DNA of 43,042 bases from Acidobacteriota bacterium (GTDB lineage Bacteria; Acidobacteriota; Vicinamibacteria; Vicinamibacterales; UBA8438): positions 1 to 43,042 of the forward strand of contig PBRZ01000152.1 in assembly GCA_002726085.1 (NCBI GenBank), written 5' to 3'. The stretch's first letter is position 1, and every line of letters begins with the position of its first letter. Position numbers and translations under genes: made by a program. This document shows positions 1 through 43,042 of the stretch, one piece after another. The notes below the pieces were generated by a model. That model was given only the letters and a program-made list of their open reading frames with translations. It searched no databases and had not been told where the DNA came from.

Positions 1-1035
1 CGCGAGTGCCCGTTGGTAGGCTAGATATGAGCTTCGCTCTCTCTTAACAATTGGAACGACCATAGGGGGCGGGTCACTTCCGTCCGCGGTGAAGGTGCCC
101 GGATCGTTGAAGGTGGTTTCATACGAGGCGGTCGGGATGCCCTTGGTGCGTACGGCATAGGACCCCTGAAACGTGAAGTCGTTGACGCCCACCTTGCCAA
201 AGACGTTTTGAGAGCTCTCGTAGTCGGCACTCACCGCGACACCACCGTTCACGTCGGCAAACTCCGGGAAGAAGAGGTCTTGCCCATCGCTGTCCGTCAG
301 CGTGCTCGAAAGGACCAGGTCCACGCCGTTCGAAAATCGTTCGCCGTAATCCACCCGGCCGGCGCCCGTCCCAAAAGACCCAAGTGCCCCCGTGAGTTGC
401 GCCCCGCTCACCTGGCGGCCGCTCTTCGTGATGACGTTGACGACGCCGAAGAAGGCACTGGTGCCATACAGCGACGAGCTCGGCCCGCGCGCGATCTCGA
501 CGCGCTCGATCAGATCGATGTCGATGGGGAAATCCAGGCCGATACCGACGGCGTTGTAGACACCGTCGTTGGTCCGAAATCCATCTACCAGAACCAACAG
601 TCGCGAGTTGAAGTCCGCGGGGCGCCCGAAGCCACGGACACCCGCATAGGAGAAGTTGCGGTCGTTCGTCGTGTAGAAACCGCGGGCGTTGCGAAGCACA
701 TCCGCAAGGGTGCGGTAGCCATATCGTCGAATCTCCTCGGCGGTGACGATGCTCACGGATGAGGGGGCCTCGGTCACTTTCTGCTCGTACTTGGAAGCCC
801 CGAAAACCGATGGGATCTCTTGAAACAACAGAGACTCGCCGAAGTCCGTATCCTGGGAGTCACCCACGAGTGATTCCGATCCTGTCGTCTGCGACAAGGC
901 TGGCACGGCCAGGAGCAACAAGAGGACGATCGACGGGAACACGTGCCAGTGGCCAGGATTCGCAGCATACGGACGCACGCCGGCCGCGTCGTTCTCGGAC
1001 TGGATCGCAGGAGGCGATGTCTGTTGCTCTTGCAC
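1..1035 (-). CDS. TonB-dependent receptor, N-terminal part (runs off window edge)
   Basis: Outer-membrane active-transport receptor; the first 345 residues are present and the frame is open to base 1. Start chosen at a GTG (1035) because a strong Shine-Dalgarno (GAGGAGAGGGG) lies about 8 nt upstream. Residues 1-30 form an N-terminal extension, then a hydrophobic signal (IVLLLLLAVPALSQ). The plug follows: EAPSSVSIVTAEEIRRYGYR, LADVLRNARGF, VRGFGRP, LLVLVDGFRTNDGVYN, ERVEIARGPSSSLYGTSAF and VVNVITKSG are textbook TonB-plug signatures. Barrel strands begin near residue 210. No carboxypeptidase-like domain precedes the plug. The substrate cannot be told from this part. An extended cytoplasmic stretch before the signal is slightly unusual; an internal GTG at 978 is the alternative start. 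Confidence 0.88.
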   Translation of the reverse strand, partial: MQEQQTSPPAIQSENDAAGVRPYAANPGHWHVFPSIVLLLLLAVPALSQTTGSESLVGDSQDTDFGESLLFQEIPSVFGASKYEQKVTEAPSSVSIVTAEEIRRYGYRTLADVLRNARGFYTTNDRNFSYAGVRGFGRPADFNSRLLVLVDGFRTNDGVYNAVGIGLDFPIDIDLIERVEIARGPSSSLYGTSAFFGVVNVITKSGRQVSGAQLTGALGSFGTGAGRVDYGERFSNGVDLVLSSTLTDSDGQDLFFPEFADVNGGVAVSADYESSQNVFGKVGVNDFTFQGSYAVRTKGIPTASYETTFNDPGTFTADGSDPPPMVVPIVKRERSSYLAYQRALA

Positions 1036-1247
1036 GGGTCTGTCCCCTCTCCTCGTATGCGTGGCCGGCGCCACGCTCGTCTCGGTCAATAGAGCCCTCG
1101 CGTGTCCCAACACCGCGTTCGTGAGCGGACGCAGGGCTGCAGGCCCGACGCGAACGGTCACCACCAGGGAATCGGCCCAGAACGCGGATCACTTGAAGAA
1201 TCGCCGACGGACAAGGGAACACCCGCGCGTTCGTGGAAGGCCCGGCG
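1036..1247. other. Gap upstream of the TonB receptor, nothing recognised
   Basis: With the adjoining repeat element this makes a gene-free stretch of about 460 bases before the next remnant at 1500. Open frames here are antisense or frame-shifted, arginine-rich and lack ribosome binding sites. It presumably holds the receptor promoter, but no convincing -35/-10 pair was found. Confidence 0.5.
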
Positions 1248-1495
1248 TCCTGGCGAGGCGCAGCTCTTCTTGGCGGGGCTACGCCCCACCCCGCACACGA
1301 CCGCTACGCGTCCCTCGATGAACTCGGGACGCCCCGAGCCTGTTGCCGAGGGGCGGGGACCACGAAAGGCCCACGCCGCGTCCGCGGGTGCGGCGTGGGG
1401 CGGTGGGGCCCCACAAGCACCCGCGTGGGGTTCGGGGCGAAGCCCCGTCTGAAGAAAGACGAAGCAACGGCGTCCAGGCGGGCGCCTCGCCAGGA
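1248..1495. mobile_element. MITE-like element with 14-bp perfect terminal inverted repeats
   Basis: TCCTGGCGAGGCGC at 1248-1261 is repeated exactly in inverted orientation at 1482-1495. Subterminal palindromes mirror each other: GGGGCTACGCCCC at 1275-1287 and CGGGGCGAAGCCCCG at 1433-1447. An inner stem CCACGCCGC/GCGGCGTGG sits at 1371-1379 and 1390-1398. No coding capacity is credible. It ends 5 bases from the stop codon of the cyclase remnant. Interpretation as a non-autonomous element is inference from the inverted repeats and lack of genes. Confidence 0.5.
1388..1438 (+). repeat. GC-rich about 50-bp direct repeat, copy 1
   Basis: Contains GGGGCCCCACAAGCACC followed by GCGTGGGGT. It aligns base for base with 2018-2067, with a handful of substitutions. 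It lies inside the inverted-repeat element and includes the 12-bp palindrome GTGGGGCCCCAC. Confidence 0.65.
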
Positions 1496-1499
1496 TAAC

Positions 1500-1706
1500 C
1501 TAGAAGATCGCCAGCGCGTTGACGGGCGATCCGGTGCCGGTCTCGACCGCGAGCGGGGCGGCCACGAGCATGAACTCCCAGCGGTTCAGCCGGGCGGCGG
1601 TCTCGGCCAGCGCTTCCAGGTCCTGGTTGTCGAACAGGTCCACACCCATCGCGACGATCGTTAACAGGTGCACCGGCAGCCCGACGCCTTCGATCTGCGA
1701 TGGCAC
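1500..1706 (-). pseudogene. Cyclase-family (kynurenine formamidase-like) C-terminal remnant
   Basis: About 65 residues match the C-terminal end of the metal-dependent cyclase/kynurenine formamidase fold. The stretches VGLPVHLLTIVAMGVDLFDN, LEALAETAARLNRWEFML and VETGTGSPVNALAIF are characteristic, and a normal stop codon is present. Intact members are several times longer and carry the metal site in their N-terminal part, which is absent here: upstream DNA is unrelated low-complexity coding noise. No ribosome binding site precedes the first possible start. It is a truncated relic, probably non-functional, lying next to the inverted-repeat element. Confidence 0.7.
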
Positions 1707-1840
1707 GACGTCGCTCGCCGCGTCGCCGCCGGGAGGACCTCTGGCCGGATGGCTCCCGCTCGTGGTGTGGAGCTGGTGCGTGGGTGTCGTGTTGCTGTCG
1801 GGACGGCTGGCGAAGGCTCCGTTCCCAGGGTGTGTCTAAT

Positions 1841-2020
1841 AGCGCCTATCGTCTCATCACTTTGGTGGGCGGCACGCCCGACGCGAAGGTGATGGCATTC
1901 GACCGCACGGCGGCTGACGAGGTCTGGCGCGCGGTCTCGTCACTCGATTCTGAAACGGGCGAAGCGTACTGGGAGCAACCGCTCGAAGTCGACTACGACG
2001 TGACGGTGGCGACCCCGGTG
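1841..2020 (+). pseudogene. PQQ-like beta-propeller remnant with internal deletion
   Basis: A 60-residue island in frame reads AYRLITLVGGTPDAKVMAFD and VWRAVSSLDSETGEAYWE, then VATPV. It aligns with the middle of the intact PQQ-like protein at 7135-8481 (LICLVGGEPDAKMMAFD, WRALSS, SSLDPETGEIYWE, NPATPV). Relative to that protein about 30 residues are missing exactly between two Ser-Ser pairs, as from a deletion between short repeats. Flanking sequence has no propeller similarity and there is no start or ribosome site. Its 3-prime edge runs straight into the 2018-2067 repeat. Confidence 0.65.
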
Positions 2021-2067
2021 CGGCGTGGAGCAACGGGGCCCCACAAGCACCGGCGTGGGGTCCGAGC
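2018..2067 (+). repeat. GC-rich about 50-bp direct repeat, copy 2
   Basis: Second copy of the repeat at 1388-1438, 630 bases away in the same orientation. It abuts the truncated end of the propeller remnant and lies just beyond the stop codon of the serine hydrolase gene. The two copies bracket the decayed region. Confidence 0.65.
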
Positions 2068-2078
2068 AAACGCCCCGG

Positions 2079-3383
2079 CTAATCGATAATCGCCTGATAC
2101 GTCATCGAGGCCATGTCCGGGCGCAGGTTGAGGTGTGTGTAGGGCCGAAGCTGCTGCATCAAGATGCCGATGACCTCTTCTCTCGGATCGACCCAGAAGA
2201 TTGTGCCGAACGCGCCGCTCCAGTAGTACGACCCTTCCGAGCGCGGGGTGGCGGCCGGCCCGAGATCGGTGACAATCGCATAGCCTAGGCCGAACCCGTA
2301 GCCGGGACCGGCCAGCCAGATGCCCTTGTCGCCGGTGTGGTTGGTGGTCATCATCTCGACGGTCTTCGGGCTGACGATGCGGGCGCCGTCGAGCTCGCCG
2401 CGGTTCAGCATCATCTGGTGGAACCTGAAGTAGTCGCGCGCGGTCGATACCAAGCCACCGGCGCCGCTGAAATAGACGTGCGGCTCGGCCACATAGCGGC
2501 TCTCTGCTGTGGGTGCCTCCGACAGCGCGATCTTACCGTTGGCGTCCGGACGATAGAGCGCCGTGAACCGGTCAAGCTTCGACTGCGGTAGATAGAAATG
2601 CGTATCGGTCATGTCGAGCGGCTCGAAAATTCGCTCCTTGAGGAACGCGTCGAGCGTCTGCCCCGACATCACCTCGACCAGACGGCCCGCGACATCGGTC
2701 GCGCGCCCGTATTCCCAGTGGTCACCCGGCTGGAAATTGAGCGGCAGCTCGGCCAGCCGCTTCAGCATGTCGCCCACCGTGTCTCCCGGTTTGGTCTGCG
2801 CCGACATCCGCTGGAACTCCGGCTGCGTGATGCCGCGATAGCTGTTCGCCAGTCCAGCTGTGTGGGTCAGAATCTGCTGCACGGTGATCTGCCGCGCCGC
2901 CGGAACGGTCTTGAAGCGACCGGTCAGCCGCTCTTGCGGCGGCGACGGAATCGCGACTTGCATGTCGGCGAACTCCGGCAACCACTTCGAGATCGGGTCG
3001 CGCAGCTGGAAGTGCCCCTCCTCGTAGAGCATCATCAGCGCCGTCGAGACGATCGGCTTCGTCATCGACGCGATGCGGAAGATCGAGTCGTGCGTCATCG
3101 GCGAGCCGCTCTCAGCGTCGCGCTCTCCCAGCGCCGAGAAATGCACTACCTTTCCACGCCGAGCCACCAGCGCCACCACCCCGGGCGTCTCGTTGCGGTC
3201 GATGTAGGCCTGCATGACCTCGTCGAGGCGCTCGAGCCGCTCCGACGACATTCCGACCGTCTCCGGCTCGGCGGTCGGTAGTCCATCCATCACCGGCAGA
3301 TCGGCCGCGGCGCCTCTGAGTCCGGTCGTCACGGCGATCGCCGCGATCGCTACCAACCCGAGCCATTTGATCGATCTCTTCAT
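2079..3383 (-). CDS. Serine hydrolase, beta-lactamase/penicillin-binding-protein class C family
   Basis: Exported serine hydrolase of 434 residues, the family that includes class C beta-lactamases, DD-peptidases and esterases; the substrate is unknown. Start chosen at ATG 3383, which has AAGGAGG 6 nt upstream and begins a clean signal peptide (KWLGLVAIAAIAVTTGLRGAAA). The catalytic SxxK motif is S106-M-T-K109 in RIASMTKP. The second-motif region is WEYGRATDVAGRLVEV, and the third is replaced by the SGAFGT-type loop common in esterase-like members. Transcribed alone, downstream of the toxin-antitoxin pair, with 127 bases between. The beta-lactamase label does not imply antibiotic resistance here. 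Confidence 0.88.
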   Translation of the reverse strand: MKRSIKWLGLVAIAAIAVTTGLRGAAADLPVMDGLPTAEPETVGMSSERLERLDEVMQAYIDRNETPGVVALVARRGKVVHFSALGERDAESGSPMTHDSIFRIASMTKPIVSTALMMLYEEGHFQLRDPISKWLPEFADMQVAIPSPPQERLTGRFKTVPAARQITVQQILTHTAGLANSYRGITQPEFQRMSAQTKPGDTVGDMLKRLAELPLNFQPGDHWEYGRATDVAGRLVEVMSGQTLDAFLKERIFEPLDMTDTHFYLPQSKLDRFTALYRPDANGKIALSEAPTAESRYVAEPHVYFSGAGGLVSTARDYFRFHQMMLNRGELDGARIVSPKTVEMMTTNHTGDKGIWLAGPGYGFGLGYAIVTDLGPAATPRSEGSYYWSGAFGTIFWVDPREEVIGILMQQLRPYTHLNLRPDMASMTYQAIID

Positions 3384-3426
3384 GTCAGCCTCCTTGCCGA
3401 TGTTCTGCACCGCCCTCCGATAGCAA

Positions 3427-3440
3427 GGGCCTTCAGGCCC
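3427..3440. other. Small GC-rich hairpin upstream of the serine hydrolase
   Basis: GGGCCTTCAGGCCC folds on itself and is followed by GCCAC. The same arrangement (CAGGCCTGAAGGCCTGCGCCAC) occurs in the tandem hairpin at 18547-18590, so this may be a dispersed intergenic stem-loop family. It lies between the toxin stop codon and the hydrolase start and could attenuate transcription. Confidence 0.4.
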
Positions 3441-3510
3441 GCCACGTCGATCGGTGTCGAGTGTATCTCGAAAGTGCGAGCTCTTGACCCAGCCCAAGCC
3501 GGCCCACCGG

Positions 3511-3909
3511 CTACCAAACCGACTGGACATGCTCGTAGTCGCGGATCGCGCGATCTTTGGTCACCAGCCTCGCGCCGTGGTGACGGGCGGTGGCGACGAT
3601 GATCTGATCGGCTGGGTCCCCATGAAACGGGGGCGGCAAGCGACAGCTCTCGACGAGTACCGGCCGCGACAACTCCACCAACTGCAGGCCGTCACGCAGT
3701 GTCGCGATATCGAGCCACTCGTCGAGCGGTCGATCCAGGACGATCTGCTCTTTCGCCACTTTCCTGGCGAGCTCCCAGAGCGAGATGAGCGATAGCTGCA
3801 GCGTTCCAGCCCCAATCCCCGCTGCGATGACCGCCCCAGCACGCTTCGAGAGCCGCCGATCTTCGACGACCCACCAGAGCCAGGCGTGGGTATCAAGCAG
3901 AATCGGCAT
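3511..3909 (-). CDS. vapC: Type II toxin, PIN-domain (VapC family) ribonuclease
   Basis: 132-residue PIN-domain RNase toxin, expected to cleave RNA when its antitoxin is lost. The acidic Mg2+-binding residues are visible: D6 in LLDTHAWLWW, E46 in SLWELARK, D98/D101 in HGDPADQIIVATA and D119 in LVTKDRAI. Length is typical of the family. The gene overlaps the antitoxin gene by 17 bases in another frame, so translation is coupled. No key residue is missing and the toxin looks active. Confidence 0.9.
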   Translation of the reverse strand: MPILLDTHAWLWWVVEDRRLSKRAGAVIAAGIGAGTLQLSLISLWELARKVAKEQIVLDRPLDEWLDIATLRDGLQLVELSRPVLVESCRLPPPFHGDPADQIIVATARHHGARLVTKDRAIRDYEHVQSVW

Positions 3910-4117
3910 CCCACCGCTCTCCGGTACGATACGGGTCTCCGGTCTCCTTCAGCACACTGCCGACGAGGCTGCGCTCTGTCGCAGGCTCCAGATACGGCAC
4001 CAACGTCGCCACCGGTCGACCACGTTTTGTGATGACGACCTGAGACCGCGTCCTTTCGACTTCGTCCAACGTCTTTAGGCAGACATCCTTGAATTTTCCG
4101 GCTGCAATCGTCTTCAT
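3893..4117 (-). CDS. Type II antitoxin, Phd/YefM family
   Basis: 74-residue antitoxin paired with the PIN toxin. The N-terminal half (MKTIAAGKFKDVCLKTLDEV, then QVVITKRGRPVATLVP) is the Phd/YefM DNA-binding dimer fold; the acidic tail (DPYRTGERWDAD) would wrap the toxin. ATG 4117 was chosen over an in-frame upstream start at 4153 because the family begins there and a strong promoter ends just before it. There is no Shine-Dalgarno: the predicted transcript starts at or next to the A of this ATG, so the mRNA is probably leaderless. Autoregulation through the palindrome at 4132-4149 is expected. Confidence 0.87.
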   Translation of the reverse strand: MKTIAAGKFKDVCLKTLDEVERTRSQVVITKRGRPVATLVPYLEPATERSLVGSVLKETGDPYRTGERWDADSA

Positions 4118-4123
4118 TTGAAC

Positions 4124-4153
4124 AATATAGCCATGACCATATGGCCATGTCAA
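4124..4153 (-). promoter_or_regulatory. Sigma70-type promoter of the toxin-antitoxin operon
   Basis: Reading the minus strand, TTGACA (4153-4148, perfect -35) is followed by an 18-bp spacer and TATATT (4129-4124, one mismatch to TATAAT). The expected start about 7 nt downstream falls at 4117, the first base of the antitoxin ATG. Confidence 0.75.
4132..4149. promoter_or_regulatory. Palindromic operator for toxin-antitoxin autorepression
   Basis: CATGACCATATGGCCATG is an 18-bp palindrome with a single mismatched pair. It fills the spacer between the -35 and -10 boxes and touches the -35. This is the position expected for binding by a Phd/YefM antitoxin or the toxin-antitoxin complex; the binding itself is inferred. 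Confidence 0.65.
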
Positions 4154-4194
4154 TTACACTCGATTCAGTCTCCTCCGGCAGACAACCTGGTCCG

Positions 4195-5433
4195 TCACCG
4201 GGCGAACAGCTCGAGCGGCACCGACCAGCCCATTTCGTAGTAGCCACGTGGGGTGGGATGAATGCCGTCGCAATCGAAGGCGGGCGCAATGCGGTCCAGA
4301 TCCGCGCCATCGCGAACGGCCTGGTCAAAGTCCAGGACACCGTCGAACGGCGCGTCGCCTCGCATCCAGGCGTTGACCTCATTACGGATACGGGTCTTGG
4401 CAGGGGTCCAGCCCGAATTGTTCGGTGTGGGCGCGCGATTGTGTCGCGGAATAATCGTGACGCCGTGGACCCGAAGTCCACGGGCATGCCCCTGCTCGAT
4501 GATCGTCTCCATCCCCGAGATCACCGACCGCGCAGTCGCCTCTCGGCGAATGTCGTTGGTCCCCATGAAGAGCACCACATCGGTGACACCGGCATGCGAG
4601 AACACGTCCCGCTCGAGCCGCTCGACGCCAGGGGTGCTGTTCGGCGCGGGCTGGAGCCCCTCGCGGGTAACGGTATTGCCGCCGATTCCCTCGTTGACCA
4701 CTGCGCGTCGTCTCGCCGCATCTCCGCTCATGTCGAGCCGGACCGCCAGCCAGTCTTCCCAACGGTCATAGCCATCCACGGTGCCACAGGACCCGTCGGT
4801 GATCGAGTCGCCGAACGCGACGATGGCACCACCGACCGACGTGGTCAGCACGTCGACGCCCTTGAGCCACCACATCGACGTGATCCTCTCGTCCAGACCC
4901 TCGCGACTCTCACTGGACGTCAGATCGCCCGCGCCGTCGGCGCTCAGATAGGACGTGACCAGCGCGCCACGGTGCAGACTGGGGCGCACGTTCTCACCCG
5001 GCAGATGCAGACTGATCGCGAGATCCTGCCTGGACAGCACCGCGAACTGGACCGGGTCGCTCTGGACGCTCCCGCCCGGCGGAATCGTCACACCAGGCTC
5101 CCCGTCGAACCGCAGAGGCTGGTTCGTCCCCGGCACCAGCGCAGCGCCACGCATCCGCTGGGCGACCGAGGCGGAGCCGATCTGTAGCGGCTCGGTGCCA
5201 TAGGTATTGTCGAAACGGATCCGCACCGATTCTCCGCTCGCTGTCACTCGCGCGATCAGCCTGACCGTGACGTCGGTGACACCCTCTTCACCCAGGCCCT
5301 GCTGCGATGTCGTCCAGGCAGTGACCCACTGGGCCGCCGGCGCTTGTGCGTCGACCGGCTCCATGCCGTGTGCCAACAGGGCCGCCACCGCGGCGGCGAT
5401 GGCCAGTATCCGAGAATTTAGACGTTGTGACAT
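4195..5433 (-). CDS. SGNH/GDSL hydrolase, secreted
   Basis: 412-residue exported esterase-type hydrolase. Start at ATG 5433 begins a signal peptide (RILAIAAAVAALLAHG) and has TTGGAG about 8 nt upstream. The catalytic blocks are in order: GDS with nucleophile S210 in VAFGDSITDG, the GxxGN block at GIGGN (249-253), GTND (291-294) and D389/H392 in CDGIHPT. The roughly 170 residues before block I form a beta-rich domain seen in secreted GDSL proteins of this type. Third gene of a likely operon with the propeller (7135) and phosphoesterase (5514) genes; 80 bases separate it from the latter. The natural substrate, perhaps an acetylated glycan or lipid, cannot be told. Confidence 0.9.
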   Translation of the reverse strand: MSQRLNSRILAIAAAVAALLAHGMEPVDAQAPAAQWVTAWTTSQQGLGEEGVTDVTVRLIARVTASGESVRIRFDNTYGTEPLQIGSASVAQRMRGAALVPGTNQPLRFDGEPGVTIPPGGSVQSDPVQFAVLSRQDLAISLHLPGENVRPSLHRGALVTSYLSADGAGDLTSSESREGLDERITSMWWLKGVDVLTTSVGGAIVAFGDSITDGSCGTVDGYDRWEDWLAVRLDMSGDAARRRAVVNEGIGGNTVTREGLQPAPNSTPGVERLERDVFSHAGVTDVVLFMGTNDIRREATARSVISGMETIIEQGHARGLRVHGVTIIPRHNRAPTPNNSGWTPAKTRIRNEVNAWMRGDAPFDGVLDFDQAVRDGADLDRIAPAFDCDGIHPTPRGYYEMGWSVPLELFAR

Positions 5434-5513
5434 ATCTTGTGCTCCAAGAAAAGACCGGACGCGTGCCGGTGGCGCCGGCATTCCACGCGACTGCCCGTTC
5501 CGGTTGTGCCCGA

Positions 5514-7133
5514 TCACTCCGAAATCTGACGCGCGCATGCGCCCGCCATCGACCATACGCCATCGACATCCTGACGCCAGTACCGCAGCATCGGGGGCCC
5601 TGGCTGGTCGGTATATGGGTCGATCTGCACGAAGCTGTAGCAGGGCGCCAGCTGTTCGGGCCGCAGTGTCGCGATCAACTCGGCATCCGACACACCGCGC
5701 GCCTCCTGGAACCGATCCAGCGCCACCGGAGTCACCGTACGCTGCCACGCCCCGGCATTGATCACCACGGGCGTAACGGCATCTCGGACAGGCGAAAAGC
5801 CATCGACGACGTAGGCCCGACCGGCCTCCACTCGGGTGAAGTTACCCTGACGATAGTCGGCCAGATGGGTGTGCCCGTGCACGAACACCGCGACCCGGCG
5901 CCGGTCATCCTGTATCCGCTCGAGATGGCGCAGCGCCAGGCGATCGCGCGACTGCCAGAAATACTCGAACCGCGATTCTGTCGTCTCCGGTGTCCGTGCG
6001 CACTCAGCCACCGGCGGCCCGGTCGGGTCGAGCTGCGTCAGAATCCGCTCGAACCGGCGTCTGGCCCGGCGCACCGCCGCACGGCGGTCGCACACCGCCC
6101 GGAGCTCGTCGTCGGTCAGCGCACCCATCAGCCGGTCCAGGTGCCCATCGTCCAGCGCGCGGGCCGCGAGCGGCTTGAACCGGTCGTCATCGGGAAGCGA
6201 GTCTACGAGAAAGCCGGCGCCCTGAGCCCGCACCACGGCAAGATCCCAGACCGGCGCTTCGACGTCACCGCGGTCGAGGTCCATGCGGAATTGCTGCCAC
6301 GATGACCGGAACAGGAACAGTCGCAGGAGCGAGGCTGCGTCCACACCGATGTCGTCAGCGCCACCGGCCGACAGCGCATAACGCAGCCCGGCGCTGTCAT
6401 CCGCCAGGTTGTCGATGACCGGAAATCGCGGCTCATGCTCGTCGAACAGCGCCTGCATCAGCTGCTGGCCCCACGGACGGGCAAGATGCCGCCGACCGGA
6501 CCGCGTGATGAACGGCTCCGGCCACCCCTCGAACCGATCCGCCCGGCCCTCGATCTGGTGGCCATGCTCGGCATGCACCAGTCCGTCTCGCGACCGCCAG
6601 ACGCCGTCTATCGCCACCGTCACGCGTCCCGGCGAGCCGAACGCGGCCACCGCCCGGTCCCCGACAGCCGGGAACAGCAGTGCCGCATCGTGGTCACCCG
6701 GCACGATGACCACGCGGTTGTCCGCGTTGCCGGCAAAAGCGCCGAAGGCCTCCAGCTCACGCACATGTGCGCCAAGCACCCGCTCGAGCCTGGCCAACGC
6801 CTCGGGCTCGGTGCATCCCAGGTCCGCCGCCACATGCGCGCACGCGACCTCGGCCGACTGCGTCAAATCGAAGGTGTCGCCGTTGAGGATGAGGTCGGTC
6901 GCGTCGCGCTCGTCGGACAGCGCCGTCAGAAACAGCTCGAGCTCAGCGGCCCAGCGGAAATCCTCAGTGGCGAGCCACGTGCCCCGAGCGTCCCGCCCTC
7001 CCCCCATGTGCAGATCGGAGAGCACCACGATGCGGCGCGACGCAGCCGAGGGCGCTTGCGCACGCATCGCCACGTCGAACGACAATGCCAGACCGATGAG
7101 CACGAGCAGAAGCGCACGACGTGGACCGTCCAC
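5514..7133 (-). CDS. Exported metallophosphoesterase
   Basis: 539-residue calcineurin-like phosphoesterase with a dinuclear metal site. GTG 7133 is preferred as start because it lies one base after the stop of the upstream propeller gene and opens a signal peptide (RALLLVLIGLALSFDVAMRA); an in-frame ATG at 7178 inside that gene is the alternative. Metal ligands: D40 and H42 in VVLSDLHMGG, D86 in NGDTFD, a GDHD block near 146-149 in place of the usual GNHE, H190/H192 in AEHGH, and HGHTH late in the protein. The Asn of GNHE is replaced by Asp, so activity should not be assumed. Operon with 7135 and 4195. Confidence 0.85.
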   Translation of the reverse strand: MDGPRRALLLVLIGLALSFDVAMRAQAPSAASRRIVVLSDLHMGGGRDARGTWLATEDFRWAAELELFLTALSDERDATDLILNGDTFDLTQSAEVACAHVAADLGCTEPEALARLERVLGAHVRELEAFGAFAGNADNRVVIVPGDHDAALLFPAVGDRAVAAFGSPGRVTVAIDGVWRSRDGLVHAEHGHQIEGRADRFEGWPEPFITRSGRRHLARPWGQQLMQALFDEHEPRFPVIDNLADDSAGLRYALSAGGADDIGVDAASLLRLFLFRSSWQQFRMDLDRGDVEAPVWDLAVVRAQGAGFLVDSLPDDDRFKPLAARALDDGHLDRLMGALTDDELRAVCDRRAAVRRARRRFERILTQLDPTGPPVAECARTPETTESRFEYFWQSRDRLALRHLERIQDDRRRVAVFVHGHTHLADYRQGNFTRVEAGRAYVVDGFSPVRDAVTPVVINAGAWQRTVTPVALDRFQEARGVSDAELIATLRPEQLAPCYSFVQIDPYTDQPGPPMLRYWRQDVDGVWSMAGACARQISE

Positions 7134-7134
7134 G

Positions 7135-8481
7135 CTAACGCTCGCTCGCCAGTGAGAACCGCACGATCTCCTCGTCATTGCGTACGACGATGTGCCTGTT
7201 CGCATAAGCCGGATGCGACCAGTTGACGGCGGGACCTGACCTGCGACGTCGCACGTACGGGTGTGTCGGATCGATCAGGTGCGTTCGGCTGATCTCGCGG
7301 TAGCCCTCGGGTGACAGCTTCGCGATGACCAGGTCGCCCGTGTCGGTATTGATGAAGTACCGATCCTCGTGGCGCACGAAGAACGCCGTCGCCCAGTTGG
7401 TCGACTCGCCTATCAGAGCCTCGGTCTCCCAGACACGACGACCGGTCGCGATCTCGAGACAACGCAAGACTCCGTGTCCATCGACGCCGTAGACGTAATC
7501 GCCTTGGATCAGCGGCGTGCTGATCACCGAGTTCAGCGTGTTGAAATCGCGCCCATACTCGGGGTCGCTCTCCCCCACACCTTCCCAGAGCACGCTGGCC
7601 CCGGGCGTCGCCTCGTCGAGCGCAAGCATCCTGGCTCCGCCGTACTGGGAGGTAACGAACAGATGCCGACCACTCTGCACCGGTGTCGCCGGGTTGATCC
7701 CCATGTCGACGATATGGCGGACCTCCCAGTAGATTTCACCGGTCTCGGGATCCAGAGAGCTGATGTCACGCGGGTGCCAGGCAATCAGCTGACGGACACC
7801 CCCCGCCTCGATGATGATCGGTTGGCTATAGCCAGGTTCCCAGTCCGAAGACAGCGCGCGCCAGATCTCCGCGCCCGTGCGCTTGTCGAACGCCATCATC
7901 TTGGCGTCCGGCTCACCCCCCACCAGACAGATCAGCCGGTCGCCATCGACCAGCGGCGCTCCGGTCATTCCCCACGACGGGACCGCCGTGTTGAAATCTC
8001 GCGCATAGTCTTTCTGCCAGAGGACGTCGCCGGTCGCAACATCGAGCGCCAGCAGATTCCCCATCGCGCCCAGCACATACACCCGGTCGTCATCGACCGT
8101 CGGTGTCGCTCGCGGACCGATGGCATAAACGAGCTGCAGCCCGGCGTAGTCGGTCTCCCACTCTCGAGTCCACAGCACCTGCCCGGTCTGCTCATCGAGC
8201 GCCAGCGCCCGCTCGACCACCGCCGTCGATCGCGGATCGGGCCGACGCGCGTCGGTAATGAAGACCCGTCCCGTCGCGACCGCGGCACCGGAGTAGCCGC
8301 TGTGAATCGGTGTGCGCCAAGCGACCGGGAGCCCTGCGGTGGGAAAAGTGTCGACCAACCCGGTCTCGGTCAGGATGCCGAGCCGACCGGCCCCTCGCCA
8401 CTCGGGCCAATCATTAGCATGCAGCGAGTGGACCGTTCCGCAGAGGAACAGCCCAACAATCGACGCCGCCACACGGGTCAT
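7135..8481 (-). CDS. PQQ-like beta-propeller protein, exported
   Basis: 448-residue secreted propeller of the outer-membrane-assembly/PQQ-dehydrogenase-like repeat family. The signal peptide is IVGLFLCGTVHSLHA, with GAGGAG 5 nt before ATG 8481. Repeats carry the W-docking signature DxxTGxxxW: DEQTGQVLWTREWE, DVATGDVLWQKDY, DKRTGAEIWRAL, DPETGEIYWE and EIATGRRVWE. No dehydrogenase catalytic or heme residues are apparent, so it may be a binding scaffold. First gene of the operon with the phosphoesterase and SGNH hydrolase. A decayed paralogue of its centre lies at 1841-2020. Confidence 0.85.
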   Translation of the reverse strand: MTRVAASIVGLFLCGTVHSLHANDWPEWRGAGRLGILTETGLVDTFPTAGLPVAWRTPIHSGYSGAAVATGRVFITDARRPDPRSTAVVERALALDEQTGQVLWTREWETDYAGLQLVYAIGPRATPTVDDDRVYVLGAMGNLLALDVATGDVLWQKDYARDFNTAVPSWGMTGAPLVDGDRLICLVGGEPDAKMMAFDKRTGAEIWRALSSDWEPGYSQPIIIEAGGVRQLIAWHPRDISSLDPETGEIYWEVRHIVDMGINPATPVQSGRHLFVTSQYGGARMLALDEATPGASVLWEGVGESDPEYGRDFNTLNSVISTPLIQGDYVYGVDGHGVLRCLEIATGRRVWETEALIGESTNWATAFFVRHEDRYFINTDTGDLVIAKLSPEGYREISRTHLIDPTHPYVRRRRSGPAVNWSHPAYANRHIVVRNDEEIVRFSLASER

Positions 8482-8841
8482 CGACGCTCCTCGGCTCGGT
8501 ACGGGCTACCCGCCGGCAACGATGTTCGGCCGGTCTCGGCGGGCGCCGGCTGGACGATGCGTGAGTTCGCCCGCAAAGTATAGCGGCTTTCCGGTGCCCT
8601 CACTCCGAACGGCTGGACATGGCGGTCAGGCCCCGTCCTCTGGGTGCCTCCGTCCGTCGCCACGATCGGACACTTGAGCGTGGCGGATAGACCAGAGGCC
8701 GCGCCAACGGCGAGCCAGACTGACGGCACGGTTGTTGCATATCGCATGAAGTAGATTGGCCAGTCGCGCGCCGAGCCAACCATTGGCGCCCGCGCGACGT
8801 CTCAAGTAGGAGTAGCACACAGTGAACGAAGGAGACCGGCG
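8482..8841. other. Intergenic stretch between divergent genes, no gene recognised
   Basis: 360 bases separating the propeller operon from the small gene at 8842. Minus-strand frames running through it overlap the propeller start, have no ribosome binding site and show no recognisable motif. It presumably carries promoters for both directions, but no confident -10/-35 pair stands out. Confidence 0.45.
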
Positions 8842-9057
8842 ATGATGCTGCACCAATTCCTGACCGCGACGGCGACAGCCGACGAGCAGGAGCTCCGCCG
8901 GGCCATGGCGGCTGCCCTTGCCATGGAGATACCAAACGAACCGGCCGGATATGGGAGGTTCCATCGCCGAGTGGTCGACCAGATCGACGCGGCACGCAAG
9001 GACCCGCGCCACATCGTCAGCGCCCGAATCGGCAGCCGTCTCACCTCGGCAGCATAG
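8842..9057 (+). CDS. Small hypothetical protein
   Basis: 71 residues beginning MMLHQFLTATATADEQELRR. Support is the Shine-Dalgarno GAAGGAG 8 nt before ATG 8842 and a hydrophilic, alanine- and arginine-rich composition without long low-complexity runs. It would be a soluble, mostly helical protein. No family was recognised. Minus-strand frames of similar length cover the same bases, so coding status is uncertain; the ribosome site is the main argument. Confidence 0.45.
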   Translation: MMLHQFLTATATADEQELRRAMAAALAMEIPNEPAGYGRFHRRVVDQIDAARKDPRHIVSARIGSRLTSAA

Positions 9058-9320
9058 CCACTAGCAGAAGCTTTTCTCACAGCCCAGCTAAGCATGGGCT
9101 AGACGTCACGGGTGGGCGTCAAGAAACCTGATTCAAACGTGACGCTCTCACCCTGAATGACCCCGGTCAGAAATACGGTCGCATTCGACCGCCGATGCAT
9201 CCCACCCTGCGGCGTTGCTCGTCGCAAGTTGGAGCGCTCCGCTCACTCCCGGATTCGCCCACTCTTTACCTGCGTCGATGGAACTACCATACCGACCAGA
9301 TCGTCAGAGCACGTAGACGC

Positions 9321-9521
9321 ATGGTCAAGTTCCTGCTCTGGTGCATCCTCCTCGTGTTCTGCTGGCCGCTGGCACTGCTGGCGCTCGTCCTCTACCCGAT
9401 CGTGTGGGTGGCGCTGCTGCCGTTTCGCCTGGTCGGGATCGCGGTCGGCGGCGTGTTCGCGCTGCTCGGCGCGATAATCTTGTTCCCTGCTCGCGTGCTG
9501 GGCGGCCCGGCGAAACTCTAG
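9321..9521 (+). CDS. Small membrane protein
   Basis: 66-residue hydrophobic protein starting MVKFLLWCILLVFCWPLALL, with two or three membrane segments (residues 3-25, 27-45 and 44-57). Small proteins of this composition, with LALVLYPIVW and LLPFRLVGIAV segments, are familiar as hypothetical proteins of acidobacteria-like genomes; the function is unknown. ATG 9321 was chosen because upstream in-frame sequence is arginine-rich and unlike a protein; the ribosome site is weak. Its TAG stop lies in the first bases of the inverted-repeat element at 9518-9682. Confidence 0.6.
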   Translation: MVKFLLWCILLVFCWPLALLALVLYPIVWVALLPFRLVGIAVGGVFALLGAIILFPARVLGGPAKL

Positions 9522-9682
9522 TGTAGTGCGTCCGAAATAAGGGGTATCAATTCGTGGCGCGACGCCCGGCTGGCCAGGCGCGACGAGGGAGCAAATTGGG
9601 CATTTATGACCGAGGAGCAACGCCGCCAGGCGGGATGCCCCGCCGCGAAGTCATGACCCTTCTTTCGGACGCACTGCACTAG
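9518..9682. mobile_element. MITE-like element A with about 27-bp terminal inverted repeats
   Basis: The left end CTAGTGTAGTGCGTCCGAAA continues TAAGGG; the right end read inward is CTAGTGCAGTGCGTCCGAAA continuing GAAGGG. Only two differences fall in 26 bases. The element is 165 bp, has no gene and fills the space between convergent gene ends at 9521 and 9691. An inner 28-base block (9563-9590) matches 26005-26032 of element B at 27 of 28 positions in inverse orientation. CTAG at both tips resembles target preferences of some IS630-type elements; that link is inference. Confidence 0.75.
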
Positions 9683-9690
9683 CTCGCGCA

Positions 9691-10263
9691 TCATTCCCGC
9701 ATGCGCCGCTTAGTACTGCCCACCTCCTTCTCCGTGTCATTCGGTCTAACCGATAGGCGAAAGGTGCTCTGGCTTCTCACGCCACGCCCTTCATGCGGAT
9801 ACGTGTGCAGGGTCTCGACCGAAAGCATGGCTCCCTCGATACGCCAGCCGATATGCGTCATCGGCTCTTCTGCGCCCTGACCGACCCCGTATTTGACGAT
9901 GAGTTGCTCCGCTTCCGAGAAGTCGCCCTGCAGCCCGTCGCCCGCATCGAGCTCGAACGACGACAGCTGGCAATCGTACCGGAGGCTATCGATCGCACGA
10001 GAGATGACACAATCTATGCCGACAGCCCGCTGCTCCAGCACGTGTGCCTCGAGATCCCCAGCAGCGCAGGTCAGGAGCTCGGTCAGCGCGATGTCGCCTT
10101 TCTCGACCACCACCGCGTGACTCGTCCCCAGTGCGAAGAAGGTCACCACACGCCCCCCCCACAACACCCGGCGCACATCGAAGACCCGCAACGGCTCCAG
10201 GCGAGGGCGTCCGTCGAGCAGGAAGTAGTGAAGCGTCGCTGCGCTATGGGTTACTGGGGTCAC
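9691..10263 (-). CDS. DUF2617-like protein
   Basis: 190 residues, soluble. The pattern matches my recollection of DUF2617: an N-terminal TLHYFLLDGRPRLEPLRVFD strand region, a central EKGDIALTELLTCAAG, and a C-terminal WRIEGAMLSVETLHTYPHEG then QSTFRL. GTG 10263 was chosen because homology begins there; going further upstream would run into the opposite gene. No good Shine-Dalgarno is visible. It diverges from the membrane SpeE-like gene at 10419 with 155 bases between. Proteins of this kind are found near spermidine-synthase-like, DUF350 and DUF4178 genes in other bacteria, as far as I recall. Biochemical role unknown. Confidence 0.65.
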   Translation of the reverse strand: MTPVTHSAATLHYFLLDGRPRLEPLRVFDVRRVLWGGRVVTFFALGTSHAVVVEKGDIALTELLTCAAGDLEAHVLEQRAVGIDCVISRAIDSLRYDCQLSSFELDAGDGLQGDFSEAEQLIVKYGVGQGAEEPMTHIGWRIEGAMLSVETLHTYPHEGRGVRSQSTFRLSVRPNDTEKEVGSTKRRMRE

Positions 10264-10418
10264 TTGAGCAGGTGGGTCGTAGGAGCTCGATGGAACCGCG
10301 GCATCGTACCGAAGCCCCGGCCTGGAGTCAAAACACCGAACCCGGTGCGCCTGTTGCCTGAGCGTGGAGAGGGCCACATGTTGACCCCCGTCCACCTGGG
10401 CAGCAAGATGGTAACCGC

Positions 10419-11975
10419 ATGGACGATACGCGCGCAGCATCGACGGACCACGCCGGCATCAAGACCCGCGCGCTCCTGGTCGCGGTCTTCACCATCGCCA
10501 CCTGCGGGCTGATCTACGAGCTGCTGGCCGGGACTATCGCCAGCTACCTCCTGGGCGACAGCGTCACGCAGTTCTCGACCATCATAGGCGTCTATCTGTT
10601 CGCCATGGGGGTCGGCTCCTACCTCTCGCGCCACTTTCGACGCGACCTGGTCACGCGCTTTATCGAGATCGAGATCCTCGTGGGCGTCATCGGCGGCATC
10701 TCCTCGCCCGTGCTGTTCTTCGCGTTCGGCCAAATCGACGTCTTTCGGGTCGTGCTCTACGGCTGGGTCACGGCGACCGGCGTACTGGTCGGTCTGGAGA
10801 TCCCGTTTCTGATCCGCATCCTGGAGAACCAGTTTCCGCTGCGCGACCTGGTCTCGAAGGTGCTGTCGCTCGACTACTTGGGCGCGCTCGCGGCATCGCT
10901 GCTCTTTCCGCTTTGGCTTGTGCCACGGGTCGGGTTGATGCGGTCGTCGTTCGTGTTCGGTGTGCTCAATGTGCTGGTCGCAGTCTGGACCTGTCATCTC
11001 TTCCACGCCCAGCACCGCCGACCGTGGCTGACGGCCCAGGCCTATGGCGCGCTCGTCCTGCTTCTCTTGGGGGTGGCGTTCTCCGACGACCTGATGGAGC
11101 TGTCCGAGCGACAACTCTACGAGGACGCGGTGATCCTGTCTCGGTCCTCCCCCTATCAACGCATTGTGCTGACACAGAAGGACGGCGAAGTCCGTCTGTT
11201 TCTCAACGGCGACCTTCAGTTCTCGTCCCTCGACGAATACCGCTACCACGAAGCACTCGTCCATCCGGGTCTGGCCGCGGTGGCGACGCCCCGCCGGGTG
11301 CTGGTGCTGGGCGGTGGCGACGGGATGGCGGTCCGGGAGATCCTCAGAGACGACCGGGTCGAGCAGGTCACCCTGGTGGACCTCGACCCGATGATGACAG
11401 AGATTTTCGTCGAGCACGACGGGTTTGCCGCCCTCAACGACTATGCGCTCCGCTCGCCCCGGGTCGAGCTGGTCAACGCCGACGCCTTCATCTGGCTCGA
11501 GGAGGACGCGGGCCGCTACGACTTCATCGTCGTCGACTTCCCAGACCCCTCGAACTACTCACTTGGCAAGCTGTACACCACCACGTTTTATCTACGGCTC
11601 GCCGCCCACCTGGAAGCCGGCGGCGTCGTGGCGATTCAGAGCACATCGCCCCTGGTGTCCCGACAGGCGTTCTGGTGCATCGTCGAAACAGTGCGCGCGG
11701 CCGGGTTGCACGCAGCGCCCTATCACGCCTCCGTGCCGACCTTTGGGGAATGGGGCTTCGTCGTCGCGTCCCGAGAACCGTTTCAGGTTCCCACGCGCTT
11801 CCCCGACACACTCCGGTTCCTGACACCAGCCATCGCGGGGTCGCTCTTCGAGTTTCCGGCCGACATGGCTCGAGTGCCCGTCGAGGTCAATCACCTCAAT
11901 AACCAGATTCTGGTGCACTACCACACAGACGGCTGGAACCAGTATGCGCGCGCGCCAAGCCTCGACGCGCGATGA
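10419..11975 (+). CDS. Membrane-embedded spermidine-synthase-like aminopropyltransferase (copy 1)
   Basis: 518 residues. Residues 17-225 form about seven transmembrane helices; residues 230-510 form a spermidine-synthase-type Rossmann domain. Catalytic landmarks are kept: SSLDEYRYHEALVHP (269-283), the SAM-type nucleotide loop GGGDG (298-302), VDLDP (320-324) and the DFPDP motif (373-377) that in SpeE holds the amine. It should transfer an aminopropyl-like group from decarboxylated SAM, or act on a related substrate, at the inner face of the membrane. It shares a 4-base ATGA overlap with the flavin oxidoreductase gene. A paralogue lies at 21342. No SAM decarboxylase gene is in the window. Confidence 0.87.
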   Translation: MDDTRAASTDHAGIKTRALLVAVFTIATCGLIYELLAGTIASYLLGDSVTQFSTIIGVYLFAMGVGSYLSRHFRRDLVTRFIEIEILVGVIGGISSPVLFFAFGQIDVFRVVLYGWVTATGVLVGLEIPFLIRILENQFPLRDLVSKVLSLDYLGALAASLLFPLWLVPRVGLMRSSFVFGVLNVLVAVWTCHLFHAQHRRPWLTAQAYGALVLLLLGVAFSDDLMELSERQLYEDAVILSRSSPYQRIVLTQKDGEVRLFLNGDLQFSSLDEYRYHEALVHPGLAAVATPRRVLVLGGGDGMAVREILRDDRVEQVTLVDLDPMMTEIFVEHDGFAALNDYALRSPRVELVNADAFIWLEEDAGRYDFIVVDFPDPSNYSLGKLYTTTFYLRLAAHLEAGGVVAIQSTSPLVSRQAFWCIVETVRAAGLHAAPYHASVPTFGEWGFVVASREPFQVPTRFPDTLRFLTPAIAGSLFEFPADMARVPVEVNHLNNQILVHYHTDGWNQYARAPSLDAR

Positions 11976-13687
11976 GCTGCGGACCAGTTCGCCAGATGTC
12001 CAGACCACTAGACCCTCGTGCCCAACTAACCCGCCGAGACCTGTTATGGCTGGGTCCAACCGCGGCAGCCGCCATGGCGTTTGGCTGTTCGTCTCGGGCA
12101 CCAACCTCTCGACTCGACACTGGTCGAATCAGCGGGGGGATCGTCGGCGCCTCGCATCAGACCGGCCACCGTCTGCGAGAGGGGGGGCTTCCCGAGCCGC
12201 AACAGACACGCGAGGTGCCGGTGGTCATCGTGGGTGGTGGGGTCGCGGGCCTGTCGGCAGCCTGGAAGCTGGACAAGAGCGGGTTTCACGACTTTGCCCT
12301 GCTCGAGCTCGAACCGGAAACGGGCGGCAACGCGCGGTGGGGGCAGAACGAGGTCTCCGCCTACCCCTGGGGAGCCCACTATCTACCGGTGCCGCCCGTC
12401 GAAGCGACCGCGGTGCGTGAGTTGCTGGACGAGATGGGCATGATCCAGGCCTACGGCCCCGACAACGAACCGATCTATGACCCGCGGCATCTCTGCCATG
12501 CCCCGCAGGAACGTGTGTTCATCGACGACCAGTGGCGCGAGGGCCTCTCGGCGCAAGACCTGCTCGACCCCGACGGCACCGGCACGGTTGCGGCGCTCGC
12601 CGACTTCGAGGCGCAGGTCCGGCGGTATCAGAACTATCGGGACACGCGCGGGCGGAGAGCGTTTGCGCTCCCGGTGGCCGCAAGCACGAGCGACGCAGAG
12701 ATTGTCGCGCTCGACCAGATGTCGATGCGCGAGTACTTCGACCGTGCCGGATGGACCTCCCGGCGACTCCGCTGGTATGTCGATTTCTGTTGCCGCGACG
12801 ACTACGGCTGCACACTCGACACCACGTCAGCCTGGGCCGGCTGGCACTACTTCTGCTCACGCCCAGACAACGCCGAATACTTGACCTGGCCCGAGGGCAA
12901 CGGCCGCATCGTCCGACATTTCATGGACCGCGTCGCACCCCACGTCAACACCGGCATGCTGGTCTACCGCGTGGGTCCGTCCTCGCTTGCCGGAAGCGAC
13001 GGCCCGTCGGCCGACGACCTCGAGGTGGATGCGCTCGACTCCGGCACCGAGACCACGGTGCGATTTCGTGCGCGCCATGTCATCTATGCGCTCCCTCGAT
13101 TCACGGCCCGCCACGTCATCGAAGGATACGCCCCCTCGAACGTCAGGTTGGACGCCTTTACCTACTGCCCGTGGATGGTGGCGAACCTGACCGTAGGCCG
13201 ACTGCCGGATGGCGCGGCCTGGGACAACGTGCTCTATGACAGCCCGTCGCTGGGTTACGTCGTCGCGACCCACCAGGACCTGCGGATCGCACCGGGTCCC
13301 AGCGTCCTGACCTATTACCGGCCGCTCACCACACCCAACCCCGAGGTGGCCAGGACCTGGATGCTCGAGCGAAGCTGGGACGACTGGGTGTCACTGATCC
13401 TGGCCGACCTCGCGCAGGCCGATCCCGAGATCGAGTCCCTGGTGACGCACATCGACGTCATGCTCTGGGGACATGCCATGATTCGACCCGTGCCCGGCTT
13501 CGTGTGGGGCGAGCCACGACGCCGCGCCGCCGATCGCCACGGCAACATTCGTTTCGCCCACTCCGACATGAGCGGCATCTCGGTCTTTGAAGAGGCTCAG
13601 TTTCACGGCGTGCGAACGGCCGAGGAGATCATGCGGGAGCTCGGCCACCCCTACGTCAGCTCGCTGGCACCCGGTACAGATGTGTGA
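11972..13687 (+). CDS. Tat-exported FAD-dependent amine-oxidase-like oxidoreductase
   Basis: 571 residues. The N-terminus has a twin-arginine signal, TRRDLLWLG at 20-28, ending at AFGC, so C39 may be lipidated: a Tat lipoprotein with cofactor loaded in the cytoplasm. The FAD-binding dinucleotide loop is VVIVGGGVAGLSAAWKL (84-100), followed by an acidic strand end and ETGGNARWG, the amine-oxidase-like GG motif. The C-terminal FAD segment is HSDMSGISVFEEAQFHG. Translation is coupled to the SpeE-like gene by ATGA. An exported polyamine-oxidase-like enzyme next to an aminopropyltransferase suggests it acts on the product; the substrate is not shown by the sequence. ATG 11996 is an alternative start. 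Confidence 0.85.
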   Translation: MSCGPVRQMSRPLDPRAQLTRRDLLWLGPTAAAAMAFGCSSRAPTSRLDTGRISGGIVGASHQTGHRLREGGLPEPQQTREVPVVIVGGGVAGLSAAWKLDKSGFHDFALLELEPETGGNARWGQNEVSAYPWGAHYLPVPPVEATAVRELLDEMGMIQAYGPDNEPIYDPRHLCHAPQERVFIDDQWREGLSAQDLLDPDGTGTVAALADFEAQVRRYQNYRDTRGRRAFALPVAASTSDAEIVALDQMSMREYFDRAGWTSRRLRWYVDFCCRDDYGCTLDTTSAWAGWHYFCSRPDNAEYLTWPEGNGRIVRHFMDRVAPHVNTGMLVYRVGPSSLAGSDGPSADDLEVDALDSGTETTVRFRARHVIYALPRFTARHVIEGYAPSNVRLDAFTYCPWMVANLTVGRLPDGAAWDNVLYDSPSLGYVVATHQDLRIAPGPSVLTYYRPLTTPNPEVARTWMLERSWDDWVSLILADLAQADPEIESLVTHIDVMLWGHAMIRPVPGFVWGEPRRRAADRHGNIRFAHSDMSGISVFEEAQFHGVRTAEEIMRELGHPYVSSLAPGTDV

Positions 13688-13749
13688 AAGCCGTTGGCCC
13701 GGTAACGCCAAAGACGGGGCGGATGTCGGTTGCCAGGGCGTCGGCCGGT

Positions 13750-14955
13750 TCAGGCCCCCTCCTGACCGACGATTACGACCGAGCAGACGTTCTGGTGGGG
13801 GAAACCGCCCAGGTTGTGGGTCAACCCGACCACGGGGTCGGCGGCCCGCTGTCGTTCCCCGGCGCGCCCTTGCATCTGCAGATAGAGCTCATAGAGCATC
13901 CGCAGCCCCGACGCCCCGATCGGGTGGCCGAAACACTTCAAGCCGCCATCGATCTGACACGGCACGGTGCCATCGGCATCGAAGAAGCCATCCATCACAT
14001 CCTTGATCGCGCCACCCTCGGGCGAGATGTGAAGGTCCTCCATCGTGACCAGCTCGGTGACCGAAAAGCAGTCGTGCACCTCGGTCAGGCTGATCTCCTC
14101 GCGAGGATGCTCGATGCCCGCCTCCTCATAGGCACGAGTCGATGCGACGCGCGTGGTCATGAAGTAGCTGCCGTCCCATGAGTTGTGCTGCACCTCCGTG
14201 CCGTTGGAGACGGCGAGCTGCACAGCCTTGACCATGATCAGGTCCGTCTTGCCCAGGGCCCGGGCGATGTCCGGTGTCGTCACGATGGCACAGGCGGACC
14301 CGTCGGACACCCCACAGCAGTCGAAGAGCCCGAGCGGCTCGGCGATCATCGGCGCGTTCATGACGCGGTCTTCGTCGATCCGCTTCCTGAGGTGTGCCTT
14401 CGGGTTCTTCGCGCCGTTGTCGTGGCTTTTCACCGAGATGTGAGCCATCGCGCGCTTGAGGTCGTCGCGCGACGCCCCGTGCTTGGCCTGGTAGGCGGTC
14501 GCCAGCAGAGCAAAGGCGCCGGGCGCCGACATGTTCGACCAGTACATATCGTTCACAGCGCCGCGGCTGCGCTGCGGAAGGCCGCCGTAACCGGTGTCCT
14601 TGAGTTTCTCCACACCCAGGGCAAGGGCCACATCGCACGCCCCGGACGCCACCGCGTAGACGGCGCCACGGAACGCTTCGGAGCCGGATGCGCAGTAGTT
14701 CTCAACGCGGGTCACCGGAATGTAGGGCAGACGCAAGGCCATCGCCAGCGGAATCCCGGACTTGCCGACATGCTGTTCTTCGATGGCGGTCGAGAACCAG
14801 GCCGCCTCGATCTGGTTCTTCTCGATCCCAGCGTCGGCCACCGCTTCCGAGAACGCTTCCAGCATGAGGTCCTCGGCGTTGTCGTTCCAGCGTTCGCCGA
14901 ACTTCGAGCAGCCCATCCCGAGGAGGGCGACCTTGTCTCTGATTCCGGTTGCCAT
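13750..14955 (-). CDS. Acetyl-CoA acetyltransferase-like thiolase (SCP2 type)
   Basis: 401-residue thiolase-fold enzyme, forming or cleaving a C-C bond on acyl-CoA thioesters. The nucleophilic Cys is C88 in ENYCASGSEAFRGAV; later catalytic segments are LTEVHDCFSVTE and GGLKCFGHPIGASG, as in SCP2/non-specific lipid-transfer thiolases. ATG 14955 has GGAG 10 nt upstream; a GTG two codons earlier is possible. It is the last gene of the SDR-MaoC-HMGS-like-thiolase operon and starts 2 bases after the TGA of the upstream gene. Pairing with an OB-fold protein is typical for this thiolase group. Confidence 0.9.
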   Translation of the reverse strand: MATGIRDKVALLGMGCSKFGERWNDNAEDLMLEAFSEAVADAGIEKNQIEAAWFSTAIEEQHVGKSGIPLAMALRLPYIPVTRVENYCASGSEAFRGAVYAVASGACDVALALGVEKLKDTGYGGLPQRSRGAVNDMYWSNMSAPGAFALLATAYQAKHGASRDDLKRAMAHISVKSHDNGAKNPKAHLRKRIDEDRVMNAPMIAEPLGLFDCCGVSDGSACAIVTTPDIARALGKTDLIMVKAVQLAVSNGTEVQHNSWDGSYFMTTRVASTRAYEEAGIEHPREEISLTEVHDCFSVTELVTMEDLHISPEGGAIKDVMDGFFDADGTVPCQIDGGLKCFGHPIGASGLRMLYELYLQMQGRAGERQRAADPVVGLTHNLGGFPHQNVCSVVIVGQEGA

Positions 14956-14957
14956 GG

Positions 14958-16433
14958 TCACTCTGCTCCCTGTGTGCCGCCGTGTGTCGCGGGTGTCGCC
15001 TTCCAGAAATAGCGTCGAAAGCCGCGGGTGGTGTCGTAATCCTTGATCCTAAACATCATGCGCATCGGCTGACCAACGTGCAACTTCGTGCCGGGGTCGA
15101 TGTCGGCGAGGTCCATCATCGCTCGACCACCGTCGTCGAACTGCACCATACCGTAGTAGGCAGGGGGATCGGGGCAATAGGTGAGCCGATCGGCGGTATA
15201 GGAGTTGAGCGTGGCCGTCATCTCCGAGAACGGATGATCGTCCTGGCCATCGACGGCATCGCAGTCTGGCTTGGCGCAGACATTGCTCTTCGGGTATTGC
15301 AGGGTGCCGCAGGCTCGACATCGCCCACCGACGAAGCCGAGCAGCATATCCCTGTTGCGATAGAGCGTGGTCAGACCGGTCTGCTTGTCGACTTCGGCAC
15401 GTAGGCCACGTTCGATGGTCACGAGATCGTTGATGGCGAGGTAGCGCTGGTAGTTGTGCTCCGCGCGCCCGCGGGCAAGATGTCCACCGATTCCGGCAGA
15501 CGGGCTCGCCGCAGGCCGGTGCCGGCAGACTTCCACCACGACCGCGTCGCACCCCTGGCCGAACCCGGTCACGAGGAGCTTGTCGCCCGGGCGAGCCTCT
15601 TCGAGCGCATGGACGAGCATGAGTAGGGGGTGAGCCGCACCGGCCTCGCCGCAGGTTCCCTGCAGGTTGTCGCGGACGCTTGCATCAGGAATCCCGAGCT
15701 TGCTGGCGAGCGTGGCGGCGACCCGCCGGGCAGGCGACGGGAAACAGAAATGGTCGATCGCACCCGGGTCGACAGCGGCTGCTTCCAGTGCCCGAACTAC
15801 CGCCGCGGGCACGATCTTCAGGTACCCTTCGTCACGAATCCAACGTTCTTCCCACACGTAATCGAAGGCCTGGTCCTGTCCCCGGTAATGGTCGACGAAG
15901 TCGGCGGTTTCGGAGGCATAACCCAGCAGCCGTGCAATGCCATCCCCCTGACCAATGAGCAGCGCCGCAGCGCCATCGCCGGTCGTCAGCTCCAGCGAAC
16001 TCGCGGTCTTGGTGCGACGCTTTTCGGCGGCCACCACGAGAATCGGCCCGCCGTCGCCGGCCACCGTCTGAAGCGCAGTCAGCAGGGCCGACGTGCCGGC
16101 CCGTTGCGACCCGGCGATATCGAGGGTGTGCAGGCAGTGCCCCAGATGCAGCGCCTCGGCAACGATACCGGCGTTTTGCCGGTCCAGGAAGGGGAGGCTG
16201 GTCGATGCCAGGTAGACACCCCCGATGCCGTCCCGCTCGGAACTGCCGAGCGCGTCGCGGGCCGCTTCGACGGCCATCGTGACGGCATCCTCGTCCCAAT
16301 TGGCGATGGACCGCTCGCCTTTGCCGAGCCCTTTGAGACCGGGGTTGAACCAGGCGTTGGCTTCGGCGATGACCCGGCGTTGCAGGCGCAGGCGCGGCAC
16401 GTAGCCGCCAAACGCGTGTATTCCAACAGACAT
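14958..16433 (-). CDS. HMG-CoA-synthase-like condensing-fold protein with C-terminal Zn-ribbon/OB-fold
   Basis: 491 residues. Residues 1-330 are a thiolase-superfamily HMG-CoA-synthase-like domain (IHAFGGYVPRLRL, GVYLASTS, ELTTGDGAAALLIG, FCFPSPARRVA, DNLQGTCGEAGAAHPLLML). Residues 385-480 form a zinc ribbon (CRACG, then CAKPDC) and an OB-fold like those that bind acyl-CoA. At the position of the HMGS nucleophilic Cys (archaeal ACKAGT) this protein has SQRAGT, with Q110, so normal acyl-enzyme formation is unlikely. ATG 16433 opens the conserved MSVGIHAFGGYVP; upstream in-frame sequence belongs to another gene's shadow. Translationally coupled to the thiolase, with which it may form a complex. 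Confidence 0.83.
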   Translation of the reverse strand: MSVGIHAFGGYVPRLRLQRRVIAEANAWFNPGLKGLGKGERSIANWDEDAVTMAVEAARDALGSSERDGIGGVYLASTSLPFLDRQNAGIVAEALHLGHCLHTLDIAGSQRAGTSALLTALQTVAGDGGPILVVAAEKRRTKTASSLELTTGDGAAALLIGQGDGIARLLGYASETADFVDHYRGQDQAFDYVWEERWIRDEGYLKIVPAAVVRALEAAAVDPGAIDHFCFPSPARRVAATLASKLGIPDASVRDNLQGTCGEAGAAHPLLMLVHALEEARPGDKLLVTGFGQGCDAVVVEVCRHRPAASPSAGIGGHLARGRAEHNYQRYLAINDLVTIERGLRAEVDKQTGLTTLYRNRDMLLGFVGGRCRACGTLQYPKSNVCAKPDCDAVDGQDDHPFSEMTATLNSYTADRLTYCPDPPAYYGMVQFDDGGRAMMDLADIDPGTKLHVGQPMRMMFRIKDYDTTRGFRRYFWKATPATHGGTQGAE

Positions 16434-16485
16434 CGGCCACCAACCTTCTCTCAGCTCTCCTGAACCTGAATGCCGCAGTTCGGTA

Positions 16486-17349
16486 TCAGTCCGCGAGTTC
16501 GACCCGGCCGTTGTTGAGCACCGTGACATTCCGCTCGAGGGCCAGGGAACGAAAGGACACGACCTCGCCGTCGCGCCACATCTCGGTGCGAATCGTCTCA
16601 CCCGGATAGACAGGAGCAGAAAAGCGCAGCTGCAGCGACCCAAACCGCGCCGGGTCGTAGTCGCAGCAGGTCCTGAGCACGGCGTGCCCGGCGATGCCGA
16701 GCGTACACAGCCCGTGTAGGATGGGCGCGTTGAAACCGGCGGCGCGGGCCACCGCCGGATCGGCGTGCAACGGATTCGGATCGCCCGACAGCCGGTAGAC
16801 CAAGGCCGCCTGCGGCACGGTCGGCAGATCGCACACTGCGTCTGGCTCCCGTTCGGGCAGTGTGTGTGGCCGCGGCTGCGCCGTCGCCGGCCCACCGAAG
16901 CCGCCGTTACCGCGGGCCACCGTCGTCGACGACAGCGTGGCCAGGGGCTTACCGCTGTGTTTGTCGCGAATCTCTCGCCGCGAGTAAATCAGAGCGCCGC
17001 GGCCTTCACCCTTGTCGATGACCTCGGTCACCCGGGTTTGGGCAAGCACCGTGGTTGCCGCGGGCAGTGGCCTATGCAGCTCGATACCCTGTTCGCCGTG
17101 CAGCACCTGCTTCCAGTCCACGCCGGTCGCCGGATCACGGAACCAGAAGCCCGACGTCCCGAGCACCGCAGCCATTGTCGGCAGCGCGACCAGCTCCGGC
17201 TCCTCGAACACGAACGGAAGCTGTCCCTCGTCCAGCGGATCGGCGCCGACCCCGACACCGAGGGCATACAGCATCGTGTCCTTCTCGGTGTAGGTCTGTT
17301 CCACCGGCGTGAAGGGCCAGTTCATGAGTCTGTCGTAGTCGATCGGCAT
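16486..17349 (-). CDS. MaoC-family double hot-dog enoyl-CoA hydratase
   Basis: 287-residue hydratase adding water to 2-enoyl-CoA. The N-terminal half is a MaoC N-type hot-dog; the C-terminal half has the hydratase-2 signature with the catalytic pair D190 and H195 in YRLSGDPNPLHADPAVARAA, then FNAPILHGLCTLG. The length fits the eukaryotic-type double hot-dog hydratase 2. The start overlaps the SDR stop by one base (TAATG). In the operon it would act between the SDR dehydrogenase and the thiolase in a beta-oxidation-like sequence. Confidence 0.9.
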   Translation of the reverse strand: MPIDYDRLMNWPFTPVEQTYTEKDTMLYALGVGVGADPLDEGQLPFVFEEPELVALPTMAAVLGTSGFWFRDPATGVDWKQVLHGEQGIELHRPLPAATTVLAQTRVTEVIDKGEGRGALIYSRREIRDKHSGKPLATLSSTTVARGNGGFGGPATAQPRPHTLPEREPDAVCDLPTVPQAALVYRLSGDPNPLHADPAVARAAGFNAPILHGLCTLGIAGHAVLRTCCDYDPARFGSLQLRFSAPVYPGETIRTEMWRDGEVVSFRSLALERNVTVLNNGRVELAD

Positions 17350-18269
17350 TACACGGGATCCCAGCTGAAGATGTCCTGACTGCGGTGCAATGGGTAGAAG
17401 TCGGGCCGGAGCGCCGGAAAGGCGTGCTCGATGACGCGGCTTGGGGTCCACCCGCTGCTTTCCTGGACGCTGCGAAGCGGCCGATTCTGGCCCATCAGGA
17501 AGACCTCGTTGCTGCGAACCGCGAAGATCTGTCCGGTGATATCGGCGGCGGCATCAGAGGCCAGCGCGACGACCACCGGAGCAATCTTGTCGGGCGTCAT
17601 CCGCTTCAGCTTCTCCACCCGCGCCCGCTGTACATCGTCGGCGATCGGGATGGAGCCGATCAGGCGACTCCAGGCGAAGGGCGCGATGCAGTTGGAACGA
17701 ACATTGAAGCGCGACATGTCGAGCGCAATGGACTTCGACAGGCCGACGATGCCCAGTTTGGCGGCGGAGTAGTTGGCCTGGCCGAGGTTGCCGATCAGAC
17801 CCGAGGTAGACGTCATGTGGACGAAGGACCCAGCTTCCTGCGTGCGGAAGCGGCCGGCCGCGGCACTGGAAACGTTGAAACTTCCTTTCAGGTGGACATC
17901 GATCACCGCGTCCCAATCGCCTTCCGTCATCTTGTGAAAGATGACGTCGCGCAGGATCCCGGCGTTGTTGACGACGATGTCGATGCGGCCGAAACAGTCG
18001 AGCGCCTGTTCGATCATGCCGCGGGCCGCCGTGCTGTCGGCTACGCTGTCGAAGTTGGCTTCGGCCTCGCCACCTCCGTCTCGGATGGCGGTGACCGTCG
18101 CCATCGCCGGCGCCTGGTCCTGACCGTCACCACCTTCGCTCCCGCCGAGGTCGTTGACGATGACCCGCGCGCCGTGTGCCGCCAACAATTTGGCGACCTC
18201 GGCGCCGACGCCGCGCCCTGCACCGGTAACCAGGGCAACCTTGCCCTCTACCAACTTCGATTCGGACAT
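17349..18269 (-). CDS. Short-chain dehydrogenase/reductase, HSD17B4-like 3-hydroxyacyl-CoA dehydrogenase
   Basis: 306-residue NAD(P)-dependent SDR. The nucleotide loop is TGAGRGVG (15-22), with an acidic N-D at the end of beta-2 favouring NAD; NNAG is at 101-104; the catalytic set is Ser in TSTSG near 155, Y167 and K171 in ANYSAAK. The C-terminal 60 residues extend beyond a minimal SDR and resemble the dehydrogenase module of peroxisomal multifunctional enzyme 2. ATG 18269 has GGAGGAGAG just upstream. First gene of the four-gene acyl-CoA operon, overlapping MaoC by one base. The substrate could be a branched or long acyl chain or a sterol side chain; undecided. Confidence 0.9.
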   Translation of the reverse strand: MSESKLVEGKVALVTGAGRGVGAEVAKLLAAHGARVIVNDLGGSEGGDGQDQAPAMATVTAIRDGGGEAEANFDSVADSTAARGMIEQALDCFGRIDIVVNNAGILRDVIFHKMTEGDWDAVIDVHLKGSFNVSSAAAGRFRTQEAGSFVHMTSTSGLIGNLGQANYSAAKLGIVGLSKSIALDMSRFNVRSNCIAPFAWSRLIGSIPIADDVQRARVEKLKRMTPDKIAPVVVALASDAAADITGQIFAVRSNEVFLMGQNRPLRSVQESSGWTPSRVIEHAFPALRPDFYPLHRSQDIFSWDPV

Positions 18270-18621
18270 GCTCTCCTCCGACGACGCTCCCCCTCGTTCG
18301 CCATTGTCGACAACGTCTCGAGACTTGACTCCTCTCGATAGCTGCCGGCGACATCGCCGCCGCCCCACAGCGCGCCGCGTGTCTGACTCGATGCAATCAG
18401 CCGCGCGGAGCCCCGGTGGCGAGAAGATGAAGAGGTCAACAACAGCGGTAGACGATGGCACTTTCATCGACCACCGTCATGATACGAAGGGCAGGGCGTA
18501 AATGATAGGGACGCAGACGAGAGCACGCAGCTGTTGTGTCGACATCGCGAGGCAAGGCTTTCGCCTTGCCTCGCAGGCCTGAAGGCCTGCGCCACATAAC
18601 CAGCACAAGAAAGCTCTGGGG
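18270..18621. other. Gap between the acyl-CoA operon and the pspA-like gene
   Basis: 352 bases holding the promoter region of the SDR operon and the tandem hairpins at 18547-18590. Open frames across it are low-quality extensions of neighbours. No further gene is supported. Confidence 0.5.
18547..18590 (-). terminator. Tandem GC-rich hairpins behind the nine-gene operon
   Basis: GCGAGGCAAGGC (18547-18558) pairs perfectly with 18563-18574 across a TTTC loop. GCAGGCCT pairs with AGGCCTGC at 18573-18590, sharing its first two bases with the first stem. They lie 32 bases past the pspA-like stop codon. No U-tract follows, so this may be a 3-prime stabiliser or factor-assisted terminator. Confidence 0.6.
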
Positions 18622-19335
18622 TTAGGCGGTCGCGATCCCCATCTTCTTCTTCAGCTCGGCCAACGAATCGGCACCGGCGCTACTCGAGGGCGCAGCCAAG
18701 GCCTTGTCGATGTCCTCGTCAATGTCCCCACCGACGTCGGCAAGCTGGTCATACGCCTCGGCGAGCGACTCCTCTTCCTGGACCTTTTGCTTCATCTTTT
18801 CGAGCATGGCCACCGTGCCGGACGCGTCGGCGCCCGCGAGCTGCTGATTGATCTTGCGCATCGACGATGCGGTGCGTGCCCGGGCCTTCAAGGTGATGGC
18901 CTCGTTTTCGTACGTGCTGATTTGCCGCTTGAGGTCCTCGACCTTGGCCTGGAGCTGGTCGGCCATTCGCTGCTGGGTCTGGTGGTCGGTGTTCGCCGTC
19001 GCGGTCTGCTGCACCTCTTCCTCCTTCTTCTCCAGCGCGGCGGTCGCCAGACGCTCGGCCTCACCCGCCTCCATCTCTCCCGCTTCCATCTTCTTGAGAA
19101 TCAGCATCGCCTTGCGCTCGTAGTCCGCGGCACGCTTCTTGTGGTCGGACGTCTCCTTCTGCATCCGAATGGCGAGCGACTTCACTTGCGCAAGACTGAC
19201 CATCGCGGCCTGGAGGTTCTTCTTGAGATCGCGAATCCCCTGTTCGGTCATCTTGATCGGGTCTTCTAGGCTATCCATCGCGGCGTGGGCGTTCGATTCG
19301 GCAACCTTGAACATCCTGCGAAAAATGCTGGCCAT
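18622..19335 (-). CDS. PspA/IM30 family protein (YjfJ-like)
   Basis: 237-residue, almost wholly helical coiled-coil protein of the phage-shock-protein A/IM30/ESCRT-III family, which assembles on the inner face of stressed membranes. Begins MASIFRRMFKVAESNAHAAM, then EDPIKMTEQGIRDLKKNLQ, the family signature; long charged helices run from residues 30 to 165 and a short C-terminal helix ends LAELKKKMGIA. AGGAGA lies 8 nt before ATG 19335. It is the last gene of the operon, 23 bases after DUF2170, the same pairing as E. coli yjfI-yjfJ. Confidence 0.9.
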   Translation of the reverse strand: MASIFRRMFKVAESNAHAAMDSLEDPIKMTEQGIRDLKKNLQAAMVSLAQVKSLAIRMQKETSDHKKRAADYERKAMLILKKMEAGEMEAGEAERLATAALEKKEEEVQQTATANTDHQTQQRMADQLQAKVEDLKRQISTYENEAITLKARARTASSMRKINQQLAGADASGTVAMLEKMKQKVQEEESLAEAYDQLADVGGDIDEDIDKALAAPSSSAGADSLAELKKKMGIATA

Positions 19336-19358
19336 GACTACGTCTCCTGGGACACGAG

Positions 19359-19754
19359 CTATTTCTTTAGATAGGTGAGCAGCTCAGCGCCGTACTCCGC
19401 CAGCGCCAAGGAGAGGGCCCGGATCGAACCCTCGAGCTCGTTGAGATCGAGATGGGCAAGCTGCAGCGTATCGCGATAAAAAATACGCCCGGCGTCTTCA
19501 TCGAGCACAAAGGCGCCGTGCACCAAGGTGTTGTTCATCTGCAGCAACCGGACGAACAGATTGCGCGGATCGGCCGGCACCTCGGCGATCAGCTGTTCGA
19601 GGACGACGATTGGGGGCTCACAGTCTATGACCAGCTGCTTGATCCCGTTGTCCTCATCATCGACCACCACCAGCTCCTCGGCTTCGTTTTCCGTGACAAT
19701 CGTGAGATCGAGGTCGAGCAGATAGCCCTTTACCCGATCGAGATGCTCAGACAT
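19359..19754 (-). CDS. DUF2170 family protein (YjfI-like)
   Basis: 131-residue acidic cytosolic protein. Opens MSEHLDRVKGYLLDLDLTIV; the central DCEPPIVVLEQLIAEVP and LFVRLLQMNNTLVHGAFVLD, then FRDTLQ-like FYRDTLQLAHLDLNELEGSI, fit DUF2170. The fold resembles small type III secretion chaperone-like proteins; the precise role is unknown. GGAGG lies 9 nt before ATG 19754. It sits directly before the pspA-like gene, as yjfI precedes yjfJ, and probably regulates or accompanies PspA. Confidence 0.85.
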   Translation of the reverse strand: MSEHLDRVKGYLLDLDLTIVTENEAEELVVVDDEDNGIKQLVIDCEPPIVVLEQLIAEVPADPRNLFVRLLQMNNTLVHGAFVLDEDAGRIFYRDTLQLAHLDLNELEGSIRALSLALAEYGAELLTYLKK

Positions 19755-19784
19755 CAATCAACGCCTCCTTCTTCATCTGTGATC

Positions 19785-20201
19785 CTATCGTTGTTTACGA
19801 TCCAGTCGGTCGAGCAGTTCATCGTGGGCCCGGTTGAGACCCTGAGCCAACTGGGTCGCGATCCGCTTCTTGTCGGGATCGGCCGAATGGAGGTCGGGGT
19901 GATATCGCTTGAGGAGCCTCCTCCGGGCCTCCCGTACCGCGTCGATGTCGGCCCCGTAGGACAGTTCGAGGTTGGCATAATACTCTGCCAGCTCCGGATC
20001 CCGTGACGGCGCACCACGCCCACCGACCGCCGCGGCCTCAGGCCGTGACGCGGTGTCTTCTCCGACCGTTCGCCCTTGTTCCCGATCTGTGCTCGGGTCT
20101 CGCCGATGTGAATGTCGAACACCGGCGCCCCACCGGCGCGCACCCAACCGCCCCGACAGCTCGCTCTTCAGCAGCACGCCCACGCGTCCGATGAATGACA
20201 T
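19785..20201 (-). CDS. J-domain (DnaJ-like) protein with PspA-like N-terminus
   Basis: 138 residues. A J-domain fills the C-terminal half (ELAEYYANLELSYGADIDAV through RAHDELLDRL) with the Hsp70-activating HPD at 101-103 in LKRYHPDLHS. The N-terminus MSFIGRVGVLLKSELS resembles the first amphipathic helix of PspA-type proteins. ATG 20201 was chosen on that resemblance; an in-frame GTG at 20225 overlapping the channel stop (GTGA) and an ATG at 20216 are alternatives. The linker (20-68) is basic and disordered. Its position between the channel and DUF2170/PspA suggests it recruits Hsp70 to the PspA assembly. Confidence 0.8.
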   Translation of the reverse strand: MSFIGRVGVLLKSELSGRLGARRWGAGVRHSHRRDPSTDREQGRTVGEDTASRPEAAAVGGRGAPSRDPELAEYYANLELSYGADIDAVREARRRLLKRYHPDLHSADPDKKRIATQLAQGLNRAHDELLDRLDRKQR

Positions 20202-20221
20202 GTTTGTGACGAACATTCCTC

Positions 20222-21262
20222 TCACGACGCGTGGCGCTTACGCGCCGAGACGACTACCAGCCGATCATCCGCATTGACGATGGTATCTCCATCGGGGTTC
20301 GTCACCACGTCGCCCGCTCCATGCGGCAGCACGGCCAAGGCAATCATGCCGTCTTCACGCTTCAGATCGGAAAACACGTCGAAGAAGGGGCGCCCCGCCA
20401 ACCCCACCGGGACCGGGACGGTGATGAGATCGTGGCCCACCTGGGCGCTCAAGAGCTCACGCAACACGGTGGAGATGCCGTGGTCCAGGGTCGCGGTCGA
20501 GATGACACGGCTGCTGAACTCGGCCCCGACGATGATCTCATCGGCGCCGGCGCGCTCGCAGTGGCGGACGTTCTCTTCGCTCACCAGCTCGACGATCGAA
20601 TAGGCGTCAGGGTTGAGGCTTTCGACCGTCAACACCGACAGCACCGCTTTGGCATCCCGTGCCCCCTGCTCCAAGGACCGGTCGCCGACGAGCACAACGG
20701 TGGCCGCCTTTTCGATGCCGGCTCGCTTCAGTTGCTCTTCGGTCAGCTCGCCACGCACGAAATAGAGCTGCTCGTCCACCACCGGCTTCGCATCGATATC
20801 GGCCACGAGCACGATCGGGGCGCCTGCTGCGCGCGAGTCGGCCCGGAGATCCTTGAGGATCTCCCGCGTCCGGTCGTTCCATCCGCACAGGATGATGTGA
20901 CCATCCAGGTCGTACGAACCCATGCCCCGCTCCTTCCTCAACCGCTTCTCGACGAACACACCGGCGATAGTCGCCGTGAACATGCCGAGCACACCAATGC
21001 CAAAAAACATGAGCACGACGCCGATCAGCCGGCCGCCGGGCGAAGTCGGAGAGATGTCTCCGAAGCCGACCGTGGTCAGGGTGACAATGGCCCACCAGAG
21101 TGCGTCGGGAAACGGTCGGTTCTCCTCGAAGTAGGTGAGCCCAGCGGCCCCGACAAGAATCAACAAGACGATGACACCCATCAACCGGAAAAGGTTCTCC
21201 CGGTGCAGAAAGGCCAGAAGCTCCAGAAACGGGTGCGCCACCTTGGTCTTGAACACACTCAT
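20222..21262 (-). CDS. Two-helix potassium channel with RCK/TrkA-N domain
   Basis: 346 residues. TM1 is at 25-45; the pore loop carries the K+ selectivity filter TVGFGD (64-69) in LWWAIVTLTTVGFGDISPTS; TM2 is GVVLMFFGIGVLGMFTATIAGVFV. A cytosolic RCK Rossmann domain starts at GHIILCGWNDRTREILKDL and extends through IVLVADIDAKP; a TrkA-C-like region ends RLVVVSARKR. It would pass K+ under control of a nucleotide or ion bound to RCK. ATG 21262 begins the conserved protein; the ribosome site is weak. Its position in a PspA-centred operon links membrane potential to the envelope-stress module. Confidence 0.9.
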   Translation of the reverse strand: MSVFKTKVAHPFLELLAFLHRENLFRLMGVIVLLILVGAAGLTYFEENRPFPDALWWAIVTLTTVGFGDISPTSPGGRLIGVVLMFFGIGVLGMFTATIAGVFVEKRLRKERGMGSYDLDGHIILCGWNDRTREILKDLRADSRAAGAPIVLVADIDAKPVVDEQLYFVRGELTEEQLKRAGIEKAATVVLVGDRSLEQGARDAKAVLSVLTVESLNPDAYSIVELVSEENVRHCERAGADEIIVGAEFSSRVISTATLDHGISTVLRELLSAQVGHDLITVPVPVGLAGRPFFDVFSDLKREDGMIALAVLPHGAGDVVTNPDGDTIVNADDRLVVVSARKRHAS

Positions 21263-21314
21263 CACGCCGTCTCGGCCTGAACTGAATCAAACACTGGCGC
21301 AGCCCTCCGGCGTC

Positions 21315-21336
21315 CTTCTGCCTCCTGCCTCCTTGG
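21315..21336. repeat. CTCCTG-type intergenic tract
   Basis: CTTCTGCCTCCTGCCTCCTT-type sequence with period 7, in the gap between the SpeE-like stop and the channel start. Similar tracts occur at 25869-25898 and 28315-28345, with short forms at 30903-30914 and 32194-32210. Confidence 0.5.
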
Positions 21337-21341
21337 GTCCG

Positions 21342-22910
21342 CTAATACACATCCCAGTCCCCGTCCCGATAGTAGTAGAAGATCGCGAAATTGATCTCAT
21401 CGCTCACCTCGACCTCGTCGTCGAAGCCTTTACCGAAGTGCAGCATGCTCACCATCGCGTCACGATTGAGAAAGCGCGTCCCCAGCGACTCGAAACTGAG
21501 CGCAGCGAGGCGCTGGCTGAGCCAGTCGTCCCGCGGCACCGTGCCATCGCGACCGCGCATACCCAGCACCCATCCCCACTCCCCCATCGTCGGCACATGG
21601 TTGTGATACGAAGCGGTCATCAGCCCAGCCGCCTCCATCGTCGCACTCACCGAGAGAAACGCGCGGCGCGTGAAGAACGGGCTCGTTGCCTGGGTGACAA
21701 CGACACCGCCTGGTGAGAGCCGCCGGTGCGCCAGGCGATAGAGCTCGAGACCGTAGAGCCGGGCGAGATCGATGGTTCGCGGGTCGGGAAGATCCACCAC
21801 AATGACGTCCCAATACATGTTGTCGGCATCGCGCAGGTAGGCGTACCCATCTTGGTTCTCGACCGACACACGCGGGTCGGCAAAGGCGTCCTGGTTCAGG
21901 TCGACCAACACCTCGTGTGTCCGCCCGAGTGTGGTCATCGCCGCGTCGATGTCGACCAGAGTCACGTCCATGACTTCGGGGTGTCGCAACACTTCGCGCA
22001 GCGCCATGCCGTCTCCGCCGCCCAGGATCAAGATGTGACGCCGCGCCGCACTTGCCAGCATGGCCGGATGCACGAGCGGCTCGTGATACCGCTCTTCGTC
22101 GTAGGAGCTGAACTGCGTATGACCATCGAGATACAGCCAGTGGTGGTCGCGGAACCGGGTCATCACAATCCGCTGGTAGCGCGTCTGCTCCTGATAGATC
22201 ACCTGGTCCCGATACTTACGCTGCTCGCCGAACAGCACGATCGGCTCGGCCAGCACGGCCAAGGCAATCAGGAAGAGCGAAGCCCCGGCAAACGACACAC
22301 TCAGAACGCGACGCCAGGCGAACACCTGGCGATGACGCGCAAACAGTAGACCGGCCACCACCAGATTGATGGCGCCGAGCGCGATCGGCGTGTAGGTGAG
22401 CCCGAGAAACGGCAACGCCACAAAAGCAAACAGCACGCCGCCAAGCAGGGCGCCGTAGTAGTCATATTCGAGCACCGAGCTGATGTTCACACGCAGCTCG
22501 TCGAACACCTGATTGAGCCGGGTCGCGAGCGGAATCTCGATGCCGATCAGGAGGCCGATGGTCACGGAGATGCCGTAGATGATCGGCGCCAGGTTCGTCG
22601 TCCAGCCGGACAAAAAGTAGGCCAGCGTGGCACTCGTCGCACAGACCACCGACAGGAGGAGCTCTACTGTGACGAACGCATCCAGGATCGCCCCGCGAAT
22701 GAACCGACTGAGCCGGCTCCCCACCCCCATCGCAAAGAGCATCAGAGATACGGTGAGGGTCCACTGCAGCACCGCATCCCCGATGAGATAGCTCGCAAGC
22801 GTGGCCATCACATATTCAGCCACGACACCGGCCAGGCCGGTGGCGAAGATGCAGGCTTTGAGCACCAGGCCCTGGGATGGGTCCTGGCGAACGGTGGCAG
22901 GTGTCGTCAT
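21342..22910 (-). CDS. Membrane-embedded spermidine-synthase-like aminopropyltransferase (copy 2)
   Basis: 522 residues, same architecture as the protein at 10419: seven or so transmembrane helices over residues 15-225, then a SpeE-type domain. SSYDEERYHEPLVHP, GGGDG (297-301), VDIDAAM and DLPDP (373-377) are kept, so catalysis is plausible. The C-terminus ends in an acidic, aromatic tail (FYYYRDGDWDVY). It lies between DUF350 and the K+ channel. The two paralogues are clearly diverged, so they may use different amine acceptors. The source of decarboxylated SAM is not in the window. Confidence 0.87.
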   Translation of the reverse strand: MTTPATVRQDPSQGLVLKACIFATGLAGVVAEYVMATLASYLIGDAVLQWTLTVSLMLFAMGVGSRLSRFIRGAILDAFVTVELLLSVVCATSATLAYFLSGWTTNLAPIIYGISVTIGLLIGIEIPLATRLNQVFDELRVNISSVLEYDYYGALLGGVLFAFVALPFLGLTYTPIALGAINLVVAGLLFARHRQVFAWRRVLSVSFAGASLFLIALAVLAEPIVLFGEQRKYRDQVIYQEQTRYQRIVMTRFRDHHWLYLDGHTQFSSYDEERYHEPLVHPAMLASAARRHILILGGGDGMALREVLRHPEVMDVTLVDIDAAMTTLGRTHEVLVDLNQDAFADPRVSVENQDGYAYLRDADNMYWDVIVVDLPDPRTIDLARLYGLELYRLAHRRLSPGGVVVTQATSPFFTRRAFLSVSATMEAAGLMTASYHNHVPTMGEWGWVLGMRGRDGTVPRDDWLSQRLAALSFESLGTRFLNRDAMVSMLHFGKGFDDEVEVSDEINFAIFYYYRDGDWDVY

Positions 22911-22984
22911 GCGTTCGCCGAGCCTGGACTGATGTACCGGCCCCTACGCCGACCATCGTCCGAGCAGTGTCAGGCGCAGCGCCG

Positions 22985-23827
22985 CTACAACGTCAAGCCG
23001 ATCAACATGGACGCGGCGAAATAGGTGGCCGCTTCGATGATCCCAGCGCCCAGGTTGGGCGGGTCCTTTACAAGCTCGGCGCTCAGGCTCGCTCCCGGCA
23101 GGAGCACCTTGTCGGCGAAGAGCCTGATGAGCGGCAACAAGATCAACCCGACGACGGTGTAGTACCCGAAGACCCACAGGCTTTCGTTCCAGGAGACGAA
23201 ATCGCCGTCACCCGCCAGGCGGATGATGTTCCCAAATCCGACCAACACGCCGGCAAACGCGACCCCCACCGCAGTATTGTCCTTTTCGATTTGATCGTGC
23301 AGATCGTATGAGGTGATCTTGTCGTAGAGCAGCCCGGCAACGACGAGCGCAATCAGACCTGCAATCCAAAAGACCAACCCTGGGAGCAACCCGCCTTCGC
23401 CCGACATCGCCCCGGCCGTGATCAGGCCCACCGCGACATAGTTGCCCCCTTCGACGGCACCCATGCCGGCGTTGCGGTCTTCGACGATCTCCCGCTCGTT
23501 GTCGAACTTCGAAAAGACCACCGTGTCGTTGACCCAGGCCGACAGATTGAGCAGTACGATCCCCAGCACCCCGAAGATCACGAGCCCGATCACGTCGTCG
23601 GCCACGCTGAACGACGCGGGCCCAGACACCACGCCGCCAAGTACGATCACTACCCCCAGGTAGTAGCCCGCCACAGCGAGCGCGACAGCCAGGTTGTCCT
23701 TCTCGACGAGCTCCGTCCGGAGCACGAAGCGTCGGTGCAAGCCGTCGTACAGCCATTTGCCGAGAACGAGCAGACCGAGGACGACCGCCAGATAGATGAA
23801 GCCCGTCAGAATCTGATCCACCGACAT
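22985..23827 (-). CDS. Double DUF350 membrane protein (YjfL-like)
   Basis: 280-residue integral membrane protein of two tandem DUF350 units, each with about four helices. The repeated hallmark is visible: LVEKDNLAVALAVAGYYLGV in unit 1 and QIEKDNTAVGVAFAGVLVGF in unit 2. E. coli YjfL has a single unit, so this is a doubled form. GAGGAG lies 7 nt before ATG 23827. Cotranscribed between the lipoprotein and the SpeE-like gene. Function unknown; DUF350 proteins recur with PspA/DUF4178 in envelope-stress clusters. Confidence 0.9.
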   Translation of the reverse strand: MSVDQILTGFIYLAVVLGLLVLGKWLYDGLHRRFVLRTELVEKDNLAVALAVAGYYLGVVIVLGGVVSGPASFSVADDVIGLVIFGVLGIVLLNLSAWVNDTVVFSKFDNEREIVEDRNAGMGAVEGGNYVAVGLITAGAMSGEGGLLPGLVFWIAGLIALVVAGLLYDKITSYDLHDQIEKDNTAVGVAFAGVLVGFGNIIRLAGDGDFVSWNESLWVFGYYTVVGLILLPLIRLFADKVLLPGASLSAELVKDPPNLGAGIIEAATYFAASMLIGLTL

Positions 23828-23843
23828 AATGCGCTCCTCGAGA

Positions 23844-24575
23844 CTACTTACCGCCGAACCGCGTTCCGCCCGACATCCGACCGTTCACCCGCTGACCGAA
23901 CGACTGGCTACGCGCGGCTTGTCGCGACTGTTGTCGCCGGAAGAAGTTGGGATTGGTCTGCCTGGTGACCGACCCGTTCGAGCCATACTCGCCAGCCGGA
24001 CCGTAGTAGGTCTGGCCACGATCTCGAGCGCTCCGATACCCGTTCCAGTCGTTTCGGTAAATCGGGCGACCGAAGCCTCCGATCATGTGGCTCAGCAGGG
24101 CGTATTGACCGTAGAACACCCAGAATGATCGCCCGCCGCCCTCGTCGCGCCATTGACCATAACGCTCGTTGCCGACCTGTTGATAGCCGGGCGGGTGCTG
24201 GTTCTGGTCGACAACGCCATCGGGCCCCTTCGAGAGGATCACCATTCCGAGATGGGGCTGATATTGCTCGTAGGTCCGGCGACCGACCTGTTGCCAGTCG
24301 AGAATGGAGTCTCGGTACACCATATCCTCAGCCCCGGCCTGAGGCTCGCCAATGACTACTCCGTACTGGTGATAGTACCCATCCTCCCGCATGTCCTGCA
24401 GAGTGACCGAGTACTCCGGGTACTGCTCGAGCTGCCCCTGCAGGCGCTCGAGCGGCGTCGTGGTATCGCACGCCACCGTGACCATGCCGATGGCGATCAG
24501 AGTGGCCAGAACGGGAACCAGACGGAACGGCACCGCCTGGCCTGAGACGCTCGACGATGTGAGGCAGAGCTTCAC
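23844..24575 (-). CDS. Lipoprotein of the DUF350/DUF4178 cluster, family not identified
   Basis: 243 residues. GTG 24575 overlaps the DUF4178 stop (GTGA) and has GGGGAG 6 nt upstream. The signal helix 16-35 ends at the lipobox VTVAC (C36). The mature part is rich in Tyr, Gln, Gly and Arg (DGYYHQYGVVIGEP, WVFYGQYALLSHMIGG) and ends in a Ser/Arg/Gly tail (SFGQRVNGRMSGG). It occupies the place of YjfM/YgiB-type proteins in the enterobacterial set, and its Gly/Ser/Arg tail is reminiscent of theirs, but homology cannot be claimed. Probably membrane-anchored in the periplasm. Confidence 0.75.
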   Translation of the reverse strand: MKLCLTSSSVSGQAVPFRLVPVLATLIAIGMVTVACDTTTPLERLQGQLEQYPEYSVTLQDMREDGYYHQYGVVIGEPQAGAEDMVYRDSILDWQQVGRRTYEQYQPHLGMVILSKGPDGVVDQNQHPPGYQQVGNERYGQWRDEGGGRSFWVFYGQYALLSHMIGGFGRPIYRNDWNGYRSARDRGQTYYGPAGEYGSNGSVTRQTNPNFFRRQQSRQAARSQSFGQRVNGRMSGGTRFGGK

Positions 24576-25120
24576 TGCAGACTCCCCGGCAAGATGTGGG
24601 TGAACTGGTAGTCTTCCACGACGAAACCGGCCGCCGCCGCGAATTCGGACTCGCTCCACTGCTCAATACCGACAAACGTCGTCTCGGCCCCATCCAGAAA
24701 CTCCCACCGAAACAGATCTGCCCCGGTGCCCGTCCCACCAGGGAACATCTGACCGGCGTAGGAGGCGTCGATGTGAAACTCCGTACCCTCGAATACGATC
24801 CGCTCGGGTGGATCTTCGTGGTCGAGGATGTGGCGCCGAATGTCGCCGTCGATGTCACCGATGGCAATCTTCCTGGAGAGCGACCAGGCACCGTCGGCCC
24901 GCTCAAGATAGCGCTGCTCCCCGGCGGCCGTCAGCTCCCACTCTTCGACGCTGTCATCCTTGCCAGAGAAGTCGTACCGGCAATAGTTGGTCACCTGCCA
25001 GGTCTGCAGGTCGTAATCCACGAGATAGCCAACTTTGAGCTTCTCCAGGACCAGGTCGGCAAGCGGATCCGGCCCCTCATCCACTTTCTTCTTGCCGAAC
25101 AGTCGATCTGTCAAGCCCAT
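24572..25120 (-). CDS. DUF4178 family protein
   Basis: 182-residue soluble protein. Starts MGLTDRLFGKKK. The DUF4178 core is evident in VGYLVDYDLQTWQVTNYCRY, EEWELTAAGEQRYLERA and DGAWSLSRKIAIGDID, with a repeat-like beta half from FEGTEFHIDASYAGQM to TFVGIEQWSE. YjfK of E. coli occupies the equivalent position in its operon. ATG 25120 was chosen at the family start; GAGAGCG serves as a weak ribosome site. It overlaps the lipoprotein gene by 4 bases. Function unknown; usually encoded with DUF350 and SpeE-like genes. Confidence 0.87.
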   Translation of the reverse strand: MGLTDRLFGKKKVDEGPDPLADLVLEKLKVGYLVDYDLQTWQVTNYCRYDFSGKDDSVEEWELTAAGEQRYLERADGAWSLSRKIAIGDIDGDIRRHILDHEDPPERIVFEGTEFHIDASYAGQMFPGGTGTGADLFRWEFLDGAETTFVGIEQWSESEFAAAAGFVVEDYQFTHILPGSLQ

Positions 25121-25216
25121 GGGACGCTCTCGCTCGTCTGTCTGCACTGAATCTCTGGTACGACACTAGCAGGAAACAACAAGGGTCGCAATTCGCGGAC
25201 CGACGCCGAAGAGGTG

Positions 25217-25783
25217 CTAGCGATGTCGCCCCAGCTCGTCTCTGAAGTCGGGCGGGCGTTCCCTCGGATCAGCGCGACGTCGAAACAACGCGTGAGCGCC
25301 CCATTTCATGAACCCAAACGCCACCGCAGCAATAGCGAAGAGCAAGAAAATCGACCCGCCAAAGAAGAGCCACAACCGGGTCTTCGAAATCGCCAGAGCC
25401 ACGGCAAAGCTGACGCCGATGAGCGTCATCAAACCAGAGAGCCGGTGAAACCCCGGGACCGCGGCAAAGTCGACGTTCTGGCCAAGCAGCACCAATGTTA
25501 CGACCATCGAGGCGACTGGCAGCAAGTACACCAGTGCGTTGACCTCGAGCAGGTTGACGGATGTGAAGAAGAGCGTGTACGTCGTGACCACGGCGGCAAA
25601 CAGCCCTGGCGCGCAGCTGATGTAAATCAGGGTGGCGTAGAGGTATCTCCACGGCGTCGTCCCGCCTTGACCGCGTCCATGGAGACGCCCCACCACCCAG
25701 GTCGCGAGCGGCACGGAGACGAACACACCCAGAAGAGTCCAGGGGTAACGACCCGCCTGCAGCAGGAGCTCTTGAATCGTCAC
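25217..25783 (-). CDS. Five-helix membrane protein, first gene of the stress operon
   Basis: 188 residues with about five transmembrane segments: YPWTLLGVFVSVPLATWVV, LYATLIYISCAPGLFAAVV, ALVYLLPVASMVVTLVLLG, LMTLIGVSFAVALAI and LWLFFGGSIFLLFAIAAVAF, then a basic cytosolic tail (HALFRRRADPRERP). GTG 25783 was chosen because upstream in-frame sequence is non-protein-like; there is no evident Shine-Dalgarno. It lies 96 bases before DUF4178 in the same direction. No family was recognised; it is probably specific to this kind of cluster. Confidence 0.72.
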   Translation of the reverse strand: MTIQELLLQAGRYPWTLLGVFVSVPLATWVVGRLHGRGQGGTTPWRYLYATLIYISCAPGLFAAVVTTYTLFFTSVNLLEVNALVYLLPVASMVVTLVLLGQNVDFAAVPGFHRLSGLMTLIGVSFAVALAISKTRLWLFFGGSIFLLFAIAAVAFGFMKWGAHALFRRRADPRERPPDFRDELGRHR

Positions 25784-25868
25784 GACGTGGTCGGCACCCG
25801 TGACGCCGACACGACCTCGAGCGCTGCCCGAGACAAGTAAGGACGGAAGCTGACGTGGCCCACCTCTT

Positions 25869-25898
25869 TGTCCTGTCTCCTGTCTCCAGCCTCCTGTG
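25869..25898. repeat. CTCCTG-type intergenic tract
   Basis: TGTCCTGTCTCCTGTCTCC followed by AGCCTCCTGTG: four near copies of a 7-base unit, upstream of the nine-gene operon and directly beside element B. Confidence 0.5.
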
Positions 25899-25900
25899 CA

Positions 25901-26078
25901 ACTTAGGGCCCTCGCAAGAATAACTTCCCATCTGTTGGCCGCCGATGCATCCCCTCTGGCGGTGTTGGGCTTCGGTTCAGCGGGGTCAAATACTGCCGGT
26001 ATTTTCCCTCGTCGCGCCTTGCCAGCCGGGCGCCTCGACACCCTAAAACGGGCACTTGTTCTTGCGCGGACCCTTACT
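25901..26078. mobile_element. MITE-like element B sharing a core with element A
   Basis: Ends pair imperfectly: 25901-25929 (ACTTAGGGCCCTCGCAAGAA...) against the inverse of 26050-26078 (AGTAAGGGTCCGCGCAAGAA...), 22 of 29 positions. The core block 26005-26032 matches 9563-9590 of element A at 27 of 28 positions in inverse orientation. A further GCATCCC...GGCGGTGTTG stretch also corresponds. The right end supplies the TAA stop codon of the gene at 26074-28242. No coding potential. Confidence 0.7.
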
Positions 26079-28242
26079 TCGCCAGCGGGTCTGGGCGAAG
26101 TTGGAACCTGACCACCTTGCTCGGCGTGCCCTTTCCAGTCTCGGCGTGGAACGGCGCCCGTGTGCTCCAGGTAGCCCACAGGCCTTTGCCCTTCCACCCG
26201 GCGCCTGGATCGTCGATACGCCCATCCATCCATTTGGTGTAGAAGCCCAGCGGATAGGGCACCCGCATCACCACCCACTCGCCGTCTCGAAGCGCCAGCA
26301 GGGCCTCGGATGCGTTGCCGGTGCTGATGGGGATGTCTCGGCCGAGCCCGAAGGTGTCGAACTGGTCGACCCAGGCGTAGTAACTGCCCTCGCTGCTTCC
26401 AGATTCGGTGATCCCCTTCATCTGCGGCAGCGGCTCCTCGTAAAAGGTCCAGCCCTCGGGGCAGTGCTGGCCGGTGGCGGTCGGACCGTTGAGCTGACCG
26501 GAACACTTGCTCCTTTCGAAGCTAGCCAGATGGCCGCTGGCCAGCGGCGTCCAGACCACGCCGCTCCGGTCGATATCCATGCCTCGTGGCGAGTAGACGT
26601 GCTGCTCGCTCGCCCGCGGATTGTCGAACGGCACCTCGAAGATCTCGGTCAGCCCGGTTTCCGACGGGTTGTCCCCCGGCACGAACCGCAGCAGCGCCCC
26701 CGGCATACCCAGCGACGACCCCCAGACCGAGCCATCATTGGGATCGACCGACACGCCGTAGAACCCGGAGCGAATCCGGGTGTCCTTCGACGGGTCGATC
26801 GGCTCGCCCGGCTCGGTCCACGCGTCGCGTCGACCGTTCCCATTGGTGTCGAGCACCAGCGGGCTCCAGCCCTGGGCCGCCTCCTCGTCACCGGTGTCCA
26901 GGAACAGGCGGGTGTTCAGCCACCCGATGACCTGACCGCCCCCACTGGTCCACAGCGTGTTGTCCGCATCCTCGGCAAACGTCAGATGATGCGTGCTGTA
27001 ACAGGTCCCGATCAGTGTCATCTCCTCGTCGGACGGGTCATAGACCGCCAGATGACGACCGGCGCGCGCGTTGGGGAACACCCTGGCCGAGGGATGATCC
27101 GACCCTTCCAGACACATCGGCGGGTTGCTGGGGCCACGGACCCTCGAGGTCAGCCAGACGCGCCCGTCCTGGTCGAGCATCGGGTTGTGAATATTGGCCT
27201 GGCTCTCCCAGATCGCTTCGTCACCCCAGTAGGGTGACGGCGCGAGCGGGGGCCCGGCCGCCAGCGGCGTGTTCGGATCGCGCACCGGCACTGGCACCTG
27301 TCGGATCGCATTCGCCACCGGATCGAGCACCGGCACGTAGTCGGCACTGGCCTCGAGCGCCCCATAAATCGGACCGTTGGCGTTCACGGTCGGGTCACGT
27401 CTGTCTGTCGACGCTTCATCGTGCAGATAGGCCTTCGGGTCGGCCCAGTCCCACTGGGTGATGACGACGTTCCGCTCGACGCCGCGTGGACGTGGCGGCG
27501 CCTCCGGCAGCTCGCCGGCCATGATCCGGCCAGTCCAATCGGCATACATCTGGAGCGCACGCTGCCGTCCCATCCGATCGAGCGCGCCGCTCATGCTGCC
27601 ACCCGCCTGGCCTGACTGAATCCGCCGGTCCCAGGCCTCCACCAGGGAGTCGAACTCGCCAAGCTGCGGGGGAATCTCCCGGGTCGCCTTGTTGCCCAGG
27701 GCGTGACAGGCGGTGCACCCGCCCGACTTCAGCCCGCGCAGCCAGGCAGCCTGGCTGCTGATGCTCGCCGAAATGCCGTTGCCCTCCGGTCCGGTGCCCG
27801 GGAACTCGTCCGGGCCCGGCGCCTCGAGGAGCGAATACCAGTAGCCGGCCGGGTAGTACTGGGCGGCGGCGCTCGCGTCGGGCGCGACCACCGCCGTCAG
27901 GTCGACTCTGCCCCCAGGCGACGCCTGCTGTTTGGCGGAGTCGACCAGCCCGTAGCCGCGCGCCCAGACGTCATAAGTCGCCGCCGGGAGGTCCGGCACT
28001 ACATAGCGCCCCTGGTCGTCGGTCACGACCGTACGATTGAACCGCGTGGGCAGGTCGGTCGTCTCGGCTATGACCCAGACACCGGCTTCCGGACCATTCG
28101 CTCCCATCACCACCCCGCCGATGTCGTCACTGTCAATTTGTACCGCCGCCTGCCTGGCACCAAGTCCTGCCACAAAGACCATCACGCACACGGCGAGCCC
28201 AACCCCAACCACACCGACGAATCCAAGCCTGCTCTTCGTCAT
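26074..28242 (-). CDS. Exported carboxypeptidase-regulatory/heme/beta-propeller protein
   Basis: 722 residues. Signal segment 7-32. Residues 40-118 are a carboxypeptidase-regulatory-like beta-sandwich (GGVVMGANGPEAGVWVIAET, VVTDDQGRYVVPDLPAATYD). One heme-c site, CTACH, is at 176-180. The remainder is a propeller of the streptogramin-lyase-like kind (FYGVSVDPNDGSVWGSSL, YSPRGMDIDRSGVVW). It is a periplasmic redox or ligand-binding protein; the substrate is unknown. ATG 28242 follows GAGGAGAAGG. The stop codon TAA lies within the terminal repeat of element B, so the C-terminus may have been trimmed or shifted by insertion. Separated from the PQQ dehydrogenase gene by 112 bases. Confidence 0.83.
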   Translation of the reverse strand: MTKSRLGFVGVVGVGLAVCVMVFVAGLGARQAAVQIDSDDIGGVVMGANGPEAGVWVIAETTDLPTRFNRTVVTDDQGRYVVPDLPAATYDVWARGYGLVDSAKQQASPGGRVDLTAVVAPDASAAAQYYPAGYWYSLLEAPGPDEFPGTGPEGNGISASISSQAAWLRGLKSGGCTACHALGNKATREIPPQLGEFDSLVEAWDRRIQSGQAGGSMSGALDRMGRQRALQMYADWTGRIMAGELPEAPPRPRGVERNVVITQWDWADPKAYLHDEASTDRRDPTVNANGPIYGALEASADYVPVLDPVANAIRQVPVPVRDPNTPLAAGPPLAPSPYWGDEAIWESQANIHNPMLDQDGRVWLTSRVRGPSNPPMCLEGSDHPSARVFPNARAGRHLAVYDPSDEEMTLIGTCYSTHHLTFAEDADNTLWTSGGGQVIGWLNTRLFLDTGDEEAAQGWSPLVLDTNGNGRRDAWTEPGEPIDPSKDTRIRSGFYGVSVDPNDGSVWGSSLGMPGALLRFVPGDNPSETGLTEIFEVPFDNPRASEQHVYSPRGMDIDRSGVVWTPLASGHLASFERSKCSGQLNGPTATGQHCPEGWTFYEEPLPQMKGITESGSSEGSYYAWVDQFDTFGLGRDIPISTGNASEALLALRDGEWVVMRVPYPLGFYTKWMDGRIDDPGAGWKGKGLWATWSTRAPFHAETGKGTPSKVVRFQLRPDPLAK

Positions 28243-28314
28243 CGCCCTTCTCCTCATCTACAACCCGGCGGTCTCCAGTCTCAGCCGACATTGATGGCTG
28301 GTGAAGCCATCCGA

Positions 28315-28345
28315 CTTCTCCTGCCTCCTGTCTCCTGACTTCTGG
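28315..28345. repeat. CTCCTG-type intergenic tract
   Basis: CTTCTCCTGCCTCCTGTCTC continuing CTGACTTCTGG, between the PQQ dehydrogenase stop and the start of the gene at 28242. Same 7-base periodicity as the tracts at 21315 and 25869. Confidence 0.5.
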
Positions 28346-28354
28346 AAGCGCTCC

Positions 28355-30310
28355 TCATCGAAGCGCCAGCGCTACCCACTCGCTCTCCATATCGCTCCAG
28401 CCTACTGCGACCACGATGTATTGCTTGCCGTCGGCCACATACGTGATCGGCGCCGCGCTGGTCCCCCCGGGCAGCTCCACCTCGGCGACCACGGCACCAG
28501 TCTGTTTGTCATAGGCCCTGAACTGCTTACCCCCCACCTGCTCCGGCAACAGCACCATGCCCCGGTCGACCCCCTCTCCGAGAAAGACCAGCGTGCTGGT
28601 GACCAGCGGAGACACTCGCCCGGCCTGCCCAAGGGGCGGCAAATTCAGGTGTCGGATCGCCGGATGGTCCCGTGGCCCGTCGCCATTGGGAACACGCCAA
28701 CGAATCTCCCCCGCGTTCAGGTCAATAGCAACAAGGCTGCCATACGGCGGCTTCAAGAGCGGTAGCCCCTGCGGGCCCTCGGCGATATCCAGCGCCCGCA
28801 TCACGAAATCGACATTCGAGCGAGGATGTTCCGATTTCGTCAACCCGACAACGGCCGGAGTACGAACCGTCGGAACATAGAGGATACCGGTCTCTGGATC
28901 CACCCCGGCGCCGCTCCAGTCTGCTCCGCCGACCAGCCCGGGTGCCTGAATCGTCCCCTTGGTGCCGTCCGGCGTCGCTTCAACGATCGTCGGGGGCGTA
29001 AACAGTGGCCCGGAGACATAACCGGCGAGAATCTTCTCCGCCTCACGGCGCAGCTCCGGCGTGAAGTCGATCAGTTGGTCAATCGAAACGCCCTGCTGGT
29101 CGAACGGCGGCGGCTTCGTGGGAAACGGTTGGGTTGGTGCATACCACTCACCCGGCACGGTGCCGGCCGACACCGGACGTTCCTCGATCGGCCAGACCGG
29201 TTCCCCGGTCTCCCGGTCGAAGACGTACGTGAAACCTTGTTTGCTGACGATGGCAACCGCCTTGATCTCGCGACCCTCAACGGTGATGTCGATCAGGTTG
29301 GGCGCCGCCGGAAAGTCGTAGTCCCAAAGCCCGTGATGCACCGCCTGAAAGTGCCAGACTCGCTTACCAGTTCGGACATCGAGGCAGACGAGACTTTCGG
29401 CAAAGAGGTTGTCGCCGGGCCGGTGTCCACCGTAGTAGTCGTTGGTTGGCGTGGACAGCGGCAGGTAGACATAACCCAGCTCTTCGTCGGCGCTCGGCCA
29501 GGCCCACATGTTCGTATTTCCGGTGTACTCCCACGACGCGCGATCCTCGTTCGGGCTGGTCAGCCACGTCTCGTTCCCGACCTCGCCCTCCTGAGGCACC
29601 GTGTGAAAGATCCACAGCTGCTCACCTGTTCGGACGTCGAATCCCCGAACGTCGCCCGGCGGCATTTCCTTGCGGGCCGGCATCGTCTCGTTGACGAAAT
29701 CTGTCATGGCCGAGCCGATGATGACGACGTCGTTGGCCACCAGCGGGGCTGACCGCCACGCGAATTGCGTCACGGTCCGGGTATCGTAGCCTTGGGTCAG
29801 ATCCACTTCCCCGCCGACCCCGAAACTCGGGTAGCGTGCCCCGGTGCGCGCTTCGAAGGCGACCAGGCTCGACCCGACGACCGCGATGACCCTCGCGTCG
29901 TTACTCTCTCGATCCTCCCAGTACGCGACCCCGCGACTCGCGCTGCCGCGCCGCGTCTCGCCCTCGGGCAATGGATCGAACCAGACGACCGCGCCGGTCG
30001 TCGGGTCGAGCGCGGCAACTGTGCCCAGCGCGGTACTCACATACAGGCGCCCATCGGCCATCAGCGGCGTGTTCTGCACCACCGATGGCGGCCGCACGCT
30101 GCGATCCTGCCGAATTGCGTCTGGAATCGTCGATTGCCGCCAGGCGACCCGCAGGGCGCCGGCGTTGTCGGCGTTGATCTGGTCGAGCGACGAATACTTC
30201 GTTCCGGCGGCGTCTGCACTGTAGGCGCGCCATTCCTCCGTCTGCGCCGTGGCGAATGAGCCAGCCAGCAGGACCACGAGTATCGCCAGCGTGAGCAACC
30301 GTGCCAGCAT
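28355..30310 (-). CDS. PQQ-dependent dehydrogenase (glucose-dehydrogenase-like quinoprotein)
   Basis: 651 residues. Signal peptide LTLAILVVLLAGSFATA. The eight-bladed quinoprotein fold shows EEWRAYSADAAGTKYSSLDQ, ALDPTTGAVVWFDP, DVRTGKRVWHFQAVHHGLWD, YDFPAAPNLIDI, YVFDRETGEPVWPIEE and GGADWSGAGVDPETGILYVP, all landmarks of PQQ-dependent glucose/quinate-type dehydrogenases. There is no heme domain, so electrons probably go to a separate carrier or to quinone. The start overlaps the PAS-like gene stop by one base (TGATG). The substrate is likely a sugar or alcohol; no PQQ biosynthesis genes are present here. Confidence 0.88.
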   Translation of the reverse strand: MLARLLTLAILVVLLAGSFATAQTEEWRAYSADAAGTKYSSLDQINADNAGALRVAWRQSTIPDAIRQDRSVRPPSVVQNTPLMADGRLYVSTALGTVAALDPTTGAVVWFDPLPEGETRRGSASRGVAYWEDRESNDARVIAVVGSSLVAFEARTGARYPSFGVGGEVDLTQGYDTRTVTQFAWRSAPLVANDVVIIGSAMTDFVNETMPARKEMPPGDVRGFDVRTGEQLWIFHTVPQEGEVGNETWLTSPNEDRASWEYTGNTNMWAWPSADEELGYVYLPLSTPTNDYYGGHRPGDNLFAESLVCLDVRTGKRVWHFQAVHHGLWDYDFPAAPNLIDITVEGREIKAVAIVSKQGFTYVFDRETGEPVWPIEERPVSAGTVPGEWYAPTQPFPTKPPPFDQQGVSIDQLIDFTPELRREAEKILAGYVSGPLFTPPTIVEATPDGTKGTIQAPGLVGGADWSGAGVDPETGILYVPTVRTPAVVGLTKSEHPRSNVDFVMRALDIAEGPQGLPLLKPPYGSLVAIDLNAGEIRWRVPNGDGPRDHPAIRHLNLPPLGQAGRVSPLVTSTLVFLGEGVDRGMVLLPEQVGGKQFRAYDKQTGAVVAEVELPGGTSAAPITYVADGKQYIVVAVGWSDMESEWVALALR

Positions 30311-30774
30311 CACGCGCCTTGCGCCACGATACGGTCCCGCACCGCCTCGGCATCGCGGAGAAGCCGCCCTTCGAATTCCGGCTCTGGCTTGACGACGTTC
30401 TTGCCGCGCATGAGGAGCACCGCGCGGGCGCGATCGGCGCGACCGGTGCCGAGCGGGATCAGCCCCACGCCAAACACGTCGCAGTGTTGCCCCTGCATGC
30501 AGATGGTCTCCTCGCAGTAGACCACCTCGGTCGCCTTGGTGACCGAGGTGATCTTCGGACAGTGAAAGGCGCAGGTCTCGTCGACAACCGGCAACAGCTC
30601 GAAACAGTGCTTGCCGAACCACTGATCGGGCACCAACGCGCGCGCCGGCGCGTTCGCGTAGACGAACTCCATTCGTTCGGACACCACCACACACGGGTCC
30701 GGCTCCGCTTCGAGCCAGTTCCATCGCACGGTGATCTCGTCCCGCAACTCTGAATCCGCTCCGATAGTCGACAT
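30310..30774 (-). CDS. Small cysteine-rich PAS-like protein
   Basis: 154 cytosolic residues with a PAS-like fold: LEAEPDPCVVVSERMEFVYA, NAPARALVPDQWFGKHCFEL, then a beta-rich end (DVFGVGLIPLGTGRADRARAVLLMRG). Seven cysteines (28, 57, 68, 72, 87, 92, 98) cluster as C-x3-C and C-x4-C-x5-C, suggesting an Fe-S, heme or thiol sensor. AGGAGG lies 8 nt before ATG 30774. It overlaps the PQQ dehydrogenase gene by one base. No output domain is attached, so it may sense redox state for the dehydrogenase or a partner kinase. The PAS assignment is from pattern only. Confidence 0.68.
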   Translation of the reverse strand: MSTIGADSELRDEITVRWNWLEAEPDPCVVVSERMEFVYANAPARALVPDQWFGKHCFELLPVVDETCAFHCPKITSVTKATEVVYCEETICMQGQHCDVFGVGLIPLGTGRADRARAVLLMRGKNVVKPEPEFEGRLLRDAEAVRDRIVAQGA

Positions 30775-30882
30775 CACCGTCCTCCTCATGCGGCCGACCC
30801 AACTGGAGGCAGTCTATACCGCGAGCTCGTAGGGCACCAGGGCTCCGTGCCATGCGTTTCCATCGTCTAGGGAACTGCACGT

Positions 30883-30888
30883 TATAAT
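30883..30888 (+). promoter_or_regulatory. Likely -10 box for the gene at 30931
   Basis: A perfect TATAAT followed by CTC, 43 bases before the ATG; no good -35 is apparent. The same TATAATCTC occurs at 36270-36278 before another secreted-protein gene. Confidence 0.4.
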
Positions 30889-30930
30889 CTCGGGACTCGT
30901 CCGTCTGCCTCCTGCGACAGTGGAGAACCG

Positions 30931-31479
30931 ATGCATCGCACCGCGCCCGTCATCGCCGTCCTTGCCATCTGCCTAGCAGCCCAGGCACCGTCAGTCGCGG
31001 CCCAGACACCAAACTTCTCCGGAACCTGGGTCCTGAACGAGGGCGCGAGCCAAATCGTCGCAGAGGCTGGTTTTGGCGTGCTCGGGGCCGTTGGGACACC
31101 GGAGCGTCTGCACGTCACGCATGCGGCCAATGGCGACCTGGCGCTACAGAGCGAGTGGAACACCAGCGAAGCGCGGATCTACAGACCCGACAGTGAGACG
31201 GTCATTCCTGTCGGCCCAGACGACACGATGACGGTCGTGGCCCGTTGGGACGGAGCGACCCTGGTCGCCCAGGGCGGCCGAGCAACCGCCGGTGGCGGGT
31301 CGACCATCCTCGGCGTCCGACGAGCCGTTTCGATGAGCGCCGACGGCGGGACGCTGACAATCGAAGCGACCACGACCACGTCCGATGGCGACGCCACGAG
31401 CACGATGGTCTACAACAGACTGACGGACCTCGGCCCATGCGAGCAGTGGTCCGAGCCGTGCCAACCGCGACAACCATGA
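30931..31479 (+). CDS. Secreted hypothetical protein, lipocalin-like
   Basis: 182 residues. Signal peptide APVIAVLAICLAAQAPSVAA. The mature part begins TPNFSGTWVLNEGAS and continues as short beta-strands (TMTVVARWDGATLVAQGG, TLTIEATTTTSDG), like lipocalin-type proteins common in acidobacteria. GTGGAG lies about 6 nt before ATG 30931 and a TATAAT box 43 bases upstream. It overlaps the TPR gene by ATGA. A small-molecule binder is plausible, but no ligand is indicated. Confidence 0.75.
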   Translation: MHRTAPVIAVLAICLAAQAPSVAAQTPNFSGTWVLNEGASQIVAEAGFGVLGAVGTPERLHVTHAANGDLALQSEWNTSEARIYRPDSETVIPVGPDDTMTVVARWDGATLVAQGGRATAGGGSTILGVRRAVSMSADGGTLTIEATTTTSDGDATSTMVYNRLTDLGPCEQWSEPCQPRQP

Positions 31480-32183
31480 CCGGTAACGGTCGTCAGCGTC
31501 GGGCTCTGACGGCGACACACCGGGCTGTCCTGCTAGCCGGGCTCGTGGCGACCATCGTGGGTTGCCAGACTGAGAGCTGGGAACAATACATGGAGGCGGC
31601 CGCCTTCGCCTATCAGGACGGAAATTACCAGGAAGCGGAGCAGTGGTTTCTGGCGGCAGAACAGGTCGCCGCCGATTTCGAGTCGTTAGACCCGCGCCTG
31701 GCTCTGACGCTCGGGAACCTGGCGGACTTCTACCACGCCCTGGCCCGCGACAACGAGGCAGAGCCGCTCTACCTCGAAACGCTGGCGCTGCTCGAACGAA
31801 TAGATGGTCCGGACGCGCCTCGCGTCGCCCGCTTTGTCGTCGACCTCGCCACGTTCTACACCGTCCTCGGCCGCGTCGAGGAGGCGGAGCCGCTCTATCT
31901 GCGCGCACTCGAGACACTCGAGTGGGAGTTGGGGCCGTATCATTTCGACGTGCTCGTCGTCCGGACGGCGCTGGCCGGCCTCTACCTCCAGCAAACACGA
32001 TATACGGACGCGGAACCGCTCTACCGCGAAGTGCTCGCGATCCTGCTCGACACACCGGACCCAGACCAGGACCACCTTCTGACGGTGCTGGACGAGTATG
32101 CCGTGGTGCTGCGTGCGATCGGTCGCGAGGAGGACGCCGCGGCGCTCGACGCCCGCGCCCGCGCAGTGCGTGCCAGGCTATGA
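31476..32183 (+). CDS. TPR-repeat lipoprotein
   Basis: 235 residues. The signal ends at the lipobox ATIVGC, followed by QTES. Four or more TPR units follow with the A-x-x-L-Y-x-x-A-L spacing: EAEPLYLETLALLERI, EAEPLYLRALETLEWE, DAEPLYREVLAILLDT and DAAALDARARAV, as in kinesin-light-chain-type TPRs. It would scaffold proteins on the periplasmic side of the membrane. The ATG at 31476 overlaps the previous stop by 4 bases. Longer upstream frames are shadows. Confidence 0.82.
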   Translation: MTGNGRQRRALTATHRAVLLAGLVATIVGCQTESWEQYMEAAAFAYQDGNYQEAEQWFLAAEQVAADFESLDPRLALTLGNLADFYHALARDNEAEPLYLETLALLERIDGPDAPRVARFVVDLATFYTVLGRVEEAEPLYLRALETLEWELGPYHFDVLVVRTALAGLYLQQTRYTDAEPLYREVLAILLDTPDPDQDHLLTVLDEYAVVLRAIGREEDAAALDARARAVRARL

Positions 32184-32212
32184 CGGATGACTCTCTGGAG
32201 GCAGGAGACACA

Positions 32213-33268
32213 ATGAGGCAGTGGATCAGCCTGGCGGCTGCCGTCCTCGCGCTCGGGGGCTCGCTCGACGCGGCGACGGTCACGACGGTAATCGGCACAG
32301 GTGAATCGGGTCTCTCTGAGACGCAGGTCGCCAACCCCTACGGGGTCGTCGTAGGACCGGACGATGCGCTGTATTTTTGCGATCTGGACAACCAGCGGAT
32401 CCGGCGCCTCGACCTGGCCACCGGAAGCACGACGACGGTCGCCGGTAACGGCATCCGCGGCTACAGCGGCGACGGGGGCCCAGCCACCGCCGCCGCGTTG
32501 AACATGCCGCACGAGATCCAGTTCGACAGCGACGGGCACCTCTATATCGTCGAACGGGACAACCATGCGGTTCGGCGCGTCGACGCAGCCACGGGCATCA
32601 TCTCGACCGTCGCCGGGACCGGTGAGGCCGGTTTTTCTGGCGACGGCGGTCCCGCCACCGCCGCCGAGCTGCGCCAGCCCCACAGCATCGCGTTCGACCC
32701 GCAGGGCCGGCTGCTCATTTGCGACGTCGGCAATCACCGGATCCGCCGGGTGGACCCAACCACCGGGATCATCGAGACATGGGCCGGCACCGGGGCACGA
32801 GAGCCGACACCGGATGGCGCACCACTCGCCGGCACACCGCTAAACGGCCCACGCGCGATGGCACTCGACCCGGACGGCAACTTGTATCTGGCGTTGCGCG
32901 AAGGGAATGCGATTTATCGAATCGATCTGGGCACCGAGACGATCCACCACGTGGCCGGCACCGGCGAACCGGGCCACACCGGCGACGGCGGACCGGCCAC
33001 GCAAGCCACGCTGGGCGGACCCAAGGGACTGGCCTACGAAGACGGTCAGCTGTATATCGCCGACACGGAGAATCACGTTATCCGGATGATCGACATCGGG
33101 CGCGGTGTCATCTCCACGGTGCTGGGCGACGGGCAACGGGGAGACGGGCCGGAACCAGACCCGCAGCGTTGCCGACTTGCGCGACCGCATGGTGTTTTTG
33201 CTGGTGCCGCCGGCCTCTACGTCGGCGACAGCGAGGCGCACCGCATTCGGCTGCTGCGCAGGGAATGA
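32213..33268 (+). CDS. Secreted NHL-repeat beta-propeller protein
   Basis: 351 residues. Signal peptide SLAAAVLALGGSLDA. Five or six NHL repeats are nearly periodic: TVAGNGIRGYSGDGGPATAA, GHLYIVERDNHAVRRVD, TVAGTGEAGFSGDGGPATAA, LLICDVGNHRIRRVD and LYIADTENHVIRMID. The GDGGPATAA signature is typical of bacterial NHL proteins, probably binding glycans or proteins outside the cell. AGGAG lies 6 nt before ATG 32213; the 29-base gap to the TPR gene holds a short CAGGAG tract. Convergent with the TPR gene at 33283. Confidence 0.87.
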   Translation: MRQWISLAAAVLALGGSLDAATVTTVIGTGESGLSETQVANPYGVVVGPDDALYFCDLDNQRIRRLDLATGSTTTVAGNGIRGYSGDGGPATAAALNMPHEIQFDSDGHLYIVERDNHAVRRVDAATGIISTVAGTGEAGFSGDGGPATAAELRQPHSIAFDPQGRLLICDVGNHRIRRVDPTTGIIETWAGTGAREPTPDGAPLAGTPLNGPRAMALDPDGNLYLALREGNAIYRIDLGTETIHHVAGTGEPGHTGDGGPATQATLGGPKGLAYEDGQLYIADTENHVIRMIDIGRGVISTVLGDGQRGDGPEPDPQRCRLARPHGVFAGAAGLYVGDSEAHRIRLLRRE

Positions 33269-33282
33269 CTCGGGCCTAGCCG

Positions 33283-33921
33283 CTAGCGAGCGCCCGTCGT
33301 CGTTGTCACCAAGAGGTTGCGATGCACCACCGCGACCATGTGCATGTAACCGCCCACTGCAGCGAATCGATCGTCCGACGCCAGGAGGATCTCTTCAAGC
33401 GCCGCCACCGTCCGGCCAAGCGCCTCATGATAGAGACCGAGATACAGGTGGGCGTAGAAACGCGCTTGCGGCTGTCCGGCGGCGGCCGAGAGCACATCCT
33501 GCGGCATCATCCGCCCGGCGAACATCTCGTAGATCTCCCGCATCGGGCTGCGCGAATCGGGCCCGACCGGGAGGAGCGCCTCCAGGGCCGCCTCGGGAGA
33601 CTCGGCGCGCGAGACACACAGAAAGTGCCAGGCTGAGTTCTCGACGTCATTGGGGTTCACCGTCAGGTGAGATTCAAACTGACGCCGGCAGTCTTCGTAC
33701 CGCCCGGCGTAGTAGAGTGCGATCCCCCGTTGCCATAGCTGCGGCGCCCTGCCGGGCTGCGCCCTGGCCACCTGGTCGAACCCGACGACCGCCTCCTCGA
33801 CCCGTCCCACGCTGAAGTCGGCCACCGCCTGATCGAAAATCTCCGACGGTGTCTGCGCGCGCACGGCCACCGCGACCGGGAACAGGACGAACGCGCAGAG
33901 CAGCACCGTCATGACACGCAC
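33283..33921 (-). CDS. Exported TPR protein
   Basis: 212 residues. Signal VLLCAFVLFPVAVAVRA. TPR-like helices: SEIFDQAVADFSVGRVEEAV, PQLWQRGIALYYAGRYEDCR, ARFYAHLYLGLYHEALGRTV. GTG 33921 was preferred over ATG 33912 because AGAGG lies 7 nt before it. It lies 59 bases after the PQQ-like gene start of the same strand group and is probably cotranscribed with it. It may help assemble the partner propeller in the periplasm; inferred from pairing only. Confidence 0.75.
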   Translation of the reverse strand: MRVMTVLLCAFVLFPVAVAVRAQTPSEIFDQAVADFSVGRVEEAVVGFDQVARAQPGRAPQLWQRGIALYYAGRYEDCRRQFESHLTVNPNDVENSAWHFLCVSRAESPEAALEALLPVGPDSRSPMREIYEMFAGRMMPQDVLSAAAGQPQARFYAHLYLGLYHEALGRTVAALEEILLASDDRFAAVGGYMHMVAVVHRNLLVTTTTGAR

Positions 33922-33980
33922 AACACGACCTCTTGGTCGGCGATCACGACCGCACGGTCTACACATCGCGTGATGCCCCG

Positions 33981-35288
33981 TCACTCTGCGCCCAGGTCGA
34001 GGGCGACAATCTTCTCGCGGTCTCGCACGTAGAGGGTGGTGCCAACGAGCGTCGGCGCGCTCCAGGCGACGGTTTCGAACAGCGGCGCACGAGCCAGCAG
34101 GGTCATCCCGTCCGGTGTCAGGCGCGCCAACGCCAGATCGCCATCCTCGTCGACGATGATCGTCTTGCCGTCGGCGTGCAACAGAGTCGAGCGCGCGAAG
34201 CCGCGCTCCTGCCAGACCGTCTCGCCGGTCCGAATATCGACACCGGTCATGAACGCCGGACCGAAGGTGCCGTCGGTCCCGTAAACGTAGTTCCCGACAC
34301 GTATCGGATTCAGGAACATGAACTGGAGCTGCGGGTCGTACCAGAGCTCCTCGACCCGTGTCGTGTCACCGACGCGGGTCAGCTGGAGCGCACGGCTGCC
34401 GGTCTTGTAGCCGGACGACACGAAGATGATGTGGTCGTCCCCCCACAGCGGCACCATGAAATTGAAGTCGTTCCCTGGATCGTGCGGATGGGTCCACAGG
34501 AGGCGTCCGGTGACCGGGTCGAGCCCGTTGAGGGTACCCCCGGCCAGGATTACCAGCTGGTCCTGGCCATCGAGATCGATGACGAGCGGCGGCGCTTCCG
34601 AAATCAGGAAGTCTCCGCTCCTCCACACCACAGCGCCATCGCTCTGGCGGAACGCCATTACCGACTGCCCCGGCCCACCCACCGAGCAGATGATGGTGTC
34701 GCGGTAGGCGACCGGGCTGCACCCGTAGCCTGCCTTTATCCGCGGCCGGACCAGCAACGGGGGTGCGCCGAAGTCTGCCACCAGATCGTGCGACCAGAGC
34801 AGCTCACCGGTATCGGCCGCAAAAGCGTGGAGCTGCTTGTTCGTGCCCGTCGCGAACAACCGGTCGCCGACCAGCAGCGGTGTAGAGTGTGGTCCCGACC
34901 CAAAGCTCGTATCCTCGAGCCGGGACGGGTATGTGTATTCCCAGATCGTCTCGCCGGTCGACGCGTCCAGGGCAATCACCGCCTCCTCGGCCTCCCACGG
35001 CCCCTGCCGACCGCGACCGTTGCCGACCCGGTACAAGGTAAAGAGCTTGCCATCTGAGGCGAGAATCGACGAGTGTCCCGTGCCCAGCGGCCGGCTCCAC
35101 AGCACCGGCGGCCCATCCTCGCGCCAGCTCTCTGCGAGGCCACGGGCGTCGACGATGAAGTTGCGGTCCGGACCACCCCACTGTCGCCAATCTGCACCGG
35201 ATCGCTCCTGGGCGACGCCCCCAACCGACAGCACCACCATGAAGCCCGCCAACAACAGCGGTCCGACCAAAAGCCGTGTCCTCACCAT
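33981..35288 (-). CDS. PQQ-like beta-propeller protein, exported
   Basis: 435 residues with a signal peptide (LLVGPLLLAGFMVVLSVGGVA). Repeats include WRQWGGPDRNFIVD, ALDASTGETIWEYTYP, AADTGELLWSHDL, DPVTGRLLWTHP and DIRTGETVWQER. It is the same family as the protein at 7135 but well diverged; no quinone-pocket or heme residues are obvious. AAGG lies 7 nt before ATG 35288. It leads a two-gene unit with the TPR protein. Probably a binding or assembly protein rather than a dehydrogenase. Confidence 0.84.
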   Translation of the reverse strand: MVRTRLLVGPLLLAGFMVVLSVGGVAQERSGADWRQWGGPDRNFIVDARGLAESWREDGPPVLWSRPLGTGHSSILASDGKLFTLYRVGNGRGRQGPWEAEEAVIALDASTGETIWEYTYPSRLEDTSFGSGPHSTPLLVGDRLFATGTNKQLHAFAADTGELLWSHDLVADFGAPPLLVRPRIKAGYGCSPVAYRDTIICSVGGPGQSVMAFRQSDGAVVWRSGDFLISEAPPLVIDLDGQDQLVILAGGTLNGLDPVTGRLLWTHPHDPGNDFNFMVPLWGDDHIIFVSSGYKTGSRALQLTRVGDTTRVEELWYDPQLQFMFLNPIRVGNYVYGTDGTFGPAFMTGVDIRTGETVWQERGFARSTLLHADGKTIIVDEDGDLALARLTPDGMTLLARAPLFETVAWSAPTLVGTTLYVRDREKIVALDLGAE

Positions 35289-35365
35289 GCTCGTACCTTC
35301 AACGCCAAACCGGGCGAATCCTGTTCGTGGCACCATATGGGCTCACACCCCTAATTCACCAGGCT

Positions 35366-36175
35366 CTACGATATGCTCAACAGCTCGATATCGAAAACAA
35401 GCGTCGCGCCCGGCAGAATCACAGTATTGGGAGACCCGCTCGAACCGAATGCGAGCTCGGGCGGGATGATGAGGCGCCGTTGGCCACCCACGCGCATACC
35501 GAGGAGGCCCTGATCCCAGCCGTCAATGACGCCACCGGCGCCGATCAAGACCGTCGACGGGCTGCCGCTCGTCGACTCGAACTGCGTACCCTTGTTGTCG
35601 GGCTTGGTCGGGTTGTAGAGCCATCCCGTGAACTCCACCGACAACGTGTTGCCGCTGACCACCTCGGCCCCTGTTCCGACGACGAGGTCGATGATGGTGA
35701 ACGCCGGGGCCTCGTCAACACGCAGCAACTCAATATCGAACACGAGAGACGCATTCGCCGGAACACCGGTCGGCCCAAGCGTGCCGAAACCGTGGGTGGG
35801 TGGAAGAACGAGACGCCGCTCGCCCCCCACACGCATTCCGACCAATCCCAGATCCCACCCCGGAATCACCTGTCCCACACCCAGCACGATCGTGATAGGG
35901 GTCCCTTCCGTCGTTTCGAACTGCGTGCCCTTGTTGTCGGGCAGCGTATCGTCATACAACCATCCCGTGAATTCAACGGTCAGGAAATTTCCGTTCGCGG
36001 CCGCAATACCGGCGCCGACAAGCAGGTCCGTGATGGTGAAATCCGGAATCGAGGCCGGGTCCGTGGTATCGGTCGGTGCAGTCGGGTTATTGGAGCCCCC
36101 GCACCCCGTCAGCAATGCCCCCGCTAACAGCAGGACTCCGACGGCGACGACAGCAGATTCTCTTGGCGGATTCAT
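35366..36175 (-). CDS. Tandem-FKBP lipoprotein (peptidyl-prolyl isomerase-like)
   Basis: 269 residues. Lipobox LLTGC, then a Thr/Pro/Asp linker. Two FKBP domains (about 50-160 and 161-269) share VEFTGWLY, then DNKGTQFE, and GxGxVIxGWDxGLxGMRVGG. Each has Phe for the Tyr of VHYTG, Glu for Asp in GxxFDSS and Phe for the late Tyr, so isomerase activity may be reduced. It anchors in a membrane facing the periplasm as a foldase or binder. A TATAAT box lies about 46 bases before ATG 36175. Diverges from the gene at 36365. Confidence 0.85.
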   Translation of the reverse strand: MNPPRESAVVAVGVLLLAGALLTGCGGSNNPTAPTDTTDPASIPDFTITDLLVGAGIAAANGNFLTVEFTGWLYDDTLPDNKGTQFETTEGTPITIVLGVGQVIPGWDLGLVGMRVGGERRLVLPPTHGFGTLGPTGVPANASLVFDIELLRVDEAPAFTIIDLVVGTGAEVVSGNTLSVEFTGWLYNPTKPDNKGTQFESTSGSPSTVLIGAGGVIDGWDQGLLGMRVGGQRRLIIPPELAFGSSGSPNTVILPGATLVFDIELLSIS

Positions 36176-36220
36176 GCAGTTCCGGTCTTTCCTGTCAGAA
36201 GGCTGGCGAAGGCAGAGAAC

Positions 36221-36226
36221 ATTATA
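36221..36226 (-). promoter_or_regulatory. Likely -10 box for the tandem-FKBP gene
   Basis: TATAAT on the minus strand, in GTTGCGTATAATG, giving a predicted 5-prime leader of about 40 nt. No clear -35 sequence. Confidence 0.42.
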
Positions 36227-36269
36227 CGCAACAGTCGGTCGGCACTGGGCCACGGGCCGGGTCACCGGC

Positions 36270-36275
36270 TATAAT
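36270..36275 (+). promoter_or_regulatory. Likely -10 box for the DUF1554-like gene
   Basis: TATAAT followed by CTC, in GGCTATAATCTCC. It would give a leader of about 80 nt. It faces away from the FKBP promoter 45 bases off and repeats the TATAATCTC seen at 30883. Confidence 0.4.
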
Positions 36276-36364
36276 CTCCCTCATAGAAACGATAGTTACG
36301 AGAGATGCGCGACAACTCGCCCCGACCATCCTGTGCACGGGGAACACGACAAGGAGAACGTAGA

Positions 36365-37006
36365 ATGAGAATCTTGCAGCTGCTCTGCGCCGCAACCCTG
36401 CTCTGTCTGCTGAGCGCCTCGCCGGCGCTCGCCCAGGCCTCCGACATGACGTTCTTCCTGACCAGCGTCGGCTCCGGCAGCGGCGCCGACCTGGGCGCGC
36501 TGGCCGGCGCCGATGCGCATTGCCAGTCACTGGCGGCGGCGGTCGGCGGGGGCAACAAGACGTGGCGTGCCTATCTCAGCACCACCGGCTCAGGCGGCGT
36601 CAACGCCCGCGACCGCATTGGCTCTGGTCCGTGGCAGAACGTTGCGGGTGTCGTCGTCGCGCGAGACCTCGACCAGCTCCACTACGAGAACAACCTGACC
36701 AAGGAAACGGTGCTCAACGAGAAGGGTGAGATGACCAATGGGCGCGGCGACGACCCGAACCAGCACGACATCCTGACCGGCTCCAATCTCGACGGGACCG
36801 CCTCGTCAGACACGGACGCGTGCAGCAACTGGACCTCGAGCGCCGACGGCGGCACCGGAAGCGCCATGGTCGGACACTTCGACCGCACCGGCGGCGGCGC
36901 AAACCCGAACTCCTGGAACTCGGCGCATGGTTCGCGCGGATGCAGCCAGGCCAATCTGATCGCGACCGGCGGCAACGGATACTTCTACTGTTTCGCTGCC
37001 AACTGA
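36365..37006 (+). CDS. Secreted DUF1554-like (lectin-fold) protein
   Basis: 213 residues. Signal peptide LLCAATLLCLLSASPALA. The mature protein opens DMTFFLTSVGSGSGADLGAL, then AGADAHCQSLAAAVGGGNKT, WRAYLST and NARDRIGSGPW, and ends GCSQANLIATGGNGYFYCFA. This is the pattern of DUF1554/endostatin-lectin-like domains, with conserved cysteines likely paired. AAGGAG lies 8 nt before ATG 36365. Probably extracellular carbohydrate or protein binding; unproven. Followed by a strong hairpin. Confidence 0.75.
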   Translation: MRILQLLCAATLLCLLSASPALAQASDMTFFLTSVGSGSGADLGALAGADAHCQSLAAAVGGGNKTWRAYLSTTGSGGVNARDRIGSGPWQNVAGVVVARDLDQLHYENNLTKETVLNEKGEMTNGRGDDPNQHDILTGSNLDGTASSDTDACSNWTSSADGGTGSAMVGHFDRTGGGANPNSWNSAHGSRGCSQANLIATGGNGYFYCFAAN

Positions 37007-37027
37007 GCTCGCTGGGCGCCTCTCGAG

Positions 37028-37064
37028 GCTCGTGGTGAAAGTCTGACGCACTTTCACCACGAGC
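37028..37064 (+). terminator. Perfect 15-bp hairpin after the DUF1554-like gene
   Basis: GCTCGTGGTGAAAGT at 37028-37042 pairs fully with 37050-37064 across the 7-base loop CTGACGC, 22 bases past the stop codon. No T-tract follows, so it is terminator-like rather than a classic intrinsic terminator; it could also be an operator. Confidence 0.55.
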
Positions 37065-37153
37065 TGCTGCACGAGAGCGCTGCGAGGCAGGGTGACGACG
37101 CTGACCAGGGCGCGAGGTCACGGCCCTGCTGCAGGGTTTCCGAGTACTCCTGA

Positions 37154-39145
37154 ATGTCTCGACCTCAGCGCGACCGGCCGCGGCCAGAGGGCTCCAGCGG
37201 TTCGATGGAATCGGCGCGCGGTCCGCTCCGCTTTGTGCCGGCGGCCGTGCTGCTACTCGCCTCGGCCGGACTCGGGGTCGCCTTGGCGACCACCGGAGCC
37301 CGTGACGTCCCCGAATCGGAAATCGACACCCGGCCCATCCAAGTGGACGGCGACGGGTATGTCTCCTCCGACACCTGCAAGGCCTGTCACCCCGCAGAGT
37401 ACGACAGTTGGTTTGGGTCGTTTCACCGCACGATGACCCAGGTCGCCACACCGGAGACGGTGCGTGCCGATTTCGACCGGGTACGCGTCGAGAACACCCA
37501 TGGACAACCGATGTTACTCGAACGCGACGGAGACGAGTACTGGGCGGAATTTGACGACCCGGGGTGGGAAGGAGCCGAATCTGACCGTCCCCGTATCACG
37601 AGACGGGTGGTGATGATCACCGGGTCTCATCACCAGAACATCTACTGGTACGAAACGGGGCACGACCGCGGATTGAACGTACTCCCGAGCGTGTATCTCA
37701 TCGAAGAGCAGCGGTGGGCCTCGCGTAGCGCCGTCGTGCTGCACCCGCCCCAGCAGTCGCTCGCCATGTTGAACGGGCACTGGAACGCGATCTGCATCGT
37801 GTGTCACACCACCCAGGGCAAGACGGCGTTCGACACGCCCTACCGGTCCGAAGCGTTCGAGCTGCAGACGATCGACACGACCGTGGCGGAGTTCGGCATC
37901 GCCTGCGAGTCCTGTCATGGACCGGCCGAGGCCCATATCGCCGCAAACCGGAATCCCCTCCGTCGCTATGGCCTCCACCTCGCTGGAGACGACGACCCCA
38001 CCATCGTGCAACCGAGCCTCCTCGACCCCCGGCGCTCGTCACAGGTGTGCGGGCAATGCCACAGCGTCTGGGAGTTCTATGACGCGGCAGACGAACGCCA
38101 CGCCAACAGTGCCGGGCTGCCATATCGACCGGGAGACGAGCTGCGGGACACACGCTTTATCGCGCAGCCCTCGGTGGATAGGAGCTCGACAGAGATCCGC
38201 ACTTTGGTGAATGACGACCCGGACTTCGTGCGCGGCTCCTTTTGGCCTGACGGCATGGTCCGGGTGTCTGGACGAGAATACAACGGCCTGATCGACTCTC
38301 CCTGCTTCCGCGATGCCACCGAACCTGACCACACGCTGACCTGCTTTTCATGTCACACGCTGCACAAGACCGCCGAGGACCCACGACCGGTGTCGGAGTG
38401 GGCCGACACGCACCAGGTGTCGACCGACATGGCGGGCAACGACGCCTGTCTGCAGTGTCACGAGCCGATGCGGGGCGACGTCACGGCCCACACGCGGCAT
38501 CCGGCGGAGTCGTCCGGCAGCAGCTGCTACAACTGCCACATGCCCTACACCGCATACGGGCTCCTCAAGACGGAGCGGAGTCACACCATCAGCAGCCCGA
38601 CCGCCACCGAAACGGCCGAGCTCGGCCGCCCGAATGCCTGCAACCTCTGTCATCTCGACAGAACCGTGGGTTGGACCGCCGACAAGCTGCACGACTGGTA
38701 TGGCACACCGGTGCCAGAGCTGGGCGGTGCGAACCGCACCGTTGCGGCTTCGCTGCTCTGGATACTGAGCGGTGACGCCGGTCTGCGCGCGCTCACCGCT
38801 CAGAGCATGGGGTGGGCGCCGGCGCAGGAGGCCTCCGGCACCAGCTGGATGGTGCCGCATCTGGGCGAGGCGCTTGGCGACCGCTACGACGCCGTGCGGT
38901 TCATCGCCGCGCGGTCGCTACGGAGCCTCCCTGGGTACGCCGACATGGCGTATGACTTCGACGGCCCAGAACAGGACCGGGTCGACGTGGCCGTGCGGGT
39001 ACTGAGTGCATGGCGGGCCAGTCCGGCCTCGCGGCAACGGCGCGACGCCGAGCTTCTCGTCGATGCCGACGGCGAGCTCCGGGTCGACGCCATGCGACAG
39101 CTCTTCGACCAGCGCGACAGGCGCCCGCTGTTCCTCAGGGAATGA
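37154..39145 (+). CDS. Octaheme cytochrome c protein
   Basis: 663 residues. A membrane or signal helix at 26-45, then eight CxxCH heme sites: CKACH 75, CIVCH 214, CESCH 251, CGQCH 299, CFSCH 397, CLQCH 432, CYNCH 458 and CNLCH 496. The C-terminal 140 residues are heme-free and helical, HEAT-like (AVRFIAARSLRSLPGYADM). This matches multiheme proteins of the cytochrome c554/NrfA-like group carrying extra repeats. It is a periplasmic electron-transfer or reductase protein; the substrate is unknown. ATG 37154 lacks a good ribosome site; ATG 37205 is an alternative. Coupled to 39142 by overlap. Confidence 0.87.
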   Translation: MSRPQRDRPRPEGSSGSMESARGPLRFVPAAVLLLASAGLGVALATTGARDVPESEIDTRPIQVDGDGYVSSDTCKACHPAEYDSWFGSFHRTMTQVATPETVRADFDRVRVENTHGQPMLLERDGDEYWAEFDDPGWEGAESDRPRITRRVVMITGSHHQNIYWYETGHDRGLNVLPSVYLIEEQRWASRSAVVLHPPQQSLAMLNGHWNAICIVCHTTQGKTAFDTPYRSEAFELQTIDTTVAEFGIACESCHGPAEAHIAANRNPLRRYGLHLAGDDDPTIVQPSLLDPRRSSQVCGQCHSVWEFYDAADERHANSAGLPYRPGDELRDTRFIAQPSVDRSSTEIRTLVNDDPDFVRGSFWPDGMVRVSGREYNGLIDSPCFRDATEPDHTLTCFSCHTLHKTAEDPRPVSEWADTHQVSTDMAGNDACLQCHEPMRGDVTAHTRHPAESSGSSCYNCHMPYTAYGLLKTERSHTISSPTATETAELGRPNACNLCHLDRTVGWTADKLHDWYGTPVPELGGANRTVAASLLWILSGDAGLRALTAQSMGWAPAQEASGTSWMVPHLGEALGDRYDAVRFIAARSLRSLPGYADMAYDFDGPEQDRVDVAVRVLSAWRASPASRQRRDAELLVDADGELRVDAMRQLFDQRDRRPLFLRE

Positions 39146-39636
39146 TGGCTCGAGACACCGACCCCGCCGTGGATTACGCCAGGCGCCACCTGCGTGTCGG
39201 CTGGTGGTCTCTGGTGGGCTTTCTCATCCTCGGCTTCGTGCTCGAGGTGCTGCACGGGTTCAAGATCGGCCTGTACCTCGACGTGTCGAACGAGACCCGG
39301 CGCCTCATGTGGACGCTGGCCCACGCCCACGGGGCGCTGCTGGGTTTGGTCCACGTCCTCTACGCGCTGTGTCTTCGTCTGTTCCCGGGTGTGGCCGCCG
39401 GCTCTCAGAAGCCGGTCTCCTCGAGCCTCATCGGTGCCTCGGTCCTGCTGCCGGGCGGCTTCTTCCTCGGCGGCGTCGGCTTCTACGCTGGGGACCCGGG
39501 TCTGGGCATTCTGGCGGCGCCGGTGGGCGCCACGCTGCTGATAATTGCCGTGTTTCTGATCGCGCGGGCGACCGCCTCACCAGACAGCAGGCAGGAGCAA
39601 CCGGAGGGCCACGGGGGCAGTGGCAGGAGGCGTTAG
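39142..39636 (+). CDS. Four-helix membrane protein coupled to the octaheme cytochrome
   Basis: 164 residues with four transmembrane segments (WWSLVGFLILGFVLEVLHGF, WTLAHAHGALLGLVHVLYAL, VLLPGGFFLGGVGFYAG, GATLLIIAVFLIARA). Histidines H38 and those in LAHAHG and LVHV could bind heme or metal and give the cytochrome a quinol-side membrane partner; this is inference. ATGATG overlaps the cytochrome stop, so translation is coupled; M1 may be 39142 or 39145. The C-terminal tail is polar and Gly/Arg-rich. Family not identified. Confidence 0.75.
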   Translation: MMARDTDPAVDYARRHLRVGWWSLVGFLILGFVLEVLHGFKIGLYLDVSNETRRLMWTLAHAHGALLGLVHVLYALCLRLFPGVAAGSQKPVSSSLIGASVLLPGGFFLGGVGFYAGDPGLGILAAPVGATLLIIAVFLIARATASPDSRQEQPEGHGGSGRRR

Positions 39637-39663
39637 CAGGGCGCCCAAAATGACAAGATGAGC

Positions 39664-39686
39664 GGGGGCAGCCACGCGGCTGCCCT
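39664..39686. terminator. Hairpin between convergent genes
   Basis: GGGCAGCC at 39666-39673 pairs with GGCTGCCC at 39678-39685 around ACGC. It sits between the membrane-protein gene end and the end of the gene at 39702, and may serve both strands; no long T-tract. Confidence 0.5.
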
Positions 39687-39701
39687 CACGCATCACAGAC
39701 T

Positions 39702-40679
39702 TTACTCGGTCACCGTCACGGTGACATTGGCCTTCGAGATGAGCAGCGCGTCACTGCCGAAAGCGCGTAGCGTGTAGGTGCCAGGCTCGCTGAAGGTCAC
39801 GGTGGACTCGAAAGTGCCGGAGGTCCATCCGTCCCCGTCCATCCCCTCTTCCCACTCCTGGTACCCCTCCGGCGAGAACTCGGCATCGGACGGACCGCGA
39901 AAGACGACCCACAGCACCGACAGGTGGTTGCGTGGCACGTTGTGTCGCGAATATTGCGGGATATTGTCCGGCATGGCCGGCGCATCATCTGGCGGAATCA
40001 GCGTTGGCTCGCGCCGACGCCGGAACGCGTCCGGGTCCCGCTCGGGTAGTGGCACCGGGATCTCATCATCGGTCATCCGTGCGGTCAGCGTCAGGGGCTG
40101 GTCGACGCTAATCGACGCCTGGCTCGCCTCGACGGAGATGGTCGGCGGCACGTCGGCGTACAGCTCCTCGAAACTGCGGCCAAATTGCGTGCGACCATTC
40201 GACGTGATCGTGTTCACGTCGATCTCCCATTCGGCCTGCAGCCACCCGTAAGCATATTGGGTGCTACCGCGATGGGTGACCTGCCACGTCAGCTCGGCGT
40301 CAGGTGGAAAGTCGGCTGGCACGCGCACCTCGAACTGGTACCTATTCGTCCGCGGATAGAAGTAGGCGGGCTGACCGCGGTCCTGCTCACCGGGCGAGAA
40401 GAAGTTGTTCTCGCCGATCGGCACGTGCGGCCGCTCCGCATAATTGCGGTTGAGATAGCCAAAGAGAAAGTTGTAGCTCCCATCGTCATTGTGGGTCCAG
40501 CCTTCGAAGATCGGCTGCACGTCTTGTCCCGTATTGAACCGCTGCTGCGGCTGCGTCACGATCGGGACGTCACGCGAATTGATCTGGGCACGCCCACTCG
40601 CCGCGGCACCAAACACCATGACGACGACCAATCCACCGGCGAGCGCCGCTTGTGGTACCCGCTGGGTTAAGCACTTCAT
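39702..40679 (-). CDS. Secreted hypothetical protein with Ig-like C-terminus
   Basis: 325 residues. Signal AALAGGLVVVMVFGAAASGRA. The N-terminal half has QPQQRFNTGQDVQPIFEGWT and YNFLFGYLNRNYAER, then FPPDAELTWQVTHRGSTQ; the C-terminal part is beta-sandwich-like (SISVDQPLTLTARMTDDE, TFESTVTFSEPGTYTLRAFG). Proteins of this look are frequent near cytochrome/copper-monooxygenase genes in acidobacteria, as here, but no activity is known. GGAAGG lies 5-7 nt before ATG 40679. Separated from the upstream gene by a terminator. Confidence 0.72.
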   Translation of the reverse strand: MKCLTQRVPQAALAGGLVVVMVFGAAASGRAQINSRDVPIVTQPQQRFNTGQDVQPIFEGWTHNDDGSYNFLFGYLNRNYAERPHVPIGENNFFSPGEQDRGQPAYFYPRTNRYQFEVRVPADFPPDAELTWQVTHRGSTQYAYGWLQAEWEIDVNTITSNGRTQFGRSFEELYADVPPTISVEASQASISVDQPLTLTARMTDDEIPVPLPERDPDAFRRRREPTLIPPDDAPAMPDNIPQYSRHNVPRNHLSVLWVVFRGPSDAEFSPEGYQEWEEGMDGDGWTSGTFESTVTFSEPGTYTLRAFGSDALLISKANVTVTVTE

Positions 40680-40746
40680 GATCACCTTCCGCATCATCTT
40701 CCCACTTGGTTGTCCAGCTACCGTGAGCACGTCAACAATTGCTACG

Positions 40747-40785
40747 AAAAGCCCCCTGCGAAAGCGTTTCGCTCCCGCAGAGGGC
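40747..40785 (-). terminator. Intrinsic terminator of the cytochrome-copper monooxygenase gene
   Basis: On the minus strand CCTCTGCGGGAGCG pairs, with a few G-U wobbles, to CGCTTTCGCAGGGG over an AAA loop. CTTTTC follows, about 40 bases after the stop at 40821. Stem and T-run both fit an intrinsic terminator. Confidence 0.7.
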
Positions 40786-40820
40786 CATGTTCCTCATTAC
40801 ACAGACGGGGGCCCGACGGC

Positions 40821-42095
40821 CTAGTCGTTGTCGGTCGCCGACTTCCTCGCCTCGAGCTCAGCCGCGTACTCCTCCTCGCTGAGGTCGTACCAGCTGATCC
40901 ACGCGAACGCCATCTCGTCGACGCCCCGACTCCCGCCACCGGTCCAGTTCTTCGCATCGGGGTTGCCGCGATTCCCCTCGGTGTTGTCGTGATAGCTCAG
41001 CACGTGCAGGGTCGTCCCGGCCGGATACACCGGCTGCTTGTCATCTTCGTAGTTGTAGACGATGTGCCAGCTGAAATCGAAGTTCGCGCAGCTGACCATC
41101 TCGGTCGCGCCCGTCGGGTAAATCAGCTCGAGACACTGGCGTGTCCCCAGAAAGTGCATGTGCGGCTGGAACCCGGTGAGCCTACCGGGCAGATACATCT
41201 TCGCGTAGCCGTCGTGGCGCGTCACCTGCCCAGCCGGGATATCGAGCTCGCCGGCCTGGCCGAGCTGCCGCGAATAGAGAATGTGGTCCGGCTCGAATCC
41301 CACTGGATTGAGCACCATGCCGAGCTCGGTCTGTTCGGTCACTTCCTCACCGATCGAGTGGTAGTGGAAACTGAACCGCACGCGCGAGTCCGCCTCGAAC
41401 AGCCGCGCGGTCCCTTCCGGATACACGTCTGCGTTCTTGCCGACCGCGTATTCGTTCAGGAAGGCGTCCCCGGAGCTGTCGCTCAATGGCGCCTCGGGGT
41501 CGGTCACGGCATAGGTCAGCGCGTGGTGCACCACCCGCAGATCGCCCGCCTTGGTCTGGATGGCCTGGATGTAGCGGTCTTCTGTAATTCCCGACGGCAC
41601 GACGTAGTCGCCCCACCAGTCACCTGCCTCGGCCGGTACGGTGTGCAGTGGCGAGGTCACGATGACATCCGGCTCGATCGTCCAGGCGCCGAACTCCTGC
41701 AGCTCGGCCGGTGGCGGTGCATCTTCGGGATTGCCCCGCGGTGCGCCGTTGTCGACCCACTTCGCGATTGTGGCGATCTCATCCTCATTCAACGACCGGT
41801 CATTCTTGAACCCCTGCACGCCGACCTTCGGATCGATGTGCCACGGCGGCATCTCGCGCACCTCGACCTTGTTCTTGATCGACCGTGCCCAGGGGCGGGT
41901 CTCCTGATAGCTCATCAGCGACATCGGCGCCATGTTGTTGGGCCGATGACAGACTTGACAAGAGCGCTGAAAAATAGGCTCAATGTCCTTGTGGAATGTC
42001 GGGGCATCCGGCACCTCTGCAGCCGCCGCTGCCGGAAGCATCCATGTCGCGGTCACGATCGCCAGAAGCACTGCATGAAGTCTGGCGTTTCTCAT
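40821..42095 (-). CDS. Cytochrome c fused to copper type II ascorbate-dependent monooxygenase-like domain
   Basis: 424 residues, exported (LLAIVTATWMLPAAAAA). Residues 30-120 are a small cytochrome c domain with CQVCH at 46-50 and a Met-rich loop (NNMAPMSLMS). Residues 135-415 resemble the PHM/DBM copper monooxygenase fold, with candidate copper ligands H190-H191 (VVHHALTY), H244/H246 (FSFHYHSIG) and H312/H314 (FQPHMHFLG). Heme would feed electrons to copper for hydroxylation; the substrate is unknown. GGAGG lies 8 nt before ATG 42095. The intrinsic terminator follows. Confidence 0.85.
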   Translation of the reverse strand: MRNARLHAVLLAIVTATWMLPAAAAAEVPDAPTFHKDIEPIFQRSCQVCHRPNNMAPMSLMSYQETRPWARSIKNKVEVREMPPWHIDPKVGVQGFKNDRSLNEDEIATIAKWVDNGAPRGNPEDAPPPAELQEFGAWTIEPDVIVTSPLHTVPAEAGDWWGDYVVPSGITEDRYIQAIQTKAGDLRVVHHALTYAVTDPEAPLSDSSGDAFLNEYAVGKNADVYPEGTARLFEADSRVRFSFHYHSIGEEVTEQTELGMVLNPVGFEPDHILYSRQLGQAGELDIPAGQVTRHDGYAKMYLPGRLTGFQPHMHFLGTRQCLELIYPTGATEMVSCANFDFSWHIVYNYEDDKQPVYPAGTTLHVLSYHDNTEGNRGNPDAKNWTGGGSRGVDEMAFAWISWYDLSEEEYAAELEARKSATDND

Positions 42096-42348
42096 TACGT
42101 CACCTCCAAGGCCAACAAGACTATTACTATCTGTACACACCGACCAGCGGCAATAGTTTAACCTCAATGTGTCGGTTTGTCCATGAGCGACATCATATCG
42201 CAGAACGACGCCGGTATCTCGACGGCGCTCGCTGTTCGCGTGCTCGTTGCTTCGTCGAGCGTCGCCCCGATGTGTGTGGTACGATGTGAAACAGGCGCGA
42301 CGATGCGCCGCCGACGTTCCAGTCTCTTCGCCGCGTCCACCCAACCAC

Positions 42349-43042
42349 ATGATCGTCGGAGTTCCCACAGAGACATTTCCGGGCGAGCGTCGCGTCGCGA
42401 CCATCCCGGCCGTCGTTCCGGCGCTGACCAAGGCCGGGCTCGATGTGCTCATCGAGCCCGGCGCGGGAGAATCGGCCGGATTCCTAGACGCCGCCTACAC
42501 TGACAAGGGAGCTCGGATCGCCGCCGGTCGCGCGCGGCTGTTCGCCGACGCCGACGTCATCCTGCAGGTGCGGTCGCTTGGCGCCAATCCAGTCAACGGG
42601 CGCGACGACCTCGAACTGCTGAGACCGGATCAAACCGTCATCGGCTTCTCCGAGCCGCTCGGTGAGCCCCAGGCGGCGCGCGACCTCGCTGCTCGGGGTG
42701 CGACCGCATTTTCGATGGAGCTCATTCCGCGAATCACCCGAGCACAGAGCATGGATGCGATGTCGTCGATGGCGACCATCGCCGGCTACAAGGCGGTGCT
42801 GCTGGCGGCCGACACGCTGCCCCGCATGTTTCCGATGATGATGACGGCCGCAGGTACCATCACGCCGGCCCGCGTATTCGTCGTGGGCGCCGGCGTCGCC
42901 GGTCTTCAGGCGATCGCCAGCGCGCGCCGGCTTGGCGCCAAGGTCGAGGCCTACGACGTCAGACCCGCGGTCAAGGAGCAGGTCGAGAGCCTCGGCGCCG
43001 CTTTCGTCGACCTGCCGCTCGACACGGACGACTCGGAGGACA
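42349..43042 (+). CDS. pntA: NAD(P) transhydrogenase subunit alpha, N-terminal part (runs off window edge)
   Basis: The first 231 codons of PntA, the NAD(H)-binding subunit of the proton-translocating transhydrogenase. The alanine-dehydrogenase-like fold is plain: IVGVPTETFPGERRVATIPA, GLDVLIEPGAGESAGF, ELIPRITRAQSMDAMSSMAT and IAGYKAVLLAA; the Rossmann loop VFVVGAGVAGLQAIASARRL leads into AYDVRPAVKEQVESLGA. ATG 42349 is at the family start; no Shine-Dalgarno is visible. Divergent from the cytochrome-monooxygenase gene across 253 bases. Confidence 0.93.
   Translation, partial: MIVGVPTETFPGERRVATIPAVVPALTKAGLDVLIEPGAGESAGFLDAAYTDKGARIAAGRARLFADADVILQVRSLGANPVNGRDDLELLRPDQTVIGFSEPLGEPQAARDLAARGATAFSMELIPRITRAQSMDAMSSMATIAGYKAVLLAADTLPRMFPMMMTAAGTITPARVFVVGAGVAGLQAIASARRLGAKVEAYDVRPAVKEQVESLGAAFVDLPLDTDDSED

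What the first reader, a model, noticed from the sequence alone, without database searches (positions are those of the whole stretch)
18622..25783. Nine-gene PspA-centred membrane module: expanded yjf-like system with SpeE, K+ channel and J-protein
Nine same-strand genes, most overlapping or under 100 bases apart, join DUF4178, a lipoprotein, double DUF350, a membrane SpeE-like enzyme, an RCK potassium channel, a J-domain protein, DUF2170 and PspA/IM30. DUF2170-PspA and the DUF350/DUF4178 pair match enterobacterial yjfI/yjfJ/yjfL/yjfK positions (established for the families). The enzyme, channel and chaperone adaptor are additions, and the YjfC ATP-grasp gene is missing. Inference: a single envelope-stress unit coupling membrane potential, polyamine-type chemistry and PspA scaffolding.
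Basis: partly seen in the sequence, partly recalled or inferred. Interest (0 to 1): 0.8.

Follow-up and report, generated by a model that had tools for sequence, protein, structure and literature searches.

The report
PspA membrane-repair operon with extra genes
In an uncultured acidobacterium, a known bacterial membrane-repair operon (the polymer-forming protein PspA, its chaperone and a membrane polyamine-type enzyme) has gained a potassium channel and a small helper of the DnaK chaperone, which suggests a testable answer to how bacterial PspA polymers are taken apart.

Summary
The nine same-strand genes are real and intact. The core is already published: it is the second group of CesT/Tir-PspA operons of Ravi et al. 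2024 (PMC11237479), made of CesT/Tir, PspA, membrane SpeE, double DUF350, lipoprotein and DUF4178. SpeE is therefore core, not an addition. It is not an expanded yjf operon either: g8 is CesT_Tir_1, not DUF2170, and E. coli YjfK is DUF2491, not DUF4178.

The real additions are a MthK-like potassium channel and a short J-domain protein. The channel is in the operon in all 16 sampled family relatives, beside 8 of 18 CesT loci in a second phylum (under 1% expected) and in a Myxococcota-labelled genome. The J-protein is rare: the window's clade, a broken copy in L050, and one locus of another phylum that holds all eight core and added gene types in rotated order.

Best reading: a membrane-stress unit whose PspA polymer is handled by a CesT-like chaperone and, where the J-protein exists, by DnaK, as CDJ2-HSP70B handles VIPP1 in chloroplasts. 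Interactions, transcription and enzyme substrate are untested. The conserved locus also extends beyond the given coordinates to a convergent oxidase-SpeE2 pair.

The parts
25217..25783 (-). g1: membrane protein, five hydrophobic segments, no known family; found at the same place only in the sister genus
24572..25120 (-). g2: DUF4178, predicted soluble beta-rich protein
   Evidence: Pfam 8e-16; model pLDDT 88.6
23844..24575 (-). g3: lipoprotein with invariant Cys36 and invariant C-terminal Gly-Lys
   Evidence: alignment of 14 homologues
22985..23827 (-). g4: double DUF350 (YjfL-like) membrane protein
21342..22910 (-). g5: SpeE1, membrane domain plus aminopropyltransferase domain
20222..21265 (-). 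g6: MthK-like 2TM-RCK potassium channel
19785..20225 (-). g7: short J-domain protein (J-domain at the C-terminal end; likely start ATG 20201)
19359..19754 (-). g8: CesT/Tir-like chaperone (PF22550)
18622..19335 (-). g9: PspA/IM30 (ESCRT-III superfamily)
11972..13687 (+). FAD amine-oxidase-like gene, convergent with the operon in family loci that reach that far
10419..11975 (+). SpeE2, second membrane aminopropyltransferase, a clade distinct from SpeE1
9691..10365 (-). DUF2617, divergent from SpeE2 (start not fixed)
   Evidence: Pfam 1e-10; same place in L050

Best explanation
It is a variant of the published class-2 CesT/Tir-PspA envelope-stress operon. Probable working: PspA polymerises on the stressed inner membrane (established for the family). 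The CesT-like chaperone holds or delivers PspA subunits (inferred from fixed pairing). The J-protein recruits DnaK to PspA and drives ATP-dependent assembly and disassembly, as CDJ2-HSP70B does on VIPP1 in chloroplasts (inferred). The MthK-like channel opens to K+ when its RCK ring binds a ligand and so adjusts or reports membrane potential at the same sites (inferred). The membrane aminopropyltransferase, with double DUF350, lipoprotein and DUF4178, makes or attaches an aminopropyl/polyamine-type group at the membrane (inferred). Shown here: gene content, intact ORFs, linkage conserved across phyla, conserved catalytic and selectivity-filter motifs, purifying selection on the J-domain.
For: Nine tight same-strand ORFs. 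Match to Ravi et al. group 2, with L089 as a channel-free, J-free example in the same phylum. Channel in all 16 family loci and beside CesT in 8 of 18 loci of another phylum. All eight types g2-g9 together in L119 in rotated order. J-domain dN/dS 0.08-0.24 with invariant HPD. CDJ2-HSP70B-CGE1 assembles and disassembles VIPP1, and E. coli DnaK can replace HSP70B.
Against: No interaction, expression or phenotype data. The J-protein is absent from most loci, so it is not essential to the system. SpeE1 is absent from most family loci. No AdoMet decarboxylase was found in the four genomes of the genus, so the enzyme's donor is unexplained. No promoter signal was found.
Confidence: 0.45

Rival explanations
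1. The J-protein serves the channel, helping to fold, insert or turn over that membrane protein, and has no role on PspA.
For: The J gene directly follows the channel gene in every locus that has it, and overlaps it in the window.
Against: Most loci have the channel without a J gene. The J gene also always lies directly before CesT-PspA. The known precedent for a dedicated J-protein on this superfamily is CDJ2-VIPP1.
Confidence: 0.25
2. The neighbours are separate membrane-stress genes kept together only for co-expression; there is no joint complex and the channel and SpeE do not act on PspA.
For: The parts move as modules: order is shuffled between phyla, and CesT-channel-PspA or CesT-PspA-DUF4178 can stand apart from lipoprotein-DUF350-SpeE.
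Against: Repeated re-association of the same modules across phyla, and channel placement directly between CesT and PspA in L123-L125.
Confidence: 0.25
3. It is an expanded enterobacterial yjf operon.
For: Shares DUF350 and a weakly similar PspA, YjfJ; the chaperone is placed in the same CesT/Tir superfamily by Ravi et al..
Against: No DUF2170, DUF2491, DUF1190 or GSP_synth found; a different published group fits.
Confidence: 0.05

Closest known systems
Second major group of CesT/Tir-PspA operons (Ravi et al. 2024, PMC11237479)
   Same: CesT/Tir-PspA pair, TM-SpeE, double DUF350, lipoprotein and DUF4178
   Different: The window adds an RCK potassium channel, a J-protein and membrane protein g1; the paper's main text gives no channel or J-protein for this group
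Third group / enterobacterial yjfIJKLMC
   Same: PspA relative, CesT-superfamily chaperone, DUF350; Ravi et al. also report a potassium channel in this group
   Different: No GSP ATP-grasp, DUF2491 or DUF1190; DUF350 is doubled; chaperone is PF22550, not DUF2170
Chloroplast VIPP1 with CDJ2-HSP70B-CGE1
   Same: A J-domain protein tied to a PspA-family polymer
   Different: Here the tie is gene linkage only; no interaction is shown, and homology of g7 to CDJ2 beyond the J-domain was not tested
MthK potassium channel
   Same: Two-TM pore with an RCK ring; match over residues 27-336, E 1.4e-27
   Different: Of the calcium-ligand glutamates (numbers from memory) E210 is kept and E212 is Val, so the ligand may differ
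DUF2617 / SpeE / polyamine-oxidase operon variants (Ravi et al. 2024)
   Same: The neighbouring DUF2617, SpeE2 and amine-oxidase-like genes
   Different: Convergent with the PspA operon here instead of replacing it; no AdoMet decarboxylase found in this genome

Membership tests
Ravi group 2 CesT/Tir-PspA operon | CesT/Tir-like gene paired with pspA | tested here: met
   PF22550 and PspA_IM30 adjacent; same pair in the related loci
Ravi group 2 CesT/Tir-PspA operon | Spermine/spermidine-like synthase fused to an N-terminal 7TM domain | tested here: met
   Spermine_synth and NF002956; seven hydrophobic segments, the second marginal in some homologues
Ravi group 2 CesT/Tir-PspA operon | 8TM DUF350 and DUF4178 | tested here: met
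   Two DUF350 stretches and one DUF4178; the simple count gives seven of eight segments
Ravi group 2 CesT/Tir-PspA operon | Lipoprotein with Ctha_1186 domain | tested here: inconclusive
   Invariant lipobox Cys and same position, but no Pfam model matches
Enterobacterial yjf / Ravi group 3 | DUF2170 (YjfI) chaperone | tested here: not met
   PF22550 instead; no profile match to YjfI. Superfamily relation is reported in PMC11237479
Enterobacterial yjf / Ravi group 3 | GSP-like ATP-grasp ligase | tested here: not met
   No PF03738 in the recovered genome (88.65% complete)
Enterobacterial yjf / Ravi group 3 | DUF2491 and DUF1190 | tested here: not met
   No Pfam match in the nine genes; no profile match to YjfK or YjfM
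[quoted passage not shown]
   Ion_trans_2 plus TrkA_N; MthK match
Canonical PspF-PspABC system | PspB/PspC partners | tested here: not met
   None among the nine genes
Canonical PspF-PspABC system | Sigma-54 promoter | tested here: inconclusive
   No -24/-12 site within 300 bp upstream of g1, g2 or homologues by a simple scan
CDJ2-HSP70-type VIPP1 remodelling | J-domain with HPD motif linked to a PspA-family gene | tested here: met
   linkage
CDJ2-HSP70-type VIPP1 remodelling | ATP-dependent assembly/disassembly of the polymer | not testable with these tools
   Needs purified proteins

The most novel reading that the evidence does not exclude
A dedicated J-protein makes DnaK the bacterial counterpart of Vps4: it recycles PspA (ESCRT-III) polymers at membrane sites where an RCK potassium channel and a membrane aminopropyltransferase also act.
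Probability: 0.3. Interest if true: 0.78.

Novelty: new variant of a known kind. Interest (0 to 1): 0.5.

Why it matters
Bacterial PspA is an ESCRT-III relative without a generally known disassembly ATPase; Ravi et al. state that it is unknown how PspA homologues without an associated AAA ATPase control assembly. A J-protein encoded directly before the CesT-PspA pair gives a concrete candidate, DnaK, that can be tested with purified proteins. The recurrent channel ties the SpeE class of PspA operons to ion flow, which the main text of that survey does not describe for this class.

Tried and rejected
Expanded yjf operon: rejected by the family tests. SpeE as a recent addition: rejected, since operonic SpeE1 enzymes form one group (100/99) across three phyla, distinct from SpeE2. 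PspA-like amphipathic N-terminal anchor on the J-protein: hydrophobic moments do not exceed shuffles. C-terminal PspA motif LAxLKxKMG as a CesT-specific tag: rejected, because canonical E. coli PspA ends in a similar way. DUF4178 fold: good model, but no Foldseek match at E <= 0.001 and only weak alignments (profilin Z 6.2; EF-P/eIF5A Z 3 to 5), not evidence of function. Lipoprotein fold: model too poor to search (pLDDT 61.3). Sigma-54 site: none found. Sigma-70-like and terminator scans: no more sites than in shuffles. Chaperone profile against solved structures: no credible match.

Full report
OBSERVATION. The minus strand from 25783 to 18622 holds nine intact ORFs in tight series, with two 4-bp overlaps and no gap above 96 bp. 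Pfam confirms DUF4178, double DUF350, Spermine_synth, Ion_trans_2 with TrkA_N, DnaJ and PspA_IM30. The eighth gene is CesT_Tir_1 (PF22550, 4.8e-48), not DUF2170; g1 and the lipoprotein have no family. NCBIfam places the enzyme in NF002956, polyamine aminopropyltransferase, above its cut-off.

SOURCE. The window lies in a 4.64-Mb draft genome, listed as 88.65% complete with 5.64% contamination. Its closest named relatives are Acidobacteriota/Vicinamibacterales draft genomes.

WITHIN THE FAMILY. PF22550 occurs in 17 of 60 genomes searched (the window's own included), all in the window's family. Stretches were read from the 16 others. DUF4178, lipoprotein, DUF350 x2, channel, CesT and PspA keep the same order in all of them wherever the contig reaches, and so does L050, a Bryobacterales-titled genome. 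The channel is present in all 16. The operonic SpeE1 is present only in the window's genus (L030) and one sister genus (L028, L029, L033). The J-protein occurs in those same loci and, with one in-frame stop, in L050.

A LARGER LOCUS. Convergent with the operon lies an FAD amine-oxidase-like gene in the family loci that reach that far, usually followed by a second membrane aminopropyltransferase, SpeE2. In L025 SpeE2 lies upstream of the operon, and in L022 and L023 it was not found in the stretch. L030, of the window's own genus, has the acyl-CoA block there and its contig ends before any oxidase. In the window the pair is at 10419-13687, separated from pspA by that block (thiolase, one ORF without a family test, MaoC, SDR). 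DUF2617 is divergent from SpeE2. The given coordinates therefore cut the conserved locus short.

OUTSIDE THE FAMILY. L089, another acidobacterium, has DUF4178-lipoprotein-DUF350-SpeE1-CesT-PspA with neither channel nor J. This is the second group of CesT/Tir-PspA operons of Ravi et al. (PMC11237479). In the phylum of G432 (Thermodesulfobacteriota by the label of L053), 18 of 297 genomes have PF22550, several only weakly. There, L119 has channel-J-CesT-PspA-DUF4178-lipoprotein-DUF350-SpeE1; L125 has DUF4178-lipoprotein-DUF350-SpeE1-CesT-channel-PspA; L123 and L124 have CesT-channel-PspA. L118, from a Myxococcota-labelled genome, has channel-CesT-PspA-DUF4178. A channel-anchored search recovered a divergent form that was not in the query alignment: SpeE-x-DUF350-x-channel-CesT-PspA in L194, with L193 a partial copy; L192 and L195 have the SpeE-DUF350-channel part without CesT or PspA in the stretch. 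Many other channel homologues in that search are not beside PspA. In 8 of 18 PF22550 loci a channel lies within 1.5 kb; under a generous random-placement model P is about 6e-13, not corrected for relatedness. Four Pseudomonadota loci have CesT-PspA-x-DUF350-x-SpeE without a channel.

SpeE1 AND SpeE2. A maximum-likelihood tree separates SpeE1 (13 rows) from SpeE2 (19 rows) with 100/99 support, and the window's SpeE1 lies nearest the other acidobacterial operonic enzymes (that join 94/87). The simplest reading is that SpeE1 is ancestral to the class and was lost in much of the family, while the channel was added; this history is inferred.

J-PROTEIN. It looks like a real gene: J-domain dN/dS is 0.08 between congeners and 0.15-0.24 across genera, and HPD is invariant. 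It is rare: a J-anchored search of 297 genomes gave one strong match, the locus already in the alignment. The parallel is chloroplast CDJ2, which with HSP70B and CGE1 assembles and disassembles VIPP1, a PspA-family protein (PMC10602608); E. coli DnaK can replace HSP70B (PMC6882379). Ravi et al. call the control of PspA assembly without an AAA ATPase unknown, and DnaJ, J-domain, Hsp70 and DnaK do not occur in their main text. That a J-protein with DnaK fills this role is inference.

CHANNEL. The closest solved relative is MthK (E 1.4e-27). Filter and RCK are kept; one of the two calcium-ligand glutamates checked is replaced (numbers from memory), so the gating ligand is open. Polyamine block of potassium channels is known for other channels (own knowledge) and offers one possible link to SpeE; it was not tested.

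ENZYME. The GGGDG, DLPDP and YHE motifs are kept in alignment with solved aminopropyltransferases. A simple hydropathy count gives seven TM segments with positive loops alternating, which would place the catalytic domain outside the cytoplasm; the second segment is marginal in some homologues, so this is unsettled. No AdoMet decarboxylase was found in the four genomes of the genus, although four of five genomes of the sister genus have a strong one. All four genus genomes are incomplete, so absence is likely but not proven.

VERDICT. A real and conserved module: a published class with a potassium channel as a recurrent addition and a J-protein as a rare one. Only one paper in the held library mentions DUF4178, and its supplements could not be read, so earlier notice of the channel in this group cannot be excluded.

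Noticed in passing
window 9691-13687: DUF2617, SpeE2 and an FAD amine-oxidase-like gene form a second polyamine-type cluster convergent with the PspA operon in most family loci.
   Followed up: partly
window 13750-18467: Acyl-CoA-type gene block (thiolase, an ORF without a family test, MaoC, SDR) between pspA and the oxidase; among the sampled loci seen only in the window and its congener L030.
   Followed up: partly
window 23844-24575: All 14 aligned lipoproteins end in Gly-Lys after an Arg/Ser-rich tail. An invariant C-terminus could be a binding or modification site, perhaps of the membrane SpeE.
   Followed up: no
window 21342-22910 and 10419-11975: Both membrane SpeE proteins have seven predicted TM segments with a pattern that would put the enzyme domain outside the cytoplasm, where its usual donor is not expected.
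   Followed up: partly
own genome G000 and congeners G001-G003: Two membrane SpeE genes in the window but no AdoMet decarboxylase found in any of four genomes of the genus.
   Followed up: partly
L050:12016-12417: The J-protein reading frame is interrupted by one in-frame stop in the linker: decayed gene, sequence error or internal start.
   Followed up: no
L032:9681-9896: A separate fragment resembling the channel C-terminus follows an otherwise nearly full-length channel gene.
   Followed up: no
L055 and L057 (JAPOYI010000062): A contig titled Gammaproteobacteria carries short, broken pieces similar to DUF350, channel and PspA; a decayed or misassembled copy of the module.
   Followed up: no
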